Part shown: positions 1 to 64,000 of the stretch, piece after piece
Layout: each line of letters opens with the position of its first letter
Numbering within the stretch: the stretch's first letter is position 1
Source of the DNA: Rhizophagus irregularis
Taxonomy: Eukaryota > Glomeromycota > Glomeromycetes > Glomerales > Glomeraceae
NCBI RefSeq assembly: GCF_026210795.1
Contig: NC_089448.1
Span: 1,984,001 to 2,048,000 of the forward strand
Reading direction: 5' to 3'
DNA: 64,000 nucleotides
Translations under genes and position numbers: made by a program
The notes under the pieces: generated by a model
Told to the model about the DNA's origin: nothing
Databases searched by the model: none
What the model saw: only the letters and a program-made list of their open reading frames with translations

Positions 1-88
1 TATCTGTTATATCGTTGTCTTTTTTTCTTACCTTTTTTTTTTAAAAAAAAAAAAAAAGGTTTTGAGATCAAAAAAAATATTATCGTTA

Positions 89-144
89 TTTAAAACGATA
101 TCATACAAATATAAATTCTTAGATCTTATTATCTGAAAGTTATT
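89..144 (+). promoter_or_regulatory. Conserved 5' flank of ZNFX1-like copy 1
   Basis: The roughly 50 bases before the start codon match the same stretch before the second copy (50089-50140). Shared blocks include ATACAAATA, an ATCTTATT box and AAAGTTA directly before ATG. The homology fades further upstream, where copy 1 has a long T/A homopolymer run. Conservation fits a retained core promoter or 5' UTR, but no TATA box or initiator can be assigned with confidence. Confidence 0.4.
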
Positions 145-3100
145 ATGAGAGAACGTAATACCAACGGAAGTGCAAACTTCCGCGGAGGACGCGATAGACA
201 AAATGAAGCCGATAGGAATAATAACATGCCACCAGAGCTCAGTATTCCTGAAAGAAAGAGATTGCAACAAAGAACCACCATTGAAAATTTCAAGTCTTCT
301 AAATTAACATATGGAGGTAGTGACCATTTAGTTTTTATTATTAGTGGAGAACGGATTACAACAGTTTGGAAAAATAAATTGAAAAAAAGTCCTTGGCATC
401 AAAATGATGTTAGAATTTTTATTAGTTCAGCATTAGTAACAGCTGATTCTCAAATAGCCAGTGAACTAGTGTCAAAATTGAGTGATTCTGGAAATGGCCT
501 AAAGAAATTAAAAGAAATTATAAAATTTCCTATGTCGTGTAATGCGGGACTTAAAGAAGGAGTATTATCTTTTCAATATGTTGTATTACCTTTATTGGGT
601 TTGTTGACCAGAACAGCTATTACTAAATGTACTTTGGAGAAGCATGTCGACACTATTTATATGACTATTTATGAAAATCTCGTAAGTACTGTATTATTAA
701 CGAAATTAACTAAATATGATGACCTTTATGATTGATTCATTCCTTTTATTTATTTTTTTTTTAAAAAAAACAGGACTTATTTCTTAATAAGAATGTAATG
801 AAAATGTTGGAAAAGTTGGTTCAACGTAATTCTATTGAGGACAACTGTATTAATGTAGATGCATTATTATTACATGAACGATATTCATTCATCCCATCTT
901 CGTAAGTAGACGTACAGTACAACGTGTTAATATACAAAAACCTGACGCAATAATACACTAATTAATTTTCTTCAATATTTTAATAGTTTGGGAATATTCT
1001 TCTTAATAATTGTACGTTTTGTTGCAGAATTATTACGTCGTATTAAAGAAGCATCTGCTAATGAGACAATGCAAAAAATTGTTCTCAATTTACGTGAATT
1101 AACGACTAAATATCATCAAACAATTGAACAACATTGGTCATCTTTGTCTTCAACAGATCCATTAAATAATTCGGAAATCAGAAAATATTTTTTTAAGACA
1201 TTAGGAAATGAAATTGATGAAATTGATGCAGTGATTGAAGAGCTTAATAATGAACGTAATATTTCGGAAACTTATGGCGCAACTAATGAATCTTCAAATG
1301 ATTATGAAAAAAGACATAATAATGATTTTGATGATATTTCAAAAATATCAATTATTCCTACAGAAGAAGAAATATTATGTGATCAACATCCTTATTTACC
1401 TTCACTTTTTGACGAACGTCACTCTTTACCAAATGGAGCGGCTAAATTACTTGATAGACAATTTCGACTTTTAAGAGAAGATATGTTAAATCCAATTCGT
1501 GGTGTAATATCAAATTTTTTGTCTTTATTATCAAGAAATTATTATTTTTCTTTAAATAATAATGGTAGATTATCTAATGAGTTAATGGGTGTACTAGATA
1601 AAGGAAAATTTACGTACAATAATAGCAAGAATGATATAAATGATAATGGTGATTTACAAGTATATGCAAATATAGAATTTATTAATATTGGTTGTGATAA
1701 AAGAGGTTTGTTTTGTACTCTAAAATTTACTCCAAAACATAATTCAACAAGCTTAAGACAAAGAAGAATATATTGGCAAAATAGTAGAAAATTATTATCT
1801 GGTAACCTAGTTGCTCTTTTATTACCAAATCCAAATTTCAAACAATCACCATCGGATATTAACGGCAATATACCTATGAATGATTCAGAATTATATTCAA
1901 TTTATTTCGGTGTAATTATGTCAAGAGATGAAATTACAGATGATCATATTAGAATAAATATCAATTTTGATGATCCATCAATTTATCCTATCGCATTAAA
2001 TAAGGTTTCAAAATTTCGTAATTCAATCATGGTAAATGATTCAAATAATTCAACCAAAAAAAAAACTTATTTAGTGGAATCAACTAACATCTATTTTGAA
2101 GCTTATTATCATGTCCTTAAAACACTTAAAACTACTTATTCACTACCTTTAAAACGGTACTTAGCTCCAGAACTTGACCATCATCAAGCAAACGTTTGTA
2201 TTGATGTTAAAGTTAAACCCCCTAAATATACTGAAGCACCAGGATTTCTATTTGATCTATCAGTTTTATGTAATGATAAGCAACAGTGTTTAACATTAAA
2301 CGTTGCTAATACACATACTTACGATGACGCAGCAAAAAAAATTAATGAAAACAGTAGATTAGATGAATCTCAAGGTAACAAAAAGATTTAATTTTCTAAG
2401 AAAATTTTTATATCACGATATAAATTTTATTAATTTATTAATTTTCAATTGCAGCTAAAGCAGTGATATCTGCTTTAACGCGTGAAATTGCATTAATTGA
2501 AGGTAATGAATTTTCTTTGAAAGATTTTTTTTTTAAAACAAAAAAAGGAATTAAATTTAATGAAGAAAATTTTTTTTTCCATAATTGTTAGGACCACCTG
2601 GTACCGGTAAAACTGTAGTTGGTATTGAAATAATGAAAGTGTTATTGGCCGAAAATAATCGAGCAAATATTGGTCCTATTCTCACCATTTGTTTTACTAA
2701 TCATGCTCTTGACCAGTTCTTGGAGGTAATTTATAATTTGAATCATTAAGATTCATTGTTTTTATCTGATCTAATATACTTTTTTTCATTATTAGCATTT
2801 ACTTGATCAAGATATAACAAAAAATATAGTGAGATTGGGTACTCGAACAAAATCTGAAAGAATTAAAGATTTTATGCTAGGTAAAGTTAAACCTAAAAAT
2901 AGTGAAATCCCTATTTTAGTGGAAGCAATGAAAGATATTGAAAAAGAAGTTGATGAAATAAAATCTTCTTTTAAATGTCGCGTAACATGGAGCGACGTAT
3001 CCGATTATCTAAAAGACGGATACAGAGAATTTTATAATAAATTTAGTAATATAACTCATATTGATTTACCTGGTTGGGTCTTGGGAGATTATAACGCTGA

Positions 3101-6100
3101 AGAAACTGATGAAGATTCTGAAATTGATAAAGATTTTCAAGATAGTAATGATGAAGAAACTGATGATGAAGATTTTTATGATGATAGTGATGATGAGATT
3201 GAGAAATATATGGGCAAGTTTCAAATAGTTCAAAGAAAGCAGACATCTATATTTGAAAGATGGTTAAAGGGAGAAGATATGAAAAGGATCGATGAGACTA
3301 TTAGAAATTGGTCAAATCATGAAGAAATAGATTCAGATGATGATGAATTTTTCGATGAATATGATGAAATACAATACGCTAAAAATTACGAAAAACCGAA
3401 TACAGACCGTCCTATAGATGTGTTATTAAAGGATTATTCAATTTGGCGAATGTCAAGAGAAGAGAGACAAAAACTTCACAATTATTGGCGTGCAAAACTT
3501 GATGAAGTAAGATTATTGAATTTACAAACTGTGCATGAAGAATGTCGTCAAGAATTGAATAATATTTATGATGAAGCGCGTCGTCATATATTATTAAATA
3601 GTGATGTTATTGGTATGACAACAAGTGGTGCTGCTAAATTTCAAAATTTGATTAAATATATTGATCCTAAAATTATTATTTGTGAAGAAGCTGGTGAAGT
3701 TTTAGAAGCTCATATTCTTAGTGCATTAACTCCTTCTACTCAACATTTAATATTAATAGGAGATCACAATCAACTACGACCTCATGTTGCAACTTATTCT
3801 CTTAGTATGGAATCAGACGTAGGAGAGAATTATCAATTAGACAAATCATTATTTGAAAGACTTGTTGATGGTAATAATACAGTTAGAATTGATAAAACTA
3901 GGCTTCTAACTCAGAGACGTATGAGAGGAGACATTTCTGATTTAATCAGATACACAATTTATGATGATCTAGAAGATGGCGAAAACACTACTAATTATCC
4001 AAATATACGTGGAGTTCAGCATAATGTATATTTTATTGATCATAGATATCGAGAGGATAATTCAGCAATGCAGTCTCATGTGAATATGTTTGAAGTTGAA
4101 ATGGTGGTAGAAATGGTTAAATATTTCGTGAAATATGGATATACTAAACCTGAAGATATAGCTGTACTTACCCCTTATTTAGGACAAATGAGTAAAATTA
4201 GGGAAGCTTTATCTGAATCATTTGCTGTTGATATTGATGAAAGAGACGCACAAGATATGGACGATATGGAGGAAGAGAAAATTAATACTCCAAAATCATT
4301 AAATCAACGAGTTACACTAAGAACTGTTGATAATTTTCAAGGTGAAGAAGCAAATATAGTTATAATTTCATTAGTTCGTAATTACTCTGGCAAAAAATAT
4401 AGTTCTATCGGATTTCTTAAAAGCAAAAATAGAAGTAACGTATTGTTGTCACGTGCTCGTGAAGGAATGTATCTTATTGGTAATGCCGACTTAATGGCAT
4501 CAAAGTCTGAATATATGTGGGCTCCTGTTGTTAATATTTTACGTGAGCGTAATCAAGTTGGTCCCGGTATGCCAATCGTATGTAAACATCATCTTGATTG
4601 CAAGAACATTATTACAACCCCCGAACAATTTGATGAAGTTTGTTCTCCAACTGGAGGATGCCGTAGTACTTGTGATATGCCACTTTCTTGCGGACATACA
4701 TGTACCGAGGAATGTCATTTCAATAATCTTGACCATAATGGAGTTAAATGTCGTAAGCCTTGTGAAAAATTGCATTCAGAATGTGGACATCAATGTCGAA
4801 AACTTTGCTATAAAGATTGTGATATATGTAGTGTTCCCGTTGGGAATATTACGTTGCCTTGTGGACATACATTTCAAAACGCTGAATGTTGGCAAAATAA
4901 AATCAAAGAAGATATCAGATGTAAAACCGTTATTGATATTGTATTATCTGATTGTGGTCATCCATTACAAAATATTGAATGTTGGAGAGTTCAAAATGAA
5001 GAGAAATTTATATGTCACTTTCTAATTGATATTACATTACCTGATTGTGGACATCCATATCAAGATGTTGAATGTTGGAAAGTTCAAAATAATGAGAAAT
5101 TTACATGTCATTTTCCTATTGATATTACGCTCCCTTGCGGACATATATCTAATATTGAATGTTGGAAAAGAAAGTTTAAAGATTCGTTAAAATGTTCTAC
5201 TTCTACTGATATTACATTACCCGATTGTGGACATGTATTACATCCTGAATGTTGGAGAGTTCAAAATAGAGAAAAGTTTACATGTGATCATATTGTTGAC
5301 ATTACACTACCTTGCGGACATATATTACCAGACGTCGAGTGTCGGCAAAATAAGACCAAAGGAAAAATCAAATGTAATATTATAATTGATATTACATTAC
5401 CTGGTTGTGGACATCCGTTACAAAATGTTGAATGTTGGAGAGTTCAAAATAAAGAGAAATTTAAATGTCTATCTCAAATAAACATTCTATTAGATTGTGG
5501 TCATCCATATCGAAATGTTGAATGTTGGAGAGTTCAAAGTAAAGAGATATTTACATGTCATTGCAAAATTGATATTAAATTACCTTGTGGGCATATAGTA
5601 CGCGATGAATGTTGGAGAAAACACGTTAAAGAGACAATCAAATGCAAAACTCCTATTAGCGATAAAATGCCTTGTGGGCATATGTTAAAAGATATTGAAT
5701 GCTGGAAAGTTCAAAATGGAGAATTTACATGCCATAATCTGGTTGATATTACACTACCTTGTGAACACACATTAAAAAATGCCGAATGTTGGCAAAACAA
5801 AACAAAAGGAACAATCAAATGTGAAACTACTATTGATACTGTATTACCTGATTGCGGTCATACGTTAAAAAATGTTGAATGTTGGAAAGTTCAAAGTAAA
5901 ATGAAATTCACATGTAACTTTCCGGTTAAAAAAAAATTACCTTGCGGTCATACATTTAATATTAAATGTTGCATTAAAGATCAAACTGAAAATATACCTA
6001 AATGTAATCATCTTGTTGATATTAAATTACCTTGTGGTCATACATCAAGATCTGTTGATTGTTGGAAAATTAAAGACAACGTAGAAATCAAATGTATTAC

Positions 6101-8234
6101 ACCTATTAATTTTACATTACCTTGTGGACATATATTAGAGGATATTAGATGTTGGCAAAGTAAAATTGAAAATATACCTAAGTGTAATATCCTTGGTAAT
6201 ATTGAATTTCCTTGTGGACATACGGTAAAAAATGTCGAATGTTGGAAAAAAGCAACAATCAAGTGTACGGAGCAAATCGAAATAAGTGTGCCTCGTTGTG
6301 AACACATTAATGTCATCCAGGTATATTTATTTTACATAGTATTGAATATTTTATGTTTTAAATAATTTTTATCATTAATTGGGATTATTTTATATTTAGT
6401 GTTCTGAGTTAGTTAACGGTATTCAATGTAGAAACAATTGTGGAATACAATTGGAATGTGGCCATGAATGTTTAAATAAATGTATTAAATGTCAAGAAAA
6501 TTCTATACCACGAAATTCCAAAATCAAAAACAAATTAATAGAGCGAATAAACCATGGAGAATGCAAGTCTAAATGTAATAGGTTATTATATTGTGGACAC
6601 ATGTGTGATGAGAAATGTTCCCATAAAGGTGAATGTCGGCCATGTAATAGTAAATGCGCAGTATCATGTGACCACAAAACGTGCAGTAAAGATTGTTTAG
6701 AACCTTGTGCTGTATGTGCAAAGAAATGTTCGTGGGAATGTAGGCATCGAGGAAAATGTGAATTAAGCTGTGGAATTCCTTGTGATAGATTACCTTGTAA
6801 TGAAAGATGTGATAAAAAAGCGAGATGTGGTCACAATTGTGCTGGAATTTGTGGTGAAATTTGTCCTACTCATTGTGCTGACGCTAACTGTGTTCCTAAA
6901 AGAATCAGATATCAAGGTAAATTAATGTAAATTATTTGCTATTTTGTAAGATTTAATAATGATCTTTATTAATATTAATAATAATAATATCTTTAAAACA
7001 GTATCAGATATATTCAATAAAACTACGTTTAGTAAGGTAGATTGGAATAAAGAAAGGATGGTTGCACTTCCTTGTGGGCATATATATACAATGAAATCTA
7101 TGGATAAGCTTATGGAAATGAAAGAATATTATGGAGGTTCAATTGAAAGAGGATGGACATTAGTTAAGTCGTTACCGACTTCAACAATCATAAAAAGGTG
7201 CCCAGCATGTCAAACATCAATTAGGAATATTAGAAGATATGGAAGAATAATTAAAAATTACACATTGGAAATACAGAACAAGAAGTTCATAACAAAATAT
7301 GATGGTGAATTAATAAAAATTGACAAACGTATTATTGCATCCTTTAACGAAATGAAAAGAGGAAGAAAAAAATTAAAAAAAGACTTATGTGACATTTCTA
7401 AATTTAAAAACAGAATAGAATTTAAGGTTATAAATAAAGGATTGCCAGAAATTACACCTTATCAATATTTTGAAGGTATTGCACAATATCATGGATTTGA
7501 TGAAAATAGTCAACAAGTTTGGCTTAGTCACGTTAACAAATTATTAAGAAGCTATTATAACTTAATTCCCATTATTCGCGCCGCCAAAAACACACCTCAT
7601 AAAAAAGCTTTCGAAGCAAATTTGTAAGTATAGAATAAGTTATTTTTAAAGATGATTTTTTTATATTTTATTTTAATTTTACTTAATAATTTATTTATTT
7701 ATTTATTTATTTATTGTTTTTTTTAGAAATACAACGGGAGGATCCAGAGATTTAACTTACAAACAACAATTAGATCATAAGGTTTATTCGATTTATGTAG
7801 ATGGTGTTTTGAAAGTTATCGACATACAAAAAATCTTACATGATGAAATTTTATTCATAATTCAAGAATTATCTTTAGTAACTAAAGATGTTACAACTAT
7901 TAAAGAACTTTGGAAAAAATTTGATGAAATATTAAAACAATCTATTCAAAACCATTTACGTTTAATTAAAGATGTGGCAAAATCTACTGATTATGGTAGT
8001 TATTCACTTTTAGTTAATGTAGAAATATTAGAATGTGATTTTATCATGCTTAGAAATCCATATAGTAATAATTCCATTGATAAAGCAGAAATTATAAAAA
8101 AGTGTGAAGATATTAAAAGAAATATCAAGGATATATCTGAAAATTCCAGTTACGTAAACGCCGAAGAAAAATTTAAGAAGAGTATTCTCGATAGATTAGA
8201 TAAATTGTGGGATAACTGTGATAGAGTAATTTGA
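145..8234 (+). CDS. ZNFX1-like SF1 helicase with NFX1-type zinc fingers, copy 1
   Basis: Nine exons: 145-681, 774-901, 987-2374, 2455-2502, 2592-2725, 2796-6320, 6400-6916, 7002-7623, 7727-8234. All introns are GT-AG and phase closes throughout, giving about 2468 residues. The N-terminal 680 residues match the ZNFX1 pre-helicase region by pattern. Walker A GPPGTGKT is near residue 701, then an acidic Asp/Glu insert, motif II as CEEAGEVLEAH near 1041, motif III GDHNQLRP, motif V DNFQGEEAN near 1260 and motif VI NVLLSRAREG. Sixteen CGH/CW repeats follow (about 1430-1915), then classic NFX1 fingers (exon 7) and a helical C-terminus. The family unwinds RNA; animal ZNFX1 works in RNA surveillance and small-RNA inheritance, and yeast Hrr1 in heterochromatic RNAi. 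A role here is inferred. Motif II has Glu where UPF1 has Asp, as I recall for ZNFX1. Its direct paralogue lies at 50141-58156. Confidence 0.9.
4850..6310 (+). repeat. Coding tandem array of CGH/CW zinc-ligand repeats (copy 1)
   Basis: Within exon 6 of copy 1 the protein repeats a unit of about 28-32 residues sixteen times. The core is hydrophobic-Leu-Pro, an optional residue, Cys-Gly-His, 7-9 residues, Cys-Trp, 9-12 residues, Cys. Each unit thus offers Cys, His, Cys and Cys in a spacing that could bind one zinc ion. Units are diverged, and some have lost a ligand or the Trp (CEH in one, CC for CW in another). It lies directly between the helicase core and the NFX1 fingers. Confidence 0.85.
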
Positions 8235-8570
8235 TGTATGTGGAAAAGCATGCTGAAATTCGAAGCATTGAAGAAACAGAAATTCGTCAACAAAATATGT
8301 TTTTTAGTTCAATAGTTTAATTTTAATGTTTAGAAAAAAGATTTATATTGTGATGTGCTAAATTTAAAAGTTAAATAAAATTTAATTATAAATTTAAATC
8401 ATCAAAACAGTACGTTATAAATGTTTGGTTTATACGTTATTTAAATATATACAATACTTTAACAATTTAAATATGTCTATAACTGCCTACGTGTTGCATA
8501 TTTAAAAGAATTTAATTTCATTTAATCCATGCAAAATTTATTTAAACAAGAAGCATTTGTTACAGTCTTG
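8235..8570. other. A+T-rich intergenic, no gene seen
   Basis: This is the 3' flank of helicase copy 1. No open frame with coding character, RNA gene or repeat was found. It does not align by eye with the 3' flank of the second copy, so the detectable paralogy ends at about the stop codon. Confidence 0.6.
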
Positions 8571-8578
8571 GTCCAATT

Positions 8579-9096
8579 TAGGGATGGCAACGGTCACGGT
8601 CATTAACCGATTATGACCGGTCATGACCGTGACCGATATCGGTCGGTCAAGACTTCTGACCGACCGTTTGACTGACCGTTTGACCGACCGTTTGACCGAC
8701 CAAATTTTTTTATGAAAAATTTAATAAAAAACGTCGCGAAAACGTTTTTTATTAATAATTTAATTAAAAAAAAATGTTTTTCGCAACCGTTTTTAATTAT
8801 TTTAACAAAAAACGTTGCGAAAACGTTTTTATTAATAATATAATTAAAATAAAACGTTTTCGCAACGTTTTTTTAATTATTTTAATAGAACGTTGCGAAA
8901 ACGTTTTTTTATTAATAATTTAATAAAAAATAAACGTTTTCGCACGTTTTTTCAATTGCCTTAATAAAAACACTGCGAAAATATAAAAAAAAATGATCGG
9001 TCAAACTGTCGGTCAAACGGTCGGTCGGTCGGTCAAAGGTTCTTGACCGGTTATGACCGACCGATGACCGACCATGACCGACCGTTGCCATCCCTA
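8579..9096. mobile_element. hAT-like fold-back MITE with 8-bp target duplication
   Basis: A 518-bp element starts TAGGGATGGCAACGGTC and ends with the exact reverse complement. It is flanked by perfect 8-bp direct repeats GTCCAATT (8571-8578 and 9097-9104). The first and last 120 bp or so are inverted copies of each other and consist largely of GACCG/CGGTC repeats, which resemble subterminal transposase-binding clusters. The middle holds several inverted copies of an AAACGTTGCGAAAACG-type motif. There is no coding frame, so it is non-autonomous. An 8-bp duplication and a TAGGG terminus fit the hAT superfamily. Confidence 0.85.
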
Positions 9097-9534
9097 GTCC
9101 AATTATTATATAACTAAAAAAATTGAAAAAATTGGGTTACCCGTATAAATAATTTGAATTGTGTAACATTAAAAAGTGTGATATTCTTACGTCCGATCTA
9201 TTTCGTATTTATCATCATAATTAAGAAAATCAAACTAATACATTTCCGGTTAATTAAAAATTTTAACTAGATTTTTTTTTTTATTCTAATGGATTAATAC
9301 TAACAAAAAAAAAATTAATTTTTCTTATTGATTGCGGTTATTGCCACTCTTTTTAGTTAGCTTAGTTACCACAACTAACCATTTCTATTAGATAATTTTT
9401 TTTATTTTTCAGTTTCTACCGTAAAAACCGAAACTACCTTTTTAGTCTTTTTTTTATTATCGCCGTTTTCAGAAATATGTGTAATCCAAGCCACACGATG
9501 ATCACTTAAATTTTTGTAAAAAAAATTTTCCCGA

Positions 9535-9870
9535 ATATAAAACTTTTACACTTTACTTAGACAAAACGCGATTTTTTTTTTCCATATGAACATACTGCTC
9601 TATATAAAGCTTTGACATAAGTTTTATAATATATGAAAAGTTCTTTTTCCGCGAAACTTGCTTTACGAGAATTTTTGCGATTTTTTTGCGATTTTATAGC
9701 GTTAAAACTTTACGAATATATTACAAGACAGTAAGTTGTTATAATAATACGCGATTTTTTCCTTTCCATATAAATATATTACTTTATACAAGATTTTAAT
9801 ATAAATTTTATGATATATAGATAGTTACTTTATCACGAAACTCACGGTACTTTGTTGAGATTCTTATAAT
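9535..9870. repeat. Degenerate direct duplication, about 170 bp per unit
   Basis: Two successive blocks (about 9535-9690 and 9703-9870) share the order AAAACTTT(AC), GCGATTTTTT, CCATAT(A/G)AA, a CTTTATA-type stretch, TTTTAT(A/G)ATATA and CGAAACT. They differ at many positions, so the duplication is old. No coding potential is seen. Confidence 0.45.
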
Positions 9871-10047
9871 TCTTGCTTACTGAGGTATATTGCATGATTT
9901 TTTTTTCTGAAACATTTTTTTGAAAATTTAAAACTATTATAGACTATTCTGGTTCTTATTGTGATTTAATTTCGTTTTAAATTTTACTTATTTATCATCT
10001 TTTAAAATATTTAGCATTAACATGGTAGACTTTAAGTAATGATATAA

Positions 10048-10358
10048 GATGGTGTATCATTTGGTTTTGGTACGAAATCTCGAAAATCATTTGAGCGACT
10101 GATACAAGACCGACAACAAAATCTCGACAATTCAATATCTTGACAAGTCAAAATCCTGATAAGTCAAAATCCCAACAAAATTATAACACATTTAAACTAA
10201 ATATTACATATTGCAAAAATTATTTTATTAGAAACACACATCACAAAATTGTCGATATAATGACTTGTCGGGATTTTGGATTGTCAAGATTTTGTTGTCG
10301 ATCTTGTGTTAGTCGTGTTGAGATTTTGATCGGATACCGTATCATTTACCATCAACTT
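10048..10358. mobile_element. Inverted-repeat element, probable MITE remnant
   Basis: Left arm (about 10048-10130) and right arm (about 10265-10358) are imperfect reverse complements. Shared segments include GATGGT at the outer ends, ATCATTT, then GACAACAAAATCTCGACAA against its complement. The centre (10140-10260) repeats AAGTCAAAATCC-type motifs. No clear target duplication was found. A 108-residue open frame here is a by-product of the arms. Confidence 0.5.
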
Positions 10359-10466
10359 GATGGGTTTTCAGCAATACTGCTCTTAGTCTTTACATTGGCG
10401 TTTCTACTGTGTATGAGATCAGAAGAATTTATGATCATTGGGATTGTGTGTAATTCATCCATTTAA

Positions 10467-13400
10467 AGGTCGTCAAGGAAGAAGAAAAACTGAATCTTGT
10501 TGTTTTAAATGTATTTATTTTGATTTATTATTATTGTAAAATTACTTTATTGATTAAGATAAATATTAATAATTAAAAGTAATATGGTTCGCCCTAACTA
10601 TTATTAATGTTTAATTTATTAATTGATAAATTGTTTATTGATTAAACATTTGATATTACAGATTTTAGATTCACTTGTAAAAGATAAGAAAAGTTTGTTG
10701 CATTGTTGGTTTAATAGTATTACAGTAAAGGCACTTTTGACATGTATATAACAGGTTCCTATTTAATATTATACATTTATACTAAAGGTTTCTGGTTTTT
10801 CAACTTCGCAATTACTCATTGTAATTGTTTTTTGTACGCGAAGGTGTGATAATTAATTATTAATAGTTAGCACGTGAAATCTGGATAAATATTATTGGAT
10901 AATTTTTAATTGTTACACAAAATTTCGAGTTTCGAATTTTGCACGTGAACTACTTTTACAAAATAACAAATACGCATATTTCTGAAAACGGCGATAATTT
11001 TTTTTATGATTTTTTTTAATCGGAATTTATACAAAAATTTTGGAATTTTTTTTTATTCTTTTTTTGGTTTGGTCAAGACTATTATCAGATTAGAACTATG
11101 TCCTGCGGCTTTTTAGTCAATGATATTGTTTCCGACATAAATTCGCGTAAAATTTGTTTTTGTGAGAATTTTTTTTTTCAATATTATTTCCGGACTAATA
11201 AATTTGAGTGAAAATATTTTTTGATATTAAAAAATTTTTTATTAGCGAGATACATAACAATATTAATAATTTTGTAATTAAATCTATAATAAATTTTTTG
11301 ATAAATCTATATAATTAAAAAATTTGTCTCTCAGCAAATAATTTGAATTGTGTAACTTTGAAATCCCATGCCATATAACTATATATATATATATAATCCG
11401 TGACATGTCTCTACTGATCTATTCGATCTATTCGATCCGTGTACATTTTAGTTAATGAAATTTTACCATAATCAGAATATTTTTTTTTTTGATTATTAAT
11501 TTTAAATTTTTCAAACAGAAAAAAATTTTTCTCCCTTTCTTCTTTTGGTTTAGTTTTTTTTTCAAACCGAAAAATTTGTTTTTTCTTATTCTTTTCCCGT
11601 TCTATAAGTTTAATTTACTTTTCCCAAACTGAAAATTTTCTTTTTTTTTATTAAATAATCCTATTATTTCGGTCTTTTAAGACCAATTTTTTTATATCAT
11701 TTTTTTTCGATCATTTTTTTTAGATTTTATTGTTATTTGTTTTTTTAAAAATTTTTTTTTCACTCTTTTTGGACCGAATTATTGTCCTTTTTTTTCAGAA
11801 TTTTTTTCGGTACTTACTTTTTTTCAAATTCCTTTTTTTCCAGAAATTTTCCTTTTTTGAACCGATTTCTTTCTTTATCCTTTTTCTCCCCAATTTTTTT
11901 TTCTTTTTCTTTCAATTTTTCTTATTATTAAATAAAGAAATAAAATATTATATTAAATAGTTATATTTACAAATCCATATAACATGTAAGAAAATTGACT
12001 GACGTTGATAGAAAGATGATTGAAATTTTCAATTAAATTGAACGCTGGATAAATAGTTTGATTTTTAAATTCATAAAATTAAAAAAAATTGATATTTTTA
12101 CAATATTTTATAATTAATTAATTGAAGAAATTGTTGATTTAATAATAAACTATTATAACCAAATCCATATCCAAAATTCTCTAAATAATCACCAGATTTT
12201 TTGAATAAAAATTTTAATTTAGTTAAATTAATAATTATCGAATAAAATGAGTATCAAAAGAATAATAATAATAAATGAAATGAACAGATTCTAATACATT
12301 TAATTGTTAAAAATATTTTTCCTAAGTTGATTATAAGTTTAAAATTGACGTAATATAAAATAATAAGAAATAATTATAAAATTTATTAAAAATATTTGTA
12401 ATATTAAAATTTTTCAAAAATACTTCTAAAAAATTAATCAATTTTTATTGATAATTATTTTTTCACAATTCCTTAATTAATCCAAATTTCATTCTACACT
12501 CATTAATATATATAAATAACTGCATTATTGTAAATATAATTTATATCATTCTAGTGTTATAATTATGATTTATTATTACCATATTAAATTCCTAATTATA
12601 AACAAAAAACTACTATAACCATCTTTAATTTACTTAGTATTACATTATAAATTGTTCAATTTAAACAAACTCATTAAAGATAATGATATAAATACAAATG
12701 TATTAGCATTGTGAATTAATACATATTCCAATCATTCCATATACTAAAAATTTAATCATCTTTACTTTTTCCATCTCCACTAATTTTCCATTTAATAATG
12801 CCAATATTCTCTTTCTTTCCCCGCTATTACTGTATTATCATTATTTTGTACTCAGCTTTCGATTATATTAAAAAGTGCCCATCCTTCTCTCATTTTCTTA
12901 TTTGCGAATATTTCTGTATCTTCAGGGCAAGGCATTTTATTAGTTGTAATAACAATTGCTTTAGATCTTGCACTACTTGTTGCTACATTTCACCCATTTA
13001 TATTAAACACTGTTAGTTTAAAAATGTTGGAAAAAGTAAAAAAAATGGTCTGAAAAAAATGAATAATCTAATGGATAATAATAGTAATAGCAGTAATAGT
13101 AGTAATGGTGGAAGTATATAACAACATGCTTGAATTTTACTTATCACTCTTTTATATTTTACACTTCATGCATTATATTAAAAAAATTATTTAAAAAAAT
13201 AAAGTATTTATTATTTATTTTCTAGTCGCAGATACAGTATTTTTAATTTCTTTAATTTCTTTTCATTCATTTTTATATTAAAAAAAAAAGTTCATTAAGC
13301 ATTATAATATTATTATTAGACATTGTACGAAAAATAAGAAAAAAAAGGATTTTATAAGTTTTACAAGAGTAGCGAATACTTAATTATTTATAAAAAAAAA

Positions 13401-13635
13401 TTATATCAGATATAGATAATAAATATAATATATAATTTAATTTAATTTTAATCCCTTTTCCTTTAAATTTAAGATAAATTAATTGGTTAATGAGATCGCT
13501 TTATTCCCGAAAAGTAGCTGTGTGTGGTGGATACATAGTATATCGTGCCGACGTGTCGTTTATGCGATTTGGATCCAAAATTATGATAATTCTGACAAAT
13601 TTATTTAATGTAAAAGAATCATTCTTATAGAATAT
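10467..13635. other. Long A+T-rich intergenic, no gene recognised
   Basis: About 3.2 kb dominated by A+T runs. It includes poly-T/TTTTC tracts (11460-11940), an AT dinucleotide run near 11380 and low-complexity ATTA stretches. Short open frames (11730-11960, 12798-13016) are composition artefacts without recognisable domains. No RNA gene or element with terminal repeats was identified beyond the inverted pair listed separately. Confidence 0.6.
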
Positions 13636-13636
13636 A

Positions 13637-13666
13637 CTAGCCCGTAGGCCCGGGCGTTGCCCCGGG
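13637..13666 (-). terminator. Helitron 3' terminal hairpin and CTAG end
   Basis: Read on the minus strand, a G+C-rich stem CCCGGG(G) - CAACG - CCCGGG is followed by nine bases and CTAG, then a host T. A short G+C hairpin about 10 nt before CTRR is the standard Helitron 3' signature. It stands out sharply from the A+T-rich surroundings. Confidence 0.8.
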
Positions 13667-13898
13667 TTCGTCAACGTTGATGAAATTTTAAGGTTTGGTT
13701 TATAAAAAATAATTATAAAGTTAAATTAAATATTTTATTATAAATAAATCATAAGAATATTTTTTTAAATTCAAATAAATTTAGTATTATTTTCATATAG
13801 GTATAAAAATATTATTTGGAACTGTGAATTTTATTGTTTTTTTTTTATTATATAAAATTTAATATTATTTAATTCATCTAATTCTAATCATATTACTT

Positions 13899-14105
13899 TA
13901 ACTCTAACCTTGGTAACTACTTACCTTCCCTAGTTCTAACAAAAACTAATCCTAACCCTAATCTAATCCTAACCCTAACTACCATTCTAATTCTAATTTC
14001 AACTTAACCCTAACCCTAATCCCTAACCCTAATCCTAACCTAAACCTAACCCTAACCTAACCCTAACCCTAACCCTAACCTTAATCTTAACTCTAACTCT
14101 AAACT
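13899..14105 (-). repeat. Interstitial telomere-like (TTAGGG)n tract
   Basis: Plus-strand CCTAA/CCCTAA repeats, i.e. TTAGGG on the minus strand, run for about 200 bp. The core at about 13995-14085 has many exact CCCTAA units, and degenerate flanks drift to CTAATTCTAA. It lies inside the Helitron, between the helicase stop and the 3' hairpin. TTAGGG is the usual fungal telomere unit. Confidence 0.85.
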
Positions 14106-14185
14106 TAACTTCAAACTTAATTTTAATTCTAATTTTTACCATATTTGATATTATCTACTAATATAATTAGTAAAATTAATTTTTG

Positions 14186-14264
14186 TTAGTATAATTTATT
14201 ATGCAAAATATCATCTGAACTGCTTCGCAGTTCAGATAATATTTTGCATAATAAATTATACTAA
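14186..14264. repeat. Near-perfect palindrome with 38-bp arms
   Basis: The left arm (14186-14223) and right arm (14227-14264) are reverse complements with a single mismatch, separated by TTC. The tip reads GAACTGC-TTC-GCAGTTC and the outer part is A+T-rich (TTAGTATAATTTATTATGC). It sits in the Helitron 3' non-coding region. It could be an embedded small fold-back element or a structured RNA or DNA signal. Confidence 0.85.
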
Positions 14265-14417
14265 TGGTAATGCAAATAATATTTTATAAATTATATCAAA
14301 TATATACTTTTCATTTTATAAATAGAATTTTTATATATACCTGATCTATTAATATAAATAATTTTAGTAAAATTTTAATATTATTTTTATTATTTTTTAA
14401 TTAAATACATATTAATA

Positions 14418-16073
14418 TTAAAGAATTTCTCTATATATAATATTTTTTGTGTAAACTCCTGGTCTATCATCATTACAAATATTATTTACCAAGATTATAA
14501 TATTATCTTTTGATTGAACTCTTGATAAAGCTACATATAATTGGCCATGTGTAAATACAGGATTGCGTAAATCTAATCCTACATATGGAATGGTCTGTCC
14601 CTGAGCTTTATTAATTGTCATGGCAAAAGCTAAGCGAATTGGAAATTGGCGGCGAATTAATTGGTCAGCATCTGATGGTGCTATTCTGATTCAAGGAATA
14701 AAAACTCTTTTTCCAAGATGAGAACCAGTTATAATTTCAGCATCTATTACATGACGTTGAAATCCTCTAACTATAAGTCGAGTACCATTGCAAAGTCCTT
14801 CAATTGGACTAATATTTCTTAATAATATTATAGGTACTCCAATTTTAAGAACTAATCTATGAAGAGGAGTTCCATTTGGTGTTAAAGTATTTAAAAATTC
14901 TACAGAATAAAGATTTTCATAAACTGAATTTTCATCTTCAACTGAATCTGCAGATAGGAATTCTTGAGCATTTCCAGGAAAAATATTAATAATTTGTGAA
15001 TTAATATTATCAACATCTTCATTTCGTGTTGTAAGTATTGCTCTATCTTTAATATAATTAATGTAATTAATAGTATCCTGATAATTACTATCAAGATTAG
15101 GAAAAATTGTTGATATTAATAATTCAAGTATTCCATTATCAAGGATCATAGTATTATCTAATTTTATAATATCTTCACTAATATCATCATATTTTTGTTC
15201 TTCTCCCTGTCCAATTTTTAATAAATAATTAACAAATTCCTTTTGCTCCTCATTATCTTGTTGGTGAATTCTCATATTAATTGTTAAATGCATTATTTGA
15301 ACTATTCTCCATAATGATGAGGATTTTATACATGCATTTACAATATGAGAACATGTTCCTCGAATTACTACAGGTAAGATTTGTCTAAAATCTCCACCCA
15401 TTACAAAAATAATGCCTCCAAATGGTTTGTCAACTTCTGTTATATCCCTAAATGTTCTATCAACAGCTTCAAAAGTGAATTTATGTGCCATTGGTGCTTC
15501 ATCCCAAATGATCAATTTTGTCATTTTAATCAATTTGGCTAATTCAGATTGTTTACTTATATTTAATGTTGAATTTTCAAACAATTTGATAGGAATCTTG
15601 AATCTTGAATGTGCAGTTCTTCCACCATTCAGTAATAATGCAGCAATTCCTGATGAAGCAACAGCAATAGCTATATTAGATTCTGATCTTACTTTAGCTA
15701 AAATTATATTAAATAAAAAGGTTTTTCCATAACCTCCAGGTCCATCAACAAAAAATAATGTTTGATCTATTTCCTCATTATATGCTTTAATAATGGTATT
15801 ATAAATATTTTTTTGATCATCATTCAATTGATCTACATTTACTAAAAAGTTCTGTAATTCTATTGAATCATAATTTAATTCTTCCATTATCATATTAGAT
15901 TGTTGAAAATCTTCTATTAAAGAGTAATCAGGTCTTGTAATAGAAAAATCATACAATGTTTTACCATAAGGAATAAGATATTTTTCAATATCTATTAATG
16001 TTTTTGTAATTACAATTTTAAAATCATTATCTAGTATTTCTGAATTTTTCTTGTTGATGCATATAATCTTCAT
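14418..16073 (-). pseudogene. Helitron Pif1-like helicase part, disrupted
   Basis: The minus-strand frame 16073-14691 encodes a Pif1-like SF1 helicase: Walker A GPGGYGKT near residue 109, motif II IIWDEAPMAHK near 188, motif III GGDFRQILPVV near 229. The frame stops at TGA (14691). The same frame stays open beyond and holds the last motifs, TINKAQGQT (V) and YVALSRVQS (VI), to the stop at 14418. The stop therefore looks like a nonsense change, plausibly CGA to TGA. In intact Helitrons this helicase is fused to the upstream Rep part. Here a frameshift near 16075 and a TGA near 16155 break that fusion. Helicase activity in rolling-circle transposition is family knowledge. Confidence 0.85.
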
Positions 16074-16155
16074 TTAAATTATCAAAATGATTCTTTAATA
16101 AAGTAAAGGGATTTACTTCATGAAGATCACAAAATAACAGAATGGAGGCAAATAA

Positions 16156-19137
16156 TCATCTTAATTGGAATGGCATTTTAAATGTGGCAGCTTCTTCAAG
16201 ACATTTATCAAATTCATTATTCTCTTCATCTAATAATCCAAGGTATCGTACTGCTTCTTCAAAAGTATTATAAACAGTTCCATTTATAGTACGAATAGCT
16301 TCATAAGATGTTGCTCCATGAATTTGAGTTAATAAAAGCCTTAAATAATATCGTTCCTTATCTTGTATACTGCACATATATATTCTTGAGATTACTTTTT
16401 CACCACCTCTTTTTCTTGGTTGCCAATTTCCATTTTTCCATACAAAATGTTTTGGAAAATCAATATAGCGTAAATTTGTAATTGTCAAATCTTCTTGATT
16501 ATTTGCACAGGTTTCAAAATAACGGGTTAATTTTGTGTGTGAAGATTGTTCTAATATTGTTGTTATATCTTGATTTTCCTGAAAAATAACAGATTGTTGT
16601 TCAGATAAATGAACTGGAAGCCTTTCAACTTTATGTGATCTTTGTTGTAATTTAAAATTGAATATTCGCCAACATGCTTCAGCAGCAGAAACATATCTTG
16701 CATTAAGATATTTTGTAATTTCATTATATGAATGTTCAATAGATACTATTACACGATCATGACCTTTATAAACATATTTATAGAGATACTTTACTGATCG
16801 CATACTTGAACATATTTCCACATTAATATGACAATTATATTTTTGACATAGATATGGGTTATAGGGAACAATCCATCTATTATCAATAGTTGCTCTTGTT
16901 TTTATAATTTTACGTTCATCATTTCTTCGTCTATATACTATATATCCAAATTTATTTGTTGCTGTTGTTGAAACAAAATCTCTTGGATAATATTTACTGC
17001 ATTTTCCATTTTCCATGCAAGGTGAATTAGGATTTAACATTCCACAAGGACCATGAATCATGTTTCTGCTAACAGTTTCATATAATAATGGTTGTTGTTG
17101 TTTATCTGGAATTTCTGCACATACCAATTCATTAAAATCATCTGATATTCTTGGTTTATCTTCTGGTGCCAATATCATTAATATATGTGCATGTGGTAAA
17201 CCTCGTTTCTGAAATTCAATTACATGAACATGAGCAATAACTTTTCCTAATACACCTTTTATAAAAAGATCATGAGTGATTGATTTTAATTTCAACTTAA
17301 AAACTCTTGTAACTAAATCTGGCCTGTCACTTGCTTGTTGATTTGGTAAAAGTTCATTTGTAATTTCAGGCCAATTTGGGTTGCAAGTAACAGTTACAAA
17401 TAAATCAGGTTTGCCAAATTCTCTAACAATTGACATGAAATCTTGATACAATTGTTGCATGTATCTTTCAGAATTGGTAAATGATGATGATAAAATTATT
17501 TTTTTACCAATACTACTGTGAATGGCATCTTCATCTGAAGCAAAATCTCGTAAACCTGAATATATTTCTTGTCTGAGATCTTGTTGATGGTCTCTATACC
17601 ATCTTAAATTATTTGATTCCCATTTGGCATATTGATCTACCAAGTATTGTTGAAATAATCTTCCTGAAAGGTGTAAAATGCTTTTAGATCTATTTGAATC
17701 TCTAACTTGAATTCGATATACTACAAATTCTCTAATTGTAACTCGTTTTCGTTTAATTTCTGCTTGTTCATTTCCAATTTCTTGTTCATCATCAGATTTG
17801 GTTTCTTCCTCTTCTTCTTGCTCATCATTAAATTCATTGGATTCAATTTCTATTGCTCTGCCTTTACCTTTATTTCTTCTAGATATTTCAGGTTCAATTA
17901 AAAGATCTTCCATATCTTGAGTTGCTCCTGTATGCCTAATCATTGGTGTTTCATGTTCAAATTCAGATCCAGATGGCATTATTACATTACGTTTTAAAAT
18001 ACTATCATGCCATCCATATTCTCCATATGGAAATAATAGAGGATATTGTAAAGGATCATAAGCACCATGTAGTTCATTAATATGTTTTAACTTATCTTCA
18101 TAACATCTGATAACAATATCTCTTGGATCTGGTACTTGATTAAAATCATTAAAATCTTGAAGTATAACCGCAACTTCACTGGCTGTTGGTTTATTATATT
18201 GTCTCATATCCTTACCATGTGTTTTATGAATAATTAATCTCATATCATCAATATTATTTATCCTTTTAGCTTGTTCTCCTGCAGTTATAAAATTATGAAC
18301 AAATGGATTTTCAATGTCATATAACTCAGTTTGTAATGCACTCAACATGTCAGAATTCAAATATGGAAAAATTTCTTGTCTTCTTTTAAGTTGATTATCC
18401 ATATTTGAATTATAAAAATAAATTTGAGCAAATGCTGGTGGATAATTTTCTTTAGGCATTAATCCACCAATTCTATGATATAATGCACCTTGAATTCGGA
18501 AAGTATAAACACCTTCCTTGGCATTTGCTAGGTCTTCATCAATATTTGCTCCTAATGATGTAAATGCAAATATACTATTGTATGCTCTAATACTATCTAT
18601 ATAAGGTTTATCTGTATTTGGATCATTTGATGTAAGCAAATTATATAACATTGGTGGAGCTTCATGTAAAGGTGATAGAATAACCTGTCCATCTAAACAA
18701 CAAAATCCTTTTGTTTCATATTTCCATTTAAGTGCATAACATTTATCACAAATTTTGTTCATTCTTTCAAATCTATGTCTACCATTTATTATTTCATCAC
18801 CTTCCATCATATCTTCAATATAATTGTCTATATTATAACACCCAATTTTTAGAAATTGAGTTCTTAATAGTTCTTGTTGTGCAGCATACCTAATTTGATG
18901 TGCAAGTCTATCTTGTTCAAGAATATTTGTTCTTTGCTCATCTGTCATGGCAGTTCTTGATTTTTGTTTTCTTATTTTAGCATTTGTAGTTGTTGTGGAT
19001 TGAGAGGACTGTTGCCTTTGATTAAACCTTCTTATTGCTTGTTGTTTATTTTTTAACCTTTTTTTTCTGGCTTCATTTGATTCATTTTCAGGTTCAGGAA
19101 ATGCAAGTTCAATTTCTTGTAATGATTTATGTGTCAT
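16156..19137 (-). CDS. Helitron Rep-type replication initiator domain (N-terminal part)
   Basis: The 993-residue frame holds the Helitron helicase-like N-terminal domain (YLVDQYAKWE region near residue 495). The HUH motif GLPHAHIL is near 645, and the tyrosine motif KYLYKYVYKG with two Tyr and Lys is near 782. These are the nicking and joining residues of Rep/Helitron proteins. The N-terminus is basic and Gln/Arg-rich, with a CDKC pair that may be part of a zinc module; an acidic stretch lies near residues 430-455. The frame ends at TGA just after FQLR, but the same frame continues with expected Helitron sequence before a frameshift, so the stop is a lesion. The start at 19137 is the first Met of the long frame. 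Confidence 0.85.
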   Translation of the reverse strand: MTHKSLQEIELAFPEPENESNEARKKRLKNKQQAIRRFNQRQQSSQSTTTTNAKIRKQKSRTAMTDEQRTNILEQDRLAHQIRYAAQQELLRTQFLKIGCYNIDNYIEDMMEGDEIINGRHRFERMNKICDKCYALKWKYETKGFCCLDGQVILSPLHEAPPMLYNLLTSNDPNTDKPYIDSIRAYNSIFAFTSLGANIDEDLANAKEGVYTFRIQGALYHRIGGLMPKENYPPAFAQIYFYNSNMDNQLKRRQEIFPYLNSDMLSALQTELYDIENPFVHNFITAGEQAKRINNIDDMRLIIHKTHGKDMRQYNKPTASEVAVILQDFNDFNQVPDPRDIVIRCYEDKLKHINELHGAYDPLQYPLLFPYGEYGWHDSILKRNVIMPSGSEFEHETPMIRHTGATQDMEDLLIEPEISRRNKGKGRAIEIESNEFNDEQEEEEETKSDDEQEIGNEQAEIKRKRVTIREFVVYRIQVRDSNRSKSILHLSGRLFQQYLVDQYAKWESNNLRWYRDHQQDLRQEIYSGLRDFASDEDAIHSSIGKKIILSSSFTNSERYMQQLYQDFMSIVREFGKPDLFVTVTCNPNWPEITNELLPNQQASDRPDLVTRVFKLKLKSITHDLFIKGVLGKVIAHVHVIEFQKRGLPHAHILMILAPEDKPRISDDFNELVCAEIPDKQQQPLLYETVSRNMIHGPCGMLNPNSPCMENGKCSKYYPRDFVSTTATNKFGYIVYRRRNDERKIIKTRATIDNRWIVPYNPYLCQKYNCHINVEICSSMRSVKYLYKYVYKGHDRVIVSIEHSYNEITKYLNARYVSAAEACWRIFNFKLQQRSHKVERLPVHLSEQQSVIFQENQDITTILEQSSHTKLTRYFETCANNQEDLTITNLRYIDFPKHFVWKNGNWQPRKRGGEKVISRIYMCSIQDKERYYLRLLLTQIHGATSYEAIRTINGTVYNTFEEAVRYLGLLDEENNEFDKCLEEAATFKMPFQLR

Positions 19138-20198
19138 CTTAAAAGTTTTTTGATTTAATATTTAGAGAAAAAATTATGCAAAATAAAAGAATTTATATTA
19201 ACTTTTTAAATAAAATATATGACATCATATTTATTATTAAAAATCAAATAGCATTGTTAAAAAATTAAATATAGTAAATTTATTTATAGAATATTATTAA
19301 TTTATTTATTAAAAATTTAAATATTGTATTTTTAATTAATAGTATTGTAAAAAATCAAATGTATTTATTATAGAATATTATTAGAAATTTAAATATTATA
19401 TTTTTTTTTATACAGTATTGTTATAAATTATAATAAAATACAATAAAGTTTCAATCACCTTTATGACATCATATTTATTATTAAAAATCAAATAGCATTG
19501 TTAAGAATTAAATATAGTAAATTTATCTATAGAATATTATTAATTTATTTATTAAAAATTTAAATATTGTATTTTTATTTAATAGTATTATGAATATTAT
19601 TAGAAATTTAAATATTATATTTTTTTTTATACAGTATTGTTATAATAAAAAAATATATATAATACAGTAGAAATTAAATATAGTAGTATTAAATTTAAAT
19701 ATTATATAGCATTGTTAAAAAATCAAATGTATTTATTATAGTGATTTGATAGATAAAAAAAAATGTATTATTGTAAAGTATTATTATTAGAATTTATAAC
19801 ATTGTTAAAAGTTAAATATTGTTATTAAAAATATGATATGATTATTATATATAGTATGTTTCATAATTTCATTATAATTATTAAAGTCTATTTATAGCTA
19901 ATAAAAGTTAGTGTGTGATTTGCTTATGAATTTCCTTTTTTAAATATTTGTGTAAGCCACAATTTTATGTTTCGCGAGAAACAAAATTCCTTTTGCGTAA
20001 TGTCACGTGATAGACTTTGCGTAATTAAATAAATCTTTAATTCCGGCCGGAATTAATTGATCTGCAAAGAAATTTCCTTTTTGGGAATTTCGTGTAACTC
20101 AAAAGTTCATTTTTCGTGAGGAACAAAATTTCTTTTTTTGGAAACTTGTGTGACATCACGTGATATATTTGGTTCCATCGGTTGGCTGGTTTGGTTCG
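19138..20198. repeat. Helitron 5' region, duplicated A+T-rich block
   Basis: No gene. A block beginning ATGACATCATATTTATTATT occurs at about 19219 and again at about 19462. Each copy is followed by similar A+T-rich sequence (AAATAGCATTGTTAA, ATAGTAAATTTAT, TAGAATATTATTAATTT), so this is a direct duplication about 240 bp apart. The stretch from 19900 has TTCGTGTAA / CGCGAGAAACAAAATTCC-type short repeats. Confidence 0.5.
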
Positions 20199-20790
20199 GC
20201 TTGTTTATGCGCATTTACATACACTTTATCACGTGTACATGCCTCTACATGCACTAACACGAAAGTATACGTGTATGAATGCCCTTTAAGTTGGCTTGAT
20301 TCGCTTGATTGATCCTTCAAGCCGATATACTTTGCCATGATTTCTCTTGATAAGCCAATACGGGTTGGCTTGGGTTGGCTTGAAGTTCGGCTTGGCTTGG
20401 CTTGGCTTGATCGGCTTGGCTTGGCTTAAAGATCCGAACCCGTGATCTTGCGAAATATTTATTTATTTTATGTGTGATCTTGCGAAATATGTCAAGTAAA
20501 AAAAATATCCCTGGATTTCTTGTTTATGCGCATTTACATACACTTTATCACGTGTACATGTCTCTACATGCACTAACACGAAAGTAACGTGTATGAATGC
20601 CCTTTAAGTTGATAAAATGTGGCTTGATTCGCTTGATTGATCCTTCAAGCCGATATACTTTGCCATGATTTCGATTGATAAGCCAATACGGGTTGGCTTG
20701 GGTTGGCTTGAAGTTCGGCTTGGGTTGGCTTGGCTTGATCGGCTTGGCTTGGCTTAAAGATCCGAACCCGTGATCTTGCGAAATATGTCA
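20199..20790. repeat. Direct duplication, two units about 319 bp apart
   Basis: Unit 1 (about 20199-20466) and unit 2 (about 20519-20790) share GTTTATGCGCATTTACATAC, CACGTGTACATG, CACTAACACGAAAGTA, CTTCAAGCCGATATACTTTG, a run of GGCTTGGCTT repeats, and end at GATCCGAACCCGTGATCTTG. Identity is high apart from small indels, so the duplication is fairly recent. Both units end in a tRNA B-box-like motif (on the minus strand). Confidence 0.8.
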
Positions 20791-20814
20791 AAAAAATATA
20801 TGACAAAAAAATAT

Positions 20815-20940
20815 ATGGATTCGAACCCGTGTCTCGTGACCTCATCAAAAAAAATGTAAAAAAAAAATCATCCCCCGGATTCGAACCACTGTGTCTTGCC
20901 TTCAACATGAAAAATCAGTGATACAGGGGGATGCGACGCG
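20815..20940 (-). other. tRNA-like B-box sequences, possible SINE relic
   Basis: On the minus strand, CACGGGTTCGAATCC (complement of about 20819-20833) and GTGGTTCGAATCCGG (about 20877-20891) match the pol III B box GGTTCGANTCC. The second is bracketed by GCATCCCCC and GGGGGATGA, which could pair like an acceptor stem about 67 nt apart. The T stem is poor and no anticodon arm folds well. This is a tRNA-derived relic or SINE fragment rather than a working tRNA. Confidence 0.45.
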
Positions 20941-21415
20941 ATCTCCACACCTTCCCCGTGACCAATCACATGCCTTCAATTTATTAGTGACAGAGACTGC
21001 GCAAATATAATATAGGTTGATATATATATAGTGGTGATATACAAAATAATTTATCAAGCCACAATTTATATATAAACCTCTAGTGTGCGTTTTTACTGTA
21101 ATATAAAGATATCACTGACAAGTAATTTTTTACATTAAACTTAATATCAACCATGATATTTACTAATACAATTGAAATATTAATGATTTATTTATTATAA
21201 TTTAATGTGATCAAATTTATTAATAAAAAAAAATTTTAAATTTATTAAATTTATTACAATCCCAATCTTCAATCTTTCAGATATGAATAATTGATAAATT
21301 ATTACTATATTTCCATCAAATATCCCAAAACAATATTAAAGACTATCCTCAAGTTCAAAATAAAATTATATTTGATATTTTTTTCATATACAAAATATTT
21401 TCATTTAAATGTGTT

Positions 21416-23079
21416 TTAATTTCTTTCATCTATAATAAAAAAATAATTTAATTAAATCAAATAGACCAAAAAATCACATGCAAAAGAAATTACCTTTAGG
21501 ATTAATATCAAGTTTAGTAAAATCCATTTTTAAGGAATCTATAAATATAAGTTGTCAGAATTATAAAACTAATTTAAATTATTATCGAAAACTATATGTG
21601 ATTACCTGAATATTCTACTTTAAGTAAAACATTATTATCAGAATTTTTTGGTTCTGGAAGTTTTTTAAAATCTAAAAGTCTACTTGTATAAACTGCTTGA
21701 GGATGTGTCATATATGAGAGTATACTTGTATCAGATGATAATGGCAATTGAACCGGAAAAGATGACTTTTTATTAATGTCATCTGCCCCTTTAACTTGCC
21801 CATAAATTACAGAAGCTACTTTATTGTCCCTAATATCACGATATAATTTCACTATTAACTCACGTAATTCATTTGCATCAGGTCGTTTTAAAGGGTTTGC
21901 ATTCCAACATTGATTAATAATGTCAAAAATTAATTGAGGAATTTTATAATTAGACGTTGGCCTCAATCCCTTACAAATTTTCATTGCTAAGAATTCATCA
22001 TGAGCTATATCATGATAAGGAGGGAAACCTGTACAAATTTCATATGCAATAATTCCAAATCCATAAATATCGCTTTTTTGAGTATATTCTTTTCCTCTTA
22101 AAACTTCTGGAGCTACATAAGGTAATACTCCATATATTTTTTTATTACTATTTTGAGAGGATTTGACATTAGCAGGCTGACATAATCCCAAATCAGTAAT
22201 AGAAACATATTGAACATATTGATCAGAATAGCTTAATATATTCCCACAATGAAAATCATGATGAATTAATCCTTTATTATGAATATCTTTAAGACCAAAT
22301 GCAACACCTTGTAAATTATACAACTTATTCTCCCAATTCAGTGAAATGAAGTTGTTGTTTAAATATTGTCTTAAATTACTATCTTTTAAATCCATCACCA
22401 TCATAAAATCATTTGTTTTTGGATTTTTGGTAATACCAAAACAACGAACTATCCAACTAGTATTATATACTAAAATATTTGACTCAACCTTAAAAGAAAA
22501 TTATAGTTACTTTAACATTTATAAAGGCTAATTAAGATTTATAAGAAAATATCTTACTTCTTTTAAGAATTCTGCGGTAATGCCTTGCGAGTTATGTAAA
22601 CATTTTAAAGCAACTTTTGTTTCACCTACTCTCATAAATTGATTATTTTCATAACCACAATAACTAATACGACCATCTTTCCAAACTGCTTTAAAAGTAG
22701 TTCCAAATCCCCCTTTTGCCAAATATTCAACATTCTCGAACTTATCATATTCAATCCACTCTATGGGACTATACTTATTACTAGCTTTTAATTGTGCTTT
22801 TTGAATAAATTCATCAACGTCATTATTTCCACTTGTCCAATTTTTGAAATTTTGTTGAAAACAACAATAATTGCAAAATCTCCAAATTTTAATATAGTTA
22901 CATTCTTCGCATAAACCATTGCCTTTATAACGTTCTTTTAATTTTTCGTCTGTTATTAGTTTATCAATTAACGATTCTTGTTCTTCAGTCAAATCATAAA
23001 AAACAAAGTCTTTTATTTGTTCAATTACATCATCACTTAGTTTAATTTCATCCATTTTAATAAATAATTTTTTAAACAA
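21416..23079 (-). CDS. Protein kinase, TKL-like, with N-terminal Cys-pair module
   Basis: Four minus-strand exons: 23079-22558, 22488-21606, 21538-21494, 21429-21416. GT-AG junctions and phase close, giving 487 residues from the first Met; Met9 is an alternative start. Residues 57-72 hold two Cys pairs (CEEC, CNYC), then FQQNFKNWTSGN, a linker typical of the large Glomeromycotina kinase family. The kinase domain has a Gly-loop KGGFG (122-126), VALK lysine (159), HHDFHCGN catalytic loop (Asp about 252), DLG in place of DFG (about 273) and APE (about 299). All catalytic residues are present, although the HRD Arg is replaced by His. It probably phosphorylates Ser/Thr or Tyr; substrates are unknown. 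The two small last exons were placed from splice sites and the family-like C-terminal text, and are less certain. Confidence 0.85.
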
Positions 23080-23379
23080 AAAAAATATGTTATTAATTCG
23101 TATGTAAAAATTACTAAAATAATAAAAAAATGAAAAAAAAAGTGGTGAAACATTATTTTACGTTGCAATGATTTCAAGATCGGCAACAAAATTATCAAAA
23201 GAAGACTAGTTAAGATATACAGAGAAACACAATAATCTTAATCGGCAATTAAATTTATTCAATTTTAATAAATTACAATTTTTTTATTTAAATTCTCCAT
23301 AATAGGTAAGATTAAATAAGAAAATAATTTATAAAGAATTGTGAAAAAAAAAGTAAAAAAAAATTTAAACAAATTATTC

Positions 23380-23730
23380 TGATGAAGGCGTGAATTCTTT
23401 TTTGAACGTTTCATCTAAATTATAAAATCCAAAACACGTTATAACAATATCTGCTTCTTTTCCTTACATTTTTTCCGTTGTATCAATCATTTTTGTAATT
23501 TAATATTTGTATATCTTTTTGTGCTTGAATTGCATTTCGTTGTCAACGATAGAAATATAAATTTTTTTCCACAACTTCGGCATAATATTTAGCTGATCAA
23601 GGTTTGCCTATAAGATTAATAATTTTTAGTAAGTCTGCTTGTTCTATAAAATATCTGTATTTATTACACTATAATGTCGGTAAAAAAACGTTATATGTTA
23701 TATTTTTCTTAGAAATTAACGCCGAATCTT
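23380..23730 (-). pseudogene. Decayed coding fragment, unknown family
   Basis: Minus-strand pieces read like protein in shifting frames: YFIEQADLLKIINLIGKP, then SAKYYAEVVEKNLYFYR, then ADIVITCFGFYNLDETFKKE to a stop near 23383. Stops and frame changes lie between them, and no single frame spans the region. No family was recognised. It lies just upstream of the kinase gene and could be a remnant of a neighbour. Confidence 0.4.
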
Positions 23731-24333
23731 TATTTCCAATAAGGGATAGCAGTTTAGTAATAATCCAACTAATTCAAAATAATGGTATATTAATATTTAA
23801 ATCTCAGTCACTTTTGACGAAGAATATTTTCTGAATTTCAACAATCTCGTTCCCATGTTCTAAAAATTACAACAGCTTTTCTTTATCTTTCTCTTGACTG
23901 CACAAGCATTTTTTTACAATGAGGAGGTAAAGGAATTGAATTTTATTTAAATTTCAGAAGTACGTCAAATGAAAAATTTAATTTGTACCTTGTAATTGAT
24001 TTTTTTTTTCAAGTAAGCTCTAAAATTAAGGCCGATCAAAATTTTAAAAAGTTATGGGTACAGATGGTACAGATTTAGGTATACCATATTTCTTATCTCG
24101 TAGGTCATTGTCCGGAGCGTAGCGAAGGACTATTTATTGTACGGAACTAGATAAATTTGCAGTACCGGTTTAACCCATGTATTTTTCCTTCCTTCCACCT
24201 ACGTCACTATAATTTAGCCCCTGCTTATTTCCTTTTATGTTTGTATCACATTTTTTGTAACGCTTTATTTTTAGCAACACATTTTGTGTAACCATTTATA
24301 TATGTATGTAAACGTATTAAGCGACGGACCCTC
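23731..24333. other. Intergenic, no gene seen
   Basis: A+T-rich with poly-T tracts. The segment near 24100-24180 (GTCCGGAGCGTAGCGAAGGAC and flanks) is more G+C-rich and looks like part of a dispersed repeat, but no ends were found. Confidence 0.4.
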
Positions 24334-24354
24334 AACGGTTTCCGTTTTCCTAGT
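24334..24354 (+). mobile_element. Helitron-like 3' terminus (plus orientation)
   Basis: A small hairpin AACGG-TTT-CCGTT is followed three bases later by CTAGT. The same signature occurs in opposite orientation at 29563-29583. Hairpin plus CTAG is how Helitrons end. The matching 5' end was not identified, so this marks the end of a non-autonomous or decayed copy whose body would lie to the left. Confidence 0.45.
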
Positions 24355-24640
24355 ATATTTTTTATAGATTCAATTAGCTGTAACCTGTTGCGTTGCAACT
24401 ACGACTTTTTTTTTGTTAGTAACATATTTCTTTTTTAAGTTAGCACATTTAAATTAATTTAAGAATTACAAATAGAACAAAGTTTAAATTTATCTACTAA
24501 CACAATACCAAATTATTGTAATATCTATTAACTAATCTATCTTTCTTTTTCTATATATTTATATTTCAACTTGTACTAACTAGTAAATGCTCTATATACA
24601 CGTTGCTCCAAAAAGTATAGCCTAATGACAGTAGTCAGTC

Positions 24641-26172
24641 CCTATAAAAAAATTGGATACGTTTTTTATAAAGTTTTTATACGATTTTTTTCCTTAGAAA
24701 TAACGTATCATAATAGGATACGGAAAAATGCACAATTCCGTATCACTAAAAATATGGTTTGGATACGGAATTTGCACGGAATTCATATGGAATTTACATA
24801 TCACTGATTTTATCACGAAATTTATACGATTTGGTCACTGAATTTACTATTTGTATTACAGTTTACTATAATTATATTTACATAAATCTAATTTTACTTT
24901 ATTAAATTAAATAAAAAATAAAAAATAAACAAAATACAAATACATTATGAAAATTCCCTCCTTATTAAAACCACCTATTGCAACCAAAATTATCTATAAG
25001 TTCAGGTTCATTTGGAGTCAAACAACCTAAAAAAAACAAAAAAAAAGAAACATAAGAACGTCTAACTTAATTGGAAACAAAACCCCCCCTTCATATAGTA
25101 TCTGCAATCGTCCAAATCACCAAAGGTCAGTATTCCTACAAAAAAAGAAAGAGAACTCCAGAATGTCTGGCCTACATAAATGAAAAGAATTATGAAGCAT
25201 CTGATGAAAAAGAAACCAAAACAACAAAATAAATCCAAAACTGACCTACAAAAGAAGAAGACTCTGAAGCAACAAAACTAAAACAACCTACAAAAAGAAA
25301 AGAATCTGAACCCAACTTACAAAAAAAAAAAAAGAAAATTTGAACAGACCTAAAAAAAGAAAAAAATCCTGAACAATCCTACAAAAAGGAAAGGACTCCC
25401 AAACTGATCTACAAAAAAGAAAAAAGAAACTGAATCTTCTCACAAAAAAAAATCTGCTGGCCTATGAAATAAAAAAAGGGATAAATATAAATAAAATAGA
25501 AAGGGGAATAAAGAATAAATCAAAAAAAAAATTTTTTTAAAAAGAGAGTAACGAAGTTAGGAAAGTTAAAAAAAAATTTTTTTTAAAGGGAGGACGTCAA
25601 AGTTAGAAACATAAAAAAATTTTTTATAAAGAGGAAATAGAAATAGAAAGAAGAAAATTGTTTTAAAAAAAAAGAAGAGTGGGAATAAAAGAATAAAATC
25701 AAAAAAAAATTTTTTTTTTAAGGGTGACGAAAAAAAATTTTTTTTTTAAAGGAGAGTGATGAAAAAAAAAATTTTTAAAGTGAGGTACGAAAAAAAAATT
25801 TTTTTTTTAAAAAGGGGGGTGACGAAAAAAGAAGAAAAATTTAGAAAAAATAACAAAAATAAGACAAGAGAAAAGAGAAGGAAGGAAAGACAGAAAGGAA
25901 GATCGGAAGATCAAACTCATCAAAGTAAGGGTTTATATAAAAACAAAAAACAAAACAATAAACAATCACGTGATCTCGTTTTATGATACGAGATTTTTGT
26001 AAAATTATTTTCTAAGTTTAAAAATTCTATATACATTCCGTATGATTAATTTTAAAAAATGTTCAAAAATGAATTGCTTATTAAATATACGGAATTTGTA
26101 TACGGAATCTATAGAAACGTACATAAAATGTATACAAAATGTATCCTTTCCGTATACATATTTCTTATAGGG
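24641..26172. mobile_element. 1.5-kb non-coding element with terminal inverted repeats
   Basis: The left end CCCTATAAAAAAATTGGATACG (from 24641) pairs with the right end, whose complement starts CCCTATAAGAAATATGTATACGG (to 26172). Interior copies of GGATACGGAATT-type sequence near both ends are also mutually inverted. The flanks share only AGT, so target duplication is unclear. The middle (24900-25950) is A-rich with AAAAAGAAAA and AAAAATTTTTTTT runs. The 76-residue Lys-rich frame at 25756-25986 is a composition artefact. Confidence 0.5.
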
Positions 26173-26179
26173 AGTAGGT

Positions 26180-27114
26180 ATACTGTAGTGAGACGCATCT
26201 GGGGAAAGTATGCAGGGACTAGGGCCTTAAACATGGATGCTTAAAGAAAGCTCAGCAGATTGCCTCCAAACATCTGGACGACAGTAGGAACACGCGTGAC
26301 TGTAACTAAGTAGCCTGCTTCTAAAATAAATTTCATTAATCAGAATAGTCAAGAGTGCGATTACCAAAAAAAAACAATTTAAATTAATTTAGGAAAATTC
26401 TCGTTAAATTCGTTGCAAGAATAGGCTTGATATTGTTATTAAAGTTTTGGAAAATTCAGAAGCTAATGATTATAATGTAATTAATAAATATCATTAGAAA
26501 GGAATACACTTGTACAACGAATTCAGTTTCATTTTTAATAGTCTTATTAGCATGCGTGAAATTCTATACTAAAAAACTTTAATTTATGATTGTAATAAAT
26601 AATAAGGCTGTTAAATGACTATCAAATTATTATCAATAACCCTTTGCAAAAGATAAAGTCCAATTAAAAAACAAAAACAAAAACAAAAAGCAAGAAATAA
26701 AATATAACTGAAACGAAAAAATTTTATCATCAGAAATAATAGTATAAATATACAGAACTATAATGAATGTGATGTAATGACTAATTTCAATAGACAACCA
26801 GTTACCATCAAAATCAACAATATGATATCCCTATAAAAAATTTATTCGTGTTTGTTATTTCTATAAATATATCACTGAGTTTTTACTGCAGGGTAACAAC
26901 AATACAGATATAATACCAACATTCTCAATGTCTTCAACATCCAATAACCTCCATGTTTTCTCATAATTTACACTCGTTGTAACAGAAGGTTAATGGGTGT
27001 CACATAATTTTCATCCATTGTATAAGCCAAAACTCCCAACCCCAACCTGTTTCAATGGATAAGAAATTATACTCTGTATAAGAATAATATAACAATATTA
27101 TTGGTTCCATATAT
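26180..27114. other. Intergenic, no gene seen
   Basis: A+T-rich non-coding sequence with a (CAAAAA)n run near 26670. Coding character is absent. Toward 27000 it grades into the satellite region, with ATCCATTG-type motifs that resemble parts of the 66-bp unit. Confidence 0.5.
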
Positions 27115-28723
27115 TGTTGCTGACTTAGCCAAGTCTTTTAAAAAAACTTGTTGTCACCCAATCACCAACGTTGAGGTGCAGCAACATTGATCAGGATAAA
27201 AAAAAGTTAAGTTGGCTAGAAGCCTTTAAATTCTCATCCATTGCAACAATTAACCTAGAAGGCCACTCTGCTTCAACAGATTAGAATTACCCTTTAATTC
27301 GCATCCATTGTGCAGTTAACCTAGAAGGCCACTCTGCTCCAATGGATTAGAATTACCCTTTAATTCGTATCCATTGTGCAGTTAACCTAGAAGGCCACTC
27401 TGCTCCAACAGATTAGAATTACCCTTTAATTCGCATCCATTGTGCAGTTAACCTAGAAGGCCACTCTGCTCCAATGGATTAGAATTATCCTTTAATTCGC
27501 ATCCATTGTGCAGTTAACCTAGAAGGCCACTCTGCTCCAATGGATTAGAATTACCCTTTAATTCGCATCCATTGTGCAGTTAACCTAGAAGGCCACTCTG
27601 CTCCAATGGATTAGAATTACCCTTTAATTCGTATCCATTGTGCAGTTAACCTAGAAGGCCACTCTGCTCCAATGGATTAGAATTACCCTTTAATTCGCAT
27701 CCATTGTGCAGTTAACCTAGAAGGCCACTCTGCTCCAATGGATTAGAATTGTCCCTTTAATTCGCATCCATTGTGCAGTTAACCTAGAAGGCCACTCTGC
27801 TCCAACAGATTAGAATCGTCCCTTTAATTCGCATCCATTGTGCAGTTAACCTAGAAGGCCACTCTGCTCCAATGGATTAGAATTACCCTTTAATTCTCAT
27901 CCATTGTGCAGTTAACCTAGAAGGCCACTCTGCTCCAATGGATTAGAATTACCCTTTAATTCTCATCCATTATGCAGTTAACCTAGAAGGCCACTCCGCT
28001 CCAATGGATTAGAATTGTCCCTTTAAATCTCATTTATTGCAGCAGTTAACCTAGAAGGCCACTCTGCTTCAACGTATTAAAATTGACACTTTAATTCTCA
28101 TCTATTGCGCAGTTAACCTAGAAGGCCACTCTGCTCCAACAGATTAGAATTGTCCCTTTAATTCTCATCTATTGCGCAGTTAACCTAGAAGGCCACTCTG
28201 CTCCAATGGATTAGAATAGTCCCTTTAATTCTCATCCATTGTGTAGTTAACCTAGAAGGCCACTCTGCTCCAATGGATTAGAATTGTCCCTTTAATTCGC
28301 ATCTATTGCGCAGTTAACCTAGAAGGCCACTCTGCTCCAACAGATTAGAATTGTCCCTTTAATTCGCATCCATTGTGCAGTTAACCTAGAAGGCCACTCT
28401 GCTCCAATGGATTAGAATTACCCTTTAATTCTCATTTATTGCAGCAGCTAACCTAGAAGGCCACTCTACTGAAATAGATTAGAATTGAATCGGCTAGAAG
28501 CTCTTAAATTCTCATTCATTGCAGCAGTTAACCTAGAAAGCAACTCTGCTTCAATGGATTAGAATTAAATCAGCTTCTTGTTGCTGACTTAGCCAAGCTT
28601 TTTAAAAAACTTGTTGTCACCCAATCACCAACGTTGAGGTGCAGCAACATTGATCAGGATAAAAAAAAAATTAAGTTGGCTAGAAGCCTTTAAATTCTCA
28701 TCCATTGCAACAATTAACCTAGA
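27115..28723. repeat. 66-bp satellite array bounded by 140-bp direct repeats
   Basis: About 20 head-to-tail copies of a 66-bp unit (core CCTAGAAGGCCACTCTGCT, CAATGGATTAGAATT, CCTTTAATTCGCATCCATTG) fill about 27240-28560. A distinct segment of about 140 bp (GTTGCTGACTTAGCCAAG to GGCTAGAAGCCTTTAAATTC) stands at both edges, 27115-27256 and 28577-28723, nearly identical. The array with its border may thus be a higher-order repeat. Degenerate monomers continue to about 28830. No coding frame runs through it. Confidence 0.9.
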
Positions 28724-29074
28724 AAGCCACTCTATTAAAATGGATTAGAATTAACCCTTAAATTCTTACCCATTGCAGCAGTTAGCCTAGAAAGCTAATT
28801 TGATTCAACGGATTAGAATTGAGTTGGCTAAGAGCCATTAATAAAAGTAAGCATAAGCATAAGGTCCCTAATACAAGAAGGTATGTTAATAAACGTCCTT
28901 TTTATTGAATTTAAAAAAAAAATCCATTCTATTTGTTCACCAGTCACATCTTACAAAAAAACAAAAATAAAAACATTGAAAAACGGTCTTAACTGTTAAC
29001 GTTAAATTTTAATCCTTCGCTATTTACTTATTCTAAAATTCGAGACAATTCCTAAAAAAAATATATATATACTG

Positions 29075-29400
29075 TAAGAACGTTATTAACGTTCTCAAAC
29101 CTTTTTTTAAAAAAAAAATATAAAAGAACGTTATTAACGTTCTCAACCCTTTTTTTTAAAAAAAATATAAAAGAACGTTATTAACGTTCTCAACCCTTTT
29201 TTTTTAAAAAAAATATAAAAGAACGTTATTAACGTTCTCAACCCTTTTTTTTAAAAAAAATATAAAAGAACGTTATTAACGTTCTCAACCCTTTTTTTAA
29301 AAAAAAATATAAAAGAACGTTATTAACGTTCTCAACCCTTTTTTAAAAAAAAATATAAAAGAACGTCATTAACGTTCTCAAACCTTTTAAACCTTTTTTT
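29075..29400. repeat. 47-bp tandem array, each unit holding a 17-bp palindrome
   Basis: Seven copies start at about 29078, 29126, 29173, 29221, 29268, 29315 and 29361. Each contains GAACGTTA-T-TAACGTTC (the last has one change), CTCAACCC and an A/T homopolymer block TTTTTTTAAAAAAA that is itself self-complementary. Spacing is 46-48 bp, varying only in homopolymer length. Confidence 0.9.
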
Positions 29401-29562
29401 AAAAACTTTCTTATTAACTAAAAAGAATTTTAGTTTATTTCGGCCGGATGAGCCGCCGGTTATCAATGTGCAATTTCGCGTTTGCAGTCTTTTTATAAAC
29501 GCGTTTAGTATACAAAAAAAATTTTTGTAACAACTATTTATAACTTTTCGCGTTTATTATTA

Positions 29563-29583
29563 ACTAGGAAAACGGAAACCGTT
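29563..29583 (-). mobile_element. Helitron-like 3' terminus (minus orientation)
   Basis: Reverse complement of the signature at 24334-24354: hairpin AACGG-TTT-CCGTT, three bases, CTAGT. The body of this copy would extend to higher coordinates. The 30-bp regions next to the two hairpins show little other similarity, so the two termini may belong to related subfamilies. Confidence 0.45.
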
Positions 29584-30186
29584 TAAGTACTTCGCGTTGC
29601 ATAACTCGCAAATGTTACGTGATCCTACGTGTCATTTTATTTATTTGGCATATTTTAGAGGTCAAATAGGTAGTGTTACATAAATCGTGATATATTCAAA
29701 AAAAAAGGAAATAAAGTGACAGGGACAAAAACGGGGGTTAAAACAAATTTTGCCAAATCAATCATCATCATCATCATCATTATTTAATTATATTAGTTTT
29801 TTATTAATAAAATTATTATTAAATAATGAATTTGATCTTGATATATATAAAAAATTAGAAAAAGAAATTTACAAATTAGTTATTTCTCTCTATCTAACCT
29901 ATTATTATTACATTTATTATCCGTTGTAGTCGAACTTCTGTGACTTCTGTATGCTTCCCTTGGTCTAATCTTGAAGCGAACTTCGTACTCAAATCATTAA
30001 ATTCTTCTACCTTTCGCGTGAGTAAATCTTTTCTACACGCTTTATCCCATTCTTATCATGAAATACACCATTCTTGTAAGTTTTCATCCGTAACCTGAAC
30101 CGTCCGAAGAAGGAGTTTTACTATCAAATCTAAAATTTAAATTTATGGTTCATGCTTCTTCCAGACATTATTCTTCTAACGACTGT

Positions 30187-31186
30187 TCAACCATTTCCTT
30201 CCTTTTTTGTTTTGACCAAAAACATGCTAGAAATATAAATTCCCGTTGAAAATAACTTTTTTCTCAAACCAAAGCCATACTTTTTGCTTAGTTTTATAAT
30301 TATATCATTATCTTCTATCTTCTTATAATGGTCCTTTAACGGTTTACCGAAAGCTACCTGAGAAAATAGACTTATTGTTGTAAATAACTGCCCATACGCT
30401 CTTTTGTATTTACTAAAGTCGTCTTCATTTTTCATGCTTTAGGTGAATTTCTACTTTAACCGTATCCTTAATCGTTAACGTGGCTTGTAACTGGACAAGA
30501 TACTTTACGTTTTCCAACACATTCTTCATCCGACCATGAACATACCTCGTCTTCGTGAATCTATCCTAGGCTTCTCGCAATTTTTTCGTCCAAATTAATT
30601 ACCTCTTACAAAAAAGTACCTACTGAATGCATATCCTCAATCAACTCCTCCTTTCTTTGATTGAGATTAATTACTTCCTCAATCCATCCTCATTTGACGT
30701 GAGGCGTGAGATAATCGTTTCTTCATTTTCAATGAAAGTATTGTGTTTCTGTTGTAATTCATCGATCCAATGTCGTTGGATTTCGATGGTAGACGTAAGC
30801 TGGTTAATTTTGGCTTTAAGATTATTACTGTGTTCTTGTGCGCTTTTGAGATTGTTTTCGAGTCTTTCGATTCTTCTTTCAAAACCGTTGTTATAAGCTA
30901 TCTGTTCCTTAGTTAAAATCCATTTTTTGCTGTTTAACATTTGTTTGGTCTTCGCGGTTCCCTTATTGGATAGCGTGTAACAGGACTAATAGCACCGGCT
31001 AAATATCTGTAACGGAAGGTATCTGTTGAGTTTGTGGGAGACAGTTGCATTCGATGTGTTCTGACCTGTTTCTGTAAGTTTTTTATTGTCCTTGTTACGG
31101 AGGAAATGCTCTCTTGAAGGTTTTTTATCACAATTGATAAAATTATGCTCTGTGCTCCCACAGATAGTGCAATATTGATTCCCCAA
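30187..31186 (-). pseudogene. Decayed minus-strand gene with a CCHC zinc knuckle
   Basis: Three minus-strand open segments lie in line. The frame from 31186 has CTICGSTEHNFINC, an exact C-x2-C-x4-H-x4-C zinc knuckle, but no ATG. 30940-30671 encodes an 89-residue, strongly helical Glu/Gln/Asn-rich stretch (coiled coil). 30435-30187 encodes 82 residues (YGQLFTTISLFSQVAFGKPL) of unknown type. Frames differ and no convincing splice model joins them. A zinc knuckle with a coiled coil fits a Gag-like or nucleic-acid-binding protein of mobile origin, but this is inference. Confidence 0.35.
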
Positions 31187-31240
31187 GGTGTTACGAACAG
31201 ATTAGAATCTCCTATCTTATAACGTTCTACTTCATCAGGA

Positions 31241-31500
31241 AGTTTTTAGGTGGGTCGGTCCATGTAATTCCACGTGGGTTTGCTCAGAAATACGTGGAAT
31301 TCCACACATTCCCAATATCCTACATGGATCCACACCGAATTTCGTAAACTTATGCCGAAAATACCACGTGTTTCGTCACAGGATATTCGGAAAATACTGG
31401 AACTATTTAGATTTCCACATATTTCCACAGTATTTAATGTGGATTTCCATGTGGATTTTAAACGGAAAAAAATTCCTGATGTTTATGGACCTTGTTTTTG
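31241..31500. repeat. Short repeat rich in TTCCAC / GTGGAA motifs
   Basis: The region repeats CCACGTG, GGAATTCCAC and TTTCCACA on both strands. GGTCCATG near 31257 and its approximate complement ATGGACC near 31484 could be the ends of a small inverted-repeat element. Pairing is weak, so only the repetitive character is certain. Confidence 0.3.
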
Positions 31501-32464
31501 GGTTCCGTACGTGTAAACGATTGCATATCGTAAATTACGGCCCGTGGTCGGGTTGGTTGGTATGTAACAAGTCTTTCCTTTGATGTGTTTGACAAAGTCG
31601 TTCAAATCTCGTGCCGTCGTGTTTGGGCTCCCCTAATTATGTTATATTTTATCGTAAATTTGTTAATATTCGTAATTCGTAATAATAAAAAAATTTGCAT
31701 AATTGTATTAAAACGAAATTCATATGTCAGACATATTCACATTAAAATTGAAATTTATGAAATTAATTTATAATTTGTCATATTAAGTTCTCTATAATAA
31801 AACGATATCCCGTATATCATATTGAATTTTTGATAATTCACACTATTAGTTTACCAAAATATTTTATCTGAGGTACTTAGAAAAATTTGAAAATGGAGAG
31901 GGTGTATTCTTTCCTACTTGTATTATAATGAAAATTAGTGTTATACAAATATGATGTGATAATTTTTAAATAAAACGATTAACGTCAAACAAATGACGAC
32001 TATGACGTGATAACTATTTAGAAAACAAATAAAACAAATAAAACAAATTATTCCTTAATAATATATACACTGGGCCCAATACTGGCCCAATTAATTATTT
32101 AATTGTTTAAAAAGTTTTCAATTTAGCGCATGTACAGTACAATACCTGCAACTTCACCACATTAATCATCACACATCATTTATCGCCCGTTATTATTTAT
32201 ATTATGTATGGGCGTGACAATTAAGTCGTCTGAACTAACATCTAAGGAAATTGATTTCCAAAAAAGTTCAAATCAGGGAGGCCGGAATTATTTAAAACAA
32301 TACAAAACTTATTTTGGTTAATGACGTTATTTTTTGTATATCAGATATGTTTTTAGAGAATAATATCGTCGGGTATGTGGGACAGAAATTTCTCATATAT
32401 CAACTTATGTAGGTATGTGTGTAACAAGAAAGGTCAAAAATTTTATAAGGCCGGGCAAAAAAAA
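31501..32464. other. Intergenic, no gene seen
   Basis: A+T-rich, no coding character. An ACAAATAAAAC run lies near 32025-32045. The 31585-31773 open frame has no recognisable domain. Confidence 0.5.
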
Positions 32465-32961
32465 TTTTTAGATTCTCGTGACATAAATTTTATAATCCCC
32501 TGTCGCACTAAGTGTCACTCATGATCACCTTCATACTAATTTTTAAAAATTGCGAGTGATTAGTTGAGTTTATAAATAACCGGGAATCTTCGTTTAGTTA
32601 TTTCCCGGTCTCATATAGATAGCCGGAAAATTACTAATTTTAGTTTAAAATAGTTAAAATAGTTAATATTTAATGAGTGACACGCTCCAGGGGATTACCC
32701 ATTTATTTCCTGGGAAGGAAAACAATAGGGCTTTTTTCCCTTCGGGAAAAAAACCCTATTATTTCCAACTCCCCATGAAATAAATAATACAAATGACCCG
32801 GCCGGCCGGGCATTTTTTTTTATATATGTAAATTTTTTTCATATGTAAAATTTTTTACGCACATTGGCCAAAAACTTAAAATCACGTGATAAAAAAATTT
32901 TTACTATCATAAAAAAAAATCGAAAAACTGACCCGGTCGGGTCACGAGAATCTAAATTTTT
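32465..32961. mobile_element. Nested inverted-repeat elements
   Basis: The outer pair TTTTTAGATTCTCGTGAC (about 32466-32483) and its complement (about 32940-32957) frame about 500 bp. Inside, TAATCCCCTG...GTGTCACTCA (from 32493) pairs with TGAGTGACAC...CAGGGGATTA (to 32697), a 205-bp MITE-like unit. Directly beside it is a long hairpin (32701-32787). Both inner structures lie within the outer pair. No target duplication was found for the outer pair. Confidence 0.55.
32701..32787. repeat. Long imperfect hairpin
   Basis: Arms of about 37 bp pair around TTC. The inner part is nearly perfect (AATAGGG-x-TTTTTTCCC against GGGAAAAAA-x-CCCTATT). The outer part pairs ATTTATTTC with GAAATAAAT, with some mismatches between. 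If transcribed it would fold into a single hairpin, similar in size to a small-RNA precursor. Confidence 0.7.
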
Positions 32962-33360
32962 TCGAATAGCTTTTTTTTTTTTATTTTATTAGATATAGAT
33001 ATAGACTGGGACAATAACAACTGTATGTTATTACCATTACAAATGGTAAGCTAAACTATACATAACGTTATTAAACCAAATCTCCTAGCGGAGTTATTTA
33101 AATCCGAGGCGTAGCCTGAATTCTAATCTATATCATAAAAGGACGAGTTAAACGAAACAATAAATCTATCTAAATTATATACATGAGAAAAATAATAATA
33201 AAACAATCAAATGATCCGTATATTGCTTTCAACCGAGATTGCCACCTGTTGTTTCAAATGTTAATGTTATAGTGTTTCTACTAACCTAAGGGGTATGATG
33301 ACTCATTATATTAAAGAAAAAATAAAAAATAAAAAATAAAAATAAAAATGAAGAAATAAT

Positions 33361-34561
33361 CTATTTAGAAATAGATGGTCCAACGACTGGGGAGTCATGA
33401 GGGGACCTGGTCGACGAACGTAATTTCTTCTCTTGATGTAACGAACGTTGCAAGGCCAGATTAGAATTAATGGTAGTCACTTCTAATCGTTTTGTGTCGT
33501 TAGACGTATCTGGTCGAAAGCTACTATAATGTGATTGATGAGGAGTAATGATATCAAAATATTCTAATTGAAAATTAGCAATCTCAGTTTGTAGTCGTAC
33601 AATTTTGTTAGGTTTTTTAACGACCTCCCGTCATTTTAAGAAGGAAGACATAAGTTGATGTTATGATCCTTGATATCATTGTCGTCGGTTGAGTTTTTTA
33701 ACGCTCGTCCCGTGATATGCTGCTTTACGTTGTATTTGTTTTCTTGTTCGATTTGTTTGATTAGATCTGAAAAAAAAAAATACATGATTTGTAAGCAGCG
33801 CCAAAAAAAATAACAATTTATAATATTTATAATGGATTCGGATTTTATCATTTCCGAGGAGAAAGTTATATCAAAAAAGTGCTATCTGCTTTACGTTCTT
33901 GCTGGTTAATGGCAGCTTTCGCTGCAGATTCTACTTTCTTTTCAAGATATTTGAACCAACCAGTAGAACCGGGAGCGTAATATATTGCACCTTTGGGTGA
34001 GTAAATAGGTTGTGATGGAATGTAAGGACGAAGACGGTCTGGCACAAAAATACTCAACTGTGTGGATCGGTGAAGGAAGATCCGGTCTCATATTCTCATT
34101 CGGATTAAAGACAATAATCAATTATCTCAGATGTAGAAGCAGGTGTAGTGGTAGAAGTCTCAGGTGTAGCTATATTCAATGCGTTTACGCGCCTGTATAC
34201 TAAAAGAAAAAATAGGAACCAGGTATTGATAATCTTGAGCATCCGGTAAACTAGTCTTTTTGGAATATTTCAGATGTTTAATGGGTTTATCTATATATTG
34301 TGATTCAAGGAAAAGGAAACGGTGCTTCTTCGCCATGATTAATTTATCTTCAAGAGTATCAGGTGCGTTAGGGTTCCCGAGTCTAAAAATTCTTTTACAC
34401 CGGCGTTGGAATCTTTGATATTGTTTGCGTCGAGTACGTGCATTATTACTATAAATATGTTTAAAATTGATAAATTTCTTCTTGTACATAAACCGGTTGC
34501 CATGAGTGAATACATTTTTATGACCATTCGCTTGATATTTGACACTATATTCCACGCCCAA
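33361..34561 (-). pseudogene. Multi-exon or decayed hypothetical gene
   Basis: Several minus-strand segments look coding. 34561-34160 is a 133-residue basic frame (ARTRRKQYQRFQRRCKRIFR; LGNPNAPDTLEDKLIMAKKH). About 34050-33866 contains IPSQPIYSPKGAIYYAPGST. About 33633-33361 is an 88-residue Ser/Thr-rich C-terminus without ATG, ending VVGPSISK. A poly-pyrimidine tract and AG at about 33767 suggest an acceptor. Frames do not all join by clear introns, and GTTAAAAAAC segments near 33700 and 33620 are a small duplication. The family is not recognised. It could be a real gene with introns I misplace or a decayed one. Confidence 0.4.
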
Positions 34562-34619
34562 GCGTCGCGAATAAATTCGATATCTTTAAATATACGATAC
34601 TTGAAAAAATGTTTTTGAT

Positions 34620-36190
34620 GTTACGGAAGCACGTCTGTCATGTGACATTCATTATAAATGGGCTTGGGTGGTATATCATATAAGTGCTGCAAGGAACATA
34701 AATTTCGAAATAAAATCGATAACAATTGTAAGAGAAATTAAAAAAATTTCGCGTTGATATATTTCTATTTGAATCGCTGACTGCGCATGATGATAATTTG
34801 TATACGGTCTGAGAGTATTAGGTTGAAATATTTTTGTTAAATACGTCGTGGTAAAACTTTTGTAAAGAAAAAAAGTGTGAGCATGGTACTAATTTGGTTT
34901 TTGTGATGGGGGTATTTGCTTGTTGATTTATAACGAATAGGTGAAGTGTTCATGTGTGTGTATCTTTAAGTGATGTTTGTATTACGATCTGCTAACTCAA
35001 AGAAGAAACTTCTTGAACGTCTAATTTCGTAGATCTTCCTGAGTTCTTGTATTAGTTTTGATCACGTGAAATATTCTCAGGGATACGAGCAGAGGATTTT
35101 TCGAAGGAGGAAAAGTGATAGGTTTTGAAAAGGACATAATAATGAAAGTTTTGTATATAATAAAAGTACGGTTAATATTTATATATTAAAAGTTTTAAAA
35201 ATATGGTCAGAAATAAGGGTAAAACTCTTTTGTCCGCATTTGGGTAGTTGGTACTAGAAGTTTTAAAATTTCTACCGCGCCATTTTATAAATTTTGAAAA
35301 ATTGTGGAAAGAGTTTTTTTTTTCGGTAGCCTACGCAAGATTTTTATGCATATTCAACATGTGACTTCATATAAATAAGCAATCATATGACTTCAGATCA
35401 TCACAGTAATTTTTTTCATGCCCTATCACTACGTTAGATGTTATATTAATGTATTATTAGACAATCCCAATTATATGACTTTTTAAAAATTCTAATATGA
35501 TATTAGCAAAAAATATCATTAATTTTACGTAAATCCAATCTCTAACTGTGGCTAAAACAGTGTGTGACTAAGCAAATGATGTTATTACCTATACATCCTG
35601 AATGAATCCTCTACATTAATAAAACCGTTCCTGTAAATGATGTAAATGATGTAAATGATGTAATAATTTAATGATTTTGAAACGACTTCATTTTAAATTG
35701 TGACGCAAATTTATATTAGTATCGTCATAAAAAAAAAATGTATATGTATATAATAATTTTAATAATTTTATAAATGTCTATGATATAGTTAAAAGTATAC
35801 CGTAACACAGTAATCACGCGAAAACTATAAATTATTCACCTCGTAATAACCGTATGCCTTCTAAAGACAATGCTGATTTTTATCACGTTTAAACAGGTAA
35901 TCAGTCGGATAATTTATAACTGACGGATTATCAAGTAATCATTAAATTAACATTCAATCTGCGGATTATCATTCGTTCATTAAAATAAGATCAATTTTTG
36001 ATTGATCAACAAAATTTTTTGCCGGTTTTTTTGCTGTGAAACATCACTTGATTTATATATAATTCGGAGTTTTATTCCGATGATTCATTACACAAATTTC
36101 GTTGCTTTTTTTGCAATCAAATATTTTAATATTACAAAAAAAAAAATTTCATATTTGAGAATACTTTTAATACTAGTTATAAAAGATTAT
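34620..36190. other. Intergenic upstream of F-box gene, no gene seen
   Basis: A+T-rich non-coding sequence. A short (GTAAATGAT)n repeat lies at about 35635-35665. Near 35770-35860 a segment (CAGTAATCACG, AACAATAAATTATTCAC-like, TCGTAATAAC) recurs beside the LINE at 48810-48895, so it is a dispersed repeat. Confidence 0.55.
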
Positions 36191-36201
36191 TTTGATAAAT
36201 A

Positions 36202-37674
36202 ATGTCAAAACTCAATAAAGATATTCTTTACTTAATATTTGAAGAATTACTTGATGATTCAAAATCCCTCTTTTCATGTTTAATGGTTAATAGGCTTTGG
36301 TGTGAAACTGTGATTCCAATTTTATGGAGAAATCCTTGGTGCTATGGTATTAATTATAATAATAAGAATCATTTATTTTTAATCATTGTTTCTTATTTAT
36401 CTAATGATATTAAAGAATTCTTATCAAGACAAGAAATCCAAGTACCAACATTTTCATATCAATCACTTTTGTTTGATTATCTATCTTTCTGTAAAAGTAT
36501 TCATATAGATGTTATAAATACTATAATTTCAATTGGAACATCTTTAGCTTATAATCAATTTATTTTACAACAAGAATTTTATAATCTTATTATAAAGAAA
36601 TGTCGGGAGTTGAAGTATTTGGATATAGGATCAATCAACCATCAAATATATTATTTTCCAGAAGCTAGACTTCGTCTTGAAACACTTTATGAATTAAGAT
36701 GTGATACATCAATAGATTATTTATACTTTTATGGATTAGCGCGTCTATGTCAATATATTCAGAGAGTCATAATTAATAATGTAAACATAAACACTAATCA
36801 TGGAATTGTTAAATTAATTGAGGTTCAAAAGAACTTAAAGTATTTTGAATGGATAGATGATCTTGATGAATGTTATGATATTAGAGTAGATCCTTATAAA
36901 GAAATTCTTCTTGCATTAGGAAAAAATGCAGATACTATCAATCATTTAGAATTATTCTTCCTATATAGTGATCGAACACCACCAAAGGTATACCCAAAAT
37001 TTCATAAAGTAAAAACATTAATAATTAATTATTTTGGTTCTCTTAATGAAGAACAATTAAAAATGTGTATTTATCATGATCTTGAGGTGTTAAAAATTGG
37101 TCATTATGATTTAAATGCAGCTTCAATTATAATTGAAAATAGTGGAAGAAATCTAAAGAAAATTTATTTAGAATTTTGTATTTATTATGATTATTACGAT
37201 AATTTTAATGAACATTCTCATATTCTTATTCGTAAAATTCATGAAAATTGTCCTTCAATTAAATATTTGTCTCTTATATTTCCACCATCAAAGCAACATT
37301 TTAATGAATTTGAAATATTATTACAAATGTGTCAAAATTTGAAATCATTATTATTAATTATATTTATGAATAAAATAAGAAATGAAGAAAAACATTTAGA
37401 ATATGGAGAAGAATTATTAAAAATATTAATTAGATCATCACATAATAATTTAAGAGAAATTAGATTTCTTTATGTTAAATTTTCTTTGGAATCCTTGGAA
37501 GAATTTTTTGAAAAATGGAGAGGCCGACCTGCACTTTCCATAGTTACATGTAATCGTATTTATAAAGAAGATAATTATGTAAAATTGATTAATAGATATA
37601 AAAATAATGGAGTAATTAAAGATTTTATATATGAAAGTCATTACAATATATTAAATATGGACTTTAAGATATAA
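36202..37674 (+). CDS. F-box protein with LRR-like C-terminal region
   Basis: A single exon of 490 residues. The first 50 residues are an F-box: LNKDILYLIFEEL, then SLFSCLMVNRLWCETVIPILW, which binds Skp1 in SCF ubiquitin ligases. The rest is Leu/Ile-rich with irregular 25-28-residue periodicity (LKYLDIGS, LETLYELRC, LEVLKIGHYDL, LKKIYLEF, IKYLSLIFP, LKSLLLIIF), like the LRR-type substrate-binding part of this lineage-expanded family. The start is the first Met, directly before the F-box. No introns are needed. The substrate is unknown. A degenerate tandem repeat follows the stop. Confidence 0.9.
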   Translation: MSKLNKDILYLIFEELLDDSKSLFSCLMVNRLWCETVIPILWRNPWCYGINYNNKNHLFLIIVSYLSNDIKEFLSRQEIQVPTFSYQSLLFDYLSFCKSIHIDVINTIISIGTSLAYNQFILQQEFYNLIIKKCRELKYLDIGSINHQIYYFPEARLRLETLYELRCDTSIDYLYFYGLARLCQYIQRVIINNVNINTNHGIVKLIEVQKNLKYFEWIDDLDECYDIRVDPYKEILLALGKNADTINHLELFFLYSDRTPPKVYPKFHKVKTLIINYFGSLNEEQLKMCIYHDLEVLKIGHYDLNAASIIIENSGRNLKKIYLEFCIYYDYYDNFNEHSHILIRKIHENCPSIKYLSLIFPPSKQHFNEFEILLQMCQNLKSLLLIIFMNKIRNEEKHLEYGEELLKILIRSSHNNLREIRFLYVKFSLESLEEFFEKWRGRPALSIVTCNRIYKEDNYVKLINRYKNNGVIKDFIYESHYNILNMDFKI

Positions 37675-37689
37675 ATACTATGTTATCAC

Positions 37690-38280
37690 AATAAAGAATT
37701 AGGGATTGAGATAAGGAATATTATGGTTGGGAATATGTGAGACGAGAGAGATCTTATCAGGTTATTACTAAGTATGATTCGCTTTTTATTCAAGAAATAT
37801 GATGGTTGGGAATATGTGAGACGAGATGGGATAGATGAGATTTTATCAGGTTATACTATGAATGATTCGCGAAATATGATGGTTGGAAATATGCGAGACG
37901 AGATGGGACGAGAGAGATTTTATCAGGTTATACTAAGTATGATTCTCTTTTTATTCAAGAAATATGATGGTGGGAATATGTGAGACGAGATGGGATAGAT
38001 GAGATTTTCTCAGGTTTATACTAAGTATGATTTGCTTTTTTTCAAGAAATATGATGGTTAGGAATATGTGAGATGAGACGGGATGGATGAGATTTTATCA
38101 GGTTATACTAAGTATGATTCGAAATATGATGGTTGGAAATATGTGAGACGCGGGATGGATGAGATTTTATCAGGTTATACTATGATTCGCTTTTATTCAA
38201 GAAATATGATGGTTAGACGAGCTGGGATGGATGAGATTTTATCAGGTTATATTATGTATGATTCGCTTTTTTTCCATCAG
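37690..38280. repeat. Degenerate tandem repeat, unit about 77-88 bp
   Basis: About seven units share AATATGATGGTTGG(G/A)AATATG, TGAGACGAGATGGGA, GATGAGATTTTATCAGGTTATACTA and TATGATTCGCTTTTT. Unit starts lie near 37713, 37797, 37874, 37961, 38048, 38122 and 38200. The array begins right after the F-box gene. Several short open frames inside it are artefacts of the repeat. Confidence 0.85.
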
Positions 38281-39295
38281 TTGAAGGGTTCAATTTTGAG
38301 CAGCAAAAATTAGCAAAATCTACTTTCACTGTAATTGAATTTTACTATCATTTATCCAAATAAAGTTTTATAGTTTATTACAATTTTTCATATAACATAT
38401 TTTAATTTACCAATTATTTGTTATATCTTTAAATCAGAAAAGAAAATAAGATTAAAACCATTCATATTAACGGTGATATTGGTTATAAACGTGAAAAATT
38501 GAATTTTATTAATCACTTTACCAATGATTAATCTTTGATTTTAGTATGGTTTATCAAATCATGAAAATCATGGTTCATATACACAACTATCAAATAATAT
38601 GGTTTAAGTACAAGTTGCCAATAAGACTAACCCAAAAAGCTACTTAGAATAAAAATCTGGATATTTAAAGGATACGGTAAAATACAGAATTCGCATGATT
38701 AGGACACTGAATTTATGGTGATTTGTAATGTAATTATTTGTTTTATAATTGATAAATATAATTTCAATAATTTTTATTAAATAAAATGGCAACCATTTAC
38801 ATAATAATCTGAAATGGCAAAATACTTCATGAAATCAATCGAGCTATACCATAGACAGTAAATCCCTGCGGATAATTTTTGTCTTCGATCGTGATATAAA
38901 AAACATCGCCCTCATTTTCTTAACATGCGAGTCGTTCAAGATTTCTAATTGTATAGAGTTCTGACGCTTAATATACTTGCTGAACTTGTTATTGAAAAAA
39001 ACTTAAACTCCGAAAATATTTCACCTTGGTTGTAAAACGTCTTTGTTCGATATTTCTCTTATCTCTAATAAAAAAAAAACTTCCAAAAAACCAATATGCT
39101 ATAAAATAAAGGAAAGATAACAGTTTGGATAACAATAAAGAGTGTAAAATTTCTAAATTAACAACCTTTCATATAACTTTTCTGTCTTTTTCAGTTTTTC
39201 TACCCTGAAAATTTTGGTCATGTGATCGACACATTACTCTACATGATCCCGGAAATATTTTTTTTTTTCAGTAAAATAAATTTCTAAAATAACAA
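38281..39295. other. Intergenic, no gene seen
   Basis: A+T-rich. Around 38670-38720, GGATACGGTAAAATACAGAA and CACTGAATTTA resemble the interior of the inverted-repeat element at 24641-26172, so a fragment of that family may be present. No coding frame was found. Confidence 0.4.
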
Positions 39296-39514
39296 ATGGC
39301 AACTGAATTTAATAAATCAAACATCTCTGATAAAGGTACTAATACAATAAATTCCAAAAATTGCTCGTTTTGCAATAAACCTTTTGCTAAAAAATTATGG
39401 TTTAAAGAACTAATGTATTTAATACGAGTAATACGAGATATTAAAATTCCGAATGATATTATAATACAATTGTATAGATCCGACATTATGAATTTTATGC
39501 AAGTACAACATTGA
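39296..39514 (+). CDS. Small hypothetical protein, kinase-leader-like
   Basis: A frame of 72 residues with CSFCNKPFAKKLWFKE, which resembles the N-terminal Cys-pair module of the Glomeromycotina kinase family (compare the kinase at 23079-21416). The second Cys pair is absent, and the rest (RVIRDIKIPNDIIIQLYRSDI) is not recognised. It may be a decayed kinase start or a short real gene. An overlapping minus-strand frame has no such motif. Confidence 0.35.
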   Translation: MATEFNKSNISDKGTNTINSKNCSFCNKPFAKKLWFKELMYLIRVIRDIKIPNDIIIQLYRSDIMNFMQVQH

Positions 39515-40375
39515 TTTATTTTTATTGCGTCTATATTATTAAAGTAATAATGATAAAATCAGTAATAAAAAAACTAAGTATAAATTTATCCAATACGTAC
39601 AGGTGCGTATTATGATAATCGAAAAATCGATTAATCATAAAAATTTACATCGCATGAATAAAGTATCTACACTAAATACATGACTAAAAACTTAGCCTAA
39701 ACTAATCTAAATTTTTTGTACATAAAAAAACCTATAACTCTTATCAGTGTAAATACTATAACCTAATATAAAAATATTATATATAAAATTTTTAATATTT
39801 AAATGGTTAACTATGAGAAAAAATTTTTGATTCGACCTAAATTATTTACGATAGGTTGTAATTCTTTCTTATAGACCGAAATTTTTTCTGAAATTTTTAT
39901 GAGGATTTTTTTTTTCAAACTAAAAAAAAAATGATTTTAGTTTTTTTTCATTTTATTTTTACGTTGAATTTTTTTTTATTACTTATGAATTATTAATTAT
40001 TAACACTAATAAAAAAAAGACTTAGTTACTATATTGTTTTTATTTATTTGGTCGTTCACAACCTCTATATTTTGAGATAATAAACTTTCTTATATTAAAT
40101 TTTTTGCTATTGATTATATTGATCATGCGATCATGCATATTTGTATTTCTAAGCAGTCCAGGTTTGACTCTCCGCTTTATTTAAGGCAAAAAATGATGAT
40201 TGTATTTTAAAAAAAAATAAACTTACTACGTGACGCAATAGTTTTTTTATCGAGATCATGTCAGAGTCATATGATATCTAATTTCTCTAAATCAGAGTAA
40301 AGATGACTCATATATCAAACCCTCACAATATAAATATTTTGTTATTGTAGACATATCACGTGATAAGAAAAATAA
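39515..40375. other. Intergenic, no gene seen
   Basis: A+T-rich with poly-T and poly-A runs near 39900-40020. No supported feature. Confidence 0.5.
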
Positions 40376-40835
40376 TATAAAAGGGGGACACCTTCCTAAC
40401 AAAAAAGACACTACCTAATAAAAAAACTCTTAACAAAAAAAGCTCTAACAGACAGGAAACAACTGTCTGTTGTTTCCGAGTTTAAACTCTCCTAACAAAA
40501 AAAAAAAGATAGGAAATGTTGTTTCCGAGTTCTAACCCTCCCTGGCTCCCTAACAAAAAAAAGATGACGCTAACTCTGATCACTTCAGCGCTCTTGAAGA
40601 AATTCTTCTTTTCTGACTTCAAAATAGAAAGAATTATCTCGGGTTTAACAGCTTTAAAGGGTTGCAAATAGATGACTGGGGCCCATCGTACGAGAACCCA
40701 TACGAACAATAAAGGCTTTTATAGATAAAACTAAACTCTCCTTACAAAAAAAAGATACCGGAACGGTCCATACGAACAACAAAAAGCTTTTATGGATAAA
40801 ACTAAACTCTCCTTACAAAAAAAAGATGCCCGGAC
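40376..40835. repeat. Short dispersed/tandem repeats (CTCCTAACAAAAAA family)
   Basis: CCTAACAAAAAA, ACTCTCCTAACAAAAAAA and AACTCTCCTTACAAAAAAAAGAT recur about six times. A 65-bp unit ending AAAGATxCCxGGAC is directly duplicated (about 40710-40770 and 40776-40837). A perfect 9-bp-arm hairpin GGAAACAAC-TGTCT-GTTGTTTCC lies at 40455-40477. Confidence 0.65.
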
Positions 40836-42715
40836 AGTCCATACCACAAGGTTATATCTTTAAAAGTGAAGCCTTGGTTTGGGAGGAGTCATCCAGCCCG
40901 GTATTCCAAGAACCCATTCAACTAACCCCTAACACTCGTTGCACCCAAAAAACAATTTGTTATTAAAAAAATTTTTACGCGGAATCACGTGACTTCGAAT
41001 GACTGGGTGCAACGTCGCATTATTTCTCATCATCCCTCTTCCGGACCTATTTTTATCTAATATAAAGGTATGTCGAACTGTTTTCGTAAAGCTAAAGAGA
41101 GAGGGCTTTGCCTGTCCTCTTTCTGGTAAAGGTGAACAAGTGGATGCAATGATCAAGGAAGTTATGGCAACCTTGTGAGCTGGCAGGTCTATCTATGATA
41201 ACTCTGTTAACTGACGGACCTGGCTGAGATACGAATAAGATCTTCTCAGTGTTGAGGTCTACTGTTCCGCAATGAGGAATAGTTATGTGCCTTCTTCAAC
41301 TTCTTTCATGCAATGATTTGTTCTCATTGAGGACTTTTGGATTCAGAGAACTGGAAGCGCTTCGTGGCCACAGTTTTACTGTGAACGTCCTTCTCTGTTT
41401 TCAGAATTTCTGGATGATAACAAATCTTTGTGTGTCCAGGAGAGATGTCAGCGAAAGGACACAATAACCTAAAGCTGTGTTTTTGTAAGTTCTTTCAAAC
41501 AGATACTTGTAGCTATACCTTTTATTGTGCAGTTTTCAGGAACGGACGGTGAAAATATCGACACTAATATATAGGAAGAAGATCCGGACTGCTTCGTTAT
41601 GTTACTTGATACTTTAGAAGGATACTGCCTCACGTCACCTACCAGATGGCGGGATGAAATTTTTAAGTAGAGTACTTAGCAAAAGCTAACCATCCCTTTT
41701 AATTTATAGATGTCCCACAAGAAATGTTAATTTATAGGGACCTGTGGAATGGCATGAGCGGAAAGAAATGCAACAAAGAGAATTCCACTTCAAGAAATTA
41801 AATTGGTTCTTATTGTTTCAAAAGAGAACGTTCACCATCAATTTTTCTAGGAAATTTTGAAGTTGAGGTGCGTGAACAATGTTAAAAAAAGATCGTGTTA
41901 TTAAGAAAGACAACAATTTTATTATTCATTTATTAAAAATTATTTAAATTATTTTCAATTTCTTTAGCAAGATTTATAAAAAAAAATAGATGAATTATTT
42001 TAGAGTCATAATCAATTTTAATAATCATTAAATATATCAAGATTATTTTATATCTTCTGGTCTAATGCCTCCTTTACAATTATTCAAAAAAGTGAAATCC
42101 TAAGTAATATTATAAAATTCTGGAATTTCTAATATTATAATAAATACCAATAAGTATGTCAGTAACCTTTCACCAAATAAAACTTCAGATCATCCGGCCA
42201 TTTATTTGTATACGACTTGATCTATTTTCAAAACGAAGTATATTGTTACTATAAATTTCTTTATGAGTTAAAACTTCGCAGTATATAGTACGATTTAGTA
42301 AGTTTATAATGATCTTAACTATGACATCAAAAATTGTATCTTAATTATACAAAAAATAATAAAAATCAATCATATATCTTTCGCTTTGTCTAATTTACGA
42401 AACTTTCTTTATTACAAATTAAAGTATATACAATTAATGTATTTCCATAATAAGGTAACCACTGGTTCTGGCCGTTAAAAAATAACTTGCAATAAACTGA
42501 AGCGAAGAGTACTTGATGTAACATTAGAACGATACTGAGTCATACGGTAAAAATAGGAATATAGGATGAAGGAAAATTAATGATCATCCTCCATTGAACA
42601 TTTGATTTCCCTTAATCTAATAATTTTATTAAAATACCAACAAGTTTCATTTTTATAAACCGTGGATGAATTAAGTGAGTGGTACTAGCACATTGCGGGA
42701 ATTTGGCTCAGGACA
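40836..42715. other. Intergenic, no gene recognised
   Basis: The first half (40840-41700) is less A+T-rich than its surroundings, with short open frames on both strands (for example 41285-41467) but no recognisable domain. It may be a decayed gene or an untranslated transcript. The second half is ordinary A+T-rich DNA up to the LINE target site. Confidence 0.4.
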
Positions 42716-43096
42716 GGACAGGACGCATACTATTTATTTATTTATTTTATGGCTAGCCAGGAGAAATACATTGAAAATCAAGAAAAAGACGAAAAAATCG
42801 TAAAAGTAATGTACAATATAGAACTTCACCTCGGAGTAACGAATTAATCGAAACAACAGGTCCTAATTAGTATTAAATATGGAACTGTCAAGGGAAAAAC
42901 CAACCCTAAACAGTAAAGAGAACCCAATGAAATAAAAAAAACTAATACTAATTATCGGTGAACTATACCATAAAATTAAAAGAACCATGAGGAAAAGAAA
43001 AAATTGAAACCTCCGCAGTTAAACAATTACGTAATTGTTGAAAAATAAACCCGCTACGTAAAAAATTGGAAGAGGCTAAAATAATAAAAAGAAGAT

Positions 43097-43990
43097 CTAC
43101 CCTATTATAATAATTACGAAAAGAATCCATTTGTGGACAAGTATAACCACGATAAGAGTTTCGAGAGCTTCGCGAGCTAATGCCACGATTGGTGCGGTCC
43201 TGAGAATACCGTTTAAAAGAACTTTTGTAATATTATGTTGTCTTTTCCATTGTTTCCACGCCTGGAAGCGAACATTCCAAACATGTGATTTGATACGATC
43301 GGTAGATAGAGCCATGAATTTTAATACGGCTTTAGCAGCAGATTTGTGGTGATTAAAATGTATCCGAAAAGATTTATATAAATCTTCGGTAACATAAGAT
43401 CGTAAAAGTAAGAGTGCATCATCAGACATAGGAAGGTCTGTATTGAAGGCCCAGCAGAACGTTGAAGAGTATTTGATAGAGTCTGTAATACAAAGGTTTA
43501 ATTTGTCTGCGTCTTTATTAAGGATGTCTTGCGCAATTTGAGAAAGACTGATAAAACAGGTTCTAATATATGGCATTAAAGCATAACATTTCCATATGTG
43601 TTCATTTGTCTCAATAGTAGTTCGACATCACAAGCAAGTAGTTTCATTGTTGATCAAGGTCGGGTAATTACGTTGTAAGATATCTAATGTAGGTAGAGTA
43701 TTAATTTTCCAACTGGTGTTTTTCGAGTGGGTGCTGCTGGTTGAATCATTATAATTGTTGTGATTGAAAAACCGGGAAGATAACTCCCAGTTAATAACGT
43801 GATTTTTAGTAAAATCAAGAATATCTGTTAGATCCTGATGATTCAGATGATTATCTATTCTCTTATAGTCAATGATTTTTCCAACACATTTTCGAATATT
43901 TGTGTCCAAAGGAATAGTGTTATCCCAAGAAATAGTGACCGTCTGAGACGGGATATGGTCGTGGCTGATCGAAGTCGGAAAGGCCAGTAA
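43097..43990 (-). pseudogene. LINE C-terminal region with cysteine finger
   Basis: Frames 43909-43628 and 43576-43097 are one frame broken by a TGA near 43630. The break lies inside the finger TTCL-stop-CRTTIETNEHIWKC, a C-x3-C-x7-H-x4-C arrangement usual at LINE C-termini. Beyond it the protein continues for 160 residues (SKYSSTFCWAF-like, WNVRFQAWKQWKRQHNI). Function in the family is nucleic-acid binding during integration. Confidence 0.7.
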
Positions 43991-45330
43991 TCTACCTTCT
44001 TTTGCAAGTACGTCAGCTCTATCATTATAAGGTTGTTGGAATGTGCCCTTATTTTCTTTAGATCCACTTTTAGATTAAGTTTTTGAATATTGTGATGAAG
44101 CGCCGCCCAAAGTATGGTGTTATTAATTTTATTAAAACGACGTGGCGAAATGTATCGGAGTTGTGAAGATTTGTTGAAACAAGTGCTCCGAATGATACGA
44201 GTCAACCCGGGTTAATTTGACCTGACTCGACTTTAAATCGGGTCGGTACTAACGATTTTTAATGACCCGTGACCCGCATGACCCGCATGACCCGCATGAC
44301 CTGACCCGCCGGGTCGGGTTATAAATTTCCTTGACCCGGGTTTGACCCGGATCGACCCGAATGTTTTTAATTCTGGGAAAATTATAATTTTGGCCAAAAT
44401 TAAGCCAAGAATTAGTTTTAACAAATATTAACATAGCTTAATCAGAAAAATAAAAAAATTAACCTTTGGCTTTTGAGAATAATATTTTTCTGATAGCTTT
44501 AGAATTCCAATTTATCTTTGATTTGAATATCTGCTAATTATTTTGCCTAATTCTTTGACTTTTATTATATTAAACTAGGTTCAAAATTCGTATTTTTAAT
44601 TTTATTTTATTTAATTAGTCTAGGAGAAAATAAGAGCTAGTGTTACATGTTTTGTATAACCATTCATGATACAAATTTCAGGTGGCTACTAGTGGTTAAT
44701 CACTAAGTTGCCTTTTTTTCAAATAAAAAAAATTAATTTTGTTATTATTATAAGAAAATCTCACATAATATAAGTTAGTACCCATTTTACTTAAATGTTC
44801 GGGTCTAACCCAGGTTACACGAGTTAAATTATACTCGGTCGAGTCAAGGGTCGGGTTACGAAAATATGAGACCCGAATAAATACGAGTCTTATATTTTTT
44901 TATTCAGATCGGGTCGAATATTTCCTCAAAACCCGACCCGACTTGACCCGGTAGGAGCACTAGTTGAAACCATCAATTGCAGCTTGAGAATCTGTAAAAA
45001 TGGTAATAGAACTATAACTGGGAGCTATAATAAGAGCAGTAACTATAGCTAGTATTTCAGCTTTTGTAGCTGAAGGCATTAATGTTCCAGTGCCGTTGAA
45101 AAAAATTTTTTGTTCAAAACTATTTGAGACACACTATCCATATCCCATTGGAAATTCGTTCGCACTTGCAGAGCTCTTAAATGAGCCATCGGTATATATT
45201 TCTAAAGTATTAAGGTTAAATGCCTTTCGTGCGCATTGCCATAATTGGATTTGAACGGGTTTCTCTTTAATGAGGGAAGTGATTAATTGGAAATTAACAT
45301 TACCATAATCAGCGTTTGTAAATCTGTTGA
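43991..45330 (-). pseudogene. LINE RNase H domain, split by a transposon
   Basis: On the minus strand IYTDGSF (near 45195), KAEILAI (near 45065) and IFTDSQAAIDGF (near 44990) are the Asp, Glu and Asp motifs of RNase H. The domain then breaks at 44971, where a hAT-like element is inserted. It resumes at 44180 with SSQLRYISPRRFNK and a DVLAKEG-like end near 44000. A stop between GYG and CVSN near 45135 is another lesion. Confidence 0.8.
44181..44962. mobile_element. hAT-like MITE inserted in the LINE
   Basis: Perfect 8-bp direct repeats GTTGAAAC (44173-44180 and 44963-44970) flank 782 bp whose ends are AAGTGCTCC and, inverted, TAGTGCTCC. Removing the insert restores the LINE RNase H reading frame. 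Subterminal regions on both sides are rich in GACCCG/CGGGTC repeats (for example GACCCGCATGACCCGCATG), like transposase-binding clusters. There is no coding frame. An 8-bp duplication points to the hAT superfamily. Confidence 0.85.
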
Positions 45331-45490
45331 GATGTTAGAACTCAGAGGTAAGATATTTTTTCTTGCAAGGTAATCATTGTAAGCAAGGATTCTGTAATGT
45401 TCGTGATTTTTTTTGGTAATGACCGCCTTCTTGTATGAGTACTATTGGAATTGCGTTGGGTGTTTCTAAAGGTTAAAGCATGGAACCGAA

Positions 45491-46370
45491 TTATTGTAGT
45501 TTCAAAATACATTTGGCTTGACAATCTCCAACAAAATAAGGGAAATGAAGATTACATCCTGAACAAGGCTGTAAAATATTTGAGCGCGAACGAGGAGTTA
45601 GTTGACTTTGAGTATCAGGGACATGAATCCAATGTTCTGCATAAAGGGTTGGAACCGAATGTGAAGGGTGAATGGATAATATAGCTTTTTCATGAAACCA
45701 TTTTCTAGGACCCTTGTATGTTACTGGCTCGTTTATTGTAGAAGGGGATCGTAATCTTTCAATTCGAGGATTTTTGATGATAGGATTTTCAAGTTTTATA
45801 GTAAGGCGGTTGTTGGAACAAAGAGTCAGTTTGTCCTTTAGGAAGTTGTACCAACGTGGTATACGACCTTGTTTATTTTGGAGGCTTTTCTTGATGTCGT
45901 TATAATCTTCTAAATAAGCGTGGTCAATGGTAATAACTTGATCGAGGAAAAAAATTCCTTTCGTACGTAGACTTTTTATGTGATTATACAAATGTTTCGG
46001 GTCTATTATGTAATGGGAAATAGGGTAGGTACCACCTTTAATGGTGAATTTAAAATTAGTAGAAAATGAGAGATTATAATATCTAAAAAATACAAATAAA
46101 GATTCTAACCTAGTGAATTTTCGTAATGGGAAATCAAATAAAGAAAAAAAAGAAAAACAGTCTGTTGCTATATGATAATTATATTGTGATAATAATATAA
46201 GAAATCTAATTAAGTTATTAGTATGGGGAGAGTTAGCCTGAGCTAAAAATAAAGAAGACTGAGCCTTGATTTGATTATCGAAAATATTAACGATGTGAGG
46301 GTAGATAGAACTGTGTACTACTGAATTGTAAGTATTGTACTATTGTTCGGAAGTTGAAGGGAATTTTTAA
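45491..46370 (-). pseudogene. LINE region between reverse transcriptase and RNase H
   Basis: From about 46320 the minus-strand frame continues the RT thumb (SSIYPHIVNIFDNQIKAQ, then SPHTNNLIRFL). It stays open through 45991-45491, ending in a Cys-rich piece CSGCNLHFPYFVGDCQAKC. The link to the RT frame needs a frame change near 46375. No catalytic motifs are expected here. Confidence 0.6.
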
Positions 46371-46377
46371 ATATTTT

Positions 46378-47505
46378 TTAAAGTTTAGAATTCAATTTGT
46401 TACAATAGGAGTGAGGAAGGAATGTATGTTGTGAAAGATATTCAATCCTGGGTATGATGTCTTTGTTGATTACATAAATAATATGATCATGGGTAAGTAG
46501 CGTAATTACCATACTATTAATTTTAGCTATAGTAGTAGAATTGCTATCGTTGGCACTAAGATATACCCCTAAAATTCTTGTACCTTGACCATATGGGAGG
46601 AGTTTTACATCTACCGCTTCTGACTCAAATTGAAGATTAAGCATCCGCTCATCTAATTTTCGGTTATGAAGAATAACCGATTTTCTTTTATTAATTTTTA
46701 TGCTAGCAAATTGGTAAAAGTCGTCTGCTATATTTAAATTATGTTGTAGATTTTTTAAATTGTCCGCAAGCCAAGTGGTATCATCCAAATAGCCGAGAAC
46801 TTTCGCTGAGAAGGATTCTCGTATTACGTCTTCTGGGTCGTCATCATCGACTCTTTTCGGAAGCGTTGTGGTATAGTTGACTCCATCGAAATCAAGTGTG
46901 TTAATTTTTTCAAACATGGGATCATAGTATATAACCCATAATAAAGGGCAGATAGATTCTCCTTGGTCGATACCGTTGATGACATCGTACGCGTCTCCAA
47001 TCCAATCTTCGAATAAAACTTGATTTTTCCGATTAGTGAACAAGTTGATGATAAAAGTAATAATTTTTTCAGGTGTACAGATCCGTTTCAGTGCGCATTG
47101 AAGAAGAGAAATATTGAGTCTATCATAAGCTTTAGAGAGATCTTGTATCATAATGTATAATTTTTTCTTTTGAGAATTGGCAGCTATAATTGCAGTTTGA
47201 AGTGTGAGTATAATTTCCATACAAGATGAGCCTTGAGTACCTGCTCTATTGTTATGTTGGAGAATTTCACACGAACTTAAGAAAAGGTTAAGTCGGGAGT
47301 TAATGACTTTTACCAATAATTTTCGAAATGTATCAAGTAAAACTATCGGACGAGTGTGTTGGATATCGTTGTCCCACCAAGTTGGTTTTGGAATAGGATA
47401 TAAGAGTGCATCTTGCCATGATGATGGTATGAAACCTTTGTCTATGATGTCGTTGTAAAGAATTATAAGTTCGTTCAAAAATTCATCTGGAAGTTGTTTG
47501 ATCAT
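46378..47505 (-). CDS. LINE reverse transcriptase
   Basis: A frame of 375 residues holds the RT palm. Motif A region is QDLSKAYDRLN, motif B IDQGESICPLLW, and catalytic motif C YLDDT (more often FADD or YADD). NNKAPGPSGITYEMIK (RT motif 1 region) lies immediately upstream in the same frame, so the true domain starts above the first Met. A frameshift near 47570 separates it from the linker. The enzyme would copy LINE RNA at nicked target DNA. The two Asp of motif C and the Asp of motif A are intact. Confidence 0.9.
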   Translation of the reverse strand: MIKQLPDEFLNELIILYNDIIDKGFIPSSWQDALLYPIPKPTWWDNDIQHTRPIVLLDTFRKLLVKVINSRLNLFLSSCEILQHNNRAGTQGSSCMEIILTLQTAIIAANSQKKKLYIMIQDLSKAYDRLNISLLQCALKRICTPEKIITFIINLFTNRKNQVLFEDWIGDAYDVINGIDQGESICPLLWVIYYDPMFEKINTLDFDGVNYTTTLPKRVDDDDPEDVIRESFSAKVLGYLDDTTWLADNLKNLQHNLNIADDFYQFASIKINKRKSVILHNRKLDERMLNLQFESEAVDVKLLPYGQGTRILGVYLSANDSNSTTIAKINSMVITLLTHDHIIYVINKDIIPRIEYLSQHTFLPHSYCNKLNSKL

Positions 47506-47779
47506 TTCATATGTGATGCCTGAAGGACCAGGAGCCTTGTTGTTCGGTAGGACTTTGATGGTACTTCTAACGTTGTAGGGTTGGAAAGTTTGTTAATAGC
47601 ATCATCTGGAATGTTCATTTTGGGTTGATAATATTTGGCCCATTCTTCTCTAATCGGTAAGTTTGGGTCGTATTGTCTAGGATTGTTAGTCGTATCTGAA
47701 GAACCGATATGTTTGAAATGTGAATTAACTCTATTAGTAATTTCAGTTTCATCAGTAGTGAATTTGATTTCATCGTTTT

Positions 47780-48358
47780 TTAATATTTAAGACGATCCAA
47801 GGTAATTTTTCTTGGATTACGTTCGAGGATTGAGTTGAGGGCTCGTTTTTGATTATTTTTAATGTCATCATTACGTCTGTTAATAAAGAAGTTGATTTGT
47901 TGGAGGTCCCAATCACTGCGTTCCTTTTTAATCAACTCAGTAATATGATGTTTAAGGTTACAGATGTTTATTAGGACGTGTTCGATATCTTCATATGAGT
48001 TTAGTGAATTGTTAAATAAATGAATGGAGTATAAAATTTTATACATATGAAAGATCTTAATGATCCATTTGGATTTGCGTCGCCAAAGGTGATTGAAATT
48101 GAGGAGTAACTCGTTTTTTTCTGTTGTTGTAGCGGAAAATTCATTAGAAAATTCTTGAGATAATAAAAATAATCCATTTTTTAATAATGATTCTAATGAG
48201 TTAATTTGATGAATATAATTGTATTTTTGTCTTAATTCTAACGGAAAGTTATTACGTCTCGGGGTATTTTTGTATTTCTTGACGTTCATCTCTTCTAACG
48301 TTGATATGATTGCGGTATGAAGAGAATTCATGTGTGTAGAGATTTGTTTATCAATCAA
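47780..48358 (-). pseudogene. LINE linker between endonuclease and RT
   Basis: A helical, Asn/Lys-rich frame of 192 residues (ISTLEEMNVKKYKNTPRR, then FINRRNDDIKNNQKRALN). It leads in another frame to YLKNDEIKFTTDETEITNRV before the RT, showing a frameshift near 47785. No enzymatic motif; position and character match the linker of fungal LINEs. Confidence 0.65.
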
Positions 48359-48365
48359 TAAAAAT

Positions 48366-48788
48366 TCAAAAATTCATCTGTCGGTTGTAACACTTGAACA
48401 TGATGATTGATTTTGTTTTTGAAAGTTGTCCAGTCATCTTTATCAAGATCTTTGATATTATAGCGCGGATTTTGAATATTTTTTGATCACGTGATTTTTC
48501 GTACTTGTTTTTCTTTATTACTGAATTGTTAGGATGTGAAATTGATACTAAAAGTAGAGCATAATCCGACGAATACTTATCGGATTTCAATGAGGTATAG
48601 TCTGTAATTAAGTTTAATAGTCTTTCTGAACTAAAAATATAGTCTATTGTTGAAGGGAGTGTTATTTGGAAACCACGTGATTACATTTTTCTTTTCCAAA
48701 TTTTGATGCGATATTATAAAAGTTTAGTGTTCTAAGTACTTTATAGCACATCCACTGTTGAAGTCGATTAGTGTTACAATGGTCCAAT
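48366..48788 (-). pseudogene. LINE APE-type endonuclease, C-terminal fragment
   Basis: From the 5' truncation point the frame reads RLQQWMCYKVLRTLNFYNIA, shifts frame near 48675, then continues TPSTIDYIFSSERLLNLI and SSDYALLLVSI. These are the conserved IDY-F and SDH-L (here SDY) blocks of APE endonucleases. The N-terminal catalytic half is missing, so it cannot cut DNA. Confidence 0.75.
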
Positions 48789-48803
48789 GGACAGGACGCA
48801 TAC

Positions 48804-49454
48804 GCCTATAGTATAATACTATAAGTATATCGTAACCAGTAATCACGTGATAACAATAAATTATTCACATAATTGTTCTCGTAATAACTGGACAATGCCG
48901 AACAATAAAAGAAATTTGATATTCAGAAAATTTCAGAAATAGGCCGAACTAAAAAAAAAGTTAAGCATATAAAAAAAAATTCTTTTTTTTGTCGTTAACT
49001 GAACAATAAAATTTAAAAACAGGCTTTTACCATTTTTGGTGGCTGTCAAATGTAAAGGCGTAAAAATCATAATTCGTAAAAAAAAATGCGCGCATGTTTC
49101 GTGTTACTAAATTGGATTCTAAAATCCTATTTTAGTTAATTTCGGGGATGTATATCATACGCCCAGGGTTAGTTTATCCCTTATTGTATATTTTAGGAAT
49201 GTGAAGGGAGAAAATTTTACAAATTATAGATAAAAATACAGTAAATCTAGATTAATAATATATTATTAAGAATTCGACCGGTCAAAAGCTTTGCGAAAAA
49301 AAAAATATTGTTTTCTTATTCGGGAAGGAAAATTCGTTAGCTCGCTTACGTATATTTGAAATTTGAAAATTATACTTGAAGCAGCTTACAAATTCTTGAT
49401 TGAATAATTCTAATTAAAACCTAAAACCTCATAGTGTACAGTTTTAGAAATATA
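48804..49454. other. Intergenic, no gene seen
   Basis: A+T-rich. The segment at 48810-48895 repeats one at 35770-35860. No coding character. Confidence 0.5.
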
Positions 49455-49860
49455 TAAAGAATTGTGAAGTTACGCAAAGGGAAAAAATTTTAGAAAAGGG
49501 TTTATTATTAGATGAAACAAAATTGAAACAAAATTGGTAACGTATTTTGATACGAATGATATACACGTTTTAAAGTTACCAATAAATAAAATACTTTGTC
49601 CGGAAGAACGGGATTCATTTACCGTTAGTGATAAAAAAGGCGATTTATTGTTTACAAATATAGCAAAGTAGATCATTTTGTTCACCAAAAATGATGATTT
49701 TATAAATCGATAAAGGAGAAGTTTATATAAAAAAGAACTGCGGCTAATAAATAGACATATCGTCATATCGTACAATACTTTCGTGATATTTTTCGCCAGG
49801 AAAAATATGTTATGCCACATAATATAAACTCCGGACTCCGGTATGACAACCTTTTAAGTT
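49455..49860 (+). pseudogene. Decayed plus-strand coding fragment
   Basis: Plus-strand frames contain protein-like runs broken by stops and frame shifts: REKILEKGLLLDETKLKQNW, VLKLPINKILCPEERDSF, TVSDKKGDLLFTNIAK. No family was recognised. The opposite-strand 116-residue frame looks less like protein and is treated as a shadow. Confidence 0.35.
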
Positions 49861-50088
49861 TTTATTTAAAACCTTTGACATTTTTTTTATAATTGTGACT
49901 CTTTGTTTTGCAACTCCATTGTTTACGTATATGGCTAATAAAGAAGTAATTATTATAAAAACCATTAAGGAATAGAATTTTTAAGGGGGTCATCGTATTT
50001 CTTTTTCTTTTCTTAGTCGTTATTTTTTTTAAAAAAAAAGAGAAAAAATTCAAAAGTAAAAGAAAATTATCAAATTTTCGCTATTTAT

Positions 50089-50140
50089 AAAAATATCGTA
50101 CAAATATTAAATACTTAAATCTTATTTTCCAAAAGTTACT
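50089..50140 (+). promoter_or_regulatory. Conserved 5' flank of ZNFX1-like copy 2
   Basis: Matches the 5' flank of copy 1 (89-144): ATCGTACAAATATTAAATAC, AAATCTTATT and AAAAGTTACT before ATG. Conservation across the two copies supports the chosen start codons. Confidence 0.4.
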
Positions 50141-53100
50141 ATGTTTGGTGGTGGTAACAACTATAACGCAAGAGCAAACTTCAACCGTGGTGGACGCGGC
50201 GGACGCGGTGGTGAAAGAGGAAGCTTTCGTGAAGTACGTGGTGGTGGAAGAGGAAGCTTTCGTGAAGTACGTGGTGGTGGAAGAGGAAGCTTCCGTGAAG
50301 TACGTGGTGGTGGAAGAGGAAGCTTTCGGGAAGTACGTGGTGGTGGAAGAGGTCATGATACGCCAAGACTTAGTATTCCTGAAAGAAAGAAATTGCAACA
50401 AAAAACTGCCATTGAAAATTTTAGTCCCCCTAATTTAGCACATGAAGGTAGTGACAAATTAGTGTTTATTGTTAATGGAGAACCGATTACTACCGTTTGG
50501 AAAAAAAAATTGTTGAAAACCCCTTGGCATCAAAATGATGTTAGAATTTTCATTTCTTCAGCATTAGTAGCAACTGATTCTCAAAAAGCCGGAGAATTAG
50601 TAACGGAATTAGGTAATGATAATGGTCTAGAGAGATTAAGAGAAATAATGAATTTCCCTATGTCATGTGATGCGGGACTTGATGATAGAAAATTATCCTT
50701 TCAATATGTTATATTACCTTTTTTGGGGTTACTGACAAAAACTGATATTACTAAGTGCATTTTGAAATATGTTGACGCAATATTTATGCTTATTTATAAA
50801 AATCTCGTAAGTATTATCGACGAAACTAACTAAATGTGATGGATTATTCTTTTCTTTACGATTAATTCCTTTTTTTTTTCTTAAAAAAAACAGGACTCGT
50901 TCTTTCATAAGAAAGTGATGAAAATGTTGGAAACGCTTGTTTCACGTAATTATATCGTAGATAATAAGGTTAATGTGGATAGATTATTTATCGAGGAACC
51001 ATATTCATTCATTCCACCTTCGTAAGTAATAATTTTGACATAAAACGTGCAGATATGCGAATCAAGTGTAATAATATATTAATTAATTTTTATTTAATAC
51101 GTTTTATAGTCTAGGAATATTTTTTTTGATAATTGTACGACTTCTTACAGAGTTATTACGTCGTATTAAAGAGGCATCCACTAATGAGACAATGCATAAT
51201 ATTGTTCACTATTTACAAGACTTAACGGCTAAATATAAACGATCACTTGAAAGGCCGCTCATTTCAAGAGACCCATTAATTGATAATTTGGAGATCAGGA
51301 AATATTTTTTCGCGATACTAGATAATGAAATGAATATTATGATTGAAATGTTTAATACTGAACATATTTCGGAAACTTCCAATGTACCTGATGAATCTTC
51401 TAATGATGATGAAAAAAGACATGATAATGATTTTGAAAATATTTCAAACATATCAATTATTCCTACAGAAGAAGAAATATTATGTGATCAACCTCCTAAT
51501 TTACCTTCACTTTTTGACGAACGTCACACTTTGCCAAATGGAGCGGCTAAATTACTTGATAGACAATTTCGCCTTTTAAGAGAAGACATGTTAAATCCAA
51601 TTCGTGGTGGAATATCAAATTTTTTGACTTTATTATCCAAAAATTATTATTTCACTTTAAATAATAATGGTAGATTATCTAATGAGTTGGAGAATGTACT
51701 AAATAGAGGAGGTAAATATACTTATAATAAAGGTGCAAATGATAATGGCGATTTACAAGTATATGCAAATATAGAATTTGTTAATGTTGCTTGTGATAGA
51801 TGGAATGGTTTGTTTTGTACTCTAAAATTTATTCCAACTCATAATTCAACAAATATAAGGAAAATAAGAGAATATTGGCGAAACAGTAAAAGATTAAAAC
51901 CTGGTAATCTCGTTGCTCTTTTATTACCAAATCCGAATTCCGAACGTGATTTTAATTTATATTCAATTTATTTCGGTGTAATCATGTCAAGAGATGAAAT
52001 GACAGAAGATGAACGTATTAGAATACATATCAATTTTAATGACCTATCAATTTATCCTATTGCATTAAATGAAATTTCAAAACTTCGTAATTCAACCACA
52101 AAAAATAATTCAAAAAATTCGAACGAAGTAAAAAGTTACATGGTAGAATCAACTAATATTTATTATGAAGCTTATCGTCATGTTCTTACAACACTTCAAA
52201 CTACCAAGCCTTCTTCTCTCCCCTTTAAACAATATTTAGCTCCTGAACTTGATTTCTGTTCAGAGAGCATTCATGTTAATGTTAACCCTCCAAAGTATAC
52301 TAGAGCACCAGGATTTCAATTTGATTTATCAGCTTTATGCGATAACAAACAGAATTTAACATTAAATGTCGCTAATACGCATACTTATGATGACGTAGCA
52401 AAGAAAATTAATGCATATAGTATATTGGATGAATCTCAAGGTAACAAAAAGATTTAATTTTTTTAAAAGATCCACATATCATGACATAAATTTTATTAAT
52501 TTATTCATTTTTTCAATTGCAGCTAAAGCAGTGATTTCTGCTTTAACGCGCGAAATTGCACTAATTGAAGGTAATGAACGTTCTTTGAAAGACCAAAAAA
52601 AAAGAATTAAATTTAACAAAATAATTTTTACTTTTTTCATAATTTTTAGGACCACCTGGTACCGGTAAAACTGTAGTTGGTATTGAAATAATGAAAGTAT
52701 TATTGGCCGAAAATAATCGAGCAAATATTGGTCCTATTCTCACCATTTGTTTTACTAATCATGCTCTTGATCAGTTCTTGGAGGTAATTAATACTTATTC
52801 ATCATTAAAGATTTTATTCGTTTTATTTCATCTAATTTAATATTCATTTTTTTCTTTTTATGATTTAGCATTTACTTGATAAAAATATAACAAAAAATAT
52901 AGTGAGATTGGGTACTCGAACAAAATCTGATAAAGTTAAAAATTTTATGCTAGGTAAAGTTAAACCTAAAAATAGTAATATCCCAATATTATTTCAAAAA
53001 TTAGAAAATATTGAAGAAGAAGTTCAGGATATAAAAACATATTATAAAAGTCGCATAATATGGAATGACGTATCTGAATATCTAAAGGATACTCAGAGAG

Positions 53101-56100
53101 ATTTTTATAATAAATTTAGTAATGTAACTCATATTGATTTACCTAGTTGGGTCTTGGGAGCAAATATTATTGAAGAAATTGATGAAGATTCTGAAACTGA
53201 AGAGAGTAGTGATGAAGAATTTGATGATGAAGAAATTGATGACGAAGAAATTGATGACGAAGAAACTGATGATGAAGAAACTGATGATAAAGGTTTTCAA
53301 GATAGTAATAAAGAAAAAAATGAAGAATCTCAGAATAAATTTATTAAGGTTCAAGGAAGGAAGATGCACGAATTTGAAAAATGGTTAATTGGGGAAGATA
53401 TTAAAAAGATTGAAGAGAGAAAAAATCATTGGTTAAATAATGAAGAAACGGATTCAGATGATGATGAATTTATCAATGAAGAATTACAATTTGTAAAAAA
53501 TTATGAAAAACCAAACACTGATCGTTCTTTGAATGAATTATTAGAGGATTGTTCAATTTGGAAAATGTCAAAAAAAGAAAGACAAAAACTTCATGATTAT
53601 TGGCGTGCAAAACTTGATGAAGAAAGATTATTGAATTTACAAACTAAGCATGAAGGATGTCGTCAAGAGTTGAATGATATTTATGATGAGGAACGCCGTC
53701 AAATATTATTAAATAGTGATGTTATTGGTATGACAACAAGTGGTGCTGCTAAATTACAAAATTTAATTAAATATATTGATCCTAAAATCATTATTTGTGA
53801 AGAAGCTGGTGAAGTTTTAGAAGCTCATATTCTTAGTGCGTTAACTCCTTCTACTCAACATTTAATATTAATAGGGGATCACAATCAGCTTCGACCTAGT
53901 GTTTCAACATATTCTCTTAGTATGGAATCACAAATAGGAGAAATTTATCAATTGAATAAATCATTATTTGAAAGATTTGTTGATGGTAATAATGCAATTA
54001 CAATTGAAAGAACTCGACTTTTAACTCAGAGACGTATGAGAAATGAAATTTCTGAATTAATTAGTAGTACAATTTATGATGATCTAGAAGATGGCGAAAA
54101 CACTGCTAAATATCCAAATATATGTGGAGCTCAGCATAATGTATATTTTATCGATCATAATCACCCAGAAGATAGTTTTGGTGATTCCGGGACACAATCT
54201 CATGTAAATATGCATGAAGTTAAAATGGTTGTAGAAATGGTTAAATATTTTGTTAAAAATGGATATACTAAACATGAAGATATAGCAGTGCTTACTCCTT
54301 ATTCAGGACAATTGATCAAAATCAAGGATGCTTTATCTAAATCATTTTTCGTTGAAATTGATGAGAGAGATGCAGAGAATATTGCTGATATGGAGGGAGA
54401 AGAAAATAATACTTCAAAACCATTAAATCAACGAGTTATTTTAAGAACTGTTGATAACTTTCAGGGTGAAGAGGCAAAAATAATTATCATTTCATTAGTT
54501 CGTAATTGTTCTGGTAATAAATATAGCTCTATCGGATTTCTTAAAAGCAAAAATAGAAGTAACGTATTATTATCACGTGCTAAGGAAGGAATGTATCTTA
54601 TTGGTAATTCTAAGTTGATGGCATCAAAATCTCTGGACATGTGGGCTAAGGTAGTTGATATCTTACACAAGCGTGATCCATCACAAATTGGTCCTGGTAT
54701 GCCAATTGTATGTAAACTACATCCTGATTGCAAAGAGGTTGTCACTAAACCCGAACAATTTGCCGAATTTTGTTCTCCAAATGGTGGATGCCGTAGTATT
54801 TGTAATAAGCTACTTTCTTGCAAACATACATGTGTTGATAAATGTCATTTCAACGATCGCGATCATAAGAAATATAAATGTCGTAAGCCTTGTGAAAGAT
54901 TTAAATGTGATCATAAATGTCCAAAATATTGCTATGAAGATTGTGAAAAATGTAATGCTCCCATTGAAAATGTTAGATTACCTTGTAGACATTCATTACC
55001 AAAGGTTGAATGTTGGAGAGTTCAAGATAACGTTATGCCTAAATGCTGTTTTCCAATGGATATTATATTACCTGGCTGTGGGCACACATTAAAAGATGTT
55101 GAATGTTGGAGAGTTCAAAATGATGATCTACCTGAATGTCGGTATCCAATTGATATTAAATTACCTGACTGTGGACACACATTACAAGATGTTGAATGTT
55201 GGAGAGCTCAAAATAATGATCTACCTGAATGTCGGTATCCAATTGATATTAAATTACCTGACTGTGGACACACATTACAAGATGTTGAATGTTGGAGAGT
55301 TCAAAATGATGATCTACCTGAATGTCGGTATCCAATTGATATTAAATTACCTGACTGTGGACACACATTACAAGATGTTGAATGTTGGAGAGCTCGAAAC
55401 AATGATATACCTGCATGTAGATCTCCAGTTGATATCCAATTACTTTGTGGACATACATTATATAGTGCTGAATGTTGGAGAAATCAAAATAGAGAAAAAA
55501 TTGAATGTGATGAACCTATTGATCTTATATTACCTGGTTGTGGACATACATTACCAAAAGCTAAATGTTGTTTGGATAAAGATAAAGAAAGCATCAAGTG
55601 TAAAACCTCTATTAATGTTACATTATCTTGCGGACATACATTACAAGATGTTGAATGTTGGAAAAATAAACATAGACAATTACCTAAGTGTAGTGCTTCT
55701 ACTAATATTACATTGCCTTGTGGACATATATTACAAAATGTCGAATGTCATAAAAATGAAATCAAAGAAGAAATCAAATGTACCGCTCCTGATGATATTG
55801 AATTACCTTGTGGACATATATTAGAAAATGCTGAATGCTGGCAAAATAAAAATAAAGAAAAAATTAAATGTAATACTACTAAGGATATTACATTACCTGT
55901 TTGCGGACATCTATTACAAAATGTTGAATGTTATAGAGTTCAAAATGAAGAGTCATTTACATGCAAGTTTCCGGTTGATATTGAATCACCTGGTTGTGAT
56001 CATACATTAAAGATTGAATGCTGCAAAAAAGATCAAAGTGAAAATATACCTAAATGTAATCATCTTGTTAAGACTAAATTACCTTGTGGACATATGTCAG

Positions 56101-58156
56101 GATATGTTGATTGTTGGGAAATTAAAGAGAAAGAAATCAAATGTAATGCTTCTATTGATATTAAGTTACCTTGTGGACATACATTACTAAATGTTAAATG
56201 TAGTCAAAAAGAAATACCTAAATGTAATGTTAATGTTGATTTTGAATTTCCATGTGGACATAAATTAAAAAATGTTGAATGTTGGAGAAAAGAATCACTC
56301 AAGTGTACGGAAAAAATCCCAAAAAAATTATCATGTTGTGAACACACTATTATCACTCAGGTATGTAAAATATTTTTTAATTTATATTGTAATTTTTATG
56401 TTTTTAAATAATTGTTCCTAACATTAACTTTAATTTCATATTTTAGTGTTCTAAGTCAGTTGATAATGTTCTATGCAAAAATAAATGTGGAAAACAATTA
56501 AAATGTGGACATGATTGTTTAAATAAATGTCTTGGATGTCAAAGACGGTCTATGTCACAAAATTTCATATTTAAAGACAAAAAATTAGAAATTAAAGAAG
56601 CAATTCTTATCAGGCGAACAAGACATCAAAAGTGTAAGATTACATGTAAAAAGCTATTATATTGTGGTCACATGTGTAAAGAAGATTGCCATATGGGTGA
56701 ATGTCGTCGGTCTTGTAATGATAAATGTGCGGTATCATGTGAACATACTAAAAAAGCATGTAATAAAGAATGTTCAGAACCTTGTGCTGTGTGCGCAAAA
56801 CAATGTTCGTGGGAATGTAAGCATAAAGGAAAATGCGAGTTAAGTTGTGGAATTCCTTGTGATAGATTACCTTGTAATGAAAGATGTGATAAAAAATTGA
56901 GATGTGGGCATACATGTGCTGGCGTTTGTGGTGAAATTTGTCCTCCTTGTGCTAACGCTAAATGTGCTCCCAAAGAAGTTAAAAATCAAGGTAATTTAAT
57001 TTAATTGATATTATTCGTTATTTATAAATTTATTTGTTATTAACATGATTTGTTTAAAAAAAAACCAGTATCGGATAGAATCAATAAAACTACGTTTAGT
57101 AAGGTAGATTGGAATAAAGAAAGGATGATTTTTCTTTCTTGCGGCCATATATATACAATGAAATCTATGGATAATCATATGGGAATGAAAGATTATTATG
57201 AAGGTTCGATCGATAGAGGATGGACGTCAGTTAAATTGCTTCCAACTTCAACAAGTGTAAAAACATGTCCAGAATGTCAAGCACCGATCAAAGATATTAA
57301 AAGATATGGAAGAATAATTAAAAAATGTACATTGGATATTCAGAACAGGAAATTTATTACAAAATATGATGGTGAATTAAGAAAAATTTCCAAACGTATT
57401 AATACAATTTTTAACGAAATGAACAAAAGTAGGAATAAGTTAAAAAACGAATTACCTAATAATCCTAAATTAAAACCAAAAGAAATAGTACTTAAAGAAC
57501 ATAATGTTGCATATAAAGGATTATCCGAAATTACTCCTTACTATTATTTTGAAAGTATTGCATTATATCATGGATTTGATGATAATAGCCAACAAGTTTG
57601 GCTTAGTCATGTTGGTAAATTATTAAAATGTTATGAGGAATTGATTAACATTATTCATTCCACAAAGAAATCACCTCATAAAAAAGCGTTTGAAGCAAGT
57701 TTGTAAGTATTCTAAAATAGTTGATTTTATAATATTGATATTTTTATCATTATTTATTCTAACTTCATTTAAATTTTTTCTTTTTTTTTTAGAAATATAA
57801 ATGGAGGATCTAAAGCTTTCTTATCAAGATTAGATAATAAAATTCATTTGATTTATTTAGATGCGATTCTTGAAATAATCAATATACAAAAATCCTTACA
57901 AAATGAAGTTTCATTCATAGTTAAAGAAATATCAATAAAAGAATCGATAACCGTAGGAACAAATGATGGTATAAGTATTAAAGAAGTTTGGCAAAATTTT
58001 GATAGAAGGTTAAAAGATTCTATTCAAAAACATCAATGTCATGGTATAGATAACATCGATAATACAATGAGAAGTCCCAATTACAATAACGCTGAAGAAG
58101 AATTTAAGAATAGTATTTCATATAGATTAGATAAATTATGGAATGATAGTGATTAA
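50141..58156 (+). CDS. ZNFX1-like SF1 helicase with NFX1-type zinc fingers, copy 2
   Basis: Nine exons: 50141-50806, 50894-51021, 51110-52440, 52523-52570, 52650-52783, 52869-56360, 56447-56990, 57069-57702, 57793-58156. All are GT-AG with closed phase, giving about 2446 residues. Domain order equals copy 1: ZNFX1-type N-terminus, Walker A GPPGTGKT near 725, acidic insert (FDDEEIDDEEIDDEETDDEE), motif II CEEAGEVLEAH near 1080, DNFQGEEAK, NVLLSRAKEG, fifteen CGH/CW repeats (about 1470-1928), NFX1 fingers in exon 7 and a helical tail. Unlike copy 1 it starts with RGG-rich repeats likely to bind RNA. Three repeat units are almost identical at the DNA level. Intron positions match copy 1, while intron sequences have diverged. 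RNA helicase function is from the family; a role in RNA silencing is inferred. Confidence 0.9.
50217..50350 (+). repeat. 33-bp coding repeat making RGG motifs
   Basis: Four copies of a 33-bp unit encode GRGSFREVRGG. Together with the preceding NRGGRGGRGG they form an RGG/RG-rich N-terminus. Units differ by only one or two bases, so expansion is recent. Copy 1 has a single FRGG at this place. Confidence 0.9.
54970..56345 (+). repeat. Coding tandem array of CGH/CW zinc-ligand repeats (copy 2)
   Basis: Fifteen units of the same type as in copy 1. Units 3-5 (about 55141-55420) are nearly identical at the DNA level with an exact 93-bp period (31 residues: CGHTLQDVECW, then PECRYPIDIKLPD). One unit has CRH and another CDH, and some lack the Trp. 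The array runs right up to the intron before the NFX1 fingers. Confidence 0.85.
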
Positions 58157-59490
58157 ATAGAAATTACAAGTTCATCAAACATAAAGTGCATTAATAATTT
58201 TATCAATTAACAAATTCATTTTAATTTAGAAAAGAAAAATTACATTATATAGAACAATATATTAATTAAAATCTTTTATTTTTATCGTAATAAAACGCGT
58301 CTATATTGATTGTTATAACCATTTAAGGTCTTATATAATTAAGCATAATACATAATTTAATCACGTTTGCGAGCAGGTATGTTATGTGTGTTTTCACCGC
58401 TTACTCTTGGGATAATATTTTTTACTAATAAAACACTCGCTATATGTTATATAGCAAAGAGTAGCGCCCTAATATTTTTATTTCTTTTCGTTAACTATTA
58501 TTAATTCTTTAAATAAAATATAAAACATACTGTGTTTCATCATACATTTCCCAATTTTCATATTAACCCGCTAAAGATTAAAAAGAAAACTTGGTTTTAG
58601 GAAAGAACTCAGTTGGGAAGAAGAATCTGATTATAAAAAAAAAATAAAAAATTTATTACCTGTTTTTAAATTATTTCAAGTCTTTATTGTAACGAAAAAT
58701 TGGACAATAGCGAATCATATGCTGATTGATGTGAGTAGGTTTAAGAGCTAGTATGTTCTAATCCCGAGATTTCGAGATAATAAAGTATCACATTTGCGAA
58801 TGAAAACACGTTTGTGTAATTGTAAGTGTTCTTCTCTAATGTTATAAAGTTTGATTCAATTGTTCGTCATCATTGAATGACCTAATTATAAGGAGTACAA
58901 AGAAATCCAATGTGAAGCAATTATTGTGAATGACCACGCAACTCGTTATTCTCATTGGATCTTTAGGCGAATGGTGCTCAAGTCACTGAGTTCCTGCAAT
59001 TACAGGTGTTGACGCTCGGTCTATCGTTCATTTACTTCGAAAGTTTAGCAAATTGCGTTTTTCCTACAATTACAAATTGAAACTAATAATAAAAAATAGA
59101 CCGTGATTTATTTGCTTATTCCCGTAAATTTATAAGCCATTTAAGCTTTTTATGAACAAGCCATAGTTTAATCAAGTTATCTACTTGATAATATCGATTC
59201 CGAAACTGAAGTAGTGGTCTCTATATAATTCTATTCTATTGTATTAATAACACATTTTATCTCATTTAAAAAAAGTTTCAATTTATATAAAAATTTTAAA
59301 TGTATATTAAATAGTAATTCATATGCTATATCAAAATTTCTGGCAGTCTTACGGAACGATAATTTGATCATTAAATTGAAACAATTAAAAATAATATGCA
59401 GTCAAACTTTTAAAATTTATTTTGAACGTTCCTTTGTTTAAAGTCCATAGAGCAACATTGCCTATTAGCCTCATTCCCTTAAAATACAAC
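58157..59490. other. Intergenic, no gene seen
   Basis: A+T-rich 3' flank of copy 2. A small hairpin GCTATAT-GTT-ATATAGC lies near 58440-58456. No coding frame with protein character was found. Confidence 0.5.
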
Positions 59491-59498
59491 TTATTAAT

Positions 59499-60396
59499 TA
59501 AAGTTGCCTGCCGCAAGTATTAATTACGGCATTCTGGATTACAACTTGGATTGCAACCCTGATTTAAACTATGGCTTAAAGTTGTAACGTGCCGTATTAA
59601 AGTTGTAATACGTAATTATAATCGGCAAATTATAACGATAATTAAAATGTTTTAAAAAATCAGGTTCTTGATTAGTTATTAAAAGATCAAAAACGTATTG
59701 TAAATGGAAAGCTAAACCCTTACTATATAGCTCCATTAGTGTGGTGGAATACATGTTTTCCATTACACCAAGTTCTGCAGCATGTGAACGAATGTTTTCA
59801 TCGCTATATGGAAAGCGCTGAACTCAATTAAAGTGAATAGATTAGAAGGATTGGCAAAGATTTATCGATTTAATCTATCAAATGCTGCAGAACAGTTTTA
59901 TCAAGCTCAAGAAGAAATTTCTCCTGAAATGGTAAAAAATATCATAGAAATAGTTTTTAATGAACTTGAGGAAGAAGCCTTTCTAGAAGAATCAGAGAGT
60001 GCTAAATTGCCAAATCCAGCTGAGCGCCTTCATACAGACGAGGTGAATTTAAACTTGAATATTTCGGATATGGTTGATTTCCGATCTCAAATTTTTCACT
60101 CTAATGTATTAATGAAAGAGAGGAATACGGTGATGAATCTAGATATACGCATTTGTATACAATCATTTATGTTTAAAGATGGTAAATAGTAAACAAAAAT
60201 CTAAAGAATTTTTATTAAAAATGTTCGTGTGATACAAAAAATTATTAAAATATTTAAATCAATATTAATAATAAAACTATGGTTAAATCCAATTACAATT
60301 TACAACTGGTTGGAAAATTACGGCAAAACATTACAGCTCTACGACATTACGTCACAACCTTCCAACTCTGTTACAACTTTACGGCACGCAACACTA
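59499..60396. mobile_element. Probable decayed hAT-like element
   Basis: The ends TAAAGTTGCCTGCCG (59499) and, inverted, TAGTGTTGCGTGCCG (60396) match at 12 of 15 positions. They are flanked by TTATTAAT and TTATTATG, an imperfect 8-bp duplication (6 of 8). Subterminal GTTGTAAC and TGCCGTA motifs recur in both ends in opposite orientation. It encloses one open frame (59833-60189). Moderate divergence suggests an old insertion. Confidence 0.5.
59833..60189 (+). CDS. Hypothetical ORF inside the hAT-like element
   Basis: A frame of 118 residues (AEQFYQAQEEISPEMVKNII, then EEEAFLEESESAKLPNPAER) with acidic helical character. The called start may be an internal Met or a GTG. No transposase motif is visible, and it is far shorter than a hAT transposase. 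It may be a remnant of element-encoded protein or a captured exon. Confidence 0.4.
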   Translation: MNRLEGLAKIYRFNLSNAAEQFYQAQEEISPEMVKNIIEIVFNELEEEAFLEESESAKLPNPAERLHTDEVNLNLNISDMVDFRSQIFHSNVLMKERNTVMNLDIRICIQSFMFKDGK

Positions 60397-60773
60397 TTAT
60401 TATGTCTATTTAATATTAAAAATAATCGGGAAAATAAAATACCTTAATACCCAGTTTATTTGTTATTCTACTTTGTGACTTTTAAGGTTTGTTGCATCAA
60501 ACGGAATTTCCGTCAATGATTGTAATGATTAGGTATAAACGCTGCATATTGCGGCTTATTACAAATTTAGTTAATCCAGATTATGAAATCCAAGTAATAT
60601 TACTTTTCGTGGCTAATTTTCTTGATAGACCTTAAAAACGATTGTTGTACAAATTATAAAAAAGGTATCAATAATTATTGATAAACAACAATAGAAAATT
60701 CGTTTATAAAAAGGAACGATTTCCCAGGCAGAAATCCTTTTTTTTTTCTCGTGCTCATAATTGCATTTACAGT
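60397..60773. other. 5' flank of the following gene
   Basis: A+T-rich, without recognised elements. A T-rich tract followed by CATTTACAG just before the ATG at 60774 could be a splice acceptor of an upstream non-coding exon. Confidence 0.35.
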
Positions 60774-63700
60774 ATGCGAGTTCAAGATTCTGACCGAGCT
60801 TCTGATAATTCTGGTAAGAATTTTATAAAGTAGATTTCCATTTACAGTTTTAACCATATATTATATTATACCTTGTTCCCGATTTTGTTTTTCTTTTTTA
60901 AAAAAAAAACGGTGTTATTATTGTTTTAAAAAAATAAATAAAAGTAAAATAAAATTAAATTAAATTAAAATGAATATAACCTTGTATCAGTAGTATGTGT
61001 ATAAAATAATAGAATTATAAAAAATCTTTTTAAATATTAAATATTAAATGATAAAAATGTAAATATTGAAAACATGATTATTCATATCAATTTTTTTTTT
61101 TTAGATTTTCAGGATGATTCCATAAATGGATCTACCGTTCTTATCAACCCTACTTCGATGCAGCGTCAAACTAGTATCGAATCCGAAAATTCTTTAAGTA
61201 CACTAGATGAAAATGAAATTGAATCTTCTCTCTTACCTCCATTTGTAAATGATTTTGATGTAAATCAAGTTGAATTACTTGAGCAAAATTTGAGTCAAAT
61301 TTTTCCACCACCGTATAATATTTTTTCCAGTAATGAGTTTCAAGAAGATCAACAAAGTTATGACGAAAATGCTTCCATGTCTCGGTATAGTGAATCTTTG
61401 ACTGAAGAATCTCAAATATCACATCAATTTGAAAGCCCAATTCAAATTAGTTACGACGAAATAATGAGCAAAACTGCTCAAAATTTAGATAATAACGATA
61501 CAAATATTAGAAAAGCTTTTGGAAGTGACATTAAGAACAAACCAGATATTAAGAACAAATCTGATTATAAAAACAAACCTGATTCCAAGAAGAGTATTCG
61601 TAATGTTCTTAAAAATCAAAAATTTTATATGAATACTCAAACTGAATATGGTAAAGACTTGGTCGAATATATTCCTGGATTATATCGTTTGTTATCTAAA
61701 GCTGATGATTCAAGTAGTTCTGGTATGTTTTATTTGTATTTATTCATCATATTTCTCAAAGAAAAATTAATTTTCTAATCACATATTTTAGCAGACCATA
61801 TAATTCTTTCCAAGGATTCTTTGAAGAAGCTATGCAACGATTGGTTTCCATTAAGTTTCAAATCTATTTCTGAAATTAATTATACAAAGCTGAATTCGAT
61901 TTCATTTCGCCTTATCGGATGTTATGGAAATCATGCTTTGATAGCAAAATTCTTATTAAATAATAAAATTATCAACCAAAAAATGTAATGTATTTTATTC
62001 GTAAATTCTTATGTTTTATTTTGATAATCGTAATTAAAAAATTTTCTCTTTATTTAGTCATAACTTACTTACAGATTCACAATCTTCCATGGAAGATGTG
62101 AATAAACCTTCTTTACGTCCAGGTATTTATTTATTAGTTGTGAACCCAGATTTAGGTTTAGTTATTCATTGGCCTGAAAACGGTTGCTATGAGGAAAATG
62201 CTTCCCCGCAAAAGAAACAAAATATGATTAATTTTCATAAGTATGTATTATAAATTATCATGTTTTTTAAAAAAATCTCGCTAACTTATTTAATCTAATA
62301 TTATAGATATTTGACAAATCTTACTGATCATCAGCTTTGCTTTATGATCGATAATGATCTGGAAAGTTTTGATTGGAATTTAAACAATCCTGATCTCAAT
62401 ACAAGTGATGAAAATGAATCATGTTATGAATTTGAAGTCAAGAAAAGTCAAGAAGAACAGGATGACTTCGAAGTTCATGATGGTTTTAAGGTTTTTATTT
62501 ATACTTTTTAAGTATTAACTTGTATTATGCGATACTTTCTTGAAAATTAACATAAATTTTTATTGAAGGTGAATTTATCTCTTAAAATCAAAACCGATAT
62601 GAACGTTAATCATCAATACGATGTACCTTTGTATCCGATTGGTAATCAAATTAATTTATTTTTTTGCATATGTAAATTTTGTTTATATCAAGAGATGATA
62701 ATTTTTTTTATTTTATTTTATAGTGGTTGAATCAACTACGAATCAATCATTCATTACTAGAAAGATGGTGAAAAAATTAAGTAAAAACGATTTGACTTTT
62801 TCGGCTGCATCATTTTCAACTGAACTTTGTAAAATACTTCAAGAGCGTAGTTTATACATTGATCGTAAATCGATGGATATGAAACAATTGGAATTTTTGA
62901 TAAAAAATGGATTCAAAGCAGAAACCAAACTTTTGAAACCATTTGATGACGCAATAGATGCTGCGAAATCACGAATGAAAAAGAAGATTGATCAAGCAAA
63001 ACGTACAATGGAAGAAGATGCAGAAATTATTACTAGGATGGGTTGGAAGAAATCTTATAGGTATTATAATTAACTAAATAATTAATTTCATTAATCGTAT
63101 TATTCACTAAAATGTATGTATATATTTTTAGCATATTTGAGACATTTGTTGATAAAGATCTTTTTGACAACTCGGAAAATGACGATAAAGTTATTGAAGA
63201 AGAAGGTAAATTAAGAAAATTTTCATTATTATGAAGATTATTGGCATTAATTAATTACCAATTTTATATTAAACTAATCTTTTTTTCAGAAATTAATAGA
63301 ATTCAGTCAAAATATCCAGAGGTTAAAGATATGATAAAGAAAATTAAAATTAATTCTCCTGATTGGATTAGGTTGAAAAAGAGATATGCAATGGCATATC
63401 TCGTCATAAATAATGTTTATAGATTATTGAATAATAATATAAAAAGATCAGAAGAAATTATAGAACGTGCAATTCAAGAATTTTATAGTATGTTCATTGA
63501 TGTAGAGACTGACACACATAAATTGGTTGAGAAATATGAGCTGCGATCACGGGATTTCTTTTCGAGCCTCTCTACGAGTTCTAGTGTTCCCCAATCGAAA
63601 TCACAGGAGAAGCTTACTTTTGATAAACTACGTATCAATCAGACCGACGAACAATCTAAAAGATTTATTCTTACTAAATCAGATTCTGAGTTTGTCCAGG

Positions 63701-63953
63701 ACATTATTAATTCACAATTTTTTGCAAAGTTAAATCATATAAGACAAGATGTATTAGTAGTATTCTCAAATGAATACCAAAATTGGAGAAAAGATAATTT
63801 TCCAAATAGCGTTAAAGAAATGGTTCCAACATTTTCTTTTAACAAGCAATTAATGGATAAGATAAACGATGATTTTTCTCGTGAGAAGAAAGAAATTGAG
63901 AATCATGAACTTGAAAGAATATGTTATGAATTAGAAAAAGGTCACCGTGATGG
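60774..63953 (+). CDS. Unrecognised multi-exon gene, 3' part outside window
   Basis: Nine exons fit with closed phase: 60774-60813, 61105-61722, 61792-61984, 62058-62240, 62307-62490, 62569-62641, 62724-63060, 63132-63205, 63290-63953. A tenth acceptor (TTTAG) ends exactly at the window edge. This gives 788 codons so far. The tiny first exon (MRVQDSDRASDNS) was placed by its donor and phase. Features: a Ser/Glu-rich N-terminus, a short repeat of DIKNKPD-type units near residue 150, and a compact middle (RPGIYLLVVNPDLGLVIHWP) followed by an acidic stretch. The long helical second half (MKKKIDQAKRTMEEDAE; NNNIKRSEEIIERAIQEFY) is probably coiled coil. No known domain was recognised and no function is proposed. 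Confidence 0.75.
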
Positions 63954-64000
63954 GTAAGCTATATTTATTAAGACATTTTTTAAAATCACCATTTATTTAG

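Follow-up and report, generated by a model that had tools for sequence, protein, structure and literature searches.

Gene Organization and Family Assignment

The window (the whole stretch of 64,000 nucleotides from Rhizophagus irregularis that was analyzed here) contains two genes, A and B, with long arrays of short cysteine- and histidine-containing units. Gene A is a ZNFX1-like SF1 helicase gene on the + strand. Its exons 1 to 7 join into a single frame of 2092 codons without stops, Walker A included. The features of gene A are:

145..681, + strand: exon 1; start ATG inferred, frame kept open on joining with exons 2 to 7
774..901, + strand: exon 2, with AG/GT borders
987..2374, + strand: exon 3, containing the Pfam ZNFX1 domain (PF25396)
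2455..2502, + strand: exon 4
2592..2725, + strand: exon 5, Walker A GPPGTGKT
2796..6320, + strand: exon 6, remainder of the SF1 helicase (AAA_11/AAA_12), first NFX1-like fingers and array
4833..6266, + strand: array A, 16 whole C-x-H...C[W]...C units, within exon 6
6267..6429, + strand: terminal (CEH) unit, the 17th of gene A
6400..6916, + strand: exon 7, cysteine-rich NFX1-like fingers, without Pfam match
7002..7623, + strand: exon 8, with a RING-like CGH...CPxC segment for which no Pfam model exceeds its cut-off; borders approximate, exon not joined
7729..8232, + strand: last exon, approximate borders, not joined; no RZ finger found 3' of it

The last exon is shorter than in copies of the gene with a single unit. 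The initial annotation had named the product a ZNFX1-like helicase, which is borne out by three lines of evidence. The Pfam ZNFX1 domain scores 40.8 bits against a cut-off of 27 (in a genome search with 16 matches in total it also adjoins 14 other copies or relatives), AAA_11 and AAA_12 both lie above their Pfam cut-offs, with Walker B (IICEEAGE) in exon 6, and the alignment with PDB 9q9z has an E-value of 6.7e-83. This alignment covers the ZNFX1 domain, the SF1 helicase core and the post-helicase fingers and extends into the start of the CGH module, up to the first CGH; the NFX1-like fingers directly after the helicase align to residues 1329-1445 of 9q9z (E 2.9e-20 for this stretch). The initial annotation was also right to place the array after the helicase core and before further NFX1-like fingers.

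The Array and Its Unit

The 16 units of array A, each 27-31 residues long, tile positions 4833-6266 end to end with zero residues left over, inside an open stretch of 1189 aa (2796-6365, + strand), in agreement with the sixteen tandem units of about 30 residues noticed initially. Each unit has C-[GE]-H, then a C and then another C, with a W after the first of these two in 35 of the 46 whole units of genes A, B and C (gene C being a third long-array gene, see below). A strict spacing pattern caught 15 of the 16 units of array A; in 2000 shuffles of the same residues it averaged 0.3 and never exceeded 3. The terminal CEH unit is split by an intron (6321-6399) and forms on exon joining; its first part is also visible in other copies.

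Neither Pfam nor NCBIfam provided a name for the array. The NF-X1-type zinc finger model (PF01422) gave no row for the exons of gene A or B, nor for 15 two-unit segments, and its single match in the genome (14 candidates scored) is on contig C27. Two further rows, metallo-beta-lactamase (E 1.1e-5, 25 bits against a cut-off of 560) and DUF5609 (19 bits against a cut-off of 25), fell below cut-off and were taken as chance. We judged an assembly artefact unlikely because three genes carry different arrays in open frames.

Paralogues and Copies Across the Genome

Gene B, which was absent from the initial annotation, has the same architecture as gene A:

50111..58100, + strand: gene B, paralogue, approximate extent, exons not joined
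54957..56306, + strand: array B, 15 whole units, followed by the terminal CEH unit

Gene C lies about 27 kb upstream and has 15 units plus one terminal unit; all three genes are on contig C20. They group together in the tree with a support of 92/100 (the intron-rich copy discussed below was left out), and several units correspond across genes (A13-B12, A14-B13-C13, A1-C1, A2-C2, B8-C8 and B9-C9) while A15, A16 and others give a mixed picture.

Among the 15 nearly full-length helicase copies of the genome, 11 contain one unit, one contains four and three contain 15-16, so the array is indeed unusually long within this genome, as had been suggested. Two distant relatives have one or two units, counted by eye. 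Since the unit pattern additionally picks up the first NFX1 finger of each gene, and the terminal CEH unit of gene B read into the intron, its counts were corrected by hand from 17, 17, 16, 5 and 2 to 16, 15, 15, 4 and 1. In the four-unit gene (C26:2501k) a second pattern scan caught three of the four units, the figure of four coming from the first scan. The genome also contains several broken fragments of the helicase family; stop-containing fragments (12 of the 28 rows of the genome search) are left out of the copy count, and the one on C18 is the sole fragment that was retrieved.

Since most copies carry a single unit, the array is, judged by sequence comparison, one ZNFX1 zinc module multiplied specifically in this lineage rather than a new domain. 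The suggestion of an undescribed protein architecture in the initial annotation was too strong, as an existing ZNFX1 module has been multiplied. We found no description of this array in the literature searched, and no relatives of array B among viral and prokaryotic contigs (collections that hold no eukaryotes and are silent on other fungi).

L016, a copy at C32 rich in introns, may belong with the RNA-silencing helicases Hrr1, SAD-3 and RnhA. Unlike the long-array genes it lacks an array, with one clear CGH unit and a doubtful second one. In the sections of the sources consulted, Hrr1 is termed an orthologue of ZNFX-1 (PMC9276528) and Mucor RnhA is assigned a predicted NF-X1 finger domain (PMC5384783).

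Constraint on the Units

The four putative ligands are retained in all 46 whole units, with a rarer synonymous codon at 19 of the 184 ligand codons. Pairwise comparison of A-C, A-B and B-C gave no residue change at any of the 60 aligned ligand codons in each pair, with 27.5, 33.2 and 30.0 changes, respectively, expected from the other array codons; synonymous changes at ligand codons numbered 6, 15 and 11. The dN/dS of the array is 0.58 (A-C) and 0.67 (A-B), above the values of the helicase part (0.49 and 0.46, respectively), and that of the finger region (60 codons) is 0.28 (A-C) and 1.24 (A-B). Given the array values above those of the helicase and the finger-region value for A-B, this end of the protein may be only weakly constrained.

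These numbers bear on the possibility that array length is a by-product, with units expanding and contracting by unequal crossing-over and selection acting on unit folding instead of unit number. The elevated dN/dS of the array is consistent with such turnover, as are the broken family fragments and the near identity of units 3-5 of array B (87-91 of 93 bases), where TRF reports a 6.1-copy, 93-base array. Opposed to this are the similar numbers of units (16, 15 and 15) in three separate genes, with some of the units corresponding one by one between genes, and the lack of ligand loss in any of the 46 units. We consider this explanation unlikely, if by no means far-fetched.

The RZ Finger and the C-Terminus

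According to an excerpt of PMC11959080, human ZNFX1 combines a C-terminal RZ finger with six fingers of the NFX1 type, whereas the search of gene A yielded 16-17 CGH units but no RZ finger. The Pfam model PF20173 (34 candidates scored) revealed no RZ finger after genes A, B or C, and RZ profiles seeded with the helicase copies themselves gave best scores of only 5.2, 7.8 and 8.3 bits for A, B and C, located in the RING-like exon. Both RZ halves are detectable in all eight one-unit copies with an uncut 3' part versus none of the three long-array genes, and the Pfam RZ model, over the same 34 candidates, independently matches beside six of those eight. The four-unit gene has a decayed RZ. There is no independent correlation between array length and RZ absence, because the RZ loss represents one event in one clade (plus the decayed RZ of the four-unit gene).

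Predicted Fold and Zinc Binding

AlphaFold2 predicts a hairpin and a helix per unit for two units (alignment of 15 rows, pLDDT 88). In its most likely fold, the unit consists of a beta-hairpin whose turn carries C-x-H and a short helix that begins at the cysteine of the CW pair; it would bind one zinc via C, H, C and C. The initially proposed single zinc per unit is thereby retained as putative, with the invariant C, H, C and C and the confident two-unit model in its favor. For four units AlphaFold2 returned an all-beta continuous meander (pLDDT 67) with a topology unlike that of the two-unit model. This model was discarded for fold analysis given its pLDDT and the unrelated-looking rows that Foldseek and VIA-align returned for it, and the extended rod suggested initially thus stays hypothetical.

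The meander would fit another reading, namely that zinc is not bound one per unit and that the cysteines instead form disulphides, or neighboring units share metals in a continuous beta sheet. In the meander, the residue spacing would put C-x-H and C...C at opposite ends of the hairpins. Against this stand the lower pLDDT of the four-unit model compared to the two-unit model with its other topology, and the intracellular location of ZNFX1-family helicases, where disulphides are unlikely. We regard this reading as very unlikely and keep to one putative zinc per unit.

Neither model had a Foldseek match at E 0.001. VIA-align of the two-unit model covered 120 chains and gave four rows, the first being yeast FAP1 (chain 7zw0_sh) with a weak Z of 3.4 (rmsd 3.6, 57/60 residues), followed by finger chains of TRAF6 and TRAF4 (Z 3.3 and 2.5) and an intein (Z 2.2). 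NFX1 and yeast FAP1 contain CxCG...C...C modules with a spacing that resembles the array unit, but FAP1-type proteins alternate the CxCG module with CGHxCxxxCH fingers while the array repeats one module kind only. FAP1 is not known to have a helicase. It is a clear relative of the NFX1 homologue of this genome (E 2.3e-73). The unit profile did not discriminate between the two module kinds of this homologue (scores 19.6 and 19.0, probabilities 67 and 70; profiles of five and three modules caught by pattern, others being missed), with a full-length unit alignment obtained only with the CxCG module.

Compared with PDB sequences, the unit profile matched RING domains best (AMFR, E 0.0018) and not NFX1 proteins, and the unit shares the LPCGH...C...C flavor of a RING half-motif. 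Within the two-unit segments, zf-RING_UBOX matched nine of 15 (best E 0.0034) and zf-RING_2 seven of 15 (best E 0.00073), although the one segment with bits given reached 12 bits for zf-RING_2 against a cut-off of 27.3. The unit could accordingly be viewed as half a RING, the array recruiting ubiquitin-conjugating enzymes in place of the lost RZ ligase. However, a RING finger has eight ligands at two cross-braced sites and the array unit has four invariant ligands, and CGH...C...C modules of a similar kind are found within the NFX1 region of ZNFX1 relatives. We would give a half RING hardly any weight.

Proposed Origin and Function

On balance we consider it probable, if only modestly so, that the products of genes A, B and C are SF1 RNA helicases belonging to the ZNFX1/Hrr1 lineage, and that an ancestrally multiplied zinc module in them forms a multi-zinc RNA- or protein-binding arm on a scaffold without RZ. 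Comparing the copies shows that a single CGH...C...C module from the ZNFX1 zinc region was multiplied in tandem in their common ancestor, probably via unequal crossing-over. The number rose from one to about 15-16, with the terminal CEH module following. Attached to the helicase, this stretch of about 480 residues would act as a multi-zinc arm and may touch RNA, or itself and protein partners, through many weak contacts. By analogy with ZNFX1, Hrr1 and RnhA, the helicase could thereby bridge and concentrate target RNA in silencing or antiviral particles. As no RZ ubiquitin-ligase finger was found in the three proteins, they are probably scaffolds and not RZ-type E3 ligases like animal ZNFX1 and RNF213.

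Animal ZNFX1 is RNA-activated and gathers RNA into particles with its ligase machinery, as outlined in part of a review (PMC13270118), which also cites two studies that disagree on the ubiquitination of RNA itself. The trio might even represent a new ZNFX1 class that lost the ubiquitin-ligase tail and has a rapidly renewable multi-zinc arm of 15-17 knuckles instead, which we hold to be quite unlikely. If so, the helicase would cluster RNA by multivalent binding instead of ubiquitination, and the length of the arm would be tuned by unit duplication against transposons or viruses.

The same excerpt of PMC11959080 terms the zinc-finger properties of ZNFX1 largely unexplored. The fungal group is already known for expanded RNA-silencing genes, according to the portion of PMC8647823 consulted, and a ZNFX1-like family of at least 15 copies adds to this set. 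With one, four or 15-16 modules and with or without the ligase finger, these paralogues form a natural series that would allow a direct test of the role of the module.

Organization of genes A, B and C

Gene A encodes a ZNFX1-like SF1 helicase, and this family name from the initial annotation is upheld. Its exons 1-7 join into an open frame of 2092 codons with an intact Walker A motif, while the last two exons lie outside this joined frame. Gene C (locus L001), which encodes 15 units, shares this contig with A and B; the start of its helicase part lies some 27 kb upstream of the point where the helicase part of gene A begins.

Unit arrays of genes A and B in the window
2796-6320, + strand: exon 6 of gene A, encoding the second part of the SF1 helicase, NFX1-like fingers and the unit array
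4833-6266, + strand: array of gene A, 16 contiguous units that tile the stretch with zero leftover residues
~50111-58100, + strand: gene B, with the same plan as gene A and 15 whole units at 54957-56306

The units follow the approximate consensus xxxIDIxLP(D)-C-G-H-xLxNVE-C-W-xxQNKExIK-C. The sixteen-unit array proposed for gene A was confirmed by its gap-free tiling and by a shuffle test, in which the strict spacing pattern gave 15 matches versus a mean of 0.3 and a maximum of 3 in 2000 shuffles. A 17th unit (CEH) spans an intron and appears when exons 1-7 are joined.

Just 3' of gene A (8600-8900), repetitive DNA contains an open frame with NGRS-like and KNVAKTFF-like repeated strings; NGRS/DRLTD-like strings resembling these repeats occur in locus L020, beside a truncated copy. 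The window has a GC content of mostly 0.21-0.35 and also contains a protein kinase open frame and open frames of probable mobile elements; kinases belong to the gene families for which strong expansion in these fungi is reported (PMC8647823).

Other features of the window
14691-19161, - strand: Helitron-like N-terminal and PIF1-like helicase open frames, probably a helitron element
21592-22500, - strand: protein kinase open frame (PK_Tyr_Ser-Thr)
46378-47592, - strand: open frame for a reverse transcriptase (RVT_1), either a copy of a retrotransposon or what remains of one

Copies across the genome

The assembly (146.7 Mb, 32 contigs) is probably that of a Rhizophagus-like arbuscular mycorrhizal fungus. 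A search of it with the helicase part gave at least 28 matches at an E-value of 1e-20 or better: 15 nearly full-length copies without stops, one distant relative (L015, 32% identity) and 12 pieces. All 15 nearly full-length copies were read. Eleven encode one unit, the gene C26:2501k encodes four, and genes A, B and C encode 16, 15 and 15, respectively, the terminal CEH unit not being included in these counts. Inspection by eye showed two CGH units in L015, a relative that carries an RZ finger (the C-terminal ubiquitin-ligase finger of animal ZNFX1), and one clear plus one doubtful unit in the intron-rich copy L016 on C32. With the array segments of A and B as queries, long arrays were found nowhere else in this genome, within the limits of the search. 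The long array therefore arose by multiplying a single module that is ordinary in this family. What was put forward as an undescribed protein architecture reduces to a new lineage-specific ZNFX1 variant. No printed description of the array was found in a literature search with few subscription papers and no bioRxiv preprints within its reach.

The nearly full-length family clusters on C26 (2.45-2.82 Mb) and C20 (1.96-2.04 Mb), with further positions on C16 (3.53 and 3.87 Mb). Fragments, several with stops, are present on C4, C5, C18, C23, C26 and C28.

History and constraint of the array

The tree of the helicase part, which has a very long outgroup branch, places A, B and C together (support 92/100) and gives no firm position for the four-unit gene. 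Best-matching units pair between genes as A13-B12, A14-B13-C13, A1-C1, A2-C2, B8-C8 and B9-C9, other units show mixed matches, and units 3-5 of gene B are nearly identical to one another in DNA (87-91 of 93 bases); we read this pattern as a probable older expansion of the array followed by local turnover.

The dN/dS of the array (0.58 for A-C, 0.67 for A-B) is slightly higher than that of the helicase part (0.49 and 0.46); over the roughly 60 codons of the short finger region the values are 0.28 and 1.24. All four ligand residues are present in 46 of 46 units of A, B and C. Residue-changing ligand codons number 0 of 60 in each gene-pair comparison, where 27.5, 33.2 and 30.0 would be expected per pair from the other array codons and 6, 15 and 11 synonymous changes occurred at ligand codons, although units were recognized by and aligned on these residues, which biases toward their conservation. 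Against this bias, the units follow one another without any gap in which a degenerate copy could lie.

RZ ligase finger

The Pfam RZ finger lies just 3' of six one-unit copies. Profiles of the RZ halves, with seeds mostly from these same copies, detected both halves in all eight one-unit copies with an uncut 3' part; three further one-unit copies lacking most of that part were left out of the scoring. Two of the eight contain just part of the second half, and in L009 the halves stand farther apart and a stop follows the second one; functional fingers are therefore not claimed for all eight. In the four-unit gene an altered first half scores 29.7 bits, and the second half, at 11 bits, is present as a trace at most. 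No RZ finger was found in A (searched to window position 14000), B (to 64000) or C (about 2.6 kb beyond the last exon), the best profile scores being 5.2, 7.8 and 8.3 bits, all within the RING-like exon. This absence amounts to a single loss event within one clade.

A large RZ-finger gene family is present on C4, C18, C20, C21, C27 and C29; 16 of 26 RZ matches sit in long open frames (about 750-980 or 2025-2059 aa), and one, on C18, has a ZNFX1-like fragment no more than 10 kb away.

Predicted fold and zinc binding

The predictions for two units (15 alignment rows, pLDDT 88) and four units (8 rows, pLDDT 67) conflict in fold. The latter is an all-beta chain, whereas the former, which we consider the better model, folds each unit into a hairpin that turns at C-x-H and a helix that begins at the CW cysteine. 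VIA-align gave few and weak matches to the two-unit model, with 4 of 120 chains reaching a Z of at least 2; the first of these, also weak, is the yeast NFX1 relative FAP1 (7zw0 chain sh; Z 3.4, rmsd 3.6, 57/60 residues). FAP1 and this genome's own NFX1 homologue on C27 are clear relatives (E 2.3e-73). Foldseek alone found no match to the two-unit model at an E-value of 0.001. At the sequence level, the profile of the unit is similar to one half of a RING (AMFR, E 0.0018). Each putative zinc-binding unit likely holds one zinc, and the extended rod proposed in the initial annotation is a hypothetical shape for the array.

Probable role

ZNFX-1 is reported to retain silenced RNAs in nuage and Hrr1 to work with an RdRP (PMC9276528), epimutations in Mucor are described as requiring RnhA (PMC5384783), and animal ZNFX1 is described as an RNA-activated E3 that collects RNA into particles (PMC13270118). 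Spore proteomics of R. irregularis reports an HRR1 homologue, not tied to any one copy (PMC8647823). These relatives thus act on RNA. For the long-array genes, the analysis shows the seven-exon open frame of gene A, the array and, by comparison of copies, its origin, together with the constraint on the ligands and the lack of a detectable RZ finger, whereas zinc, shape, binding partner and role are inferred. A, B and C are best read as helicases in which a multi-zinc arm would make multivalent contacts, without the RZ ligase.
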